From contig CAIPLM010000122.1 in NCBI GenBank assembly GCA_903865895.1, positions 1-51,988 of the forward strand: 51,988 nt of DNA, given 5' to 3'. The stretch comes from an uncultured Rhodospirillales bacterium (lineage in GTDB: Bacteria > Pseudomonadota > Alphaproteobacteria > Acetobacterales > Acetobacteraceae). Shown in pieces: positions 1-51,988 of the stretch. The notes beneath the pieces are model-generated. The model searched no databases, was not told the DNA's origin, and was given only the letters and a program-made list of their open reading frames with translations. How positions within the stretch are numbered: the stretch's first letter is position 1; each line of letters opens with the position of its first letter. A program made the position numbers and the translations under genes.

Positions 1-195
1 CATCGGGTCCTCGTCGGTTCGGGTTGAAGCTTCGCAACTCCACCTTAGCCACACGATCCGATGGCCACCCCGATCGACACCCTCAAGCCGCTTGAATTTC
101 CACCACCAACGCGGACGCTACCCACAGGCTCCCCCTTGTGGTGCCACCCTGCCCGGCCAATGATACGGCATGCCGGGGACAAAGGGGGGGGAGGC

Positions 196-1275
196 ATGGC
201 TGATCCGATCATCGGCGGCATCGACTGCGACATCCATCCCGCGGTGCCCAGTCAGGCGGCGCTGTTGCCCTATCTTGATGACCATTGGCGCGAGATGGTG
301 GCCACCCGTGGAATCGACGAGTTTAATTCCATCCTCTATCCCGCCGCCTCGCCGCTGACCTGCCGGGCCGATTGGCGGCCGGCGCAGGGCAAGCCGGCCT
401 CGACGCTCGAACTGGTGCGCGCCCAGGCGCTCGACCCGTTCGGCAGTTCGATCGCCATCGCCAATTGCCTCTACGGCATCCAACTGCTGTTCAGCGAGGA
501 TATGGCGGCGGCCTTCGCGCGCGCCGTGAATACCTGGATGGCGCGCGAGTGGCTGGACAAGGAGCCCCGGTTGCGTGCCTCCATCATCGTGCCGACCCAG
601 AACGTGGAGATGGCGGTCGATGAGATCGAGCGTTGGGCGGGGGATCAGCGCTTCGTGCAGGTGCTGCTGCTGGCGATGGGCGACCATCCGCTGGGGCGGC
701 GGCAGTACTGGCCGATCTATGCGGCGGCCGAGCGCCATGGGCTCGCCATCGGCATCCATGCCGGCTCCAACTACCACAACCCGCCGACGCCGATCGGCTG
801 GCCGTCCTTCTACACCGAGGATTATGCCGGCCAGGCCAACGCCTTCCAAAGCCAGCTCACCAGCCTGATTTGCGAGGGGGTGTTCAGCAAGTTCCCGGCG
901 CTAAAGGTGGTGCTGCTGGAATCCGGCTTCACCTGGCTACCGGCGCATTTGTGGCGGCTGACCAAGTTCTGGCGCGGGCTGCGCATTGAGATCCCCTGGG
1001 TGGATCGCGCGCCGATGGAGATCGTGCGCAGCAATGTCCGTCTGTCGCTACGCCCGGTGGATGGCCCGCCGGATCGCGACGGGCTGTTGCGGGTGCTTGA
1101 CCATATGCAGTCCGACGAGCTGCTGCTGTTCTCTACCGACTATCCGCACTGGCAGTTCGAGGGAACCGAGGCCATGCCGGCGGCGATTCCGGCCGATCTC
1201 GCGCGGAAGATCATGATCGACAATCCGCTGGCCACCTATGCGCGGCTGAAGGTGCCGCAGGTCGCGGCGGAGTAG
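196..1275 (+). CDS. Amidohydrolase family protein (ACMSD-like, amidohydro-rel_2), copy 1
   Basis: A 359-residue TIM-barrel metal-dependent hydrolase or decarboxylase of the amidohydrolase-2 group, presumed cytoplasmic. The N-terminal metal motif reads DCDIHP (D10, D12, H14), and the C-terminal block LLLFSTDYPHW carries the conserved metal-binding Asp. The frame is open back to position 61, but only the ATG at 196 has a ribosome site (GGGGGGAGG immediately upstream) and it starts at the family's usual N-terminus, so I chose it. It is a paralogue of the protein at 2839-3948 and brackets a binding-protein gene with it. The substrate cannot be read from sequence; the context suggests it acts on whatever the adjacent ABC transporter imports. 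Confidence 0.88.
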   Translation: MADPIIGGIDCDIHPAVPSQAALLPYLDDHWREMVATRGIDEFNSILYPAASPLTCRADWRPAQGKPASTLELVRAQALDPFGSSIAIANCLYGIQLLFSEDMAAAFARAVNTWMAREWLDKEPRLRASIIVPTQNVEMAVDEIERWAGDQRFVQVLLLAMGDHPLGRRQYWPIYAAAERHGLAIGIHAGSNYHNPPTPIGWPSFYTEDYAGQANAFQSQLTSLICEGVFSKFPALKVVLLESGFTWLPAHLWRLTKFWRGLRIEIPWVDRAPMEIVRSNVRLSLRPVDGPPDRDGLLRVLDHMQSDELLLFSTDYPHWQFEGTEAMPAAIPADLARKIMIDNPLATYARLKVPQVAAE

Positions 1276-1349
1276 TCAACGCCGCGAGGCTCATGCACAC
1301 TCCGCACATAACATCGGGCCATAAGCCCGCAGCATTCGGGGGAACCGCC

Positions 1350-2597
1350 ATGAAAAACACCATCGGCCGCCGCCAGGCCATCCGCACCGCCGCCGGCGCG
1401 GGGCTCGCCACCGCCCTGCCGCGCGCCTCCCGCGCCGCCGGCACGGTGCAGATGATCAGCCATCGCTATCCCGCGCTCGAGCTTTGGGCGTCGAAAATGA
1501 AGACCGCGGTGCCGGGCGTTGAGGTCAATACCCAGCTGGTGCCGTTCGACAAGGCGCTGGAACTCTCCACCATCGCGCTCTCCGCCAAGTCCGACACGCT
1601 GGATATCGTCTATGCCTCGGACGCCACTTTCGCGAATTTCGTGAAATCCGGCTGGATACGCCCGCTCGATGATCTCTGGGCCAAGTACAAGGCCGAGTTC
1701 AAGCTCGATGACATCGCCGATTCCGTCATCAAGGCCTTCACCTATCAGGGCCATATCTGGGTGATCCCGGCCGATATCAACGTGATGCTGATGTTCTATC
1801 GCGGCGATGTGCTGAAGGGCGCCGGCAAGGAGGTTCCGAAAACCATCCCGGAATACCAGGCGCTCGCCAAGGCCCTGCACAGCCCCGCCCGCGCCGGCAC
1901 CATCGATTGCCTGAAGCCGGTCGACGCCACGATGAACGAGGCGCACTGGTATATGAACACCATCGGCAAGGGCTGGTTCGACGAGAAGTGGAAGCCGATC
2001 TTCAACCAGGCCCCCGGCGTCGCCGCCATCACCGCGCTGAAGGAGACCACAAAATACGCGCAGCGCGGCTTCACCTCGGCCGCCAATGACGAGTGCTCGA
2101 TCGCGCTCCAGCAGGATGCCGCTGCGATGGGCCTGCAATGGGCCACCCGTGCCGGCTCGATGGATGATCCCAAACAGTCCCGCGTCGTCGGCAAAATGGA
2201 GTGGGCTGCCCCGCCGCAGGGCCATGGCCGCTTCAGCGCCGATGGCTACACCATCTCGGCCTTCTCCAAGCAGGACCCGGACCTCCTGTTCCGCATCATC
2301 GCCACCGCCACCAATGAGGCGGCGCAGCGCGAGGGCGCCAAGCTCACCGTGCCGCCGCGCAACGCAGTGCTGAACGATCCCGCCCTGCAAAAGGACATCC
2401 GCTTCTACCCCGCCGCCGCCGAGGCGGTGAAATCCGCGCTGCCCTTCCCGCCGCTGCCGGAGTTCTACGCGGTGGGCGAGTTCATCGCCCGGCGCGTGGT
2501 GCAGGCCGTCACCGGGGAGATGGAGATCAAGGCCGCCCTCGATGCCGCCGCCGGCGAAACCGAGACCTTCCTCAAAAGCCGTGGTTATTCCCTGTAA
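1350..2597 (+). CDS. ABC transporter extracellular substrate-binding protein, family 1 (sugar-type), Tat signal
   Basis: A 415-residue periplasmic solute receptor of the MalE/UgpB-like family. The start at 1350 follows a GGGGGAA ribosome site; upstream in-frame ATGs lack one. The N-terminus has a twin-arginine motif (R7-R8, GRRQAIRT) followed by a hydrophobic Ala-rich stretch and an A-x-A-like end near residue 28, so it is probably exported folded by the Tat system. The cognate permeases are at 3953-5640. Family-1 proteins usually bind oligosaccharides, but pairing with two amidohydrolases argues for a different, perhaps modified or aromatic ligand; that is inference. Confidence 0.9.
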   Translation: MKNTIGRRQAIRTAAGAGLATALPRASRAAGTVQMISHRYPALELWASKMKTAVPGVEVNTQLVPFDKALELSTIALSAKSDTLDIVYASDATFANFVKSGWIRPLDDLWAKYKAEFKLDDIADSVIKAFTYQGHIWVIPADINVMLMFYRGDVLKGAGKEVPKTIPEYQALAKALHSPARAGTIDCLKPVDATMNEAHWYMNTIGKGWFDEKWKPIFNQAPGVAAITALKETTKYAQRGFTSAANDECSIALQQDAAAMGLQWATRAGSMDDPKQSRVVGKMEWAAPPQGHGRFSADGYTISAFSKQDPDLLFRIIATATNEAAQREGAKLTVPPRNAVLNDPALQKDIRFYPAAAEAVKSALPFPPLPEFYAVGEFIARRVVQAVTGEMEIKAALDAAAGETETFLKSRGYSL

Positions 2598-2630
2598 TGC
2601 CAACCACCGAAACCATTGCCGGATCGGGAG

Positions 2631-2786
2631 GGAAGGAAGCGCTTCTTTTTTGAAAAAAAGAAGCAAAAAACTTTTATTCCACTGACGCGTGCCGGTCCCC
2701 ACCATCCGGCGAGCCAAGCCAACGGCAACGAAGTCAAGAAAAGTTTTTTTGGTTCTTTTTGTTCACAAAAAGAACACCTTCCTTCC
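2631..2786. repeat. AT-rich palindromic repeat, family A, copy 1 (complete)
   Basis: Left arm 2631-2675 and right arm 2739-2786 are imperfect reverse complements with a 63-base G/C-rich loop. Each arm is itself a hairpin, for example GCTTCTTTTTTGAAAAAAAG then AAGC on the left and GTTCTTTTTG then TTCACAAAAAGAAC on the right. The inner edges are CTTTT and AAAAG. Other copies lie at 17591-17724 and 27781-27917. It fills the 241-base gap inside an operon between the binding-protein gene and the second amidohydrolase. It could act as a terminator or attenuator, stabilise mRNA ends, or be a small non-autonomous mobile element. Confidence 0.85.
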
Positions 2787-2838
2787 CCCGCCAGTCTACG
2801 GCGCGCCCGATCACACAGGACAACAGTAAGGCACCGCC

Positions 2839-3948
2839 ATGAACGTCCAGACCCGACCGCAGGACAATTTCGCCGCCCGCTCGACGATGGCGATCGCGGA
2901 TTGCGACATCCATCCCGTCCTGCCGTCGGTGACGGCGCTCTACCCCTACATGGCGCAGCAATGGCGCCATTATCTCGAGACCTATGGCACCAGCCTGCGC
3001 CAGGGCCATCAGGCCGGCGTGAACCCCTATCCCAAGGCGCAGCCCAACGCCGCGCGGCGGGATTCCTGGCCGCCGAACGGGGGCGCCCCGGGCACTGATC
3101 TCGACTTCATCCGCGCCCAGCACCTCGATGCCCATAACATCGTGCTCGGCATCTGCAACCCGCTCACCCCCTCCGGCCAGGGGCTGCTCAACCCCGGCCT
3201 GTCGGCGGCGATGTGCCACGCCAACAACGAGTGGCAATGGCACTCCCTCGTCACCCCCGAGCCCCGCCTGCGCGCCTCCATCGTGGTGCCGTACGAAAAT
3301 CCCGAAGCCGCGGTGGCGGAAATCCGCCGCTACGCGGGCAACCCCGCCTTCGCCCAGGTGCTGCTGCTCGGCCGCACCGCGGACCTCCTCGGCAAGTTCG
3401 CCTATCGCCCGATTTTCCGCGCCGCCGTCGAGGCGGGGCTGCCAGTCGCCATCCACGCCTTCGGCTATAGCGGCCACCCCATCACCGGCAGCGGCTGGCC
3501 CTCCTTCTACATCGAGGAGATGATCGGCCACGCCCAGGCGGCGCAGGCCCAACTCATCTCCATGGTGATGGAGGGGCTGTTCGAGGAGATGCCCGACCTC
3601 AAGGTCATCATGGTCGAGGCCGGGTTCGCCTGGCTGCCCTCCCTCGCCTGGCGGCTCGACACCACCTGGGAGAAGCTGCGCGACGAGACGCCGCATCTCA
3701 CCATGTGCCCGTCCGACTATATCCGCCGCCACGTCTGGCTCACCACCCAGCCGATGGAGGAGCCCGAGCCGCGCGCCCATCTGCGCGATACCATGAACTG
3801 GATCGGCATGGATCGGCTGCTGTTCGCGACCGACTACCCGCATTGGGATTTCGACGACCCCGCCCAGGCGATGCCGCTGAACCTCACGCGGGAAGAGCGC
3901 CACGCCTTCTTCATCGGCAACGCCCGCGCCCTCTACCGCCAGGACTGA
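2839..3948 (+). CDS. Amidohydrolase family protein (ACMSD-like), copy 2
   Basis: A 369-residue paralogue of the protein at 196-1275. The metal motif is ADCDIHP (D21, D23, H25), and the C-terminal motif LLFATDYPHWDFDDP carries the conserved Asp. It has about 11 extra N-terminal residues compared with copy 1, and the middle segment GWPSFYIEEMIGHAQA matches GWPSFYTEDYAGQANA of copy 1. The start follows an AAGG-type site after repeat copy 1. The stop is 4 bases before the next gene's start, so it is probably co-translated with the permeases. Reaction unknown; hydrolysis or decarboxylation of an imported compound is the family expectation. Confidence 0.88.
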   Translation: MNVQTRPQDNFAARSTMAIADCDIHPVLPSVTALYPYMAQQWRHYLETYGTSLRQGHQAGVNPYPKAQPNAARRDSWPPNGGAPGTDLDFIRAQHLDAHNIVLGICNPLTPSGQGLLNPGLSAAMCHANNEWQWHSLVTPEPRLRASIVVPYENPEAAVAEIRRYAGNPAFAQVLLLGRTADLLGKFAYRPIFRAAVEAGLPVAIHAFGYSGHPITGSGWPSFYIEEMIGHAQAAQAQLISMVMEGLFEEMPDLKVIMVEAGFAWLPSLAWRLDTTWEKLRDETPHLTMCPSDYIRRHVWLTTQPMEEPEPRAHLRDTMNWIGMDRLLFATDYPHWDFDDPAQAMPLNLTREERHAFFIGNARALYRQD

Positions 3949-3952
3949 TCCG

Positions 3953-4816
3953 TTGCAGCGTGCGATGTGGCTGTTCATGGCGCCGAGCGTCGCGGTGATG
4001 GCGCTGGTGCTGCTCTACCCCTTCGGCTCCGCCCTCTATTACAGCTTCACCAGCTACTATCTCGGCGGCACCAACACCCATTTCGTCGGGCTCGACAACT
4101 ACATCGCCTTGCTCTCCGAGCAGCGCTTCTGGGCGGACATGCTGACGACGATGATCATCGTGCTGTGCAGCGTCGGCCTGCAATTCGTCGTCGGCCTCGC
4201 GGTGGCGCTGATGCTCTACGCGCTGTCCGGTGGGGTGCGGGTGATCTCGCTGCTCAACTTCCTCCCCCATGTCGTCACCCCCGTGGTGGCCGGCATCTTC
4301 CTCAAATGGATGTTCGTCGGCCGTTGGGGCCTGCTCGACGCCACCCTCATCGGGCTCAACATCTTCCCGCCGGACTGGCTGGGCGACCCGCTCTGGGCGA
4401 AATTCAGCGTCATCATGGCCGATACCTGGAAGTTCATGCCCTTCCTCATGCTCGTCCTCTACGCCGGGCTGCAAAGCTTCGACACCTCGCTGCTCGAAGC
4501 CGCCCAGATCGACGGCGCCACCCCCTGGCAGCGCCTCCGCCATGTCATCCTGCCGATGATGAAGCCGCTGATCCTCTTCGTGCTGGCGATCCGCATGATG
4601 GATGCCTTCCGCTTCTTCGATCTCGTCTACGTGCTGACCAATGGCGGGCCGGGCACCGCGACGGAGACCATCACCCTCTACACCTACCAGCTCGCCTTCC
4701 GCATGCTGGAGATCGGCCGCGCCTCGGCGCTTGGGGTGCTCACCCTCCTCGTCGTCGCCGGCATGATCGTCGGCATGATCCTGCTGATGCAGCGCGGCGG
4801 GCGGGAGGCGATCTGA
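3953..4816 (+). CDS. ABC transporter permease, MalF-like
   Basis: A 287-residue inner-membrane permease with about six hydrophobic segments. The cytoplasmic EAA loop reads EAAQIDGATPWQRLRHVILP near residues 182-201, which contacts the ATPase. I use the TTG at 3953, 8 bases after an AGGA site; an ATG at 3965 is the alternative (MWLFMAPS). The gene starts 4 bases after the amidohydrolase stop and overlaps the next permease (TGATG). It should pair with the permease at 4816-5640 and the Tat-exported receptor at 1350-2597. Confidence 0.92.
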   Translation: MQRAMWLFMAPSVAVMALVLLYPFGSALYYSFTSYYLGGTNTHFVGLDNYIALLSEQRFWADMLTTMIIVLCSVGLQFVVGLAVALMLYALSGGVRVISLLNFLPHVVTPVVAGIFLKWMFVGRWGLLDATLIGLNIFPPDWLGDPLWAKFSVIMADTWKFMPFLMLVLYAGLQSFDTSLLEAAQIDGATPWQRLRHVILPMMKPLILFVLAIRMMDAFRFFDLVYVLTNGGPGTATETITLYTYQLAFRMLEIGRASALGVLTLLVVAGMIVGMILLMQRGGREAI

Positions 4817-5640
4817 TGCGGCGCAAGGCGCGGATGCAGGCCATTCTGCTGGCCACCCTCATCCTGTTCACCTTCATCAACCTCATCCCCATAATCTGGG
4901 GCTTCCTGATCTCCATCAAGCAGCCGGCCGACGCCTTCGCCATTCCGCCCCGGCTGATTTTCGAACCCACCGCGGAATTCCACATCGACGTCTGGGTGAA
5001 CCGCGGCTTCCTCTCCTTCCTGCTCAACAGCGCCATCATCGCCGCCGCCACCGTGCTGATCTCGGTCCCCCTCGGCACCCTCGCCGCCTACGGCCTGGCC
5101 CGCACCCGCACCAAACACGCGGGCAAGTTGCTATTCGGCCTGCTGACCATCCGTATGTTCCCGCAGATCCTGCTCGCCATCCCCTTCTTCGTGATGGCCC
5201 GCTGGCTCGGCATGATCGACACTTTCCCGATGATGGTGATGGCGATGGTGGCGATGAACCAGCCCTTCACCATCTGGCTGATGCGCAGCTTCTTCGTTGA
5301 CGTCCCGGTGGAACTCGATGAAGCGGCGATGATCGATGGCTGCAACCGCTGGCAGGCCTTCATCCGCATCATCCTCCCCGCGGTCCGCCCGGGCCTCGGC
5401 GTCACCGCACTGTTCTCCATGCTGCTGGCCTATAACGAGTTCCTCTTCGCCCTCATCCTCACCGGCCAGCACACCAAAACCTTGCCGGTGGCGATCGCCG
5501 AGTTCGGCGGTGAGGACATCAACTACTGGTCGATATCCGCCGCCGGCGCGATCGGCATCATGCTGCCGGCGGTGATCTTCACCCTGCTGGTGCAGCGCCA
5601 TCTGATCCGCGGGCTGACCTTCGGGGCGGTGAAGGGCTAA
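4816..5640 (+). CDS. ABC transporter permease, MalG-like
   Basis: A 274-residue permease, second membrane subunit of the same transporter. The start overlaps the previous stop by one base (TGATG at 4814-4818), which fixes the start despite a long open frame upstream. The EAA loop reads DEAAMIDGCNRWQAFIRIIL. The N-terminus is a hydrophobic helix (LLATLILFTFINLIPIIWGF). No ATP-binding subunit follows; the next gene is unrelated and more than 700 bases away, so a shared MsmK/UgpC-type ATPase encoded elsewhere is likely. Confidence 0.92.
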   Translation: MRRKARMQAILLATLILFTFINLIPIIWGFLISIKQPADAFAIPPRLIFEPTAEFHIDVWVNRGFLSFLLNSAIIAAATVLISVPLGTLAAYGLARTRTKHAGKLLFGLLTIRMFPQILLAIPFFVMARWLGMIDTFPMMVMAMVAMNQPFTIWLMRSFFVDVPVELDEAAMIDGCNRWQAFIRIILPAVRPGLGVTALFSMLLAYNEFLFALILTGQHTKTLPVAIAEFGGEDINYWSISAAGAIGIMLPAVIFTLLVQRHLIRGLTFGAVKG

Positions 5641-5732
5641 GGCGGACGTCCGCCCAAGCCCGCGCCATCCCCCGCAAGCCCGATTCCCCTGTCAAAGATC
5701 ATCAGCCACGACAAATCCCCCGCGCACAGAAC

Positions 5733-6110
5733 TCAAGCCATGCCGGTTCGCAACCCTTCAAACCTGAAATCGCCCCAGGGCGGCCCCCGCCCCAGCACAC
5801 ACGGCCGCACGCAGCGCACACCCAACGCCATGCCAAGCGCCCGCGCATGCCGCACCGGCAGCAACCGCCCATTGCGCCACGGCGCTGGCACGGCCACCCA
5901 CTCCACATATGGCTCAGTCTCGAAAGAAATCTCCGCCTGCGCCACTAACACCGGCGCCAACGTCCCCTCCAGCTCATGCGCCCGCCAAGACCCATCCTCC
6001 CTCCGCAGCCAGCCCAGTAGCGCGTACAGCAACGCGCCCAGTATTCCGCCGATAAGGGCGGCAATGCCGTGCTGGGCAGGCGCAAGAACAGGATCGGCGG
6101 GCCGGCGCAT
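5733..6110 (-). CDS. Hypothetical small membrane protein
   Basis: A 125-residue candidate, the only plausible gene in the 5641-6361 gap. One transmembrane helix is predicted at about residues 15-33 (GIAALIGGILGALLYALLGW), followed by a soluble Val/Arg-rich tail. No family recognised. Its ATG overlaps by one base (TGATG) the stop of a 12-codon micro-frame at 6110-6148 that contains a GAAGGAG site about 13 bases before this ATG. Third codon positions are G/C rich but less biased than in neighbours. The opposite-strand frame at 5740-6162 looks like its shadow. Confidence 0.42.
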   Translation of the reverse strand: MRRPADPVLAPAQHGIAALIGGILGALLYALLGWLRREDGSWRAHELEGTLAPVLVAQAEISFETEPYVEWVAVPAPWRNGRLLPVRHARALGMALGVRCVRPCVLGRGPPWGDFRFEGLRTGMA

Positions 6111-6149
6111 CAGCTCTGGGTCACTCCTTCAATCTCCACGTCATTCATC

Positions 6150-6361
6150 GCGCTCAAATTAACATCGAGGTGAATTTAAATCAAGATGAAAATCACCCCG
6201 GCCGACGATTTTTTGGCTGTATAGGAGAAAAATTACTCCTTCGCGACCGCAGCCCGCCGCCTCCCCGCTATAGATTGGGGCCTGGGCGGACGTCACGGTG
6301 GCGCATGGCGCCTGATGGTGGCAGGCTGGCGAAGGACTGACCAAGCACAGGGAGCGCGGGA
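6150..6361 (+). promoter_or_regulatory. A/T-rich intergenic leader upstream of the CocE-type hydrolase
   Basis: This stretch is clearly A/T richer than its surroundings (6155-6240). It contains a small perfect inverted repeat AGGAG-N8-CTCCT around 6219-6236. It lies between the divergent small membrane protein candidate and the hydrolase gene, so it probably holds promoters. I cannot assign a confident -35/-10 pair. Confidence 0.3.
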
Positions 6362-8149
6362 ATGACCGACGACGCCTCGCCGCAAAAGCCGGCCGATTGG
6401 AGTGACCGGTCCTATTACCTCGCGATGCCCGACGGGATTCGCCTCGCCGTCAGCCTCTACTTCCCCGGCCGCGCGCCGCCCACCCGCCCGGCGCCGACCC
6501 TGCTGGTGTTGACGCGCTATGGCCGCGCCAGGTTCCGCCGCACCGGCGATCCAGGTGGCCTCGATACCTGGCTGGCCGAGGGCTATGTGCTCGCCATCGT
6601 CGATGTCCGTGGCAGCACCGCCTCCTTCGGCGCGCGGGACAGCGAGATCGGGCCGGACGAGCAGCGGGACGCCGAGACGGTCATCGCCCATCTCGCCGCC
6701 CAGCCCTGGTCGGACGGCAAGGTGGTGATGACCGGCGTCTCCTACACCGCCAACACATCGGACATGGCGACGACCCGCGACGCCCCGGCCCTTGTCGCCG
6801 CGATCCCGCGCCAGACCGATTTCGACTTCTGGGAACTGTTCTGGCCCGGCGGCATCGCCAATGACTCGATGTTCCTGGACTGGTCGGACGGGGTCTACGA
6901 GATCGATTTCGGCCGGCCTCGTCTCCAACTGGGCGCGGTCGCGGTGGCGGCGCAGGACGGCGCGGATGTGCGGCTGCGCCCGGCCGATGCCGCGCGGCTG
7001 TTCCCGACCCTGCAACCCGTCGACGAGGATGCCGACGGCGCGCTGCTGCAGGATGCCGTCTCCACCCGCGAAGCCGAACGCCGCCATTGGGCGGCCGCCG
7101 ACTATGCCGACGCTGCGTTTCGCGACGACAAGGGCCGCAACGGCCACAGCTTCTTTGATGCCGGCACCGGAGCGCACCTCGCCGCCGTGCGCCGCCAGGG
7201 CAAGCCGGTGCAGTACTGGGGCTCCTGGGTGGATGCCAATACCGCCGAGGGGGCGTTGAACCGCTATCGCGCCACGCCGGATATCCCCAGCGTCGTCATC
7301 ATCACGCCGAACGACCATGGCGGCGCCTGTAGCGGTGATCCGTTCCATCCCGATCGGCACGAGTCGGTGCCGTCGCTCGCGGAGCAGAGCCGTTGGCACC
7401 TCGAATTCGCACGCGATGTGCTGGCGGGGCGGCGACCCGCCCGCGTCATCCGCTACTACGTGCTGGGCGCCGCAGTGTTCCGCGAAACCCCGGTCTGGCC
7501 GCCCGAGGGCGCCGAGCCCGTCCGCTTCCTGCTCGATGCCGGAGGCACGCTCACCCACGACGACCCGGCGCCCGGCGTCGATGCCTACGCGGTCGATACC
7601 TCGGCCAGCACCGGCAAGGAAAACCGCTGGTACCAGTTCACCCGCCCCGCCTACGGCGACCGAAGGGAGGAGGACCGCAAGCTGGTCACCTATGACAGCG
7701 CCCCGCTGGCCGAGGATACCGAACTCGCCGGCTGGCCGGTGGTCACGCTGCGCATGCGGGCCGCCACCGATGACCCCGCGGTCTTCGCCTATATCGAGGA
7801 CGTCGCGCCGGATGGGCGGGTGACCTACATCACCGAGGGCCAAATCCGCGCCATCCATCGCCGCCCCGCGGACCCGGCGACGCTGCCGTACGACCCGGGC
7901 CCGGCGCCGCACGCCTTCACCCGCGCCGCCGCCCTGCCCGTGGTGCCCGGCGAGACCTTCACCCTCGCATTCAAGCTCTTCGCCACCGCCGCCCTGATCC
8001 GCCGTGGCCACCGCATCCGCCTCGCCATCGCCGGCGCCGATCGCGACACCTTCGCGCCGATCCCGGCCGGCCAGCCCGAACACTTCACCATCCATCGCGG
8101 CGGCCCCGAGCCGAGCGGCATCACGCTGCCGCTGCGGCCCTGGCGCTGA
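6362..8149 (+). CDS. CocE/NonD family hydrolase (X-Pro dipeptidyl-peptidase S15-like)
   Basis: A 595-residue alpha/beta-hydrolase with the family layout: N-terminal hydrolase domain with nucleophile Ser127 in GVSYTA, then a C-terminal jelly-roll domain (from about residue 380) ending with the usual HRIRLAIAGAD block. Members hydrolyse acyl, ester or amide bonds (cocaine esterase, glutaryl-acylase, X-Pro peptidases). The nucleophile elbow has Ala where most members have Gly (GxSYxG). No signal peptide, so probably cytoplasmic. A weak GGGAGCGCGGGA ribosome site precedes the ATG. It is convergent with the next gene, with one base between stops. Substrate unknown. Confidence 0.88.
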   Translation: MTDDASPQKPADWSDRSYYLAMPDGIRLAVSLYFPGRAPPTRPAPTLLVLTRYGRARFRRTGDPGGLDTWLAEGYVLAIVDVRGSTASFGARDSEIGPDEQRDAETVIAHLAAQPWSDGKVVMTGVSYTANTSDMATTRDAPALVAAIPRQTDFDFWELFWPGGIANDSMFLDWSDGVYEIDFGRPRLQLGAVAVAAQDGADVRLRPADAARLFPTLQPVDEDADGALLQDAVSTREAERRHWAAADYADAAFRDDKGRNGHSFFDAGTGAHLAAVRRQGKPVQYWGSWVDANTAEGALNRYRATPDIPSVVIITPNDHGGACSGDPFHPDRHESVPSLAEQSRWHLEFARDVLAGRRPARVIRYYVLGAAVFRETPVWPPEGAEPVRFLLDAGGTLTHDDPAPGVDAYAVDTSASTGKENRWYQFTRPAYGDRREEDRKLVTYDSAPLAEDTELAGWPVVTLRMRAATDDPAVFAYIEDVAPDGRVTYITEGQIRAIHRRPADPATLPYDPGPAPHAFTRAAALPVVPGETFTLAFKLFATAALIRRGHRIRLAIAGADRDTFAPIPAGQPEHFTIHRGGPEPSGITLPLRPWR

Positions 8150-8150
8150 G

Positions 8151-9233
8151 CTAGGCCTGCACGCGCGCCATCGCCCCACTCGCATTGCTGCGGGCGAACA
8201 TGTCGTGCATCGCCAGCACGCTGCGCCCCTGCTCGCCGGTGAAGATCATCTGCGGCTCCCGCCCGGCCAGCACGTCAAGGTGGTGCAGGGTGGAGAGGCG
8301 GAAGCTGTTGCCCCAGTCGGCCTCGATGTTGTGGAAGCTGCGCACCTCGCCGTCGCGATAGAGCGTCAGCACCGGCTCATCGAGCAGGCGGTCGGAGCAG
8401 CGGGTCACCTGCAAAATGCCCTCCTCGCCCTGGATCTCGAAGCGCTCATTATCCGGGTAGTAGTCCGTCCGTAGCGTCATCCGCGGTGCGGCCGAGACGT
8501 CCCACATGCCATGCAGCGGCGGCAGCCCCTCGCGCTCGGCGTGGCGCCATTGCAGGGTGGAGGGCGCGTCGATCCGCCGCCCGCTCGGCAGCAGCGTCTC
8601 GTCGAAACGGGCGAAGCCGTCCGCCACGTCACCGAACAGCCATAGCGCGACGGCCATCATGTGGTGCCCGTGGTCGAACACCATCGGCCCCACGCCGGTC
8701 TGCACCGCCAGCGCCTGCCGCCAGGCGTTGCTCTCCACCGGGACGTGCCAGGCGGCGCTCGCATCGCCCAGCACCACCTTCATGCGGAAATGCACGGGCT
8801 TGCCGATCGCGCCCTGCTCCAGCAACTGCTTCATGCGCACCAGCGGCGGGTAGAACACGAAATTCTCGAACAGCTTGAGCCGCCGCCCGGTCTCCTTCGC
8901 CGCCGCGATCATGGTGTCGCACTCCGCCAGCGACATCGCCATCGGCTTCTGCACCGAGACATCCGCCCCGGCCCGCAGCGCCGCGACCGTCATCTCCGCG
9001 TGCAGCGGGTGCGGGGTGAGAATGTCGATGAAATCGAGATCCTGCTTCAGGAAGGCCGCGAAATCATCGGTCACCATCGCGTCAGGGAATTCCTTCGCCC
9101 GCTGCGCCCGCCAGGTGGGCGCGATGTCGCACAGCGCCACCAATTCGGCCTCGGGGTGGCCGAGATAGCCGCGCACGTTGAGATCGAAAATCCGCCCGAG
9201 CCCGGCGATGCCGATGCGGCGTTTTTTTGCCAT
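8151..9233 (-). CDS. Gfo/Idh/MocA family oxidoreductase
   Basis: A 360-residue NAD(P)-dependent oxidoreductase. The N-terminal Rossmann fold begins IGIAGLGRI (about residues 7-15), and the C-terminal alpha/beta domain includes DHGHHMM, where a catalytic His is expected. These enzymes oxidise or reduce sugars, inositols and related compounds. The normally conserved EKP triad after the Rossmann fold is QKP here (VQKPMAMS). A GGGAGG ribosome site lies 8 bases before the ATG, within a hairpin (9241-9260). It is transcribed alone, convergent with the CocE-type hydrolase. Confidence 0.88.
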   Translation of the reverse strand: MAKKRRIGIAGLGRIFDLNVRGYLGHPEAELVALCDIAPTWRAQRAKEFPDAMVTDDFAAFLKQDLDFIDILTPHPLHAEMTVAALRAGADVSVQKPMAMSLAECDTMIAAAKETGRRLKLFENFVFYPPLVRMKQLLEQGAIGKPVHFRMKVVLGDASAAWHVPVESNAWRQALAVQTGVGPMVFDHGHHMMAVALWLFGDVADGFARFDETLLPSGRRIDAPSTLQWRHAEREGLPPLHGMWDVSAAPRMTLRTDYYPDNERFEIQGEEGILQVTRCSDRLLDEPVLTLYRDGEVRSFHNIEADWGNSFRLSTLHHLDVLAGREPQMIFTGEQGRSVLAMHDMFARSNASGAMARVQA

Positions 9234-9240
9234 GTTGGGT

Positions 9241-9260
9241 CCTCCCGTTTCCGCGGGAGG
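9241..9260 (-). promoter_or_regulatory. Hairpin that includes the ribosome binding site of the Gfo/Idh/MocA gene
   Basis: CCTCCCG and CGGGAGG form a perfect 7-base-pair stem with a 6-base loop. Read on the minus strand, the 3' arm is the GGGAGG ribosome site of the gene starting at 9233. The mRNA could therefore hide its own initiation signal. Whether this is regulation or coincidence cannot be decided from one sequence. Confidence 0.4.
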
Positions 9261-9315
9261 TTAGCGCGAGACCGGGCGAAGCGAAAATGGCCGGCCTCCG
9301 CGGTGCCGCCCGCCG

Positions 9316-9516
9316 TTACGCGGCGCTGCGGGGCAAATGCCCGTTGCGCGCCATGGTGGCACTCACCACGCGGCGCAAATCGGCCAGGCTCGGCCAATCC
9401 GTCGCATCGAGATCGGCCAGCCGCGGATCGATCGCCACGAACCGAAACCGCTCGGCACAGGTGATGGCGACGCCCGCGAAAATGCCGGAAACCTCGATCA
9501 CCTGGGATTGGAACAT
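9316..9516 (-). CDS. Small hypothetical protein (66 residues)
   Basis: The ATG at 9516 has an ideal ribosome site, AAGGAG with 7-base spacing, which supports this start over the longer frame reaching 9618. The protein begins MFQSQVIEVSGIFAGVAI and has a helical, acidic-then-basic tail with no transmembrane segment. Similar short proteins of this style are common in Rhodospirillales and Rhizobiales genomes, but I can give no function. It is followed by the Gfo/Idh/MocA gene on the same strand after an 82-base gap. Confidence 0.62.
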   Translation of the reverse strand: MFQSQVIEVSGIFAGVAITCAERFRFVAIDPRLADLDATDWPSLADLRRVVSATMARNGHLPRSAA

Positions 9517-9868
9517 CGCAAAACTCCTTGCTGACGCAGGCAGGTTTGCCGAACCACCGCGCCGCCGCAACGCCAATTCAGCGCCCGCCCGAAGTTTGCA
9601 CGCCCATGCTCCCCACACCCGCCGGCGTGGTGGATCATGCTCCCCGGCGCCGTGGCGGCGACAGGTTTATCCCGCCCGATGCGCGGCGAGTCGCGGCCCA
9701 TAGGAGGCAGTACGGAGCCCCGCTGTGTGCGAAACCTGCCCGCGCCCGCCCATCGCCGCTATGTCGGCGAGGCCTGACCGCGAAGACGATAGCGCGTCAC
9801 CCGTCCGTGCCGCACCGAATAGACACCCGGCCGACACGCATCCCGGCCCGTGTATTGGCGAGACGACG
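9517..9868. other. Intergenic stretch with no supported gene
   Basis: About 350 bases between the 66-residue protein and the tiny Met-rich frame. Open frames cross it on both strands, but none has a convincing start or recognisable product. It presumably holds the promoter for the small gene at 9316-9516; no clear sites seen. Confidence 0.5.
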
Positions 9869-9964
9869 CTAGTTGATGATCTTCATCGCCATGTCAGCAT
9901 GCAGCATGCACTCCGCCTCCTTCTTCTCCATCATCACCTGCTTGGCCATCTCCATCTCCTTCAT
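9869..9964 (-). CDS. Possible very small Met-rich protein (26-31 residues)
   Basis: A short frame reading MKEMEMAKQVMMEKKEAECM and ending HADMAMKIIN: nine Met and six Lys in 31 residues. If translation starts at the third Met (9949), an AAGGAG site sits 6 bases upstream. It lies between the amino-acid ABC ATPase gene and an empty stretch, on the same strand. It could be a small conserved protein or chance; the reverse strand of this piece is not otherwise coding. Confidence 0.25.
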   Translation of the reverse strand: MKEMEMAKQVMMEKKEAECMLHADMAMKIIN

Positions 9965-10019
9965 GGCCACCGCCCCTTTGCCGCCGGAGGCTTGCCTCCT
10001 TCAAACCTTCAACCGCCTC

Positions 10020-10820
10020 TCACCCCTCCAGCAACACCGAAGCCCCACGATCCAGATAGGTCTGGAGAAACTGCGCCATCCGCGGGTGCCACGGCTTGCG
10101 GAACACCTCCCCGGCCCGCCCTTCCAGCGCGATGCGTCCCTCATCGAGAAACACGATGTGCTGGCCCACATGGGCGGCGAAGCCGATTTCGTGGGTGACG
10201 ACGAGCATCGTCATCCCTTCGGCCGCGAGATCGCGCATCACCGTCAGCACTTCGCCGGTCAGCTCCGGGTCGAGCGAGGAGGTCGGCTCGTCGAACAACA
10301 TGATCTTCGGGTCCATCGCCAGCGCCCGCGCGATGGCCACGCGCTGCTGCTGCCCGCCGGAGAGCTGGCTCGGGTAGAAGCTGGCCCGCTCGGCGAGGCC
10401 GACGCGGGTGAGATGCGCCATCGCCCGGTCCTGCGCCTCCCGCTTGGGCAGCCGCAGCACCTGGCGCAGCCCCTCCGCCACATTGCCCAGCGCCGTCATA
10501 TGCGGCCACAAATTGAACTGCTGGAACACCATGCCGATCGAGCGCCGCACCCGGGCGATCTCGCCCGGCGGCAGGCGCGTACGGCTGCCGTCCGCCGCCG
10601 CGTCATACCCGATCGGCGCGCCGCCAATGCGGATGATGCCGTCGTCATGCTCCTCCAGAAACGCGGCGCAGCGCAGCAGGGTGGACTTGCCGGAGCCGGA
10701 TGGCCCAATGAGACAGGTCACCTCCCCATGCCGCACATCGAGATCCACCCCGCGCAGCACCGTATTGCCGCCGAACCGCTTGACGACGTTGCGCATGGTG
10801 ATGGCGGCATCTTGGGTCAT
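10020..10820 (-). CDS. Polar amino-acid ABC transporter ATP-binding protein
   Basis: A 266-residue ABC ATPase of the HisP/GlnQ type that powers uptake from the inner face of the membrane. Walker A is GPSGSGKST, the Q-loop region FQQFNLWPHMT, the signature LSGGQQQR, Walker B IMLFDEPTSSLD and the switch THEIGFA. I chose the ATG at 10820, eight bases after the permease stop and preceded by GAGG; a GTG at 10832 would overlap the upstream gene. It is the last gene of the four-gene transporter set running from 12985. Confidence 0.94.
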   Translation of the reverse strand: MTQDAAITMRNVVKRFGGNTVLRGVDLDVRHGEVTCLIGPSGSGKSTLLRCAAFLEEHDDGIIRIGGAPIGYDAAADGSRTRLPPGEIARVRRSIGMVFQQFNLWPHMTALGNVAEGLRQVLRLPKREAQDRAMAHLTRVGLAERASFYPSQLSGGQQQRVAIARALAMDPKIMLFDEPTSSLDPELTGEVLTVMRDLAAEGMTMLVVTHEIGFAAHVGQHIVFLDEGRIALEGRAGEVFRKPWHPRMAQFLQTYLDRGASVLLEG

Positions 10821-10828
10821 GTCGGTCC

Positions 10829-11485
10829 TCACACCAGGCGGAAACGGTCGAAACGGGCCTCAAGGCTGCGGCCGAGCCGGCCAGTGAGCTCGGTGAGCCC
10901 CCAATAGGCCAGCGCCAGCACCGCCGCCGATTGGGTGAAGGCGAAAGTGGCCGAGCCGAAGGCGGTCACCGCCAAGGTGAACTCCGGCACGGTGATGATG
11001 GAGAGGATCGCCGTCTCCTTCAGCAGCACCACCCACATATTTACGCAGGCCGGCAGCACCAGCAGCGTCATCTCCGGCAGCAGGATGCGCCGGATGACCT
11101 GCCCGCGATCGAGCCCGACGCACAGCGCCGCCTCCACATGCCCCTTGGGCACCGCGATCAGCCCACCCCGCAGAATTTCCGAGAAATACGCCGCCCCATA
11201 CACGATCAACCCGAGCAATCCGGCCGGCGTCGGATCAAGATCAAGCCCAATGAACGGCCCGCCATAATAAAGCAGGAACATCTGCACCAGAAACGGCGTG
11301 CCGCGGATCACCTCGACGAACGCCCACAGCCCCCGGTCCAGCCAGCGCGGCCCGAACTGGCGGCCCAGCGCAATCGCCAGCCCCAGCAGCGGCCCGAACA
11401 GGCACCCCGCCAGCCAGATGGCGATGGTGACTTCCAGCCCATCGATGATTTCGGGCAGCGCCTCGATCAGCGCGTCGAAATTCAT
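10829..11485 (-). CDS. Polar amino-acid ABC transporter permease 2
   Basis: A 218-residue HisM/GlnP-type permease with three to five hydrophobic helices; the EAA-like loop reads VEAALCVGLDRGQVIRRILL. The start overlaps the preceding permease stop by 4 bases (ATGA at 11482-11485), so the longer frame to 11848 is not the start. Products of this family form heterodimers with the partner encoded next to them. Confidence 0.93.
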   Translation of the reverse strand: MNFDALIEALPEIIDGLEVTIAIWLAGCLFGPLLGLAIALGRQFGPRWLDRGLWAFVEVIRGTPFLVQMFLLYYGGPFIGLDLDPTPAGLLGLIVYGAAYFSEILRGGLIAVPKGHVEAALCVGLDRGQVIRRILLPEMTLLVLPACVNMWVVLLKETAILSIITVPEFTLAVTAFGSATFAFTQSAAVLALAYWGLTELTGRLGRSLEARFDRFRLV

Positions 11486-12120
11486 CCGCGCAACCCCAGC
11501 ATCCGCCCAAGCCCGTTGCCGCCGCGGGCAACGACGATGTTGAGCAGCAAATAAAACAGCCCGGCGGTAGCAAACATCTCGATCGGCCGGAAGGTGGAGG
11601 AGGAGAGGTTCTGCGCCGTGCGCGTGATATCGCCCACGCCCACCACCGAGACCAGCGACGAGGCCTTGAGGATCATGATCGCCTCGTTCACCAGCGCCGG
11701 CAGCGTCAACCGCAGCGCGATCGGCGCCCGAATGCGCACCAGGATCTGCGCCGGCGACAGCCCGATCATCCGCCCGGCCTCCACCAGCCCCGGCGCGATG
11801 TTCACGAACCCGCCGCGCAGCGTCTCGGCCTGATACGCCGAGGTGCACAGCGTCAGCCCCACCAGGGCGGCCACCGTGCCCGGCACGTCGATGCCGATCT
11901 GCGGCAGCAAATGATAAATCAGCAGCAGCAACACCAGCAGCGGCACGCCGCGGAAGAAGCTGACATAAAGCCGCGCCAGCACCCGCAACGGCGCCGATTT
12001 CGCCAGCGAGGCGGCGCAGACGGAAATGCCAATCGCGAGGCCGATGGTGATCGACACCACCGACAGCCCCGCCGTGACCACCGCGCCGACGGCCAGGAGA
12101 TAAACGTGAATCCAGGTCAT
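11482..12120 (-). CDS. Polar amino-acid ABC transporter permease 1
   Basis: A 212-residue permease of the His/Glu/Gln/Arg family. It has an N-terminal hydrophobic helix and the EAA loop VEAGRMIGLSPAQILVRIRA. It follows the binding-protein gene after 16 bases and overlaps permease 2 by ATGA. With the genes on either side it makes a complete importer: receptor, two permeases and an ATPase. Confidence 0.93.
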   Translation of the reverse strand: MTWIHVYLLAVGAVVTAGLSVVSITIGLAIGISVCAASLAKSAPLRVLARLYVSFFRGVPLLVLLLLIYHLLPQIGIDVPGTVAALVGLTLCTSAYQAETLRGGFVNIAPGLVEAGRMIGLSPAQILVRIRAPIALRLTLPALVNEAIMILKASSLVSVVGVGDITRTAQNLSSSTFRPIEMFATAGLFYLLLNIVVARGGNGLGRMLGLRG

Positions 12121-12136
12121 CGGCGCGGTGTGTGGC

Positions 12137-12985
12137 TCAGACGGTGGGCTCAGGCGTGGTGTCCGGCAGGTCCATGGTGTTCTTGAACCAGGTCTGCTGG
12201 ATCTTCGCCATGCGGCCGTCCTTCTTGATCTTCAGGATGGCGGCGTTCACGGCCTTGATCAGCGACTCCGAGCCGGCTTCCTTGCGCACGAAGTAGCCGA
12301 AATAGCTCTTGTCGCCGAAGGGCGGCTTCACCAGCTCGAACGTATCCGGCCGCTCACCGGCCACCACCGCGATGTTGGTCATCGAGTTGGCCACCGCAGC
12401 GATACGCCCGGCCGCGAGATCGGCGTAAGCGCCCGAGAAGTCCGGATATTCGCGCACGGTCGCGGCCTTCGGCAGCTTCGCGCTGTATTTCTTCAACTGC
12501 TCAAGCTGCGCGGTCGCCTTGCCCGAACCGACAGCCTTGCCGGCGATGTCGGCCGGCTTGGTGATGCTCTTGTCGCCGGCCTTCTTCAGCAGCGCGCAGG
12601 TGGCGTCCCCGATCGGCAGGCTGAAGCTGTAGCGGGCCGAGCGCGCCTTGGTGATGGTCGCGGGGCCGGACACCATGTCGAACTTCCCGGCATCGAGCCC
12701 GGGGATCACGCTCTCCCACGGCAGCGCGACGAAGGTGAACTTCAGGCCCATCTCCTTGGAGACGGCGGCCAGCAGGTCATAGTTGAAGCCAACCGCCTTG
12801 CCGTCCTTGATGAAGTCGAACGGCGCGAACTCCGTCTCGGTGCCGATCTTCAGCTCGCCCGCGGCCTTGGCCTTGGCGAGGATGTCATCGGCCGCGTGCG
12901 CGGTGCGGATCAGGGCGGGGGCGGCGAGACCGGCCGCCGCGATACCGCCGACGGTGAGAACCCGACGGCGAGAGAATTCAACCAT
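12137..12985 (-). CDS. Amino-acid ABC transporter substrate-binding protein (family 3), Tat signal
   Basis: A 282-residue periplasmic receptor of the family-3 type. The start at 12985 has a GGAGG site 5 bases upstream, excluding the longer frame. The N-terminus carries a twin-arginine signal (SRRRVLTVGG, then an Ala/Gly-rich stretch to AHA), unusual for this mostly Sec-exported family. The mature part begins with the typical LKIGTETEFAPFDFIKDGK strand. First gene of its operon; ligand likely a polar amino acid. Confidence 0.93.
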   Translation of the reverse strand: MVEFSRRRVLTVGGIAAAGLAAPALIRTAHAADDILAKAKAAGELKIGTETEFAPFDFIKDGKAVGFNYDLLAAVSKEMGLKFTFVALPWESVIPGLDAGKFDMVSGPATITKARSARYSFSLPIGDATCALLKKAGDKSITKPADIAGKAVGSGKATAQLEQLKKYSAKLPKAATVREYPDFSGAYADLAAGRIAAVANSMTNIAVVAGERPDTFELVKPPFGDKSYFGYFVRKEAGSESLIKAVNAAILKIKKDGRMAKIQQTWFKNTMDLPDTTPEPTV

Positions 12986-13071
12986 AGCAACCTCCAAGGT
13001 GTGACAGGCGTGGGTAATATCCCGTAACAGCCATATTGCACCGCAGCGCGGCACTCAATGGCCAAACGCGG

Positions 13072-13100
13072 CTTGACGCCCCCTCGGCCGCTTGCAAAGT
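13072..13100 (+). promoter_or_regulatory. Candidate promoter for the 2-oxoglutarate oxygenase gene
   Basis: CTTGAC at 13072-13077 resembles the alphaproteobacterial -35 element, followed 17 bases later by CAAAGT as a weak -10. The start codon is 36 bases further on. It lies in the 150-base gap shared with the divergent amino-acid receptor gene. Confidence 0.35.
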
Positions 13101-13135
13101 CTGGTTGGTGCAATTTTCGCCGGAGGCGCCTGCCC

Positions 13136-14068
13136 ATGCTGCCGATTATCGATCTGTCCGGTCCGCCGGCTGAAGTGGCCGCGCAAATCCGCGAGGCCTG
13201 CCTCACCCACGGCTTCTTCTACGTGAAGAACCACGGCGTGCCCGCGGACCTGATCGACCGCACCGTCGAGCAGGCCAAGCTGTTCTTCCGTCAGCCGCTC
13301 GAGGAAAAGCGCAAGGCCAAGGTCAACATGCGCCACCGCGGCTTCAACGCCCTCGGTGACGCCCTCATGTACGGCGCCACCAAGCCCGACTACAAAGAGT
13401 TCTTCTCCATCGGCCTCGAACTCCCCGAAGACGACCCCGACGTTGTCGCCGGCCAGGCCCTGCGCGGCCCCAATAACTGGCCCCCCGGCAGGCCCGACTT
13501 CCGCGCCGCTCTCAGCGAATACTACGAAGCGCTCGGCACCTGCGGCGCCCTGCTCCTCAGCCGCGTCGCCCAATCCCTCGGCGTCGCGCCCGATTTCTTC
13601 GTCGATAAATACCAAAAGCGCCTCCAGCGCACCCAAATCATCTACTACCCGCCCCACCCTCCCGCCGCAGAAGACGACCAGTTCGGCCTCGCCGCCCATA
13701 CCGATTTCGGCTGCATCACCCTCCTCTGGCAGGACGACAACGGCGGCCTCGAAGTGCACGACCGCACCGCCAACACCTGGATCCCCGCCCCCCCGATCCC
13801 CGGCACCCTCGTCGTCAACGTCGGAGACCTGCTCGGCCGCTGGACCAACGACCGCTACGCCTCAACCCCCCACCGCGTCCTCAACAAATCCGGCCGCGAA
13901 CGCTTCTCCATCGCCACCTTCTACGACCCCGACTACATGGCGATGGTCGACCCCAAAATGCTCGGCGTCACCGGCGCCGAAAGCCACTACGACCCCACCA
14001 CCGCCGGCGACCACATCCTCGGCCGCATCCAACGCTCCTTCGGCTACCGCAAGACAGCCGCTGAATAA
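13136..14068 (+). CDS. 2-oxoglutarate/Fe(II)-dependent oxygenase (isopenicillin N synthase family)
   Basis: A 310-residue cytoplasmic oxygenase. The DIOX_N segment is at the start (LPIIDLSG, CLTHGFFYVKNHGV), and the jelly-roll core carries the Fe(II) triad as HTD (AAHTDFG) and the later His in STPHRV, with the 2-oxoglutarate-binding Arg in RERFSIATF. The start at 13136 follows GGAGG with 10-base spacing. Such enzymes hydroxylate or desaturate small molecules; the substrate is unknown. It stands alone, divergent from an amino-acid importer, which hints at an amino-acid-like substrate. Confidence 0.9.
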   Translation: MLPIIDLSGPPAEVAAQIREACLTHGFFYVKNHGVPADLIDRTVEQAKLFFRQPLEEKRKAKVNMRHRGFNALGDALMYGATKPDYKEFFSIGLELPEDDPDVVAGQALRGPNNWPPGRPDFRAALSEYYEALGTCGALLLSRVAQSLGVAPDFFVDKYQKRLQRTQIIYYPPHPPAAEDDQFGLAAHTDFGCITLLWQDDNGGLEVHDRTANTWIPAPPIPGTLVVNVGDLLGRWTNDRYASTPHRVLNKSGRERFSIATFYDPDYMAMVDPKMLGVTGAESHYDPTTAGDHILGRIQRSFGYRKTAAE

Positions 14069-14089
14069 TCCCCGCGCTGGGTGGCGCAT

Positions 14090-14153
14090 GGGGAAAGAGA
14101 AGGCGAGGGGGCGCTGCCCCCTCGACCCCCGCCAGGGGATGATCCCCTGGACC
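14090..14153 (+). repeat. Intergenic palindromic element, left copy
   Basis: A G/C-rich element of about 64 bases containing two hairpins, GGGGGCGCTGCCCCC and CCAGGGGATGATCCCCTGG, preceded by GGGGAAAG. It recurs in inverted orientation at 14261-14322. It lies directly after the oxygenase gene and could fold in RNA as a terminator. Confidence 0.75.
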
Positions 14154-14171
14154 TCATCCATTTGAAGGAAT

Positions 14172-14245
14172 GATGCCGAAAGGGAGAGGGGGGCCTACTC
14201 GGTGGTTACAACCACGGCGTAGGCCCCCCTCTCCCTTTCGGCATC
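14172..14245. terminator. Perfect 27-bp inverted repeat, probable bidirectional terminator
   Basis: Arms at 14172-14198 and 14219-14245 are exact reverse complements of 27 bases, beginning GATGCCGAAAGG. The 20-base loop contains its own small stem (GTGGT/ACCAC), so the hairpin can extend nearly to its tip. It sits midway between convergent genes (oxygenase + and hutU -), where a two-way transcription stop is expected, although no long T-run follows. Confidence 0.7.
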
Positions 14246-14260
14246 CTCTTAAACGCATGC

Positions 14261-14322
14261 GGGTCTGGGGGCTCAGCCCCCAGCGGGGTCCAGGGGCAGC
14301 GCCCCTGGCCTTCCTTTCCCCA
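14261..14322 (-). repeat. Intergenic palindromic element, right copy (inverted)
   Basis: Read on the minus strand this begins GGGGAAAGGAAGGCCAGGGG and contains CAGGGGCGCTGCCCCTG and TGGGGGCTGAGCCCCCA. It matches the order of hairpins in the 14090-14153 element with many compensatory arm changes, keeping the stems while the sequence drifts. The two copies face each other around the 27-bp hairpin. Confidence 0.75.
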
Positions 14323-14349
14323 CGCGTCCACCCAAGGTGTGGGGATTAG

Positions 14350-16014
14350 TCAGAGGATGCCTGGCAGGTCGAGGCCGTGGGTGCGGGCGCAGTCGAGGGC
14401 TTCGGGGTAGCCGGCGTCGGCGTGGCGCATGACGCCGGTGGCGGGGTCGTTCCACAGCACGCGTTCGATGCGGCGTGCGGCGGCCTCGGTGCCGTCGCAG
14501 ACGATGACCATTCCGGCGTGTTGGGAGAACCCCATGCCGACGCCGCCGCCGTGGTGCAGCGAGACCCAGGTGGCGCCGGAGGCGCAGTTGAGCAGGGCGT
14601 TGAGCAGCGGCCAGTCGGAGACGGCGTCGGAGCCATCGCGCATGGCTTCGGTTTCGCGGTTGGGCGAGGCGACGGAGCCGCTATCGAGATGGTCGCGGCC
14701 GATGACGATGGGGGCTTGGAGTTCGCCGGAGGCCACCATGTCGTTGAAGGCGAGGCCGAGCCGGTGGCGATCGCCGAGGCCGACCCAGCAGATGCGGGCG
14801 GGCAGGCCTTGGAAGTGGATGCGCTTGCGCGCCATGTCGAGCCAGTTGTGGAGATGGGCGTTGTCGGGGAGGAGTTCCTTCACCTTGGCGTCGGTGCGGT
14901 AGATGTCCTCGGGGTCACCGGAGAGGGCGGCCCAGCGGAAGGGGCCGACGCCGCGGCAAAACAGCGGGCGGATATAGGCGGGCACGAAGCCGGGGAAATC
15001 GAAGGCATCGAGCACGCCTTCTTCCTTGGCGCGCTGGCGGATGTTGTTGCCGTAATCGACGGTGGGCACGCCCATGCGGAAATATTGCAGCATGGCCTGC
15101 ACGTGGCCGGCCATGGAGCGGCGCGCGGCGGCTTCGACGGCTTTCGGGTCGCGCTCCCGCCGCTCCTCCCATTCGGCGATGGTCCAGCCCTTCGGCAGGT
15201 ATCCGTTGACCGGATCATGTGCCGAGGTCTGGTCGGTGAGGATGTCGGGGCGGACGCCGCGGCGCAGGAGTTCGGGGAGGATTTCGGCGGCATTGCCGAG
15301 CAGGCCGACGGAGATCGGCGTGCGGTTGCGGCAGGACTCATCGATCATCCTCAGCGCCTCGTCGAGATCGGCGGTGTGGCGGTCGAGGTAGCCGGTGCGC
15401 AGCCGCATTTCGATGCGGCTGGGCTGGCATTCGATCGCGAGGCACGAGGCACCGGCCATCACGGCCGCGAGCGGCTGGGCGCCACCCATGCCGCCGAGCC
15501 CGGCGGTGAGGATCCATTTGCCGGCGAGGCTGCCATCATAGTGCTTGCGCCCGGCCTCTACGAAGGTTTCGTAGGTGCCCTGCACGATGCCCTGGGCGCC
15601 GATATAGATCCAGGAGCCGGCCGTCATCTGGCCGTACATCATCAGCCCCTTGCGATCGAGCTCGTTGAAATGCTCCCAGGTCGCCCAGTTCGGCACCAGG
15701 TTGGAGTTGGCGATCAGCACGCGGGGCGCGTCGGCATGGGTGCGGAACACGCCGACCGGCTTGCCGGATTGCACCAGCAGGGTCTCGTCCCCTTCCAGCC
15801 GGCGCAGTGCATGGGTGATGCGATCGAAGCTCTCCCAATCCCGCGCGGCGCGGCCGATGCCGCCATAGACCACGAGCTCGCCGGGGCGTTCGGCGACGTC
15901 GGGGTCAAGGTTGTTCATCAGCATGCGCAGCGGTGCCTCGGTGAGCCAGGACTTGGCGGAGAGCTCGGTGCCACGGGCGGCACGGATGATGCGCATGTTG
16001 TCGATACGGGTCAT
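14350..16014 (-). CDS. hutU: Urocanate hydratase
   Basis: A 554-residue enzyme, step 2 of histidine breakdown, converting urocanate to imidazolone propionate with tightly bound NAD. The NAD-binding motif GLGGMGGAQ is at 172-180, and the conserved Cys409 in RICWVGLG is at the position of the Pseudomonas active-site Cys410. Length matches the family (about 555). The start at 16014 ([12 protein letters not shown]) is the usual N-terminus; the frame continues upstream without support. It lies 19 bases downstream of hutH, so is surely co-transcribed. hutI and hutG/F are not in the window. Confidence 0.97.
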
Positions 16015-16033
16015 GCCTGGGTGTTCCTGTGGA

Positions 16034-17572
<1,539 letters not shown>

Positions 17573-17590
17573 GCTGCTATTGTCCGCCGA

Positions 17591-17724
17591 TCAGGAAGCA
17601 AAAAACTTTTATCTGATTGGCTCGTGCCGCTTCCAACCATCGGGGGATGGTACGCCAGCGGCAACAATGGATTGAAAAGTTTTTTTGGTTCTTTTTGTTC
17701 ACAAAAAGAACTGCTTCCTTTCTT
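17591..17724. repeat. AT-rich palindromic repeat, family A, copy 2 (left arm shortened)
   Basis: The right arm 17674-17724 is full length (AAAAGTTTTTTTGGTTCTTT and its hairpin). The left arm is reduced to GGAAGCAAAAAACTTTT (17594-17610), lacking the outer hairpin found in copies 1 and 3. The loop is similar to copy 1 (shared GCGGCAAC and CCATC blocks), indicating common descent of loop as well as arms. It lies between the flavin monooxygenase gene and hutH on the minus strand. Confidence 0.8.
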
Positions 17725-17729
17725 ATCCA

Positions 17730-19328
17730 TCAAGCCAGCACAAGATCAGGATACCCCGAGGCCGCCACCTCGTCGCACCAGGCGCGATAGGCCGGCGCGC
17801 TGCCGCTGTAGCGGGCGATGATGCGGGTGGTCTTGCCGTCGACGTTGCTGTTCACCCCGGTGAACCAGGAATCGATCTCATTGGAGAGCAGCCCGGCGCC
17901 GATGGCCCGCACATGGCTCGTCCATTTCGCCACCGCCTCCGGTCGCGGATCGGCGTAGGTGAGGTCCTTCGCCTGCATATGGCCGAGCAGCCCGGTCACC
18001 CAATCCACGTTGTATTCGATGCTCCGAGGGATGTTGCCGAGCGCGGTATGCGGGCCCATCAGCATCATCATGTTGGGGAACCCCTCGACCAGCACACCCA
18101 TGAAAGTCTGCGGCCCCGCCGCCCAGGCATCGCGCAGCGTGCGGCCGCCCTCGCCCCGGAAATCGATCCGCTCGAAGGCCCCGGTGATCGCCATGAAGCC
18201 GGTGGCGTAGATGATGATGTCGAACTCGAACTCCCGATCAGTGGTGCGCAGCCCCGCCTCGGTGATCGCCTCGATCGGCGTCGCCTTGATATCCACCAGT
18301 TCGACATTGGGCTGGTTGTAGACCTCGTAGTAGCGCGTCTCGAGCGGCACGCGGCGGGTGCCGAAGCCGTGGTTCTTCGGGATCAGCTTCTCGGCTGTGG
18401 CCTTGTCATTCACCCGTGCGCGGATTTTGCGCGCGACGAATTCGGTGATCACGGCGTTGGCCGCACGGTCCATCAGGTAGTCACGGAAATTGCCCTGCCA
18501 TATGCCGAAGCCGCGCTCGGAGTAGAGCTTCTCCAGGAAGGCCTCGCGCTCCTCCGGTGTCACTTCAAAGGTGCCGCGCGGATCGGGCGTGTGCAGGAAG
18601 CAGGCGAAAGTCTCCTGGCAGCGGCGGAACATCGCGTCGTAATCGGCCTTGATCGCCGCCATCTCCTGGCCGCTGAGCGGCCCGTTATGCAGCGGCGCGC
18701 ACCAGTTGGGCGTGCGCTGGAACACGGTGAGATGGCCGGCCGTCTTCGCGACCTCCTGGATGGTCTGCACCCCCGAGGAGCCGGTGCCGATCACGGCGAC
18801 GCGCTTGCCGGTGAAATCCACCTTCTCCTTTGGCCACAGCCCGGTATGCGCCTCAAGCCCGCGGAAGCTGCCGACGCCGGCGATGCGCGGCATGGTCGGC
18901 GCCGAGAGCGGGCCGATGGCGGTGATGAGGAAGCGGGCGCGACGCGTGGCGCCGTCCTCGGTGGTCACCGTCCAGGCACCGTCCGCGTAATGCGCGGAGA
19001 CCACGCGGGCGTGGAAGGTGATATCGCGGCGGAGGTCGAACATGTCGGCCATGCGGTTGATATAGCGCTCGGTTTCCGGCTGCCCGGCGAAATGCTCGGA
19101 CCAGTTCCACTCCGCCAGCAGCTCCTTGGAGAAGGAATAGCCGTAGGAGTAGCTCTCGGAATCGAAGCGTGCGCCGGGGTAGCGGTTCCAATACCAGGTG
19201 CCGCCGACTCCGCTGCCGGCCTCCAGGATATGCGCCTTGATGCCCAGCCCGCGTAGCCGGTGCAGCTGATAGAGGCCGGACATGCCGGCGCCGATGATGA
19301 GGGCTTCGTGGTCGAGAGCGGTGGTCAT
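17730..19328 (-). CDS. Flavin-containing monooxygenase, Baeyer-Villiger type
   Basis: A 532-residue FAD- and NADPH-dependent enzyme. FAD motif GAGMSG at 13-18, the Baeyer-Villiger fingerprint FRGLEAHTGLW at 155-165 (FxGxxxHxxxW), and a second dinucleotide motif GTGSSG at 181-186. Such enzymes insert oxygen next to ketones to give esters or lactones. The start is 13 bases after the preceding SDR stop. An SDR that could make the ketone and an HyuAB pair are in the same array, suggesting a catabolic route for a cyclic or ketonic compound; the actual substrate is unknown. Confidence 0.92.
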   Translation of the reverse strand: MTTALDHEALIIGAGMSGLYQLHRLRGLGIKAHILEAGSGVGGTWYWNRYPGARFDSESYSYGYSFSKELLAEWNWSEHFAGQPETERYINRMADMFDLRRDITFHARVVSAHYADGAWTVTTEDGATRRARFLITAIGPLSAPTMPRIAGVGSFRGLEAHTGLWPKEKVDFTGKRVAVIGTGSSGVQTIQEVAKTAGHLTVFQRTPNWCAPLHNGPLSGQEMAAIKADYDAMFRRCQETFACFLHTPDPRGTFEVTPEEREAFLEKLYSERGFGIWQGNFRDYLMDRAANAVITEFVARKIRARVNDKATAEKLIPKNHGFGTRRVPLETRYYEVYNQPNVELVDIKATPIEAITEAGLRTTDREFEFDIIIYATGFMAITGAFERIDFRGEGGRTLRDAWAAGPQTFMGVLVEGFPNMMMLMGPHTALGNIPRSIEYNVDWVTGLLGHMQAKDLTYADPRPEAVAKWTSHVRAIGAGLLSNEIDSWFTGVNSNVDGKTTRIIARYSGSAPAYRAWCDEVAASGYPDLVLA

Positions 19329-19341
19329 GCCTGGCGCTCCT

Positions 19342-20094
19342 TCAGTGGAAAACCCGGCCGGCGTCGATCACGATGGTCTGGCCGGTCATGGTCTCGGTGC
19401 GGCACATCGTCACCACCATATCCGCGCAATCATCCTTGTCGGCGGCCTTCTTCAGCAGCGACGTGGAAGCCGATCGCTCGACCTGCTCGGCGCGCAGATT
19501 GGCCGTCGCCCGCGTGCCCTCCAGCAGGCCCGGAGCCACGCAGTTGACCAGGGTTTCCGGCGCCATGGCGACCGCCATGCAGCGGGTGAGATGGATCAGC
19601 CCGGCCTTGGACACCGCATAGGCGATGGAGGAGCCGGTGGGGGTAAGCCCGGCGACCGAGGAGATATTGACGATCCGCCCGCGCCCCTGCGCCTTCATCA
19701 CCGGCGCCACGGCCTTCATCAGCCGCATCGGGCCGGTGAGGTTGATCGCCATGATCTTGTCCCACAGCGCGTCGGTCATGTCGTCCAGCTCGGGGAAGGG
19801 GATCGCCTTGTTGAAGGCGGCGTCGTTGACGAGGATGTCGATCCGCCCGAAGCGCGCCTGCACGGCGGCCACCAGCGCATCGACGGCGCCGGGCGCCGCG
19901 ATATCGCAGGCGAAGGCCGCGGCCTGCACGCCATGCGTGGCGGCGAGTGTTGCGGCCACCTCCTCCGCCTGGTCGCGGCTTTGCGCGTAGACCACGGCGA
20001 TATGGGCGCCCTCGCGGGCCAGCGCGTGGCAGATGCGCTGGCCGAGACCGCCATTGCCGCCGGTGACCAGGGCGACGCTTCCTGTGAGATCCAT
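19342..20094 (-). CDS. SDR family oxidoreductase
   Basis: A 250-residue classical short-chain dehydrogenase. Cofactor loop TGGNGGLG at 11-18, catalytic Ser145/146, Tyr159 and Lys163 (SSVAGL, AYAVSKAG); the usual NNAG is NDAA here. It lies 13 bases from each neighbour (HyuA upstream, monooxygenase downstream), so is part of the same transcript. Likely interconverts an alcohol and a ketone feeding the Baeyer-Villiger enzyme; this pairing is inference. The C-terminus MTGQTIVIDAGRVFH is typical of FabG-like members. Confidence 0.92.
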   Translation of the reverse strand: MDLTGSVALVTGGNGGLGQRICHALAREGAHIAVVYAQSRDQAEEVAATLAATHGVQAAAFACDIAAPGAVDALVAAVQARFGRIDILVNDAAFNKAIPFPELDDMTDALWDKIMAINLTGPMRLMKAVAPVMKAQGRGRIVNISSVAGLTPTGSSIAYAVSKAGLIHLTRCMAVAMAPETLVNCVAPGLLEGTRATANLRAEQVERSASTSLLKKAADKDDCADMVVTMCRTETMTGQTIVIDAGRVFH

Positions 20095-20107
20095 CGGTTT
20101 CTTCCCG

Positions 20108-22153
20108 TTATTGCTTGCGCAGGATCAGTGATCCCGCCGGGTGAACTTCCGCCGTCCAGCCCGGCGGCACAAGGGTGGTGGCGTCGAGCTGTGTCACCAC
20201 GGCGGGCCCGGCGAAGCGTGCGCCCGGCGCGAGCCCGGCCCGATCCCGCACCGCGGCCTGCACGGAGCCGGAGGCGAAATGCACGAGGCGGGAGCTGACC
20301 TCCGCCGAGCCTCCCCCGGTGGGCGGCGCCATCACCGGGGCGGGCAGGCGGCCGGTGGCCTCAACCCTCAGCGTCACCAGTTCGACGGCGGCGGCCAGCA
20401 CGAAGCCGTAAAGCGCCTGGTGCGCCGCCTGAAACGCCGAGACCGCCGCCGCGCCATCGCCGGCCCAGGGCAAAGCAAGCTCGCCGCCCTGGCCCTCGTA
20501 GCGCATCAGCGCGACTTCCTCGCAGGCGCGATCCTCGGGGGCGACGCGCTCCTCGTCGAACCAGGTCTCCGCTTCCGCCCGCAATTCCGCGAGAATGGTG
20601 GTGGCGAGCGCGGTATCGGGGGCGCCGGCCACCGGCAGCGCGCGGTGGAATTCCGCCTTGAGGTCGGCCGCCAGCAGCCCCTCGGCGCACAGCACGCCGG
20701 GCGCCGGTGGCACCAGCACGGTGGTGATCCCCAGCAGATCCGCGAGCGCACAGCCATGCAGCGGCCCCGCGCCGCCGAACGGCACCAGGGCGAAATCGCG
20801 CGGATCATGCCCGCGCTCCACCGAGACGACGCGAATAGCGCCGACCATGTTGCTGTCGGCAATCGCCAGGATGCCGCGCGCGGCGGTGTGCAGCTCAAGC
20901 CCGAGCGGCCCGGCGACCTTGGCCTGCACGGCGGCGGCGGCGCGCGCCGGGTCCAGCCGCATCCGCCCGCCCAGGAGTTCCGGCGGTAAATGGCCGAGCA
21001 CGATATGCGCGTCCGTCACCGTCGCCTCGCTGCCGCCCAGCCCGTAGCAGGCCGGCCCGGGGTCCGCCCCCGCGCTCGCCGGCCCGACCGTCAGCGCGCC
21101 ATCGCCGACCCGCGCGATGGAACCGCCGCCGGCGCCCACCGTCACCATGTCCACCATCGGCAGGCTGAGCGGCCATTCGCCCACCTTGCCCTGGCTGGTC
21201 AGGCCGATGCGGCCGTCCTTGATGAGGCAGATATCGGCCGAGGTGCCGCCGATATCGACGGTGATGATGTTGCCGATCCCCGCCGCCGCCGCGACCTCGC
21301 GCGCGCCCACCACCCCGGCCGCCGGGCCGGAGAGCGCCGTCACCGCCGGTGCGCGGCGGATCGCCGAGGCTCCGGCGACGCCGCCATTGGATTGCATCAG
21401 CAGCAGGGGCGCCGTGATGCCGGCCTCGCCGAGCCGGCGTTCCAGCCGCTCCACATAGGTGGAAACCGCCGGCATCACCGAGGCATTGAGGATGGTCACC
21501 AGGCTGCGCTCATATTCGCGCGCCACCGGCAGCACATCCACCGAAGCGGTGACGGCAACCCCAGGCAAAGCCGCGCGCAGCATCTCGGCGACGCGGCGCT
21601 CATGCGCGGGATGGGCGAAGCTGTGCAGCAGGCAGATCGCCACCGAACGCACCGCGAGCCGCCGGCACGCCTCGGCGGCTTCCGTCACACTCGCCTCATC
21701 GAGCGCGGTCAACACCGTGCCGCCGGGGCCGACGCGCTCCACCACCTCCAGCACCCGCTCCGGCGGCACCGGGCGGCGCGGCTTGATCCAGGCGTAGAGA
21801 TTGGCCCGGCGCGGAATATCCTGCCGGCCGATATCGAGCACGTGGCGGAAGCCCTGGGTGGTGATCAGCGCGGTGCGGGCACCCTTGCCCTCCAGGATGA
21901 GGTTGGTGGCGACCGTCGTGCCATGCAGCACCCGCCCGATCGCCGCCTCGCCAACCCCGGCGGCATCGAGCGCCAGGCGCACGCCGGCGAGGAAGGCGAT
22001 CGATGGGTCGGCCGGCGTCGAGGGCGTCTTGGCCCTCCAGGCGCGGCCGGTTGCCGGGTCCTGCAAGGTGATGTCGGTGAAGGTGCCGCCGATATCGACG
22101 GCGACGGAAAACCCGGTCTCAGGCGCCCCCACTTCAAACGATCGCATCGACAT
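20108..22153 (-). CDS. Hydantoinase/oxoprolinase family protein, subunit A (HyuA-like)
   Basis: A 681-residue ATP-dependent subunit of the N-methylhydantoinase / 5-oxoprolinase / acetone and acetophenone carboxylase superfamily. The N-terminal phosphate motif is DIGGTFTD (about 20-27), with the second actin-like motif TVDIGGTSADICL mid-protein and a family C-terminal domain with TRVxxT-style ending. The start codon overlaps the HyuB stop by 20 bases; ATG at 22147 is the alternative. Substrates in the family range from cyclic imides to ketones and cannot be told apart here. Confidence 0.92.
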   Translation of the reverse strand: MSMRSFEVGAPETGFSVAVDIGGTFTDITLQDPATGRAWRAKTPSTPADPSIAFLAGVRLALDAAGVGEAAIGRVLHGTTVATNLILEGKGARTALITTQGFRHVLDIGRQDIPRRANLYAWIKPRRPVPPERVLEVVERVGPGGTVLTALDEASVTEAAEACRRLAVRSVAICLLHSFAHPAHERRVAEMLRAALPGVAVTASVDVLPVAREYERSLVTILNASVMPAVSTYVERLERRLGEAGITAPLLLMQSNGGVAGASAIRRAPAVTALSGPAAGVVGAREVAAAAGIGNIITVDIGGTSADICLIKDGRIGLTSQGKVGEWPLSLPMVDMVTVGAGGGSIARVGDGALTVGPASAGADPGPACYGLGGSEATVTDAHIVLGHLPPELLGGRMRLDPARAAAAVQAKVAGPLGLELHTAARGILAIADSNMVGAIRVVSVERGHDPRDFALVPFGGAGPLHGCALADLLGITTVLVPPAPGVLCAEGLLAADLKAEFHRALPVAGAPDTALATTILAELRAEAETWFDEERVAPEDRACEEVALMRYEGQGGELALPWAGDGAAAVSAFQAAHQALYGFVLAAAVELVTLRVEATGRLPAPVMAPPTGGGSAEVSSRLVHFASGSVQAAVRDRAGLAPGARFAGPAVVTQLDATTLVPPGWTAEVHPAGSLILRKQ

Positions 22154-23891
22154 ACTCCACCCGGTGGAAAGCCCGCGCCTCGGGCCGCATGGCCCTGAGC
22201 GCCGCAGTCATCGCCGCATCGACGGCGCCGTCACGAATGGCGACCCCGTAGTCTTGTTCAGCCGCCGCGAGGGAGACGAACCCGTCCGCCACGTCGCGCA
22301 GCACGTCCTCGGCCGGGCGATCATAGGGATGGCCGTAACCGCCGCCACCGCCGGTGAAGATGCGCAGAATATCGCCCTTCTCCAGCTTGTTACCGTCCGA
22401 CAGCGGTTTCAGCACGCGCTCCCGGTTGGTGCCGGGATTGACGATGGCGCCCCCCACGCCGCCGGACTTGCCGCCCGAAACGCCCCAGGGCGGGTTGGTC
22501 ACGCTATCGATGCGCACCGCGAGTTCGGAGGTATCGGCGAGAATCTCGTATTCCCTGATGATCCCGCAGCCGCCGCGGAACCGCCCGGGCCCACCCGAAT
22601 CGCGGTTCACCCCATAGGTGGTCAGCCGCACGGGGTAGCCGAGTTCGAGGAACTCGACGGGGTAGTTCTCCTGCGCCACGAAATACACGGTATCGATGCC
22701 ATCCGCGGTGGGCCGCGCGCCGTAACCGACGCCGAGCCCGTCGGACATCAGGAACGGCTTGCCCTCGGCCAGCCCGCGCAGAAGCATGATCACATAGGCC
22801 GAATGCGCCGCCGGCGCCGGGGTGCCGGCGACGTTGATCAGGCCGTTGAGGGTCGCGAGCATGCGCATCATCGTCATGCCCCGCATCCCCAGCGGCGCCG
22901 GGAAGCGCGGCCGCAGCACGGAGCCTTCGCGCAGGATCACCTCGTCGAGCGCCCGCGGCCCGCCGGCGTTGCACACCTGCGCCGGATCGCCGCCGATGAA
23001 GTAGAGGCCGAGCGCCATGCCCGGCACATCCTTGTTCATCAGGAAGTTGACCGGCCCCTTGGTCTGATCGTCGGACTCGGAGGTATCGAGGATGAAGCGG
23101 TCATCCGCGGTGCGGGTGAGAGCGAAGCGCAGCTTCACCGGGCCGGAGCCATGGCCGTCAGTATCCAGCGCATCGGTGAAGCGATGGGTGCCGACCGGGA
23201 AGGTCTCCTTCAGCTTCGCGCGCACCAGCGATTTCGTGCGCTCGAACAACTGGCCCAACGCATCGGCCAGCACCGGAGGCCCGAAGCGGCCGGCGATCTC
23301 CTGCATGCGGCGAATGCCGAGTTCCACGCTGGCCATCAGGGCGCGGGTATCGCCCCGGCAGGTCGCGGGGTAGCGGGAGTTGCGGTAGAAAATCTCCAGC
23401 GTCGCCTCATTGGTGACGCCCTGGTCGATCAGCTTGGTTGGCGGGATGATGATGCCTTCCTGGAAGATGTCGGTGGCATCGGGCGAGATGGAGCCGGGGC
23501 GGATGCCGCCGATATCGGAGAAATGCGCCCAGGCCATCACGAAGGCGACGCGCTTGCCCTCGTGGAAAACCGGGGCGAGGAACACCTGGTCATTGGAATG
23601 CGATACCGCGCCACGGCTGCCGTAGCAGTCATTATACCAGTAGAGATCGCCGGGCTTGATGGTCTCGATCGGGAATTTCTCGAAGACCGGTCCGCAGATA
23701 TCCCCGAACACCGGCACGTTGGAGCCGACCGTCATCACCCCTTCGGAGTCGAACAAGGCGGTATAGAAGTCCTTCTTCTCGCGGATGAAGGCGGAGATCG
23801 CGGTGCGCTCGATCAGCGCCTCCATCTCCGCCTGCGCCGCCCGGATCGCGCCGCGGATGATTTCCAGCGTCACCGGATCGCATTTCGTCAT
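22134..23891 (-). CDS. Hydantoinase B/oxoprolinase family protein (HyuB-like)
   Basis: A 585-residue catalytic partner of the HyuA-like protein. It begins with the family signature DPVTLEIIRGAI and retains the Asn/Ser/Asp-rich central blocks (YNDCYGSRGAVSHSNDQVF, AHFSDIGG) and the Gly-rich end (GDILRIFTGGGGGYGHPYDR). The start at 23891 overlaps the upstream ATPase stop as ATGA with a GGGAG site, overruling the longer frame. HyuA plus HyuB hydrolyse an amide ring or carboxylate a ketone at the cost of ATP. Confidence 0.93.
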   Translation of the reverse strand: MTKCDPVTLEIIRGAIRAAQAEMEALIERTAISAFIREKKDFYTALFDSEGVMTVGSNVPVFGDICGPVFEKFPIETIKPGDLYWYNDCYGSRGAVSHSNDQVFLAPVFHEGKRVAFVMAWAHFSDIGGIRPGSISPDATDIFQEGIIIPPTKLIDQGVTNEATLEIFYRNSRYPATCRGDTRALMASVELGIRRMQEIAGRFGPPVLADALGQLFERTKSLVRAKLKETFPVGTHRFTDALDTDGHGSGPVKLRFALTRTADDRFILDTSESDDQTKGPVNFLMNKDVPGMALGLYFIGGDPAQVCNAGGPRALDEVILREGSVLRPRFPAPLGMRGMTMMRMLATLNGLINVAGTPAPAAHSAYVIMLLRGLAEGKPFLMSDGLGVGYGARPTADGIDTVYFVAQENYPVEFLELGYPVRLTTYGVNRDSGGPGRFRGGCGIIREYEILADTSELAVRIDSVTNPPWGVSGGKSGGVGGAIVNPGTNRERVLKPLSDGNKLEKGDILRIFTGGGGGYGHPYDRPAEDVLRDVADGFVSLAAAEQDYGVAIRDGAVDAAMTAALRAMRPEARAFHRVEYVDAIV

Positions 23892-24841
23892 GCCTCGTCT
23901 CCCAGATGGCAAGCCAGTTTCCGGCCCTCGCCGATGTTACGCAATGGCGGCGCCTCAGCCGCGCACCGGTCGAAGGCCAGCGGGCAGCGGTCGCGGAAGG
24001 CGCAGCCGGGGCCGCTGAGCGGCGCGTCCGACAATGCGCCCTTGATGGGCAGCGGCGCGCGGTCCTGCATCACATGCGGCACTGGCACCGCGGCGACCAG
24101 CGCCTTGGTATAGGGGTGGCGCGGCCGCTCGATCAGCGCTGGCGTCGGCCCTTCCTCGACCACGCGGCCGAGATACATCACCAGCGTGCGCTCGCAGACG
24201 TAGCGGATCAGCGCGAGATCGTGGCTGATATAGATGGCCGCCAAGCCCAGCTCGTCGCGGGCCGCGCGCAGCAGATTGAGGATGCCGGCCCGGACGGAGA
24301 CATCGAGCATCGAAACCGGCTCGTCAGCCACGATCAGCTTCGGCCCCGGCAGCAGCGAGCGTGCCAGAACCACGCGCTGCAATTGCCCGCCGGAGAGCTC
24401 ATGGGGATGCCGGTCGAGCCAATCGGCGGCGGGGGTGAGCCGCACCCGCGCCATCGCCGCGGCGATCCGCGCTTCATGCTCGGATTTCGCCACCCCGAAA
24501 TTGCGCAACGGCTCGGCGAGCGAGCGGCCGATGGTGAAGCGGGGGTTCAGCGCGTCGAACGGGTTCTGGAACACCAGCTGCGCCTTGGCGCGAAACGCCA
24601 GCAAGGCGGCGCCGCGCGTGGCGGTGATGTCCGTCCCCTCGAAGGTGATGCGCCCCGCCGTCGGGTCCTCCAGCCGCAGCAGCATCCGCGCCGTGGTCGT
24701 CTTGCCACACCCGCTCTCGCCGACAATGCCGAGCGCCTCGCCGGCAGATACCGCGAGCGATACGCCGCGCACCGCATGCACGGTCCGCCCGCCGACATGG
24801 AAGGTCTTTTCGAGGTTCTCGGCTGAAATGACGGCGCTCAT
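23888..24841 (-). CDS. Oligopeptide/dipeptide ABC transporter ATP-binding protein, DppF-like
   Basis: A 317-residue ATPase. Walker A GESGCGKT at 41-48, signature LSGGQLQR, Walker B LIVADEPVSMLD, and the C-terminal oligo/dipeptide extension with Cys-rich GCAFRDRCPLAFDRC. It overlaps both neighbours by ATGA. Together with the next ATPase it would energise the transporter whose permeases are at 25943-27767. Confidence 0.94.
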   Translation of the reverse strand: MSAVISAENLEKTFHVGGRTVHAVRGVSLAVSAGEALGIVGESGCGKTTTARMLLRLEDPTAGRITFEGTDITATRGAALLAFRAKAQLVFQNPFDALNPRFTIGRSLAEPLRNFGVAKSEHEARIAAAMARVRLTPAADWLDRHPHELSGGQLQRVVLARSLLPGPKLIVADEPVSMLDVSVRAGILNLLRAARDELGLAAIYISHDLALIRYVCERTLVMYLGRVVEEGPTPALIERPRHPYTKALVAAVPVPHVMQDRAPLPIKGALSDAPLSGPGCAFRDRCPLAFDRCAAEAPPLRNIGEGRKLACHLGDEA

Positions 24842-25830
24842 CCCGCCCCCCAGGTCGCCGGCAGCGCGGCGGCCGCGCGCAGGGCGGGGGCCTCGGCGGC
24901 ACGGAAACAGGCGACGCCGGCTTCCAGCACCGGCGTCTCGGTGTGGCAGCGTGGCTGGGCGAAGGGGCAGCGGGGCGCGAAGCGGCAGCCGGGCTTGGGG
25001 TTGATCAGCACCGGGGGCGCGCCGTCGATCGGCACCAGCTCGCCGGTGCCGCCATGCACGTCGGGGAAGGCGTGGGTGAGGCCCATGGTGTAGGGGTGGC
25101 GCGGGCGCTCCAGCACGTCGGCGGCGAGGCCGGATTCGACGATCCGCCCGGCATACATCACCGCCACCCGGTCACACGCATAGGCCACCACCGCCATGTC
25201 ATGCGTCACCAGGATCATCGCGAGGCCGAGACGGGCTTGCAGATCGCGCATCACGTCCAGCACCTGGCGCTGCACGATCACGTCGAGCGCCGTCACCGGC
25301 TCGTCGGCGATCACCAGCGCCGGGTCGAGCGCCAAGGCGAGCGCGATCGAGGCGCGCTGGCGCATGCCGCCGGAGAATTGGTGCGGGTAATCGGCGAGGC
25401 GCGCGGGGTCGAGCCCGACCATGCGGAACAGCTCCTCGGCGCGGGCCGAAGCCGCCGCGCGGCCGAGCCCGCCGCGCTCGATCAGCACCTCCAGCATCTG
25501 CGCGCGCAGGCGCAGCACCGGGTCCAGCGCGTTCATCGCGGTTTGCGGGATGAAGGACATGCGGCGCCAGCGTACGTCGCGCCGGGCGCGCGCGGAGAGG
25601 CCCAGCAAATCCCGCCCCTCGAACACCGCCGAACCGCCGGCGATGCGCGCGGCATCCGGCAGCACGCCCATCAACCCGCGCCCGAGCGTGGACTTGCCGC
25701 AGCCGCTTTCACCCACCAGGCCGGTGATGGAACCGGCCGGCACATCGAGATCCACCCCATCCACCGCCCTGACGATGCCGGCGCGCGAGGCGTAGTGGAC
25801 CTGGAAATCGCGGAGCTGAAGGAGCGTCAT
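24838..25830 (-). CDS. Oligopeptide/dipeptide ABC transporter ATP-binding protein, DppD-like
   Basis: A 330-residue ATPase. Walker A GESGCGKS at 40-47, signature FSGGMRQR, Walker B LVIADEPVTALD, and C-terminal Cys cluster CRFAPRCPFAQPRC typical of the DppD/OppD group. The ribosome site is not obvious; the 112-base gap to the upstream permease holds repeat family B copy 1, which may interrupt or punctuate the operon. It overlaps DppF-like by ATGA. Confidence 0.94.
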   Translation of the reverse strand: MTLLQLRDFQVHYASRAGIVRAVDGVDLDVPAGSITGLVGESGCGKSTLGRGLMGVLPDAARIAGGSAVFEGRDLLGLSARARRDVRWRRMSFIPQTAMNALDPVLRLRAQMLEVLIERGGLGRAAASARAEELFRMVGLDPARLADYPHQFSGGMRQRASIALALALDPALVIADEPVTALDVIVQRQVLDVMRDLQARLGLAMILVTHDMAVVAYACDRVAVMYAGRIVESGLAADVLERPRHPYTMGLTHAFPDVHGGTGELVPIDGAPPVLINPKPGCRFAPRCPFAQPRCHTETPVLEAGVACFRAAEAPALRAAAALPATWGAG

Positions 25831-25854
25831 GGCGTGCGGCGATGGCGGGAAGGA

Positions 25855-25930
25855 AGATTCAACACAGAGTCAGTAAGACAATGAGAAGTGGGGATTTTCA
25901 CTCCTCCCTGTCTTACTGTCTCTGTGGTGC
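25855..25930. repeat. Palindromic repeat, family B (ACAGAG...CTCTGT), copy 1
   Basis: The left arm reads GATTCAACACAGAG then CAGTAAGACAATGAG; the right arm reads CTGTCTTACTG then CTCTGTGGTGCAA. The loop is about 20 bases. A second copy is at 45560-45649. It sits between the two permeases and two ATPases of the peptide transporter. Confidence 0.8.
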
Positions 25931-25942
25931 AATATACTTTTT

Positions 25943-26794
25943 TCACGAGCCACCCAGTTTCGGGAACAGCAGCTTCTCCGAGCCACGCGAAATCATGAAC
26001 CCGGCCAGCGCCATCGCCAGGATGGCGGCGCCGGGGGGCACGAACCAGTTCCAGGCACCGCGCGACAGCGCCTGGTTGGCGTAGGCGTCCTGCAACATCA
26101 CGCCCCAGGAAATCGTCGCCGGATCGCCGAAGCCGAGGAAGGAGGCCGCGGCCTCGGCGAGGATGGCCCAGCCGATCGCCACCGATCCGTAGAGCGCGGC
26201 CAGCGGCAGCACCTGCGGCAGGATGTGCACGAACATGATCCGCGCGTTGGAACACCCGGTCACCCGCGCCGCCTCCACCCAGGCGCGCTCGCGCAAGGAG
26301 AGCACCTGGGAGCGGATCACCCGCGCGGTATTCGGCCACAGCAGAGCGGCGACGGTGCAGACCACGGTGAGCGTGCCGGGCCGGGTGAGCGCCGCCAGCA
26401 CCAGCATGGAGGGCAGGAAGGGCAGGCCGAGCACGATATCGGCCAGCCGCGTCACCGCCTTGTCCACCCAGCCGCCGAGATAGCCGGCGAGCAGCCCGAG
26501 CAGGGTGCCGATCGCCACCACCGCGACGGCGGCGGTGAGCCCCACCTGCAGCGCGGTGCGGGCGCCGTGGATCAGTTGGCTCGCGATGTCGTAGCCGCTC
26601 GAGGTGGTGCCAAGCCAGAAATCGGCGGAGGCCGGCATGTAGCGGGCGATGCGGCGATTGGCGCGCAGGATCTCGGTCGGGCTATGCGGCGCGATGCGCT
26701 CGGCGAGCAAGGCGGCGGCGATGATCACCGCGTAGATCGCCGCCCCCGCCACCGCGAAGGGCTCGGAGCGCAGGAAGCGGAGGAGGCTACGCAC
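25943..26794 (-). CDS. Oligopeptide/dipeptide ABC transporter permease, DppC-like
   Basis: A 283-residue permease with about six helices and the loop VEAARVTGCSNARIMFVHIL. I prefer a GTG start at 26794, which overlaps the upstream stop by 8 bases and has GGTGGG before it; the ATG at 26830 gives an overlap of 44 bases and no ribosome site. The N-terminus (SLLRFLRSEPFAVAGAAIYA) then matches typical DppC layout. Part of the receptor-DppB-DppC-DppD-DppF set. Confidence 0.9.
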   Translation of the reverse strand: MRSLLRFLRSEPFAVAGAAIYAVIIAAALLAERIAPHSPTEILRANRRIARYMPASADFWLGTTSSGYDIASQLIHGARTALQVGLTAAVAVVAIGTLLGLLAGYLGGWVDKAVTRLADIVLGLPFLPSMLVLAALTRPGTLTVVCTVAALLWPNTARVIRSQVLSLRERAWVEAARVTGCSNARIMFVHILPQVLPLAALYGSVAIGWAILAEAAASFLGFGDPATISWGVMLQDAYANQALSRGAWNWFVPPGAAILAMALAGFMISRGSEKLLFPKLGGS

Positions 26795-27767
26795 GGCGGC
26801 CCACCGAAACCCGCGGATCGAGCGCGGCATAGGCCATGTCGGCGACCGTGTTCATCACCACCAGCACGAAGGCGATCATGATGAAGGCGCCCTGGGCCAG
26901 CGGGTAGTCGGAGGATTGCACGGCGCCGACCAGCACGCGGCCGATGCCGGGCCAGGCGAACACCGTCTCGATCACCACATTGCCGCCGATTGAGGCGCCG
27001 AGCCCGAGGGCAAAGGCGGTCACCACCGGCAGCAGCGCGTTGCGCGCGGCGTGGCGCATCACGATTGACCAGCGCGAGAGCCCCTTCATCTTGGCCATGG
27101 TGATGAACTCGTCGTTCAGCACCTCCAGCATGGTGGCGCGCATCAACAGCAGAGGCAGGCCCTGGAGGAATAGGGTGAGCGTCAGCGCGGGCAGGCAGAG
27201 GTGCCACCAGAAATCGGCCGAGGTCAGCCGCTCGGTGAGCGTGCCCATGCTGCCGCCCGGGCTTACCGCGCCGCCGGTGGGGAACCAGCCGAACTGGAAG
27301 GCGAACACCGCCAGCAGCAGCATGCCGAGCCAGAATTCCGGTGCGGCGCGGGTGGCGAGCGCGGTCGGGATCATCACCCCCTCCAGCACCGAGCCGCGGC
27401 GGAAGGCGAGAAAGGCGCCAACCACGATGCCGATCGCATAGGCCAGCACCAGGGAGACCACCGTCAGCACCGCCGTATTCGGAAGCGCGTCCCACAGCAG
27501 CCGGCTGACCGGCTGGTTCTGCAGGAAGGACATGCCGAAATCGCCCTGCACGAGCTGCCAGAGGTAGATCAAATATTGCTGCCACAATGGCTTATCGAGC
27601 CCGAAGCTCGCCATCAGCGCGGCGCGGGTTTCCTCGTTGAAGGTGGGCGAGAGGAAATTCAACGTCGGGTCGCCGGGCATCAGGCGGAACATCAGGAACG
27701 TCAGGCTGGCCACCACCCACAGCACGAGCAGGAGATGGCCGAGGCGTTCGAGCAGCAGGCGCCTCAT
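26787..27767 (-). CDS. Oligopeptide/dipeptide ABC transporter permease, DppB-like
   Basis: A 326-residue permease beginning MRRLLLERLGHLLLVLWVVA, with the family RLMPGDP motif and the EAA-like loop LNDEFITMAKMKGLSRWSIV. The open frame continues upstream into repeat family A copy 3, but that part is repeat-derived (LLLFSKRSPSFP), so I start at 27767. No convincing ribosome site precedes it; the repeat ends 13 bases before the ATG. Confidence 0.92.
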   Translation of the reverse strand: MRRLLLERLGHLLLVLWVVASLTFLMFRLMPGDPTLNFLSPTFNEETRAALMASFGLDKPLWQQYLIYLWQLVQGDFGMSFLQNQPVSRLLWDALPNTAVLTVVSLVLAYAIGIVVGAFLAFRRGSVLEGVMIPTALATRAAPEFWLGMLLLAVFAFQFGWFPTGGAVSPGGSMGTLTERLTSADFWWHLCLPALTLTLFLQGLPLLLMRATMLEVLNDEFITMAKMKGLSRWSIVMRHAARNALLPVVTAFALGLGASIGGNVVIETVFAWPGIGRVLVGAVQSSDYPLAQGAFIMIAFVLVVMNTVADMAYAALDPRVSVGRRA

Positions 27768-27780
27768 GTGGAGTGGGCCA

Positions 27781-27917
27781 GGGAAGGAAGGGCTTCTTTT
27801 TGAAAAAAGAAGCAAAAACTTTTTATCCAATGGCTTCGGAGTATCCTGGGGACACTCCGAAGCAAACGGACAAAAGTTTTTTGGTTCTTTTTTTCAAAAA
27901 AGAACCGCTTCCTTTCC
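27781..27917. repeat. AT-rich palindromic repeat, family A, copy 3 (complete)
   Basis: Left arm 27781-27824 and right arm 27872-27917, with inner edges CTTTTT and AAAAG. Each arm holds a hairpin (GCTTCTTTTTGAAAAAAG plus AAGC; GGTTCTTTTTTTCAAAAAAG plus AACC). The loop differs from copies 1 and 2 and contains a perfect 10-bp stem GCTTCGGAGT/ACTCCGAAGC. It lies between the binding-protein gene stop (27922) and the DppB-like start (27767). Confidence 0.85.
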
Positions 27918-27921
27918 ATCA

Positions 27922-29592
27922 TCAATTAAACGGCGCCGTGCTCTCCTTCACCCCCGCGGGATAGTGCAGTTTGCCGCCGACCAGCACGAAGCCGGCATCC
28001 TTCAGCATTTTCTGCGCCGCTTCCAGGCTGCCCGCACCCGGCACCCGGTTGACGATCCCGGGCGAGGTCCAGGCGGCCAGCGCCGGGGAGACCCAGGAAT
28101 TGGCCGGCTCGGCAGCACCACCCCAGGCGTCCTCCGCCAGCAACTGGCGGTCGATCATCGCCGAGAGGGCGCGGCGGAAGCCCTTATTGTCGAAGGGCGG
28201 GCGGCGTTCGTTGTAGCCGAGGAATTTGAAGCCGATGTCGAGCGCCTCGGAGATCACGATGTTCGGGTTGGCCTTGGCGAGGTCGCGCAGGATCTGCGGG
28301 TCACCCGTGTAGTCCGCCAGGAAGTTGATTTCGCCCGATTTCAACGCGCCGAGGGCGGCCTCCACGTTGGGCATGATGCGCATGATCCAGCGGTTCACCT
28401 TGGGCTTGGACCAATGGCTCGGGTTGGCCTCCAGCACGATCTCCTGGTTCAGCGCCGCCTTGACGATGCGGAACGGCCCGGAGCCGACCGGCTTCTCCTC
28501 CTGGATTCTCTCGGCGGTCTGCGGCTTGTTCTTCAAGTCCTCGAAGATCGGCGCCCAGATGTGTTTGGGCGCGAGGTTGAGCTTGGCCAGCGAGGAGATC
28601 AGGAAGGCCGCGTCGGGGTTCTTCAGCTTGATGGTCAGCGTGTCAGGCCCGGTGGTGGTCACGCTCTCGATGTTGCGCACGAAGGGCTTGTACATCGGTG
28701 CTTTGTCGGCATAGCCCGGGGCTTCGAGGCTGAACACGGCGTCCTCGATGGTCACCGGCTTGCCGTCGGACCAGGTCATGCCCTTGCGCAGCGTCACCAG
28801 CACGGTGAGCGGATCGGGGCGTTCCACCTTCTCGGCGGCCCAAGGCTGCGGCAGCCCGTCGGGACCGACGCGCATCAGCCGGTCCCACACCATCTCGGTC
28901 GCCCAGGAGCCCTGCTGGCCCGGGATGTTGAAGGGGTTGAGTTCGGTAGGCGGCGCCACCGAATTCAGGATCACGTCCTTCTGCGCGCCGAGCGGCGCCA
29001 CGTTCAGCCAGGACCAGGTGGAGCGGATGCCGATGCCGGCCTGGGCGACGAAGCTCTTCTCGTCCCAGACCGATTTGTTGAAGGCGACCACGTTCTTCGG
29101 GTGCACCATGAAGCCGTAGGGCTGGTCCTCGTTGATCATTTCCTGCGCTTGCAGGACGAGGGCCTTGCGCTTCTCGAAATTCAGCTCCTGGCGCTGCGCC
29201 TGGGCCAGCGCGTCATAGGCCGGGTTCATGTAGCCCACGAAGTCATACCCGTTGGCCGCGTTGGCGGAGACGAACAGATTGTAGGTCAGTTCATCCGGGT
29301 CACCGCGCTCGGGGCGGCCAACCATCTGCCAGGTCGTGACATCCCAGCGCTGGCGCTCGTACCACACCACCTGGGTGAATTGCTGGCCGGGCAGCGGGCG
29401 GAGGTTCACGGTGAGGCCGAGTTTGCGCCAGGCATCGGCGATGATCTGTGCCGCCTGATACTCGCGCGGGTCTGCCGCCTGTGGCTGGGTGACGATGGTG
29501 AGCGGACGGATCGGGTCACCCGCTGTCTGCGCAAGTGCCACTCCCGGTAGAACAGCCGCCGTCAACGCGAGCAAAGATCGCCACATCGCCAT
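27922..29592 (-). CDS. ABC transporter substrate-binding protein, family 5, with circularly permuted domain order
   Basis: A 556-residue periplasmic receptor. Residues 1-22 look like a Sec signal (MWRSLLALTAAVLPGVALAQ). Residues 29-176 match what is normally the C-terminal lobe of family-5 receptors: AQIIADAWRKLGLTV, then GRPERGDPDEL, GYMNPAYDAL, KRKALVLQAQEM and NEDQPY. Residues 205-549 then carry the normal N-terminal part: NPFNIPGQQG, VWDRLMRVGPDGLPQPWAAE, RKGMTWSDGKPVTIEDAVFS, then PVGSGPFRI and finally LKDAGFVLVGGKLHYPAGVK, where ordinary proteins would enter the C-lobe. Start: ATG at 29592 or 29586, after AGGGGG. Probable receptor for the Dpp-type transporter downstream; repeat copy 3 begins 4 bases after the stop. 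Confidence 0.88.
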   Translation of the reverse strand: MAMWRSLLALTAAVLPGVALAQTAGDPIRPLTIVTQPQAADPREYQAAQIIADAWRKLGLTVNLRPLPGQQFTQVVWYERQRWDVTTWQMVGRPERGDPDELTYNLFVSANAANGYDFVGYMNPAYDALAQAQRQELNFEKRKALVLQAQEMINEDQPYGFMVHPKNVVAFNKSVWDEKSFVAQAGIGIRSTWSWLNVAPLGAQKDVILNSVAPPTELNPFNIPGQQGSWATEMVWDRLMRVGPDGLPQPWAAEKVERPDPLTVLVTLRKGMTWSDGKPVTIEDAVFSLEAPGYADKAPMYKPFVRNIESVTTTGPDTLTIKLKNPDAAFLISSLAKLNLAPKHIWAPIFEDLKNKPQTAERIQEEKPVGSGPFRIVKAALNQEIVLEANPSHWSKPKVNRWIMRIMPNVEAALGALKSGEINFLADYTGDPQILRDLAKANPNIVISEALDIGFKFLGYNERRPPFDNKGFRRALSAMIDRQLLAEDAWGGAAEPANSWVSPALAAWTSPGIVNRVPGAGSLEAAQKMLKDAGFVLVGGKLHYPAGVKESTAPFN

Positions 29593-29619
29593 AGCCCCCT
29601 GGTTTGATGTCTTGCGGCC

Positions 29620-29649
29620 ATTGAACGGGCGATTGCCGATGGGTTCAAG
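29620..29649. promoter_or_regulatory. Symmetric divergent promoter/operator candidate
   Basis: TTGAAC at 29621-29626 and GTTCAA at 29643-29648 are inverted halves 16 bases apart. Read on the minus strand they give TTGAAC-N17-TTCAAT, a reasonable promoter ending about 28 bases before the receptor ATG. Read on the plus strand they give TTGAAC-N17-TTCAAG, towards the M28 peptidase gene. The same symmetry could also be a regulator's operator, perhaps for the Crp/Fnr protein encoded two genes on. Confidence 0.45.
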
Positions 29650-29712
29650 GGGGCACTTGCCTCCAAGTGGCATCGGTGATGCCATCCCGCCCGAATCTCC
29701 CAGGAGCCTCCG

Positions 29713-31452
29713 ATGACCATCACCGCAGCCGAGCAGTACTTCCTCGACGATGTCAGCCTCGACATGCCCTGGGCGCTGGTCGAGACCTTCGCGACCCTGC
29801 ATCGCTGGATGCCCGAGGATGTGAACAAGGCGGCCGATGTCATCGTCTCCCGCCTGCGCGCCGCCGGCGTGCCGGTGGAGGTGCATCAGCCGGAGATCTA
29901 CCTCTCCATCCCGCTCAAGGCCTCGGTAACGGCGGAGAATATCGCCTATCGCGCCAAGCCGCCCTCCTCTTCGCTGCCGGCGCCGGACGGGGTGACCGGC
30001 AAGCTGGTCTTCCTGAAGGCCAATCCGAAGGCGCTGCGCAGCTACAACCGCGACGTGAAGACCCTGTTCGGCGGCTCCATCGCCTCGGTGGCCGAGGTGA
30101 AGCGGATCGTCGGCGGCAACATCGTGGTGATGCAGGGCTTCGGCAATCCGGCGCTGACCAGCCTGATCGAGGAATGGGGCGGCATCGGGCTGATCGCGGT
30201 CAACCCCGGGATCGATATCCACTGGGGCACCTGCACCACCATCTGGGGCTCGCCCGATCTGCAGGACATGGGGCGCAAGCCGAAAATCCCGGTGATCGCG
30301 GTCAACAACCCCGATGGGCAGAAGCTGATGGCGCTCGCCCAGTCCGGCGGCGAGGCGACCATCCGCACCGATCTGCTGGAGGGATGGTTCGCGCAGAAAA
30401 TCCCGGTCGTCACCATCCCCGGCACCGATGAGCCGGAGAAATACGCGCTGGTGCACGGCCATTACGACAGCTGGGAAGTCGGCGTCGGCGACAACGCCAC
30501 GGGCGACGCCACGCTCATGGAGCTCGCCCGCGTGCTGTGGAAGAACCGCGCGAACCTCAAGCGCTCCGTGAAGATCGCCTGGTGGCCCGGCCATTCCACC
30601 GGCCGCTACGCCGGCTCCACTTGGTTCACCGACGCCTTCGCGCTCGATCTCGACCGCAATTGCCTCGCCCAGATCAACTGCGACAGCCCCGGCTGCCGCT
30701 GGGCGACCTCGTATCACGACACCCGTGCTTTCTCGGAAAGCGCCCATATCGCGGCTGACGCCATCCGCGACATCGTGCCATCAGCCGCGATCGCCACCCA
30801 TCGTCCGCCCCAGGCCGGCGACTACAGCTTCAACAACATCGGCTTGCCGAGCTTCTTCATGCTGTCCTCGACGATGCCCGACGCGCTGCGGGCCGAGAAA
30901 GGCTACTACGACGTGTCGGGCTGCGGGGCGAACATCGCCTGGCACACCGAGAACGACACGCTGGAAATCGCCGATCCCGCCAACCTGCTGACCGACATGA
31001 AGATTTATCTTCTCTCGGTGCTGCGCGTCGCCAATGCCGAGCTGCTGCCGTTCGACTGGCAGGCGACGTGCGACGAATTCACCGCCACCATCGACGGCTA
31101 CCAGAAAGCCGCCGGCGCGCTGGCCGACTTGTCGCCCTCGCGCAACGCCGTGGCTGCGCTGAAATCCGCCCTCGGCGCGCTCGACCAGGCGCCGATCGCC
31201 GCGCAGAACCGCGCCCGCCACGCCCTCGCCCGCGTGCTGGTGCCGATCAACTACACTAACCAGCCGCGCTTCCGGCATGATCCGGCCTATACCGTGCAGC
31301 CGCTGCCCACGCTGGCGGTGGCCGCCGATCTCGCTGACATGACGGATGATCACCTCCGCCGCGTCGCCGGTGTGGAGCTGATGCGCGGGCAGAACCGGCT
31401 TCTGGCCGCCCTCGATCAGGCCCGCCGCATCGTCGAAGCCGAGGCTGGCTGA
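29713..31452 (+). CDS. M28 family (PA-domain) metallopeptidase-like protein
   Basis: A 579-residue protein with a protease-associated domain (about 95-225) inserted before the peptidase core. The first metal motif HGHYDSW is at 248-254 and the second GDNATGDA at 259-266. The region expected to carry the catalytic Glu pair reads WWPGHSTGRYAGSTW (290-304), with Gly-His in place of Glu-Glu, so the mechanism or activity may differ. No signal peptide, so cytoplasmic. AGGAG 6 bases before the ATG. Divergent from the peptide-type receptor, so may process the imported compound. A Crp/Fnr gene follows after 4 bases. Confidence 0.88.
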   Translation: MTITAAEQYFLDDVSLDMPWALVETFATLHRWMPEDVNKAADVIVSRLRAAGVPVEVHQPEIYLSIPLKASVTAENIAYRAKPPSSSLPAPDGVTGKLVFLKANPKALRSYNRDVKTLFGGSIASVAEVKRIVGGNIVVMQGFGNPALTSLIEEWGGIGLIAVNPGIDIHWGTCTTIWGSPDLQDMGRKPKIPVIAVNNPDGQKLMALAQSGGEATIRTDLLEGWFAQKIPVVTIPGTDEPEKYALVHGHYDSWEVGVGDNATGDATLMELARVLWKNRANLKRSVKIAWWPGHSTGRYAGSTWFTDAFALDLDRNCLAQINCDSPGCRWATSYHDTRAFSESAHIAADAIRDIVPSAAIATHRPPQAGDYSFNNIGLPSFFMLSSTMPDALRAEKGYYDVSGCGANIAWHTENDTLEIADPANLLTDMKIYLLSVLRVANAELLPFDWQATCDEFTATIDGYQKAAGALADLSPSRNAVAALKSALGALDQAPIAAQNRARHALARVLVPINYTNQPRFRHDPAYTVQPLPTLAVAADLADMTDDHLRRVAGVELMRGQNRLLAALDQARRIVEAEAG

Positions 31453-31456
31453 GCCC

Positions 31457-32161
31457 ATGCGCGCCCCCCGGATCGATGCCCGCATGCGGCGGGACGCGCT
31501 GCTCGCCAGCCCCTTCTTCCACCCGATGCAGCCGGCGGAGATCGACGAGATTCTGTCCTTCGCCGTCGAGCGCCGCTTCCCCCGCGGGGCGGCGATCTAC
31601 GCCAAGGGCGATCCCGGCAGCAGCATGATGGCGGTGCTGGCCGGCCGCCTACGCATCACCAGCGCCACCCCCGAGGGCAAGGAGGTGACGCTCAACACCA
31701 TCGGTCCCGGCGAAATTGTCGGCGAAATCGCCCTGCTCGACGGCAAGCCGCGCAGTGCGGACGTGGTGGCCGCCGAGGACACCACGGTGCTGGTGATCGA
31801 GCGCGCCGATTTCCTGCCCTTCCTGCTGCGCCACCCCGTGCTGGTGGAGGCGACGCTGGCGGTGCTGTGCGAGCGCCTGCGCAGCACCAGCCTGGCGCTG
31901 GAGGAGATCGCGCTGTTCGATCTCACCGCCCGCCTCGCCCGCCTCATCACCAAGCTCGCCATTGATTACGGCCGGCCGGCGGAGGAGGGGGTGCGGATCG
32001 AGCTGAAGCTCTCGCAGTCCGACCTTGCGGCGCTGGTCGCCAGCTCGCGCGAAAGCGTCAACAAGCAGCTGGCGCAATGGCGCAGCGCTGGGCTGATCGG
32101 CACCGATGCCGGGCACATCACGGTGCTGCAACCGCAGGCGCTGCGGGCGCTGTGCCCGTGA
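31457..32161 (+). CDS. Crp/Fnr family transcriptional regulator
   Basis: A 234-residue regulator: N-terminal cyclic-nucleotide-binding fold with the phosphate cassette [15 protein letters not shown] (about 93-107) and C-terminal winged helix ([21 protein letters not shown]). No Cys cluster of an Fnr oxygen sensor is visible, and the cassette has the Arg expected for nucleotide binding. It starts 4 bases after the M28 gene and precedes the homogentisate genes by about 100 bases, so may control either. Confidence 0.92.
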
Positions 32162-32267
32162 GACGCGATGCGGCGCGCGCCGCGGTGTCGTAGAGTTCCC
32201 GGCCGCACGGCGGCGCGCTTCCTTCCCTGCCTCCCCCAGCCTAAACTCCCGCCAAGGGAGAAACCGC

Positions 32268-33560
32268 ATGGACAGCATCACCGGGACAGACCTCGCCACG
32301 CTTTCTGGCTTCGGCAACGAGTTCGCCACCGAGGCGATCCCCGGCGCCTTGCCGCAGGGCCGCAATTCGCCGCAGCGCCCGGCGCACGGGCTGTACGCCG
32401 AGCAGTTCTCCGCCACCGCCTTCACCGTGCCGCGCCGGGAGAACCGGCGCACCTGGCTCTACCGCATCCGCCCCTCAGCCAACCATCCGCCCTATGCCAA
32501 GATCGATCGCGGCCGTTTCGGCGGGCCGCTCGGCACGCCCAACCCCAATCGCCTGCGCTGGAATCCGCCGCCGCTGCCCGATGCGCCCACGGATTTTGTC
32601 GCCGGCCTCACCACCATGGCCGCCAATGCCGAGGGCGCCTATGGCGTCGGCGTCAGCGTGCATGTCTACGCCGCCAACCGCTCCATGCAGCGCGTGTTCT
32701 GGAACGCCGATGGCGAGATGCTGATCGTGCCGCAGCAGGGGCGCCTGTTGCTCTCCACCGAGTTGGGCCGCCTGCTGGTGGCGCCCAATGAAATCGCGGT
32801 CATCCCCCGCGGCATCCGCTTCCGCGTCGAACTGCCGGACGGCGCGGCGCGCGGCTATGTCTGCGAGAACCACGGGGCGACCTTCCGCCTGCCCGATCTC
32901 GGCCCGATCGGTGCCAATGGGCTGGCCAACCCGCGTGACTTCCTCACCCCCGTCGCCTGGTTCGAGGATTGCGACGCGCCGACCGAGGTGGTGCAGAAAT
33001 TCCTTGGCGAGCTCTGGGCCACGACGCTCGACCACTCGCCGCTCGATGTCGTCGCCTGGCACGGCAACTGCGCGCCGTACAAGTACGACCTCGCCAATTT
33101 CATGGCGATCGGCACGGTGAGCTTCGACCACCCGGACCCCTCGATCTTCACCGTGCTCACCGCGCCGACCGAGACGCCGGGCCGCGCCAATTGCGATTTC
33201 GTGATTTTCCCGCCGCGCTGGATGGTCGCCGAGGATACGTTCCGCCCGCCCTGGTTCCATCGCAACATCATGAACGAGTGCATGGGCCTGGTCGGCGGCG
33301 TGTATGACGGCAAGGCCGAGGGGTTCCTGCCCGGCGGGCTCAGCCTGCACGGGCTGATGAGCGCCCATGGGCCGGACAAGCCGACCACCGAGCGTGCCAT
33401 GGCCGCCGAGCTCGCGCCGCACAAGATCGCCGGCACGCTGGCCTTCATGTTCGAGACCAATCAGGTGTTGATGCCCAGCCGCCACGCGATGGGCTGCGCC
33501 GAGTTGCAATCCGGTTATGACGCCGTGTGGAACGGCCTTGGAAAGATGTTTGCGACATGA
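32268..33560 (+). CDS. hmgA: Homogentisate 1,2-dioxygenase
   Basis: A 430-residue iron enzyme opening homogentisate to maleylacetoacetate in tyrosine/phenylalanine breakdown. The Fe ligands of the human enzyme (His335, Glu341, His371) correspond to His331, Glu337 and His367 ([18 protein letters not shown]). N-terminus [19 protein letters not shown] is typical. The start at 32268 follows AAGGGAGA. It overlaps the next gene by ATGA. The intermediate isomerase gene (maiA) is not in the window. Confidence 0.97.
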
Positions 33561-34852
33561 TCGACCATACGCACGAAGCCGCCGCCAGCTGGGTCGCCAG
33601 CGCCAACGGCCACGCGGATTTCCCGCTGCAGAACCTGCCGCACGGTGTGTTCAGCACCGCCGGTGGCGGCCGTACCGGGGGCGTTGCCATCGGCGACAAG
33701 ATCCTCGACCTTGCGGCGGCGCTCTCCGCCGGCCTGCTCGACGGCGCGGAAGCTGAGGCCGCGGCGGCCGGCAGCCTCAACGGCTTCCTCGCCCTCGGCG
33801 CCGCCGGCCGCACGGCGCTGCGCCATCGCCTCTTCGCCCTGCTCTCGGCCGAGGCCGCGCCCGCCATCCAAGCGCGGGCCGCCGCCTGCCTGGTGGATGC
33901 CGCCGATTGCGCCCTGCACGTGCCGGCCGCGATCGGCGACTACACCGATTTCTTCTCGGGCATCCACCACGCGATGAACGGCGGCAAGCTGCTGCGGCCG
34001 GACAACCCGCTGATGCCGAACTACAAATACGTCCCCGTCGCCTATCACGGCCGCGCTTCCTCGATCCGCCCCTCGGGCCACCCGGTCAGCCGCCCCAACG
34101 GCCAGCGCAAGCGCCCGGACGAGGCGGCGCCCAGCTTCGGCCCCTGCCGCAACCTCGATTACGAGATGGAATTCGGCATCTGGGTCGGCGGCGCCAACGC
34201 CCTTGGCGACACTGTGCCGATCGCGCAGGCTGGCGAGCACATCGCCGGGTTCTGCCTGCTCAATGACTGGTCGGCGCGCGATATCCAGACCTGGGAATCC
34301 GCCCCGCTCGGCCCCTTTCTGGCCAAGAGCTTCCAGACCTCGATCTCCCCCTGGATCGTCACCGCCGAAGCCCTCGCCCCCTTCCGCATCCCCCAGCCGC
34401 CCCGCCCCAACGGCGATCCGGCCCCCCTGCCGCATTTGTTCGATGCCGCGGACCAGGCTGCCGGCGCGCTGGATATCGCCGTCGAGGTCCATATCCTCAC
34501 CCCCCAGATGCGCGCGGCGGGCCTGCAGCCGCACCGCCTCTCCCGCGCCAACACGTCGGACCTCTACTGGACGGTCGCGCAAATGCTCGCCCACCACACC
34601 TCCAACGGCTGCAACCTCTCCGCGGGCGATCTCTTCGGCTCCGGCACCATTTCCGCCGTAGAGGATACCGGGTGGGGCAGCCTGCAGGAGCTCAGCCTCG
34701 CCGGCCGCCGCGAGCTCACCCTGCCCAATGGTGAGACCCGGATGTTCCTCGCCGATGGTGACGAAATCACCTTCCGTGCCCATGCCGCGCGTGACGGCTA
34801 CGCCACCATTGGTTTCGGCCCGTGCCGCGGGGCGGTTCTGCCGGCGCAGTGA
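33557..34852 (+). CDS. fahA: Fumarylacetoacetase
   Basis: A 431-residue hydrolase for the last step of the homogentisate route, giving fumarate and acetoacetate. N-terminal SH3-like domain, then the catalytic FAH fold with [16 protein letters not shown] (catalytic His, metal Asp), [16 protein letters not shown] and the metal-binding [11 protein letters not shown]. The start overlaps the hmgA stop (ATGA at 33557-33560), so the two are translationally coupled. Confidence 0.97.
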
Positions 34853-34914
34853 GGGGAGGGGGCTTCCGTTCGCCATCGCTGCGCACCATCTCTGCTTGAG
34901 ATGGAGGCGCGCTG

Positions 34915-35547
34915 ATGTGGTCCAATATTGCGTTCTATACGAGCCTGGCCTTCCAGAGCGTGATCGGCGTTTTCGGCGTGCGCCTCTATGAGGAGCCGCG
35001 CTACGAGGTGATTTCCCGCCTCGATGATCGCGTCGAAATCCGCCGCTATGCGCCTCGCCTTGCCGCCGAGGTGGAGACGCAGGCGGCCGGTAAGGAGGGG
35101 GCGGATGACGCCTTCCGCCTGCTGTTCGCCTATATCTCCGGCGCCAATGAAGGCAGCGAGGGCGGCGCCAAGATTGCGATGACCGTCCCGGTCGAAATGC
35201 GCAAGGCCGAGACAATCGCCATGACCGTGCCGGTGCAAACCACGCAATCCGGCACCACGATGCGGATGCTGTTCTACCTCCCCGGCACCCTCACCGCCGC
35301 CACCGCGCCGAAGCCGGCGGACAAGCGGGTGCGGATCGTCACCGTGCCCGGCGAAACCGTCGCCACGCTGCGCTTCGCCGGATCATCCGATGCGGGCGAA
35401 GCGCGCCAGGCGGATCTGCTGGCGAGCCTGAAGCCGTCGCGCTGGCATCCGGTCGGGGCGCCGTACATGCTCGGCTATGACCCGCCCTTCGCGCTGCCCT
35501 TCCTGCGCAGGAACGAGGCGGCGGTCGCGGTTGCCGCCACGCCGTGA
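34915..35547 (+). CDS. SOUL family heme-binding protein
   Basis: A 210-residue protein of the SOUL/HBP family. A hydrophobic N-terminal stretch (residues 5-22) may be a signal anchor. The core has YEEPRYEVISRLDDRVEIRR, the repeated KIAMTVPV/TIAMTVPV strands and RWHPVGAPYMLGYDPPFALPFLRRN at the end, all typical. GGAGG lies 5 bases before the ATG. Function in bacteria is unsettled (heme or tetrapyrrole binding). Transcribed in line with fahA after 62 bases, possibly by read-through. Confidence 0.92.
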   Translation: MWSNIAFYTSLAFQSVIGVFGVRLYEEPRYEVISRLDDRVEIRRYAPRLAAEVETQAAGKEGADDAFRLLFAYISGANEGSEGGAKIAMTVPVEMRKAETIAMTVPVQTTQSGTTMRMLFYLPGTLTAATAPKPADKRVRIVTVPGETVATLRFAGSSDAGEARQADLLASLKPSRWHPVGAPYMLGYDPPFALPFLRRNEAAVAVAATP

Positions 35548-35556
35548 TCGGCGGTT

Positions 35557-36510
35557 TCAGACCTTCGCGCGCACCTGCTCGGTGAAGGCCTTCAGCTCGG
35601 CGATCGCGCCATCCACCGTATCGGCGGAGAAGCCGACATCGAGATGGCCGACGCCGAGCGCCGAGAGGTCGCGGATATCCTGCACTACATCGCCGAGACT
35701 ACCGGAGAACAGGCGCCGCTCGCCATCGCTCACCGTGGCCGGCACGCCGGCGCCGTAGCGCTGCACCCGGTAGGTGACGCCGACGGCGCCCGGGTCGCGG
35801 CCCGCCGCCGCGGTCAACTGGCGCAGCCGCGCGATGCCGTTGGCGAGGCGCTTATGGCTGTCGAGCGGATGCGAGGGGTTGGTGCCGATGGGATACCAGG
35901 CATCGCCCAGCGCCGCCGTGCGCCGCAGCGCCGGGCCCGATTCGCCGCCCACCCAGATCGGCGGATGCGGGCGCTGCACCGGCTTGGGGGCGAAATCGAG
36001 GTTCTCGAACTGAGTGTAGGTGCCCCGGAATTTCGGCGCGTCGGACGTCCACAGCTCTTTGAAGGCGGCGATGTATTCGTCCGTCACCGCGCCGCGCTCG
36101 GCGAAGGGAGGGGCGCCGAGCGCCTCGATCTCCTCCTTCAGCCAGCCGGCGCCGATGCCGACCGTGAGCCGCCCGCCCGAGAGCACGTCAATCGTCGCCA
36201 GCATTTTCGCCGTCAGCACCGGGGGGCGATGGGGCACCACCATCACCGAGGTCACCAGCCGGATGCGGTTGGTCTTGGCGGCGATATAGGTGAGCTCGAT
36301 CAGCTGCTCATGCCGTGCGCCGCTGGCGCCTTTGGGGAATTCGCCGGTATCTGTATAGGGATAGCGCGTCGAGATATCGTTGGGGATCACCACGTGGTCG
36401 GAGAAGGTGAGGTAGTCGAACCCCAGCGCCTCGCCGGCGATCGCCAGGCGGGTGATGTCGGCCGCACCATAGAGGGGGCCGGCGGTGGGCATGTTGAAGC
36501 CGAATTTCAT
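35557..36510 (-). CDS. LLM-class, probably F420-dependent, oxidoreductase
   Basis: A 317-residue bacterial luciferase-like TIM barrel. It begins MKFGFNMPTAGPLYG and contains TSVMVVPHRPPVLTAKMLAT and LSGGRLTVGIGAGWLKEE, the hallmark blocks of the F420-binding branch. AGGGGAA lies 5 bases before the ATG. It is divergent from fbiC, 79 bases away, so a coenzyme F420 maker and a likely user share a promoter region. Reaction unknown; FMN use cannot be excluded from sequence alone. Confidence 0.9.
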   Translation of the reverse strand: MKFGFNMPTAGPLYGAADITRLAIAGEALGFDYLTFSDHVVIPNDISTRYPYTDTGEFPKGASGARHEQLIELTYIAAKTNRIRLVTSVMVVPHRPPVLTAKMLATIDVLSGGRLTVGIGAGWLKEEIEALGAPPFAERGAVTDEYIAAFKELWTSDAPKFRGTYTQFENLDFAPKPVQRPHPPIWVGGESGPALRRTAALGDAWYPIGTNPSHPLDSHKRLANGIARLRQLTAAAGRDPGAVGVTYRVQRYGAGVPATVSDGERRLFSGSLGDVVQDIRDLSALGVGHLDVGFSADTVDGAIAELKAFTEQVRAKV

Positions 36511-36589
36511 CCGCGTTCCCCTGCATTGCGTGACAACCCAGGCTAGCACACCATATGCCCCACAAGACCAGCCGGGAGACACCAACGCC

Positions 36590-38962
36590 ATGACGCCAGC
36601 CACCGAGGATGCGGCCCTGCTCGCCCGGATCGAGGCGATGAAGCTGGCCGACCTGATGGCGGAGGCCGCCGCGCTGCGCGACGCCGCGCATGGCCGCAAC
36701 GTCTCCTATTCGCGCAAGGTGTTCATCCCGCTCACCCATCTCTGCCGCGACGTCTGCCATTACTGCACCTTCGCCAAGCGCCCGCGCGCGGGGAAGGCGG
36801 CCTTCATGCCGCCCGAGGAGATCCTCGCCATCGCCCGCGCCGGGGCCGCGGCTGGCTGCACCGAGGCGCTGTTCACGCTGGGTGACAAGCCGGAGCTGCG
36901 CTACTCCGCCGCCCGCAATGCGCTGGCCGAGCTCGGCCACCCCACCACCATCTCCTATCTCACCGCCATGTGCGCCCTGGTGCTGAAGGAGACCGGCCTG
37001 CTGCCGCACGCCAATCCCGGCGTGATGACGCGGGATGAAATCGCCGGGCTGCGCGAGGTGACGGCGAGCCAGGGGATCATGCTGGAAAGCGTCTCCGAGC
37101 GGCTGTGCGAGAAGGGCGGCGTGCATTACGGCTCGCCCGACAAGCACCCCGCCGTGCGGCTGGAGACCATCCGCCTCGCCGGCGAACTCAAGGTACCTTT
37201 CACCACCGGCATCCTGATCGGCATCGGCGAAACCCGCGCCGAGCGGCTCGACTCGCTGCTGGCCATTCGCGACCTGCACCGCGCATTCGGCCACATCCAG
37301 GAAGTGATCGTGCAGAACTTCCGCGCCAAGCCCGATACCAAGGCCGCCGCCGCGGAGGAGCCCGATCTCGATGACCTGCTGTGGACGGTCGCCGCCGCCA
37401 GGCTGATCCTCGGCGCCGAGATGAACCTCCAGGCGCCGCCCAACCTCACGCCGCAGGGCTACGAGCGCATCCTCGCCGCCGGCATCAATGACTGGGGCGG
37501 CGTGTCCCCCGTCACCCCCGATCACGTGAACCCCGAGGCGCCGTGGCCGGAGATCGAGGCGCTGGCGATGCGCACCGCCTCCATGGGCAAGATCCTGGTG
37601 CAGCGCCTGCCGGTCTATCCGGAATATGCGCTGAAGCCGAAGGAGTGGCTCGCCCCCAAGGTCGCCACCCGTGTGCTGCAGGACAGCGACGCCGAGGGCC
37701 TCGCGCGCGATGACGCCTGGGCGCCCGGCCTGCCCGTGGTGCCCAGGCTCCCCAAGGTGCTCTCCGCCATGGTGGACCCGGCGGTGCGCCGCATCGTCGC
37801 CAAGGCGGCCGGCGGAAATCGGCTCGACGTGCCGGACATCCGCCGCCTGTTCGCCGCCCGCGATGTCGACTTCACCTATGTCTGCGATGCCGCCGATGCC
37901 GTGCGCCGCGAGACCGCCGGCGAGGTGGTGCGCTACGTCGTCGTGCGCAACATCAACTACACCAACATCTGCTACTACGCCTGCAAGTTCTGCGCATTCT
38001 CCAAGGGCAAGACCCACGAGAACCTGCGCGGCAAGCCCTATGATCTCGAACTCGGCGAGATCACCCGCCGCGCCGAGGAGGCCTGGGAGCGCGGCGCCAC
38101 CGAAGTCTGCATGCAGGGCGGCATCCACCCCGAATACACCGGCGAAACCTATCTCGAAATTTGCCGCGCCATCCGCGAAGCCGTGCCCGGCATGCATATC
38201 CACGCCTTCTCTCCCCTCGAAGTCACCCAAGGTGCGGCCACCCTCGGCCTGCCGCTGCGCGACTACCTCCTGCGCCTCAAGGACGCCGGGCTCGGCACCC
38301 TGCCGGGCACTGCCGCCGAAATCCTCGATGACGAAATCCGCGCCGTCATCTGCCCCGACAAGATCAACACCGAGCAGTGGCTGAACGTCGTCCGCACCGC
38401 CCACCAGGTCGGCATCCGCACCACCTCCACCATCATGTACGGCCATGTCGAGACCTCGCTCGCCTGGGCGCGGCATTTGCTCCGTCTGCGCGATCTCCAG
38501 GCCGAAACCGGGGGGCTGACGGAATTCGTCGCGCTCCCCTTCGTGCACATGGAAGCGCCGATGTATCTGCGCGGCCTCGCCCGCAAAGGGCCGACCTACC
38601 GTGAAGCCATCCTCATGCACGCCGTCGCCCGCCTCGTGCTGCACCCCCTCGTGCCCAACATCCAGGCCTCCTGGGTGAAGCTCGGCCCGGACGGCGCGCT
38701 CGCCGCCCTCAACGCCGGAGCCTCGGACATGGGCGGCACCCTGATGAACGAAAGCATCTCCCGCGCCGCCGGCACCCAGCATGGCCAGGAAATGCCGCCC
38801 GAAGACATGGAAGCCCTCATCCGCCGCGCCGGCCGCACCCCCCTGCAACGCACCACCCTCTACGAACCCGCCAGCCAGGAACGCAGCGCCGCCTCCTTCA
38901 ACGCGCCTGATCTCGCCCCCATCATCCTCACTCCCCCCCGCCGCCGCGTCGCCGCGGAGTAA
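36590..38962 (+). CDS. fbiC: Bifunctional FO synthase (CofG-CofH fusion)
   Basis: A 790-residue fused radical-SAM enzyme making 7,8-didemethyl-8-hydroxy-5-deazariboflavin (FO), the F420 chromophore. The CofG-like half carries Cys52-x3-Cys56-x2-Cys59 (CRDVCHYC); the CofH-like half carries Cys461-x3-Cys465-x2-Cys468 (CYYACKFC). Domain order equals actinobacterial FbiC. The start at 36590 follows GGGAGA; the frame extends back across the divergent promoter but without support. cofC, cofD and cofE are not nearby. Such fusions are known mainly from Actinobacteria, so the presence here may reflect transfer. Confidence 0.95.
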   Translation: MTPATEDAALLARIEAMKLADLMAEAAALRDAAHGRNVSYSRKVFIPLTHLCRDVCHYCTFAKRPRAGKAAFMPPEEILAIARAGAAAGCTEALFTLGDKPELRYSAARNALAELGHPTTISYLTAMCALVLKETGLLPHANPGVMTRDEIAGLREVTASQGIMLESVSERLCEKGGVHYGSPDKHPAVRLETIRLAGELKVPFTTGILIGIGETRAERLDSLLAIRDLHRAFGHIQEVIVQNFRAKPDTKAAAAEEPDLDDLLWTVAAARLILGAEMNLQAPPNLTPQGYERILAAGINDWGGVSPVTPDHVNPEAPWPEIEALAMRTASMGKILVQRLPVYPEYALKPKEWLAPKVATRVLQDSDAEGLARDDAWAPGLPVVPRLPKVLSAMVDPAVRRIVAKAAGGNRLDVPDIRRLFAARDVDFTYVCDAADAVRRETAGEVVRYVVVRNINYTNICYYACKFCAFSKGKTHENLRGKPYDLELGEITRRAEEAWERGATEVCMQGGIHPEYTGETYLEICRAIREAVPGMHIHAFSPLEVTQGAATLGLPLRDYLLRLKDAGLGTLPGTAAEILDDEIRAVICPDKINTEQWLNVVRTAHQVGIRTTSTIMYGHVETSLAWARHLLRLRDLQAETGGLTEFVALPFVHMEAPMYLRGLARKGPTYREAILMHAVARLVLHPLVPNIQASWVKLGPDGALAALNAGASDMGGTLMNESISRAAGTQHGQEMPPEDMEALIRRAGRTPLQRTTLYEPASQERSAASFNAPDLAPIILTPPRRRVAAE

Positions 38963-38992
38963 CCCGCGGCTCGTCGCCCCCCAAGCGCCGGT

Positions 38993-40288
38993 TCAGCCCA
39001 GGTTCCGCCGGTCAATCACTCGCCGCGCCTTGCCCAGCGACCGCTCGATCCCGCCCGGCGCGACAATCTCCACCCGCGCCGTCACCCCCACCAACTCCTT
39101 GATCCGCCCCGCCAATTCCCGCCCAGCCGCATCCGCCGCCGGCCCCATCGCCTCAGGCCGCGCCTCCACCTGCACCGCCATCGCGTCCATCCGCCCCTCC
39201 CGCGTGAGGATGATCTGGTAATGCCCGGCCAGCGCCTCGAAGCGCAGGATCTGCTCCTCGATCTGGGTCGGGAACACGTTAACCCCGCGCACGATCAGCA
39301 TGTCATCCGACCGCCCGGTGATCTTCTCCATCCGCCGCATGCTGCGCGCCGTGCCCGGCAGCAGCCGGGTGAGATCGCGCGTGCGGTAGCGGATCACCGG
39401 CATCGCCTCCTTGGTCAGCGAGGTGAACACCAGCTCGCCCGTCTCCCCATCGGGCAGCACCGCACCGGTCACCGGGTCGATCACCTCCGGGTAGAAATGG
39501 TCCTCCCAGATATGCAGCCCGTCCTTGGTCTCCACGCATTCCTGCGCCACCCCCGGACCCATCACCTCGGACAAGCCGTAGATATCCACCGCATCCATGT
39601 CGAAGCTGCGCTCGATCTCCTCGCGCATCGCGTTCGTCCAGGGCTCGGCGCCGAAAATCCCGAGCTTCAGGCTGCTCGCCCGCGGGTCGAGCCCCGCCGC
39701 GCGGAAATGGTCGAGGATCGCCAGCATGTAGCTCGGCGTCACCATGATGATCTCCGGCCGGAAATCATGGATCAGCTGCACCTGCTTCTCGGTCTGCCCG
39801 CCGGACATCGGGATCACCGTGCAGCCCAGCCGCTCCGCCCCGTAATGCGCGCCAAGCCCGCCGGTGAACAACCCGTAGCCATAGGCGACATGCACCGCCA
39901 TCCCCGCCCGCGCGCCGGCCGCATACATCGAGCGGGCGACGAGATGCGCCCAGGTGTCGATATCCCCCTGCGTATAGCCCACCACCGTCGGCTTGCCCGT
40001 GGTGCCGGACGACGCATGGATGCGGGCGATCTTCTCGCGCGGCACCGCGAACATGCCGAACGGGTAGTTGTCGCGCAGCGTGTGCTTGGTGGTGAAGGGG
40101 AATTTCGCGAGATCGGCCGGGCTCTTCAAATCCTCCGGATGCACGCCGGCGGCATCGAAGGCGGCGCGGTAATGCGGCACGTTGGCATAGGCGCGATGCA
40201 GGGTTACGCGCAGCCGCGCGGTCTGCAGCGCGGTGATTTCGTCGCGCGAGGCATGTTCGATCGCATCGAGGCCGGGTTGGCCGGTCAT
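38993..40288 (-). CDS. paaK: Phenylacetate-CoA ligase
   Basis: A 431-residue AMP-forming acyl-CoA ligase that activates phenylacetate. ATP motif SSGTTGKPTVVGYT, then GAEPWT, YGLSEVMGPGVA and the hinge RSDDMLIVRGVNVFPTQIEE characteristic of PaaK; C-terminal AMP-binding_C_2 domain. It overlaps paaI by ATGA. It is convergent with fbiC, 30 bases apart, with no clear terminator. The ring epoxidase genes paaABCDE are not in the window. Confidence 0.95.
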   Translation of the reverse strand: MTGQPGLDAIEHASRDEITALQTARLRVTLHRAYANVPHYRAAFDAAGVHPEDLKSPADLAKFPFTTKHTLRDNYPFGMFAVPREKIARIHASSGTTGKPTVVGYTQGDIDTWAHLVARSMYAAGARAGMAVHVAYGYGLFTGGLGAHYGAERLGCTVIPMSGGQTEKQVQLIHDFRPEIIMVTPSYMLAILDHFRAAGLDPRASSLKLGIFGAEPWTNAMREEIERSFDMDAVDIYGLSEVMGPGVAQECVETKDGLHIWEDHFYPEVIDPVTGAVLPDGETGELVFTSLTKEAMPVIRYRTRDLTRLLPGTARSMRRMEKITGRSDDMLIVRGVNVFPTQIEEQILRFEALAGHYQIILTREGRMDAMAVQVEARPEAMGPAADAAGRELAGRIKELVGVTARVEIVAPGGIERSLGKARRVIDRRNLG

Positions 40289-40716
40289 GGCGCCGCGTCC
40301 TTGAAGAACTTCGTGCCGAGGCCGCGGGAATTGCCGCGGAACTCCGCGATCACCACGCCCTCTCCCGCGGTGACCGTCACGTCATAGACGCCGCTGCGCC
40401 CGGCGCGGCTGCGCTCGGTCGCGGTGGCCAGCAGCTCCATGCCGAGTTCCCCCGGCCGCACGAAGGTGATGGCGCAATGCTGCGCCACCACCCGCTCGTT
40501 GTAGCTGTTGCAGGCGAAGGCGAAGGCGCTGTCGGCGAGGGTGAAAATGAAGCCGCCATGGCACATGCCATGGCCGTTCACCATGTCCGGCCGCACCGTC
40601 ATGCGCATTTTCGAGCGGCCCGGCCCAACCTCGACGAGCGCGATGCCGAGCGACTTCGTTGCGGGATCATCCGCCCACATCGCCTCGGCACAGGCCCGCG
40701 CCATCGCCTCCGGCAT
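40285..40716 (-). CDS. paaI: Hydroxyphenylacetyl-CoA thioesterase (PaaI)
   Basis: A 143-residue hot-dog thioesterase. The core helix and catalytic loop read NGHGMCHGGFIFTLADSAFA, as in PaaI, which hydrolyses dead-end phenylacetyl-CoA derivatives and protects the CoA pool. The start overlaps the paaG stop (TGATG) and the stop overlaps the paaK start (ATGA), a tight three-gene unit. Confidence 0.95.
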   Translation of the reverse strand: MPEAMARACAEAMWADDPATKSLGIALVEVGPGRSKMRMTVRPDMVNGHGMCHGGFIFTLADSAFAFACNSYNERVVAQHCAITFVRPGELGMELLATATERSRAGRSGVYDVTVTAGEGVVIAEFRGNSRGLGTKFFKDAAP

Positions 40717-41522
40717 CAGGCCCGCTTCCCCGTGAACTTCGGCGCCCGCTTCTCCAGGAACGCGGCGACGCCCTCCTTGTGATCGGGCGTGCGGCTCGCC
40801 TCGCCCTGATAGTCGCGTTCGAGGTCGAGCTGGGTGTCGAAGTCGTTATGCGCGGAAGCACGTAGGGACTTGCGGATCAGCACCAGCGCATGGCCTGGCA
40901 TCGCGGCCAGCCGCGCGGCCATCTTGTGGCCCTCCTCGGCCAGCTTGTCGTCGTCATGCACCGCCCAGATCATCCCCCAGGCCAGCGCCTGCTCGGCCGG
41001 CACCCGCTCGGCCAGCATCGCCAGCGCCCGGGCGCGGCCTTCACCGGCGAGGCGCGGCAGCAGGAACGTGCCGCCGCAATCCGGGATCAGGCCGATCTTG
41101 GAGAATGCCTGCAGGAAATAGGCGGAGCGCCCAGCCAGCACGATGTCGCAGCCCAGCGCGATCGAGGACCCCGCTCCGGCGGCCACGCCGTTCACCACGG
41201 AGACCGAAGGCATGCGCAGATTGAACAGCCGCCGCGCGATGGGGTTCCAGGTCGCCTCGATGGAATTGCCGGCATCGCCCGAGGGTCGTTCGCCGTTCAC
41301 CCGGCCGGAAAGATCGGCGCCGGCGCAGAAGGCGCGGCCTGTGCCGGTGATCATCAGGGCGCGGCAGCCCTCATCGGCTTCGGCGGCGTCGATGGCGGCG
41401 ATCAGGGCAAGGCAGGTCGCCTTGTTCATCGCGTTCATCTTGTCGGGCCGGTTGATGGTGATCACCCGATAACCATCGTGGACATCGGTACGAATGGCTT
41501 CCAGCTGCGAGGCGTCGTCCAT
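40716..41522 (-). CDS. paaG: 2-(1,2-epoxyphenyl)acetyl-CoA isomerase (PaaG), enoyl-CoA hydratase family
   Basis: A 268-residue crotonase-fold protein. Oxyanion segments CAGADLSGR and NGVAAGAGSSIALGCDIVLA; the PaaG-like stretch QAFSKIGLIPDCGGTFLLPR contains the acidic residue used in isomerisation, and the C-terminus DTQLDLERDYQ...KRAPKFTGK matches PaaG. AGGGAGAG 5 bases before the ATG at 41522 sets the start; the longer frame begins in a repeat. First gene of the paaG-paaI-paaK unit. Confidence 0.92.
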   Translation of the reverse strand: MDDASQLEAIRTDVHDGYRVITINRPDKMNAMNKATCLALIAAIDAAEADEGCRALMITGTGRAFCAGADLSGRVNGERPSGDAGNSIEATWNPIARRLFNLRMPSVSVVNGVAAGAGSSIALGCDIVLAGRSAYFLQAFSKIGLIPDCGGTFLLPRLAGEGRARALAMLAERVPAEQALAWGMIWAVHDDDKLAEEGHKMAARLAAMPGHALVLIRKSLRASAHNDFDTQLDLERDYQGEASRTPDHKEGVAAFLEKRAPKFTGKRA

Positions 41523-41535
41523 GTTTCTCTCCCTG

Positions 41536-41562
41536 TTCAGCCCGGCGTTTCCGCGCGAGGAT
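41536..41562 (+). repeat. Dispersed repeat family D, copy 1
   Basis: The 27-base string beginning TTCAGCCCGGCGTTTCCGCG recurs at 42823-42850 with one extra base. Similarity continues weakly for about 50 bases (CTTTCGCTGCAACC, CCATCC). It lies in the leader of paaG, just upstream of its ribosome site. Confidence 0.6.
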
Positions 41563-41657
41563 GGATGCAGGATGCGTCCGTCCTGCTTTCGCTGCAACCG
41601 CCCCATCCCTCCGTGCAGCCGCCAGCACCACCACACGGGAAGGTATCCCGCGGCGGA

Positions 41658-42059
41658 TCAGGCGACGGCGATGCCGGCGGTACATCGTCCCACCCACTGA
41701 CCACACGCCGCCCGGGGCGCCGGCATCGCGCCGCGCAGACCACGATAGCGCGTGGGATGGATGCGCCGGCGCGGCAGCGCCCGCCGCCCGGCGTCATTGC
41801 GCACGCGCGCCACCTCGGCGGCCTTGCCGCGGAATCCGGCGTCGTCCAGCACGCCAGGCTCGGCGAGCATGGCGCGCATCCGCGCCAGCCGCAGCATTTC
41901 GGCGTGCAGGCGGAAGCGGCGGCGATGGTTGGGTGGCAGCGCGTCGTGGCGGCGGCGCAGTTCGACAGCCCGTGCGCCCAACACCCCGTCCAGCACCAGC
42001 ACCAAATGCCGCAGGATGCGGAGCAGGAGGGTGTGGAAGGGAGAGGGGCGGGGTGACAT
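41658..42059 (-). CDS. Hypothetical Arg-rich protein
   Basis: A 133-residue, strongly basic, mostly helical protein (RAVELRRRHDALPPNHRRRF, then LHAEMLRLARMRAML). No family recognised. Supporting evidence is upstream: a good promoter candidate on the minus strand (TTGGCG at 42111-42116, 17-base spacer, TATATA at 42088-42093) and AAAGG before the ATG. The C-terminal 30 residues look less protein-like. It could belong to the paa unit only as a neighbour; function unknown. Confidence 0.48.
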   Translation of the reverse strand: MSPRPSPFHTLLLRILRHLVLVLDGVLGARAVELRRRHDALPPNHRRRFRLHAEMLRLARMRAMLAEPGVLDDAGFRGKAAEVARVRNDAGRRALPRRRIHPTRYRGLRGAMPAPRAACGQWVGRCTAGIAVA

Positions 42060-42087
42060 GGCGGCCTTTCATGCAGGAGTTAAGTTC

Positions 42088-42116
42088 TATATATGTTCTC
42101 ACAACCGCCGCGCCAA
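42088..42116 (-). promoter_or_regulatory. Promoter candidate for the Arg-rich hypothetical gene
   Basis: On the minus strand TTGGCG, a 17-base spacer and TATATA, in a locally A/T-rich patch; transcription would begin about 20 bases before the ATG at 42059. Confidence 0.5.
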
Positions 42117-42269
42117 GGCAAGAAATTTCTTCTTGCCCCTCCAAATTTCTCCCGGCCTGCCACGACCCCTGGCCCGGCGAATATACCCGGCTTGCCCTCG
42201 CGCCGCAGGGCAGCCCATCCTACACCGAACCACACACGCCGCCCGGCCGATCGCCGTGCAGGAGACACC

Positions 42270-42665
42270 ATGCCCTTCGCCCTCAACCGCCTCGGCCAGA
42301 TCGCGCTGCAAGTCACCGACGTCGATCGCGCCGAAGCCTTCTATCGCGACGTGCTCGGCCTGCGGCACCTCTTCCGCTTCGGCGAGGTGACCTTCTTCGA
42401 TTGCCAGGGCGTGCGGCTGATGATCGAGCAAGTGGCGGGGGAGGGTTACGTGAACCGCGCCTCGCCGCTCTACTTCACGGTGGCCGATATCACGCTCGCC
42501 GTGCGCGAATTGATGGCCCGCGAGGTGGAGTTCGCCGACCCGCCGCATCTGATCGCCCGCATGGACGACCATGATCTCTGGATGGCCTTCTTCGTCGACC
42601 CCGATGGCCATATCCTGGCGCTGATGCAGGAAGCCCCGAAAGACTACGTGCCGCCGCGGGTGTAA
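42270..42665 (+). CDS. VOC (glyoxalase/bleomycin-resistance fold) family protein, copy 1
   Basis: A 131-residue two-module VOC protein. It begins LGQIALQVTDVDRAEAFYRDVLGL, the usual first module, with a second module from LYFTVADITLAVREL to ILALMQE. The normal first metal His is Gln (QIAL) and the second-module His is missing, while Glu in LMIEQ and ALMQE remain, so metal use may be altered. AGGAG 6 bases before the ATG. A palindrome follows 8 bases after its stop. The C-terminal half of 42997-44001 is its close paralogue. Confidence 0.88.
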   Translation: MPFALNRLGQIALQVTDVDRAEAFYRDVLGLRHLFRFGEVTFFDCQGVRLMIEQVAGEGYVNRASPLYFTVADITLAVRELMAREVEFADPPHLIARMDDHDLWMAFFVDPDGHILALMQEAPKDYVPPRV

Positions 42666-42673
42666 TCCCCTCG

Positions 42674-42769
42674 CCTGTCATTGCGAGGCGCAGCCGAAGC
42701 AATCCATCCCACCGCCGCGCGACACCTGCCCAGCCATGGATTGCTTCGGCTGCGCCTCGCAATGACAGG
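42674..42769. repeat. Perfect 34-bp inverted repeat, family C, complete copy
   Basis: Arms 42674-42707 and 42736-42769 are exact reverse complements; the left begins CCTGTCATTGCGAGGCGCAG. The 28-base loop starts CCCACCGCCG. The left arm and loop recur after the second VOC unit at 44012-44071. This CATTGCGAGGC...GAAGCAATCCA type of repeat is familiar as a dispersed palindrome in several bacterial groups. It probably folds strongly in mRNA and may end transcription of the VOC gene. Confidence 0.9.
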
Positions 42770-42996
42770 GATGCGGTGCCAATGGCTTCACGCCGCGCGG
42801 CATCGTCCGAGTTTTGCGCCCTTTCAGCCCAGGCGTTTCCGCGCGAGGATAGCCGTGGGATGGGTCTGGCGCCCCTTCGCTGCACCCATCCATCAGAAGA
42901 GACCTTCGACCCAATTTCGATCGGACTGCACTGTCGGCAACCAAACCATCCAATCCCGGATGCCCTAGCAGGGGTTGTGCGACGCGGGAGCACAGC
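42770..42996. other. Non-coding stretch before the chimeric gene, including repeat family D copy 2
   Basis: No supported gene. 42823-42850 repeats the 41536-41562 string, followed by a hairpin GGATGGGT/ACCCATCC near 42859-42892. The last 50 bases become A/T richer towards the foreign-looking gene start at 42997, which has GGGAG 8 bases upstream. Confidence 0.6.
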
Positions 42997-44001
42997 ATGG
43001 CCAAGGGCAAGATTATTCGGTCTTCGTATATTTCGGCGGTCATTGAGGATATGGAACATGTGTCTCTCATGTTACGTGAAAGGAATAATCTCTCGGATAC
43101 GCAGACAATATTCGCCAATACGCTGCTGTTATGGATCGATGCGGTCAGAGTTATCCGCGAAAGGACCCCAAGACACTCAAACCGCGTACCCGATACGGCC
43201 CTTCTAAAACCGGCCAAACTTAATTCTCTGTGGGATGAACAGGGTGTGACCAATGCGTGGCACACGTATTTCGACGGCCTTAAGGGGGCGTCCCAGAAAA
43301 GTATCAGAAGAGTAGCATCCACTGTTGCTAACGCGGCGAACTCATATGTTCGTCGATCAGAGGATTGGGCAGGTCTATCCGATAATCTATTGTCCCGCTT
43401 CGAGGGACTTGTTAATCAAGGTACCCCCGAATGCGATATCAAGGTCCTGCGGGTTGCCCTCGTTAAGACATTCGCCCAGGCAGGGGTCAAGTCTGAGGAC
43501 TCATTGCGAGTTTTCGCCGGCCGGGCATCCAGCGCCGGCACCCGGTATAAAGAGCTCCGAGAGGCTGCAAAGGCCGCTAGGGCGCTCCCGGACAGGCCGG
43601 ATACCAGGAGCTTCGCTCTCAACCGCCTCGGCCAGATCACCCTAAAGGTCGCCGATGTGGACCGTGCCGAGGAATTCTATCGCGACAAGCTCGGCCTGTC
43701 GCATGTGTTCCGCTGTGGCGTGGAGACGTACTTCGATTGCCAGGGGGTGCGGCTGAAGATCGAAGAGGTCATTGAGGCGGACGAAATCAAACGCGACGGC
43801 CCGCTCTGCTTTACGGTGGTGGATATCAAGCTAGCCGTCCGCGAACTTGAGGCCCGCGAGGTCACCTTTCTCAACCCGCGGCTCCAGGTCACCCCCATGG
43901 AGGACCGTGACCTTTGGATGGCCTGCTTCAGCGACCCCGACGACCACCCCCTCGCCCTGATGCAGGAAGTCCCGAAGGACTCCGAGCCGCCGGAGGTGTG
44001 A
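42997..44001 (+). CDS. Chimeric protein: unknown foreign N-terminal domain fused to a second VOC domain
   Basis: A 334-residue reading frame in two unlike parts. Residues 1-204 are a helical, charged domain I do not recognise (starts MAKGKIIRSSYISAVIEDME), in DNA that is only about 44% G+C by hand count over the first 135 bases. Residues 205-334 are a VOC domain very close to the 42270-42665 protein; the join falls exactly at residue 3 of that protein (RS then FALNRLGQITLKVADVDRAE). The foreign gene has lost its stop and the VOC copy has lost its start. GGGAG 8 bases before the ATG. The DNA suggests a tandem duplication with later insertion. Function unknown; VOC metal positions also deviate here. 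Confidence 0.75.
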   Translation: MAKGKIIRSSYISAVIEDMEHVSLMLRERNNLSDTQTIFANTLLLWIDAVRVIRERTPRHSNRVPDTALLKPAKLNSLWDEQGVTNAWHTYFDGLKGASQKSIRRVASTVANAANSYVRRSEDWAGLSDNLLSRFEGLVNQGTPECDIKVLRVALVKTFAQAGVKSEDSLRVFAGRASSAGTRYKELREAAKAARALPDRPDTRSFALNRLGQITLKVADVDRAEEFYRDKLGLSHVFRCGVETYFDCQGVRLKIEEVIEADEIKRDGPLCFTVVDIKLAVRELEAREVTFLNPRLQVTPMEDRDLWMACFSDPDDHPLALMQEVPKDSEPPEV

Positions 44002-44011
44002 TCCCCCACCC

Positions 44012-44071
44012 ATCATTGCGAGGCGCAGCCGAAGCAATCCATCCCGCCACCACGTGACACCCGCCCGGCCC
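44012..44071. repeat. Inverted repeat family C, half copy (left arm and loop only)
   Basis: TCATTGCGAGGCGCAGCCGA onward matches the left arm of 42674-42769, and the following 28 bases match its loop with a few changes (CCCGCCACCACGTGACACCC). The right arm is absent: sequence passes straight into the end of the minus-strand SDR gene at 44076. Its place 10 bases after the chimeric gene mirrors the complete copy after VOC copy 1, marking one end of the duplication. Confidence 0.85.
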
Positions 44072-44075
44072 CCGT

Positions 44076-44768
44076 TCAGAACCGCTCCACCCAGGGCCGC
44101 ACCTCGACCTCCCAGCTCCAGGCGCTGCGATGCTGATGCATCACGTGCCAGTAGGTCTCGGCGATGGCATCGGGGTCGAGCAGCGAATCCGGCGCCTCAT
44201 TGGGCACCGGCCGCGCATCCGAGCGGATGCCGCCATCGATGACGAAATGCGCGACATGCACGCCCTGCGGGGACATCTCGCGCGCCATGGATTGCGCAAG
44301 TCCGCGCAGCGCGAACTTGCCCATCGCGAAGCTCGACGAATTGGCGAACCCCTTCACCCCCGCCGTGGCGCCCGAGAGCAGGATCGCCCCCTGCTTGGCC
44401 GGCAGCATCCGCCTGGCCGCCTGCTGGCTGACCAGGAAGGCGCCGAACGCCGTCACCTCCAGCCCCTTGCGCACCGCCTCGGGGTCGAGATCCACCACCG
44501 CGCCGCGCACCCGGCCGGAGGCGTTGTAGACCACCACATCCGGCGCGCCCTGGCGGGCATCCACCGCCTCGAACATCGCCGCCACCGCCGCCGGGTCGGC
44601 GGCATCGCAGGCATGGGCCACCGCCCCGGTCTCGGCGCACAGGCTGTCGAGCTTGTCGATCCGCCGTGCCGCCACCGTCACCGCGATGCCGTTGCGGGCG
44701 AAGAGGCGGGCGAGGGAGGCACTCAGCCCCGGCCCGGTGCCGACGATCAGCGCGCTGCGATAAGCCAT
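44076..44768 (-). CDS. SDR family protein with Phe at the catalytic Tyr position
   Basis: A 230-residue Rossmann-fold dehydrogenase-like protein. Cofactor loop GTGPGLSAS near the start, YNASGR, then SGATAGVKG and FAMGKFALRG where YxxxK is expected, so Tyr is Phe while Lys is kept. This may lower or change activity, or be normal in a subfamily. The start at 44768 has GGAGA 6 bases upstream. Divergent from the FrnE-like gene. Substrate unknown. Confidence 0.86.
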   Translation of the reverse strand: MAYRSALIVGTGPGLSASLARLFARNGIAVTVAARRIDKLDSLCAETGAVAHACDAADPAAVAAMFEAVDARQGAPDVVVYNASGRVRGAVVDLDPEAVRKGLEVTAFGAFLVSQQAARRMLPAKQGAILLSGATAGVKGFANSSSFAMGKFALRGLAQSMAREMSPQGVHVAHFVIDGGIRSDARPVPNEAPDSLLDPDAIAETYWHVMHQHRSAWSWEVEVRPWVERF

Positions 44769-44853
44769 GCAAATCTCCATTGCGAAGGGGTGCCCTGGCG
44801 AACCCGGGCGCGTGACCCTACGTTGTCCGTCAGAAACAGGGAAGGACGCCGCC

Positions 44854-45525
44854 ATGGATGCCACGCCACCGACCGCCCGCATCGATATCATCTCGGACGC
44901 GATCTGCCCGTGGTGCTACATCGGCAAGCGCCAGCTCGAACGCGCCCTGCCCATGCTGGCCAAGGATGGGCTGGTGTTCGACGTGCATTGGCACCCCTTC
45001 CAGCTCAACCCCGACATGCCCGCCGAGGGCGTCGAGCGCGCCGAATACCGCCGCCAGAAATTCGGCTCCGAGGAGCGCATCCGCGAGATCGACGCAAGGG
45101 TGAAGGCGGCCGGCGCCGCGGTCGGCCTCGACATCCGCCATGACCTCATGCTCCGCACCCCCAACACGGTGAACGCCCACCGGGTGATCTGGCTTGCCGG
45201 CCAGCTCGGCGTGCAGGATGCCGTGGTCGAGGCGCTGTTCCGCGGCTTCTTCACCGAGGGCGCCGATATCGGTGACCCCGCGACCCTCGCCCGCATCGGC
45301 GAGGCCCACGGCATTCCCGAGGGCCGCATCGCCGCCATGCTGGCGGGCGATGAGGGGCTCAAGGTGGTGCTCTCCGAGGACGATCTCGCCCGCCGCTCCG
45401 GCATCAACGGGGTGCCGAGCTTCATCATGAAGGGCCATGTGCTGTTCTCCGGCGCCATGCCGGCCGAAACCATGGCCGAGGCCTTCACCCAGGCCTGGAG
45501 CATCCTCAGCAAGCAGGCGGCCTAG
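44854..45525 (+). CDS. DsbA family oxidoreductase, FrnE-like
   Basis: A 223-residue thioredoxin-fold protein with an inserted helical domain. Active site CPWC at Cys18-Cys21 (ICPWCYIGKR), cis-Pro region INGVPSFIMKG, and no signal peptide, so cytoplasmic like FrnE/2-hydroxychromene-2-carboxylate isomerase relatives. AAGGA lies before the ATG at 44854; the longer frame overlaps the divergent SDR promoter. Likely a thiol-disulfide or glutathione-type isomerase of unknown target. Confidence 0.92.
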   Translation: MDATPPTARIDIISDAICPWCYIGKRQLERALPMLAKDGLVFDVHWHPFQLNPDMPAEGVERAEYRRQKFGSEERIREIDARVKAAGAAVGLDIRHDLMLRTPNTVNAHRVIWLAGQLGVQDAVVEALFRGFFTEGADIGDPATLARIGEAHGIPEGRIAAMLAGDEGLKVVLSEDDLARRSGINGVPSFIMKGHVLFSGAMPAETMAEAFTQAWSILSKQAA

Positions 45526-45559
45526 CGCCGGTCCGGCGATCTCGGAGTCCGAAGAGTGA

Positions 45560-45649
45560 AAGATTCACCACAGAGACGGTAAGACAGTGAGGGAGCTGGG
45601 GCGGGATCAAGGCTTAAGCGCCTCACTGCCTTACTGGCTCTGTGGTGCA
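45560..45649. repeat. Palindromic repeat, family B, copy 2
   Basis: Left arm GATTCACCACAGAG then CGGTAAGACAGTGAG; right arm CTCACTGCCTTACTGG then CTCTGTGGTGCA. It matches copy 1 at 25855-25930, including the GATTCA lead. The right arm overlaps the 3' end of the minus-strand membrane protein gene: the stop codon (45631-45633) and the last six codons lie in the repeat. Confidence 0.85.
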
Positions 45650-47031
45650 CCTTCCTGCAACTCGCCCCGCGGCACCGGCGCCAGCGTGGCAATCCCCGCA
45701 CCGCCGAGCGTTACCACCCAATCATAACCGTGGAGCTGTCCGGGGCGGACGGTGGCGATATCGATCGCCCCGCCATTCTGGTCGGCCAGCGCCTGAAACG
45801 CGGCGGTCAGCAGCACCGGCTGCTGGCTCGGCTCGTCGAACAACAGCGGCCAGAAGGCGCGGCGCTCGATCATCAGCAGTGCGGGCAGATGGGTGTCGGT
45901 GCGGATGCCGTTGGAGAGGATCCGCCCGAGCGGCCCCGGCGGCCGCGCTGAGGTGGCGACGAACACCTTGGCGCCCGGCGGCACCTCGGCGATCAGCGCG
46001 CGGAAATCGGCGAGATCGCCCCGCCATCCCCACCACGCCACCGCCAGCACCGCCATCCGCACCGCCACCAGCGCGCCAAACCCCACCATCCCCGCCCGCC
46101 CCATCCTCGGCCTAAGCCCGGCGAACAGCAGCAGCACGGCCATGAAGGCGAAGCGGGTGTCGAGCGACTGGGTGCCTTTGAACGCATAGGGCGACACCGC
46201 GAACAGCAGCGCGAGCCCCGCCAGCGCGATCCCGACCCCCGCCGGCACGTCCAGCCGCCGCCCCACGGCCGCGGCGATCAAATAGGCCGCCACCGCCAGC
46301 GCCGTCAGCAGATCGAGCCACAGCACATAGCCGGTGAAGGGTGCCAGCAACTGCGCCAGCTTCGCGCCGAGCGGCAGATACTCCGTGGGCGCCGTCACCG
46401 CCCCGAGCGGCGCCAGCGCATAGAGCAGGGCAGGGGGCAGAGCGATCGGCACCAGCACCAGCAACGGACGCACCGACCGCCCCCGCCAAGCCAGCGCCGC
46501 CTGATGCCCGCCGATCAGCACCAGCGCGAACACCACCCCCATCAAATGGCAGAAAAACAGCGCCGCGATCCCCAAGGCGGTCAGCAGAACCGGCCCCCGC
46601 GCGATCCACAGCGCCGCCAGCAGCAGCGCACCCCCCAGCCCGGCGACGAAATTCAGGAACCCCAGCAGAAACGCCCCGGCCGGCAGCACCAGCGCACTCG
46701 CCAGCGCCCAAGCTGATACCCGGCCGAACAGCGCGCGCTGCATCGCCAGCACGCCGGCGAAGGGCAGCAGCAACACGATCCCCAGCAGCACCCGCCCACC
46801 CACATGCACCGGCAGCAGCCACAGCAGCGGCGGCCCGATCACGTCGATCGCGAGATTGGGGATCACCCCCCAGTTCACCCTGAACATCGGCGCCAGAATT
46901 GGGTCCGCCGCCCCCCGCGCCAGCAGAAACAGCCGGGCGAGGTGGTTCGGGTAGTCCACCAGCGGCGGCACATCGGCGATCAGCAGCGGCGCCAGCAGCA
47001 GCGCGGCGACGAGGCCGATCGCCAACCGCAT
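45631..47031 (-). CDS. Polytopic membrane protein, unknown
   Basis: A 466-residue protein with roughly ten hydrophobic helices and a soluble C-terminal domain (about residue 345 on). The first periplasmic loop has VPPLVDYPNHLARLF, an Asp/His pair that recalls GT-C glycosyltransferase-like proteins, but I cannot assign a family. It starts 4 bases after the M16 peptidase stop. Its last residues (GAPQSQ) and stop come from repeat family B, so the original C-terminus was probably different. Confidence 0.8.
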   Translation of the reverse strand: MRLAIGLVAALLLAPLLIADVPPLVDYPNHLARLFLLARGAADPILAPMFRVNWGVIPNLAIDVIGPPLLWLLPVHVGGRVLLGIVLLLPFAGVLAMQRALFGRVSAWALASALVLPAGAFLLGFLNFVAGLGGALLLAALWIARGPVLLTALGIAALFFCHLMGVVFALVLIGGHQAALAWRGRSVRPLLVLVPIALPPALLYALAPLGAVTAPTEYLPLGAKLAQLLAPFTGYVLWLDLLTALAVAAYLIAAAVGRRLDVPAGVGIALAGLALLFAVSPYAFKGTQSLDTRFAFMAVLLLFAGLRPRMGRAGMVGFGALVAVRMAVLAVAWWGWRGDLADFRALIAEVPPGAKVFVATSARPPGPLGRILSNGIRTDTHLPALLMIERRAFWPLLFDEPSQQPVLLTAAFQALADQNGGAIDIATVRPGQLHGYDWVVTLGGAGIATLAPVPRGELQEGAPQSQ

Positions 47032-47035
47032 CGCG

Positions 47036-48298
47036 TTACGCCAAAGCGGCGCTGGCGAGCCCGAGATAGTCATCCGCCTCCAACGGCCCCACCAGCGACA
47101 GCGTCGGCGGTGCCGCGAAAATACGGCGCGCGGTGGCGACGAGATCGGCGATCTCCACCTTGCGCACCGACGCCATATCCTCCGCCGGCCCGCGCGCGGT
47201 GCCATGGCGGAAAAACTGCCCGGCGAGATACATGCCCAACTGGAACGGCCGCTCCTTCACGCTCGCCAGTTCCGCCAGCATCGTGTTGCGCGCCCGCATG
47301 AAATCGCGCCCCTCGATTTCCTCGCCGCAGCGTTTCGCCGCCGCGCAGGCCACCGTGATCACCTCGCGCAGATTATCCGGCGTCATCCCCGCCTGGATGG
47401 CGAATACCCCGGAATCGCTGCCATGGCTGGAGCCGGAGCCCACCCCGTAGACCAGCCCGCGCTTCTGCCGCACCTCCTGGAACAGTGGCGAGGACATGCC
47501 GGCCCCCAGCGCAAGCGAGAGCAGCTTGTGGTCAAGAAACCCCGGCGCATCGATCGCCACCGACGGGAAGCCGAGCGCCATGTTCACCTGGCGGAAATCC
47601 GCCCGCGTATGCACCGCCTGCCCGCCGACATAGATCGGCTTCTCCCGCGCGCCCTCGCCGAGCCCTGCCGGAATGGCGGCGAAATGCGTCTCAACCTGGC
47701 GGCACAGCCAGGCGTGCTCGATATCCCCGGTCGCCACCACCACCATCCGCCCAGTCGCGTAGTGCCGGCCGACGAAGCCGATCAGCGCCTCCCGCGTCAT
47801 CGCCGCCACCACCTCGGGGCTGCCCAGGACCGGGCGGCCCATGGGCTGGTTGGGATAGGCGGTGGCGATGAACCCCTCGCTGCACAGGCTGCCCGGATCG
47901 TCGTTCTTGCGCGCGATCTCCTGCGCGATCACCGCCCGCTCCATCGCCACGTCAGCGTCATCGAAGCGGGACGCGGTCAACACATCGCCGAGGATTGCCA
48001 GCGCGTCGCCCAGCGCGTCCTTCAGCCCGGTGATGTGGTAGGCCGTCATCTCCTGCGAGGTGAAGGCGTTGATCTGCGCGCCCAGGCACTCCACCTCGAC
48101 GGCGATATCGAGCGCGCTGCGCGTCGCAGTGCCCTTGAAGGCCATGTGTTCGAGGAAATGCGCGATCCCGCTCTGCTCCGGCGTCTCATCGCGCGAGCCG
48201 GCGCGCACCACCACCATCACCGCCGCCGATTCGAACTCCGGCAGGCGGGCGGAAATCACCGTCAATCCGTTGGACAACGCCGATTGTTCGATCTGCAT
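47036..48298 (-). CDS. M16 family zinc peptidase (pitrilysin-like)
   Basis: A 420-residue processing-peptidase-like enzyme. Inverted zinc motif His47-x2-Glu50-His51 (HFLEHMAFKGT), a conserved Glu block QEIARKNDDP, and the C-terminal half with RGLVYGVGS, the usual Arg-Tyr substrate region. GAGGAG precedes the ATG at 48298. No signal peptide, as in many alphaproteobacterial members. Couples to the membrane protein gene and diverges from the S10 peptidase. Confidence 0.94.
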   Translation of the reverse strand: MQIEQSALSNGLTVISARLPEFESAAVMVVVRAGSRDETPEQSGIAHFLEHMAFKGTATRSALDIAVEVECLGAQINAFTSQEMTAYHITGLKDALGDALAILGDVLTASRFDDADVAMERAVIAQEIARKNDDPGSLCSEGFIATAYPNQPMGRPVLGSPEVVAAMTREALIGFVGRHYATGRMVVVATGDIEHAWLCRQVETHFAAIPAGLGEGAREKPIYVGGQAVHTRADFRQVNMALGFPSVAIDAPGFLDHKLLSLALGAGMSSPLFQEVRQKRGLVYGVGSGSSHGSDSGVFAIQAGMTPDNLREVITVACAAAKRCGEEIEGRDFMRARNTMLAELASVKERPFQLGMYLAGQFFRHGTARGPAEDMASVRKVEIADLVATARRIFAAPPTLSLVGPLEADDYLGLASAALA

Positions 48299-48380
48299 GG
48301 ACAACTCCTCCGCGGCAGCGTCTGGCCAGCGCCCCCGAGGGCGATCTAGTGTCCCGCAACCGTCCAGGATGCAAGCAATC

Positions 48381-49814
48381 ATGACCGACGCCGCCACACC
48401 CGACGCCCCGCGCAGCTTCGAATCCCGCCATGAGGGCGCGTTCGGCGGCCGCTCCATCACCTATCGCTGCCTCGCCGGCGAGACCCACCTGGCGGACGCC
48501 AAGGGCGCCAAGCGGGCCAGCATCTTCAGCTTCTCCTACCTCGCCGAACCCCAGGGCGATCCGGCTGCCCGTCCGGTGGTGTTCGCCTTCAACGGCGGCC
48601 CCGGATCCGCCTCGCTGTGGCTCCATATGGGCGCCATGGGCCCGCTGCGCGTGGTGGTGCCGTCCGACGCCGGGCATGCCGGCCTCGCGCCCTACCGGGT
48701 CGTCGCCAACCCGCTCTGCCCGCTCGACATCGCCGACATCGTGTTCATCGACCCGCCGGGCACCGGCTATTCCCGCATGATCGGCGAGGCCAAGCCCGAG
48801 GATGGCTGGGGGCTGGAGCAGGATGCCGATATCATCGGCAAGTTCGTCCAGGCCTGGCTCACTGCCCATCGCCGCTGGGCCTCGCCACGCTATCTCTGCG
48901 GCGAAAGCTACGGCACCACCCGCGCGGTCGCGGTCGCCGGCCGGCTCGGCGCCGGGCTGGGCGCGCTGGCGTTCAACGGGCTCGGGCTGATTTCCGTGGT
49001 GCTGGATTTCCACACCGTGCGCTTCGAGCCCGGCAACCCGCTGCCCGATATCTGCGCCTTGCCGACCCTCGCCGCCACCGCCCTGCACCACGGCCTCGCC
49101 GTGGCGGAAGATCGCGACGCCTTCATCGAGGCCGCACGCGTTTTCGCGGTGGAGCAGTATCTCCCCGCCTTGGTCGCCGGCTCCCGCCTCGATGACGCCC
49201 GCCGCCGCGCGGTGGCCGAACGGCTCGCGGCCTTTACCGGCCTCTCGGTCGACTGGCTGCTGCGCACCCGCCTGCGCATTGAGCCCGCCCGCTACCGCCG
49301 CGAAGTGCTGCGCGATCGCGGCATCTCCCTCGGCCGCTTCGACACCCGCTACACCGGCCGCGACAACGATGCCGCCGGCGAGGTGCCGGAGAACGACCCC
49401 TCCTCCTACGCCGTCGGCCCCGCCTATATCGCCGCGATGAATGACCACCTCACCCGCGCGCTGGCGATCGACTGGGAGCGCCCCTACGTCAACGTCAACC
49501 GCGAAGCCGGCCAGAAATGGGACTGGAAGGCGACGCTGCCGGAGGGCGCCACCCGCTGGCCGGCCGCCGTCAACGTCGCCCCCACGCTTGGGCGGCTGCA
49601 GCGGGAGAACCCCGGCCTCAAGGTGTGGATGGCCAATGGGCTCTACGACCTCGCCACCCCCTTCTTCGCCGCCGAAACCACCGCCGCCGGCAACGGCATC
49701 GACGCGGCGGCGATCAGCATGACCTATTACGCTGCAGGCCACATGATGTACCTCCACGAACCCTCGCTGGAGGCGCTCATGGCGGATATGCGGCGCTGGC
49801 TGGCGGTGCCCTGA
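48381..49814 (+). CDS. S10 family serine carboxypeptidase-like protein
   Basis: A 477-residue alpha/beta-hydrolase peptidase. Substrate loop NGGPGS at 71-76, nucleophile Ser176 in GESYG, Asp423 in GLYDLATPF and His454 in AGHMMY complete the triad. I see no signal peptide at the chosen start; an ATG at 48369 is an alternative. Bacterial members cleave C-terminal residues of peptides. It diverges from the M16 peptidase gene, 82 bases apart, forming a small peptidase cluster. Confidence 0.92.
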   Translation: MTDAATPDAPRSFESRHEGAFGGRSITYRCLAGETHLADAKGAKRASIFSFSYLAEPQGDPAARPVVFAFNGGPGSASLWLHMGAMGPLRVVVPSDAGHAGLAPYRVVANPLCPLDIADIVFIDPPGTGYSRMIGEAKPEDGWGLEQDADIIGKFVQAWLTAHRRWASPRYLCGESYGTTRAVAVAGRLGAGLGALAFNGLGLISVVLDFHTVRFEPGNPLPDICALPTLAATALHHGLAVAEDRDAFIEAARVFAVEQYLPALVAGSRLDDARRRAVAERLAAFTGLSVDWLLRTRLRIEPARYRREVLRDRGISLGRFDTRYTGRDNDAAGEVPENDPSSYAVGPAYIAAMNDHLTRALAIDWERPYVNVNREAGQKWDWKATLPEGATRWPAAVNVAPTLGRLQRENPGLKVWMANGLYDLATPFFAAETTAAGNGIDAAAISMTYYAAGHMMYLHEPSLEALMADMRRWLAVP

Positions 49815-49823
49815 CGCGCGAGC

Positions 49824-50537
49824 CTAAAGCGGAATCGGGCTGACCCGGATCATCTCGCCGTGGCGGGTCTCGCCCGGCATGCACATGTCGGCGAGGCGCA
49901 CGGCGACGTCGGCGGGTTGCGGGATCTTGCTTTGGTCCTCGCCGGGGAAGCCGACGCGGCGCAGCGCTGTCGCCACCGGCCCGGGGTCGGCCAGGTTCAC
50001 CCGCAGCGTCGATTCGCGGGTCTCGGCCGCCCAGCTCAGCACCAGATGATGCAGTGCCGCCTTGGTGGCGCCGTAGATGCCGAAATAGGCGCCGGGGTTC
50101 ATCACGATGCGGCTGGTGACGAACACCGCGCGGCCATGCGGCGCGTTCAGCAGCAACGGCGCGCAGGTGCGGATCAGCCGCCAATTGGCGCTGATGTTCA
50201 CCGCCACTGCCTCGTTCCAGTCGCTGTCCTGGATATGCGGCACCGGGGTGAGCACGCCGAGCGTGCCGGCATTGGCGAGCAGGATATCGAGCCGGCCGAA
50301 GCGTTCGAACAGGCTCGGGCCGATGCTGTCGAGTGCCGCGCCGTCGGTGAGGTCGAGCGGGAGCAGGGTCGCGGTGCCGCCGGCGGCGCGGATGGCGTCA
50401 TCGGTCTCCTCGAGCCCGCCCTGGGTGCGGGCGGCGATGACGGCATGGATGCCGCGGCGGGCGAGTTCCACCGCGGTCGCAGCCCCAATGCCGCGGCTCG
50501 CGCCGGTGACCAGCGCGACGGGAGTCGGATGCGCCAT
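49824..50537 (-). CDS. SDR family oxidoreductase
   Basis: A 237-residue classical short-chain dehydrogenase. TGASRGIG cofactor loop at about 11-18, ANAG, Ser in VTSRIV, and Tyr-x3-Lys in YGATKAA. The start is 2 bases after the purF stop, so it is probably translated from the same mRNA. Substrate unknown; purF-SDR pairing is a neighbourhood I regard as plausible for this bacterial group, not proof of function. Confidence 0.93.
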   Translation of the reverse strand: MAHPTPVALVTGASRGIGAATAVELARRGIHAVIAARTQGGLEETDDAIRAAGGTATLLPLDLTDGAALDSIGPSLFERFGRLDILLANAGTLGVLTPVPHIQDSDWNEAVAVNISANWRLIRTCAPLLLNAPHGRAVFVTSRIVMNPGAYFGIYGATKAALHHLVLSWAAETRESTLRVNLADPGPVATALRRVGFPGEDQSKIPQPADVAVRLADMCMPGETRHGEMIRVSPIPL

Positions 50538-50539
50538 GC

Positions 50540-51988
50540 TCAGTGCTGCTCGGTCAGCAGGCTGAGCTGACGGCCGTCGTTATCGTCCATGTCGGGCAGC
50601 GGGATCGGGTATTCGCCGCTGAAGCAGGCGTCGCAATATTGCGGCTTCTCGGCGTTACGGCCGGCATGGCCGAGGGCGCGATACAGCCCGTCCTTGGAGA
50701 TGAAGGCCAGGCTATCGGCGCCGATCAGGGCCGCCATCTCATCGACGGAATGCCGCGAGGCGAGCAGCTTGCCGCGCTCGGGGGTGTCGATGCCGTAGAA
50801 GCAGGAATGGGTGGTGGGCGGCGAGGAGATGCGCATATGCACCTCGGCGGCGCCGGCGGCGCGCACCATTTCGACGATTTTGCGCGAGGTGGTACCACGC
50901 ACAATGCTGTCATCCACCAGCACCACCCGCTTGCCGGCCAGCACGGAGCGGTTTGCGGAGTGCTTCAGCTTCACGCCGAGATGGCGGATGGTGTCGGTCG
51001 GCTCGATGAAGGTGCGGCCGACATAGTGGTTGCGGATGATGCCGAGTTCGAACGGGATGCCGCTCTCGGCCGCATAGCCCATGGCGGAGGGCACGCCCGA
51101 ATCGGGCACGGGGACGATCACGTCGGCCGGCACGTGGCTTTCGCGGGCGAGTTCGACGCCGATGCGCTTGCGCGCGTCATAAACCGGCATGCCCTCGACG
51201 ATGGAATCCGGCCGGGCGAAGTAGATGTATTCGAACACGCAGAAGCGCGGCGCCGCGCGGTTGAACGGCTTAATGGAGCGCACCCCGGCGTCATCGATGA
51301 TGATGATCTCGCCCGGCTCCACATCGCGCACGAATTCGGCGCCGATGATGTCGAGCGCGCAGGTCTCGCTGGTGAGCACCCAGCTGGCGGACTGGTCGGC
51401 GTGGTTGACGCGGCCGAGGATCAGCGGTCGCACGCCGAGCGGATCGCGCACGCCGATCAGGGAGTTTTCGGTCAGCGCGATCAGGGCGTAGGCGCCGATC
51501 ACCTGCTTCAGCGCGTCGATCAGCCGGTCCACCACGGTGGAGTAGAGGCTGATGGCGATGAGGTGGATGAACACCTCCGAGTCAGTGGTGGACTGGAACA
51601 GGCAGCCGCGGCGCACCAAAGCGCGGCGCAGGGCGGTGGCGTTGGTGAGGTTGCCGTTATGGCCCACCGCGAGGCCGCCGAACTCGAAGTCGGCATAGAG
51701 CGGCTGCACGTTGCGCAGCACGGTGTCGCCGGTGGTGGCGTAGCGGTTATGGCCGATGGCGCGGGCGCCCTTCAGCGCGCCGATGACGCGGGCATCGCCG
51801 TAATTGTCGCCCACCAGGCCCATGCCGCGATGGGAGTGGAAGCGGCTGCCGTCATGGGTGACCATGCCCGTCGATTCCTGGCCGCGATGCTGGAGCGCAT
51901 GCAGGCCGAGCGCGGTGAGGGCCGCGGCATCGGGGTGGTTCCAGATGCCGACGACGCCGCACTCCTCGTGCATCTTGTCGTCATCATG
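50540..51988 (-). CDS. purF: Amidophosphoribosyltransferase (5' end outside window)
   Basis: Catalyses the first step of purine synthesis, moving glutamine amide nitrogen to PRPP. N-terminal Ntn-hydrolase nucleophile Cys in EECGVVGI, HALQHRGQES, HNRYATTG, and the PRPP loop VVLVDDSIVRGTT. Cys residues in FCVFEYIYFARP, SCFYGID and YCDACFSGEYP match the four ligands of the Bacillus-type 4Fe-4S cluster. The frame is open to the window edge with HDDDK before MHEEC, so the true start, with a short propeptide, lies beyond 51988; the Met at 51973 is probably internal. Confidence 0.97.
   Translation of the reverse strand, partial: HDDDKMHEECGVVGIWNHPDAAALTALGLHALQHRGQESTGMVTHDGSRFHSHRGMGLVGDNYGDARVIGALKGARAIGHNRYATTGDTVLRNVQPLYADFEFGGLAVGHNGNLTNATALRRALVRRGCLFQSTTDSEVFIHLIAISLYSTVVDRLIDALKQVIGAYALIALTENSLIGVRDPLGVRPLILGRVNHADQSASWVLTSETCALDIIGAEFVRDVEPGEIIIIDDAGVRSIKPFNRAAPRFCVFEYIYFARPDSIVEGMPVYDARKRIGVELARESHVPADVIVPVPDSGVPSAMGYAAESGIPFELGIIRNHYVGRTFIEPTDTIRHLGVKLKHSANRSVLAGKRVVLVDDSIVRGTTSRKIVEMVRAAGAAEVHMRISSPPTTHSCFYGIDTPERGKLLASRHSVDEMAALIGADSLAFISKDGLYRALGHAGRNAEKPQYCDACFSGEYPIPLPDMDDNDGRQLSLLTEQH

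Follow-up and report, generated by a model that had tools for sequence, protein, structure and literature searches.

The DNA analysed here, called the window in the following, is a stretch of 51,988 nucleotides (contig CAIPLM010000122.1, positions 1 to 51,988) from an uncultured Rhodospirillales bacterium of the family Acetobacteraceae. It contains a gene which a sequence-only reading had described as encoding a family-5 binding protein with circularly permuted halves. The position of the open reading frame at 27922-29592 was given correctly, the strand had to be corrected to minus. The gene is the first of an operon and is followed by Dpp/Opp-type transporter genes (two permeases, two ATPases) and then by those of hydantoinase B and A. 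The protein (556 amino acids, P0001 in our searches) and its neighbours are arranged as follows:

27922..29592, minus strand: gene of the permuted family-5 solute-binding protein, 556 aa, ATG at 29592, stop ending at 27922
29530..29592, minus strand: putative signal peptide, residues 1-21, judged by eye from the sequence
28993..29526, minus strand: residues 23-200, corresponding to the last quarter of normal proteins (second part of lobe 2 and, after it, the tail of lobe 1 that is C-terminal there), from Pfam, PDB, half-HMMs and the MppA alignment
28981..28995, minus strand: joint of the former C-terminus with the former mature N-terminus, about residues 200-204, from the half-HMM limits and the alignment
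27925..28980, minus strand: residues 205-556, the normal N-terminal three quarters, ending with AGFVLVGGKLHYP and 11 residues in the cut loop, from Pfam, PDB, half-HMMs, alignment and end motif
29089..29094, minus strand: crossing from lobe 2 to lobe 1, residues 167-168 (MppA 507-508), by alignment, with lobe limits from an excerpt of PMC6022919
28243..28248, minus strand: crossing from lobe 1 to lobe 2, residues 449-450 (MppA 286-287), by alignment, with lobe limits from the same excerpt
26787..27767, minus strand: ABC permease of the DppB/OppB type (ATG at 27767; TTG reading from 27830), NCBIfam Opp2B 279.8 bits on the longer reading, cut-off 350
25943..26830, minus strand: ABC permease of the DppC/OppC type, NCBIfam Opp4C 220.3 bits, cut-off 350
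24838..25830, minus strand: ABC ATP-binding protein of the OppD/DppD type, NCBIfam PRK09473 273.9 bits, cut-off 575
23888..24841, minus strand: ABC ATP-binding protein of the DppF/OppF type, NCBIfam PRK11308 316.9 bits, cut-off 408
22134..23912, minus strand: hydantoinase B/oxoprolinase (from TTG, overlapping the ATPase gene), PF02538 427.9 bits
20108..22153, minus strand: hydantoinase A/oxoprolinase, PF01968 302.1 bits, PF05378 163.3 bits
29713..31452, plus strand: M28 family peptidase, divergent and upstream, by eye without a signal peptide, PF04389 54.8 bits, a conserved neighbour

The four transporter genes were assigned by homology, all with scores under the curated equivalog cut-offs. 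A second ATG of the binding protein gene, at 29586, is more favourably spaced from an AGGGGG stretch and could be the actual start. Scanning 29500-29800 for promoters and terminators gave no match.

Downstream of the hydantoinase genes (14350-20094, minus strand) are genes for a short-chain dehydrogenase, a flavin-dependent oxidoreductase, an aromatic amino acid lyase and urocanase. Such a histidine-utilisation-like set beside hydantoinase genes might point to the hydantoin-propionate branch. A second ABC importer is found near the urocanase gene, with a family-3 solute-binding protein (12137-13054, minus strand) and a binding-protein-dependent permease (10829-11848, minus strand). On the other side (31457-34852, plus strand) a Crp/Fnr-type regulator, scoring under the curated cut-offs, is accompanied by the genes of homogentisate dioxygenase and fumarylacetoacetase, a tyrosine-degradation set.

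SBP_bac_5 (PF00496) was the only Pfam family with a significant match to the window protein, in two stretches with 219.7 bits in all (cut-off 32.4). Residues 248-541 correspond to positions 2-284 of the 368 profile positions and residues 29-113 to positions 287-367, i.e. the halves match parts of the profile that complement and adjoin each other, with their order exchanged, just as had been proposed for this gene. The two parts adjoin with nothing plainly lost or repeated, in agreement with the earlier statement that no part is missing or doubled. Aligned separately, a check suggested beforehand, the piece 203-556 reached 196.1 bits (E 1.2e-57, positions 2-284) and the piece 1-202 29.7 bits (E 4.8e-7, positions 287-367), the latter a modest score under the curated whole-protein cut-off of 32.4. 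Residues 29-113 thereby fall on the C-terminal part of SBP_bac_5, the point at which the proposed permutation could have failed.

A search of PDB sequences with the piece 22-200 gave the same picture. Among 21 distinct sequences at E<=1, four of them without any stretch passing alone, the best stretch was C-terminal in all 21 and began at residue 328 or later (best match 5f1q, 386-506, E 9e-6). The best PDB alignment of the whole protein was to AppA (1xoc), in which residues 206-536 lie on 23-345 and residues 47-174 on 376-498. In the comparison of the family profile with AppA, the N-like part lies on chain residues 19-349 with 231.6 bits. The C-like part, on chain residues 359-497, scored 63.0 bits (i-Evalue 1.5e-16), a signal far above chance. 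AlphaFold2, run on the window protein and five of the eight related MAG loci described below (L009, 97% identical, the broken L015 and the fragment L016 were left out), gave a model of low confidence with these six sequences (pLDDT 40.1, pTM 0.29). According to HMMs of the separate halves, the C half stops at residue 193 and the N half begins at 203, and the former termini are fused within about ten residues.

The site of the cut was deduced from the alignment to E. coli MppA, whose lobes comprise residues 23-284 plus 509-537 and residues 288-501, with hinge residues 286-287 and 507-508 (excerpt of PMC6022919). On this map the chain is interrupted midway through lobe 2: G534 corresponds to MppA 372 and L31 to MppA 378, and the cut falls between them. 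According to the earlier description, the chain stopped exactly at the passage of normal proteins into the C-lobe; this did not hold, since the cut sits inside lobe 2 and the crossings are at residues 449-450 and 167-168. Judging from this alignment, lobe 1 of the window protein would be one continuous segment of about 169-448, and lobe 2, which contains both termini, would consist of two segments, about 27-166 and about 450-556. This would be the reverse of normal cluster C proteins, in which lobe 1 is discontinuous and lobe 2 continuous. The lobes would be connected by two crossings in permuted as in normal proteins.

The chain end is uniform. In 34 of the 35 family members aligned it carries a motif of the type [AS]G[FYW]...[LM]...P followed by 1-34 residues, and six members end one residue past the [AS]G[FYW]...P motif; the exception without the motif is L069. 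The nearest normal-order relatives, L076, L156 and L157 (from Meiothermus, Cytobacillus and Paracoccaceae plasmids), L158 and L003, possess an uncut loop at the cut site, reading AGFIDKDGDGFREDQEGKKIDL / AGFIDKDGDGFREDQEGKKIDLTTL in L156 and AGFSKGADGKWRLPDGQPWQVTI in L003.

The supposition that the protein belongs to a conserved subfamily was confirmed by full-length homologues with the same order, found in 35 of 35 rows of alignment A1. This alignment of the window protein and 34 relatives (18-90% identical) from alphaproteobacteria and haloarchaea runs from end to end and has 12 invariant columns. Its 35 rows are chosen full-length sequences; fragments and frame-broken matches (L015, L016, L034, L044, L045, L062 and others), near-duplicates and L103_2, the second frame of one locus, were dropped. 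With N-half and C-half HMMs built solely from 13 normal-order proteins, the C half was detected before the N half in every one of the 35 members (24.5-92.3 bits for the C half, 166.6-260.6 bits for the N half). Left-one-out controls showed N before C in 13 of 13 normal-order proteins; as these had been chosen as best non-permuted matches, the controls check the order obtained by the method and are no survey. The permuted order was also seen in the divergent L068 and L094, kept outside A1 and used in half-HMM scoring and trees only; their C halves scored weakly (23.0 and 15.5 bits). PF00496 matches all 35 members at E<=0.001. Since profile positions 287-367 precede 2-284 and 35 of 35 members are permuted, we regard the window protein as a permuted variant and not as an ordinary member of SBP_bac_5.

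The genome itself contains many ordinary family-5 proteins and, by family HMM search, one permuted. The family HMM found 81 places at E<=1e-30, with a full-length match to this gene only (821.7 bits); the second-best place reached 181.6 bits at positions 213-540. Of 29 normal loci of this genome, seven of which also contributed to the half-HMMs, 28 showed N before C, and L110 had a C half below 10 bits.

Co-linear relatives were present at eight loci of named alphaproteobacterial MAGs with 69-97% identity, one being a fragment and one broken over two frames. Whole-genome searches covered the phylum of the window, and in most genomes just three or four candidates scored. Within the family, 32 of 299 genomes matched at E<=1e-70, a count that includes the own genome and some fragmentary matches; within the class, the number was 14 of 385, both at E<=1e-40 and with the family HMM at E<=1e-90, again counting the own genome. 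A draw of 398 genomes from the phylum gave a single match, the own genome, both with P0001 at 1e-40 and with the family HMM at 1e-90. The archaeal relatives come from a plasmid collection (72,556 records) alone, in which 21 records matched P0001 at E<=1e-30, all 21 with at least 80% query cover in one place. These were from Roseomonas, Neorhizobium, Microvirga, Nitratireductor, Ketogulonicigenium, Maritalea and, at 26-31% identity, haloarchaea. A haloarchaeal query detected 61 records of this collection at E<=1e-25, 19 of them with at least 80% cover. At least one of these 61, the weaker match L074 (H61), has the normal order. No relative was found in viral contigs searched with P0001.

Some genomes carry more than one permuted gene. 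Plasmid pOM-1 of Nitratireductor sp. OM-1 contains two divergent permuted paralogues (L047 and L069), and genome G341 contains another such pair (L056 and L094). In L055 and L070 an additional segment, some tens of residues long, separates the signal region from the core. The permuted genes at L015 and L044 (and L034), in draft genomes, run over two frames or are interrupted by a stop, which suggests decay or sequencing errors.

The transporter genes are largely retained next to the permuted genes. By comparison with the window's proteins, 35 of 42 flanked loci have a DppB-like permease gene in the same orientation no more than 4 kb downstream. The remaining seven are L009 and L015 (none found), L014 (contig end), L128, L129, L135 (other strand) and L071, which had no binding protein anchor in the neighbour search, though permeases are annotated there. 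The divergent M28 gene was found within 4 kb in 20 of the 24 closer loci (about 45% identity or more), counting L124 with 30% identity only, L015 with short pieces only and L047 with two genes between; it was absent from L012, L121, L128 and L129. Hydantoinase B is encoded downstream in 15 of these 24 loci, some of which end earlier, and in none of nine archaeal loci. At the haloarchaeal locus L072 an annotated divergent M28 gene adjoins, without a match to the window's M28 at E<=1e-8; other archaeal neighbours are genes for M81, M20, creatininase, D-aminoacylase and dipeptide epimerase. L009 (match at 1676-3343) is a 97% identical copy accompanied by M28, whose downstream region of about 7 kb gave no matches to the transporter proteins of the window. 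The same MAG holds a second copy, L013, with the full operon.

In DppA, R383 holds the carboxyl end and D436 the amino end of the dipeptide, and the double exchange R383D+D436R abolishes binding (excerpt of PMC12136057). Both positions are located in the part that is N-terminal in the permuted protein. They align with Q38 and R93 of the window protein, with gaps at both places that leave the exact partner unsure. The D436 column contains Arg in 25 of 37 permuted rows and the R383 column Gln in 20 of 37. R96, three columns past the D436 column, is Arg in 30 of 37 permuted rows (seven gaps) and in 1 of 38 normal rows. Residues 93-96 of P0001 (RPER, 29305-29316) include a two-residue insertion, the R96 of which is almost confined to the permuted proteins among the rows compared. 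The permuted L052 retains the Asp of DppA; several others, L053, L072 and L073 among them, lack both Asp and Arg at this position and have gaps nearby. The pattern of these columns may, as a first lead, count against DppA-like dipeptide binding in the window's subfamily. Because the D436 column is Arg here and hydantoinase/oxoprolinase and M28 genes accompany the transporter, the ligand could be a small amide, acidic or N-blocked (of the 5-oxoproline, hydantoin or N-acyl/N-carbamoyl type), or else something peptide-like, which we propose with much less confidence than the fold.

A pattern search detected a lipobox-like L(A/S)GC near the N-terminus in all nine archaeal members of A1 and in none of the 26 bacterial ones. 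The archaeal proteins would thus probably carry their lipid tether on lobe 2 instead of lobe 1. Tethering was discussed as a possible reason for the topology of Tp0684, a permuted binding protein of Treponema pallidum (excerpt of PMC4990184). As the bacterial members lack a lipobox, tethering cannot explain the topology of the present family entirely.

The permuted proteins formed one clade in a tree of 37 permuted and 38 normal rows in common order, from which the cut loop and the joint were left out (support 99/93, ultrafast bootstrap/SH-aLRT). One order change was found in 100% of 200 bootstrap trees of these 75 rows. The normal rows were 29 proteins of the own genome and nine from plasmid records only, and the program marked ten terminal branches as long and nine rows as unusual in letter composition. 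Earlier quick trees supported the permuted clade with 97 (loop included) and 92 (loop left out). The clade groups with the normal-order L076, L156, L157, L158 and L003 (99/93), the exact sister being weakly supported (L076, L156 and L157 with the permuted clade only 54/14). Since the permuted proteins are one clade, a single ancient circular permutation is likely and would be the simplest reading. Tandem duplication followed by trimming is an established route to circular permutation. It was presumably taken here, too; no intermediate was seen among the sequences compared. The presence of permuted proteins in both haloarchaea and alphaproteobacteria implies either cross-domain transfer or great age of the permutation.

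We conclude, with a probability of about 90%, that the gene encodes the binding protein of a Dpp/Opp-like ABC importer, permuted, most likely once, from a normal-order ancestor. In this ancestor the N- and C-termini, both in lobe 1, would have been fused, a new break opened in a helix-strand loop of lobe 2, and an export signal placed at the new N-terminus. The permuted chain should fold into the ordinary bilobed clamp, close in Venus-flytrap fashion and feed the adjacent permeases and ATPases. As had been suggested beforehand, a receptor rewired in this way might differ in how it closes or docks. The imported compound would then be processed in the cytosol by hydantoinase/oxoprolinase and the M28 peptidase.

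Alternatively it might be that the C-terminal binding protein fragment of one gene was fused before the N-terminal fragment of another, both complementing each other. A similar possibility was raised for the permuted part of Tp0684 (excerpt of PMC4990184). Trees of the separate halves are poorly resolved, with one change and a support of 32 for the N half and two changes for the C half, so that they do not independently show a common parent of both halves. Nevertheless, the halves are complementary almost to the residue (profile 2-284 and 287-367), and similarities to the window protein are seen in both halves of L076, L156 and L157: a GxGI stretch is located near the true C-terminus in these proteins and just before the internal joint in the window protein, and P-x(4)-[AT]-A is found just past the cut. 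A chimera with exactly such ends is possible but needs more steps, and we consider this origin unlikely.

A domain-swapped dimer, in which the two parts of lobe 2 come from different chains, is conceivable with both termini in lobe 2, and no direct point speaks for it. Cluster C binding proteins are generally monomeric, and we judge an exchange of this kind very improbable.

The best stretches of Pfam and NCBIfam models cover the C-terminal two thirds of the permuted protein only, and single-sequence family searches, too, show mainly this region, as would be expected of an unrelated N-terminal domain before a truncated normal-order protein. We rejected this explanation as scarcely credible because Pfam, all 21 PDB sequences and, in 35 of 35 members, the C-half HMM place the N-terminal piece itself on the C-terminal region of binding proteins. 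An artefact of assembly or frameshift, or a dead gene, might be suspected in an assembly of 392 contigs with some frame-broken relatives (L015, L044), but is practically eliminated by co-linear open homologues in many independent assemblies, including plasmid records labelled complete sequence, by the 12 columns invariant over 35 sequences, and by the order kept in 35 of 35 members against 13 of 13 normal controls, which rules out an assembly accident.

A single permutation of a Dpp/Opp-type binding protein being the preferred reading, the closest known case is Tp0684 (MglB-2), a natural circularly permuted ABC ligand-binding protein proposed as 'Type Ic / Cluster Bc', which binds ligand, changes conformation and shares its topology with homologues in other bacteria (excerpt of PMC4990184). 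Tp0684 and the window protein are alike in being naturally occurring permutations of ABC-type binding proteins. According to the same excerpt, Tp0684 is a sugar-binding protein of cluster B (type I), in which the strands of the N lobe are reordered and a fourth hinge crossing is needed. The window protein, in contrast, is of cluster C / family 5, with the break in lobe 2 and two crossings by alignment, and its significant Pfam matches and listed PDB matches are of the family-5 type and not of the type I fold with permuted N lobe that defines cluster Bc. It is homologous in both halves, along their length, to AppA (1xoc) and to E. coli DppA, OppA and MppA, which belong to the same operon type and differ in the order of the halves.

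An assignment as DppA equivalog was rejected (NF043070 81.1 bits, cut-off 1005; R383/D436 replaced by Q38/R93), as was one as nickel-binding NikA (NF045468 116.8 bits, cut-off 600; TIGR02294 82.7 bits, cut-off 393). There is no NCBIfam model whose cut-off the window protein passes. Among the best 60 of 112 PDB sequences matching the family profile at E<=1e-10, none had a best stretch extending through both halves, i.e. no solved member was found there. Natural permutation of a binding protein is already known from the cluster B protein Tp0684 (PMC4990184); for a cluster C family, no precedent was found among the matches listed from the open PMC literature.

As a tentative proposal, which we hold to be rather doubtful as a whole, these proteins could be regarded as a class 'cluster Cc'. 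In this class an ancient permutation would have made lobe 1 continuous and moved the chain ends and the archaeal tether to lobe 2, changing the tethering of the clamp and its presentation to the permeases. Ligands may have shifted from peptides to N-blocked or acidic amides, and the class may have spread between haloarchaea and alphaproteobacteria together with its own transporter genes.

Where plasmid records are annotated, the permuted proteins are named plain ABC transporter substrate-binding proteins, which is of relevance for annotation. A conserved permuted cluster C family occurring in both domains would be a natural experiment on whether closure, tethering and docking depend on the connectivity of a hinge protein, because normal-order relatives with the uncut loop still exist.
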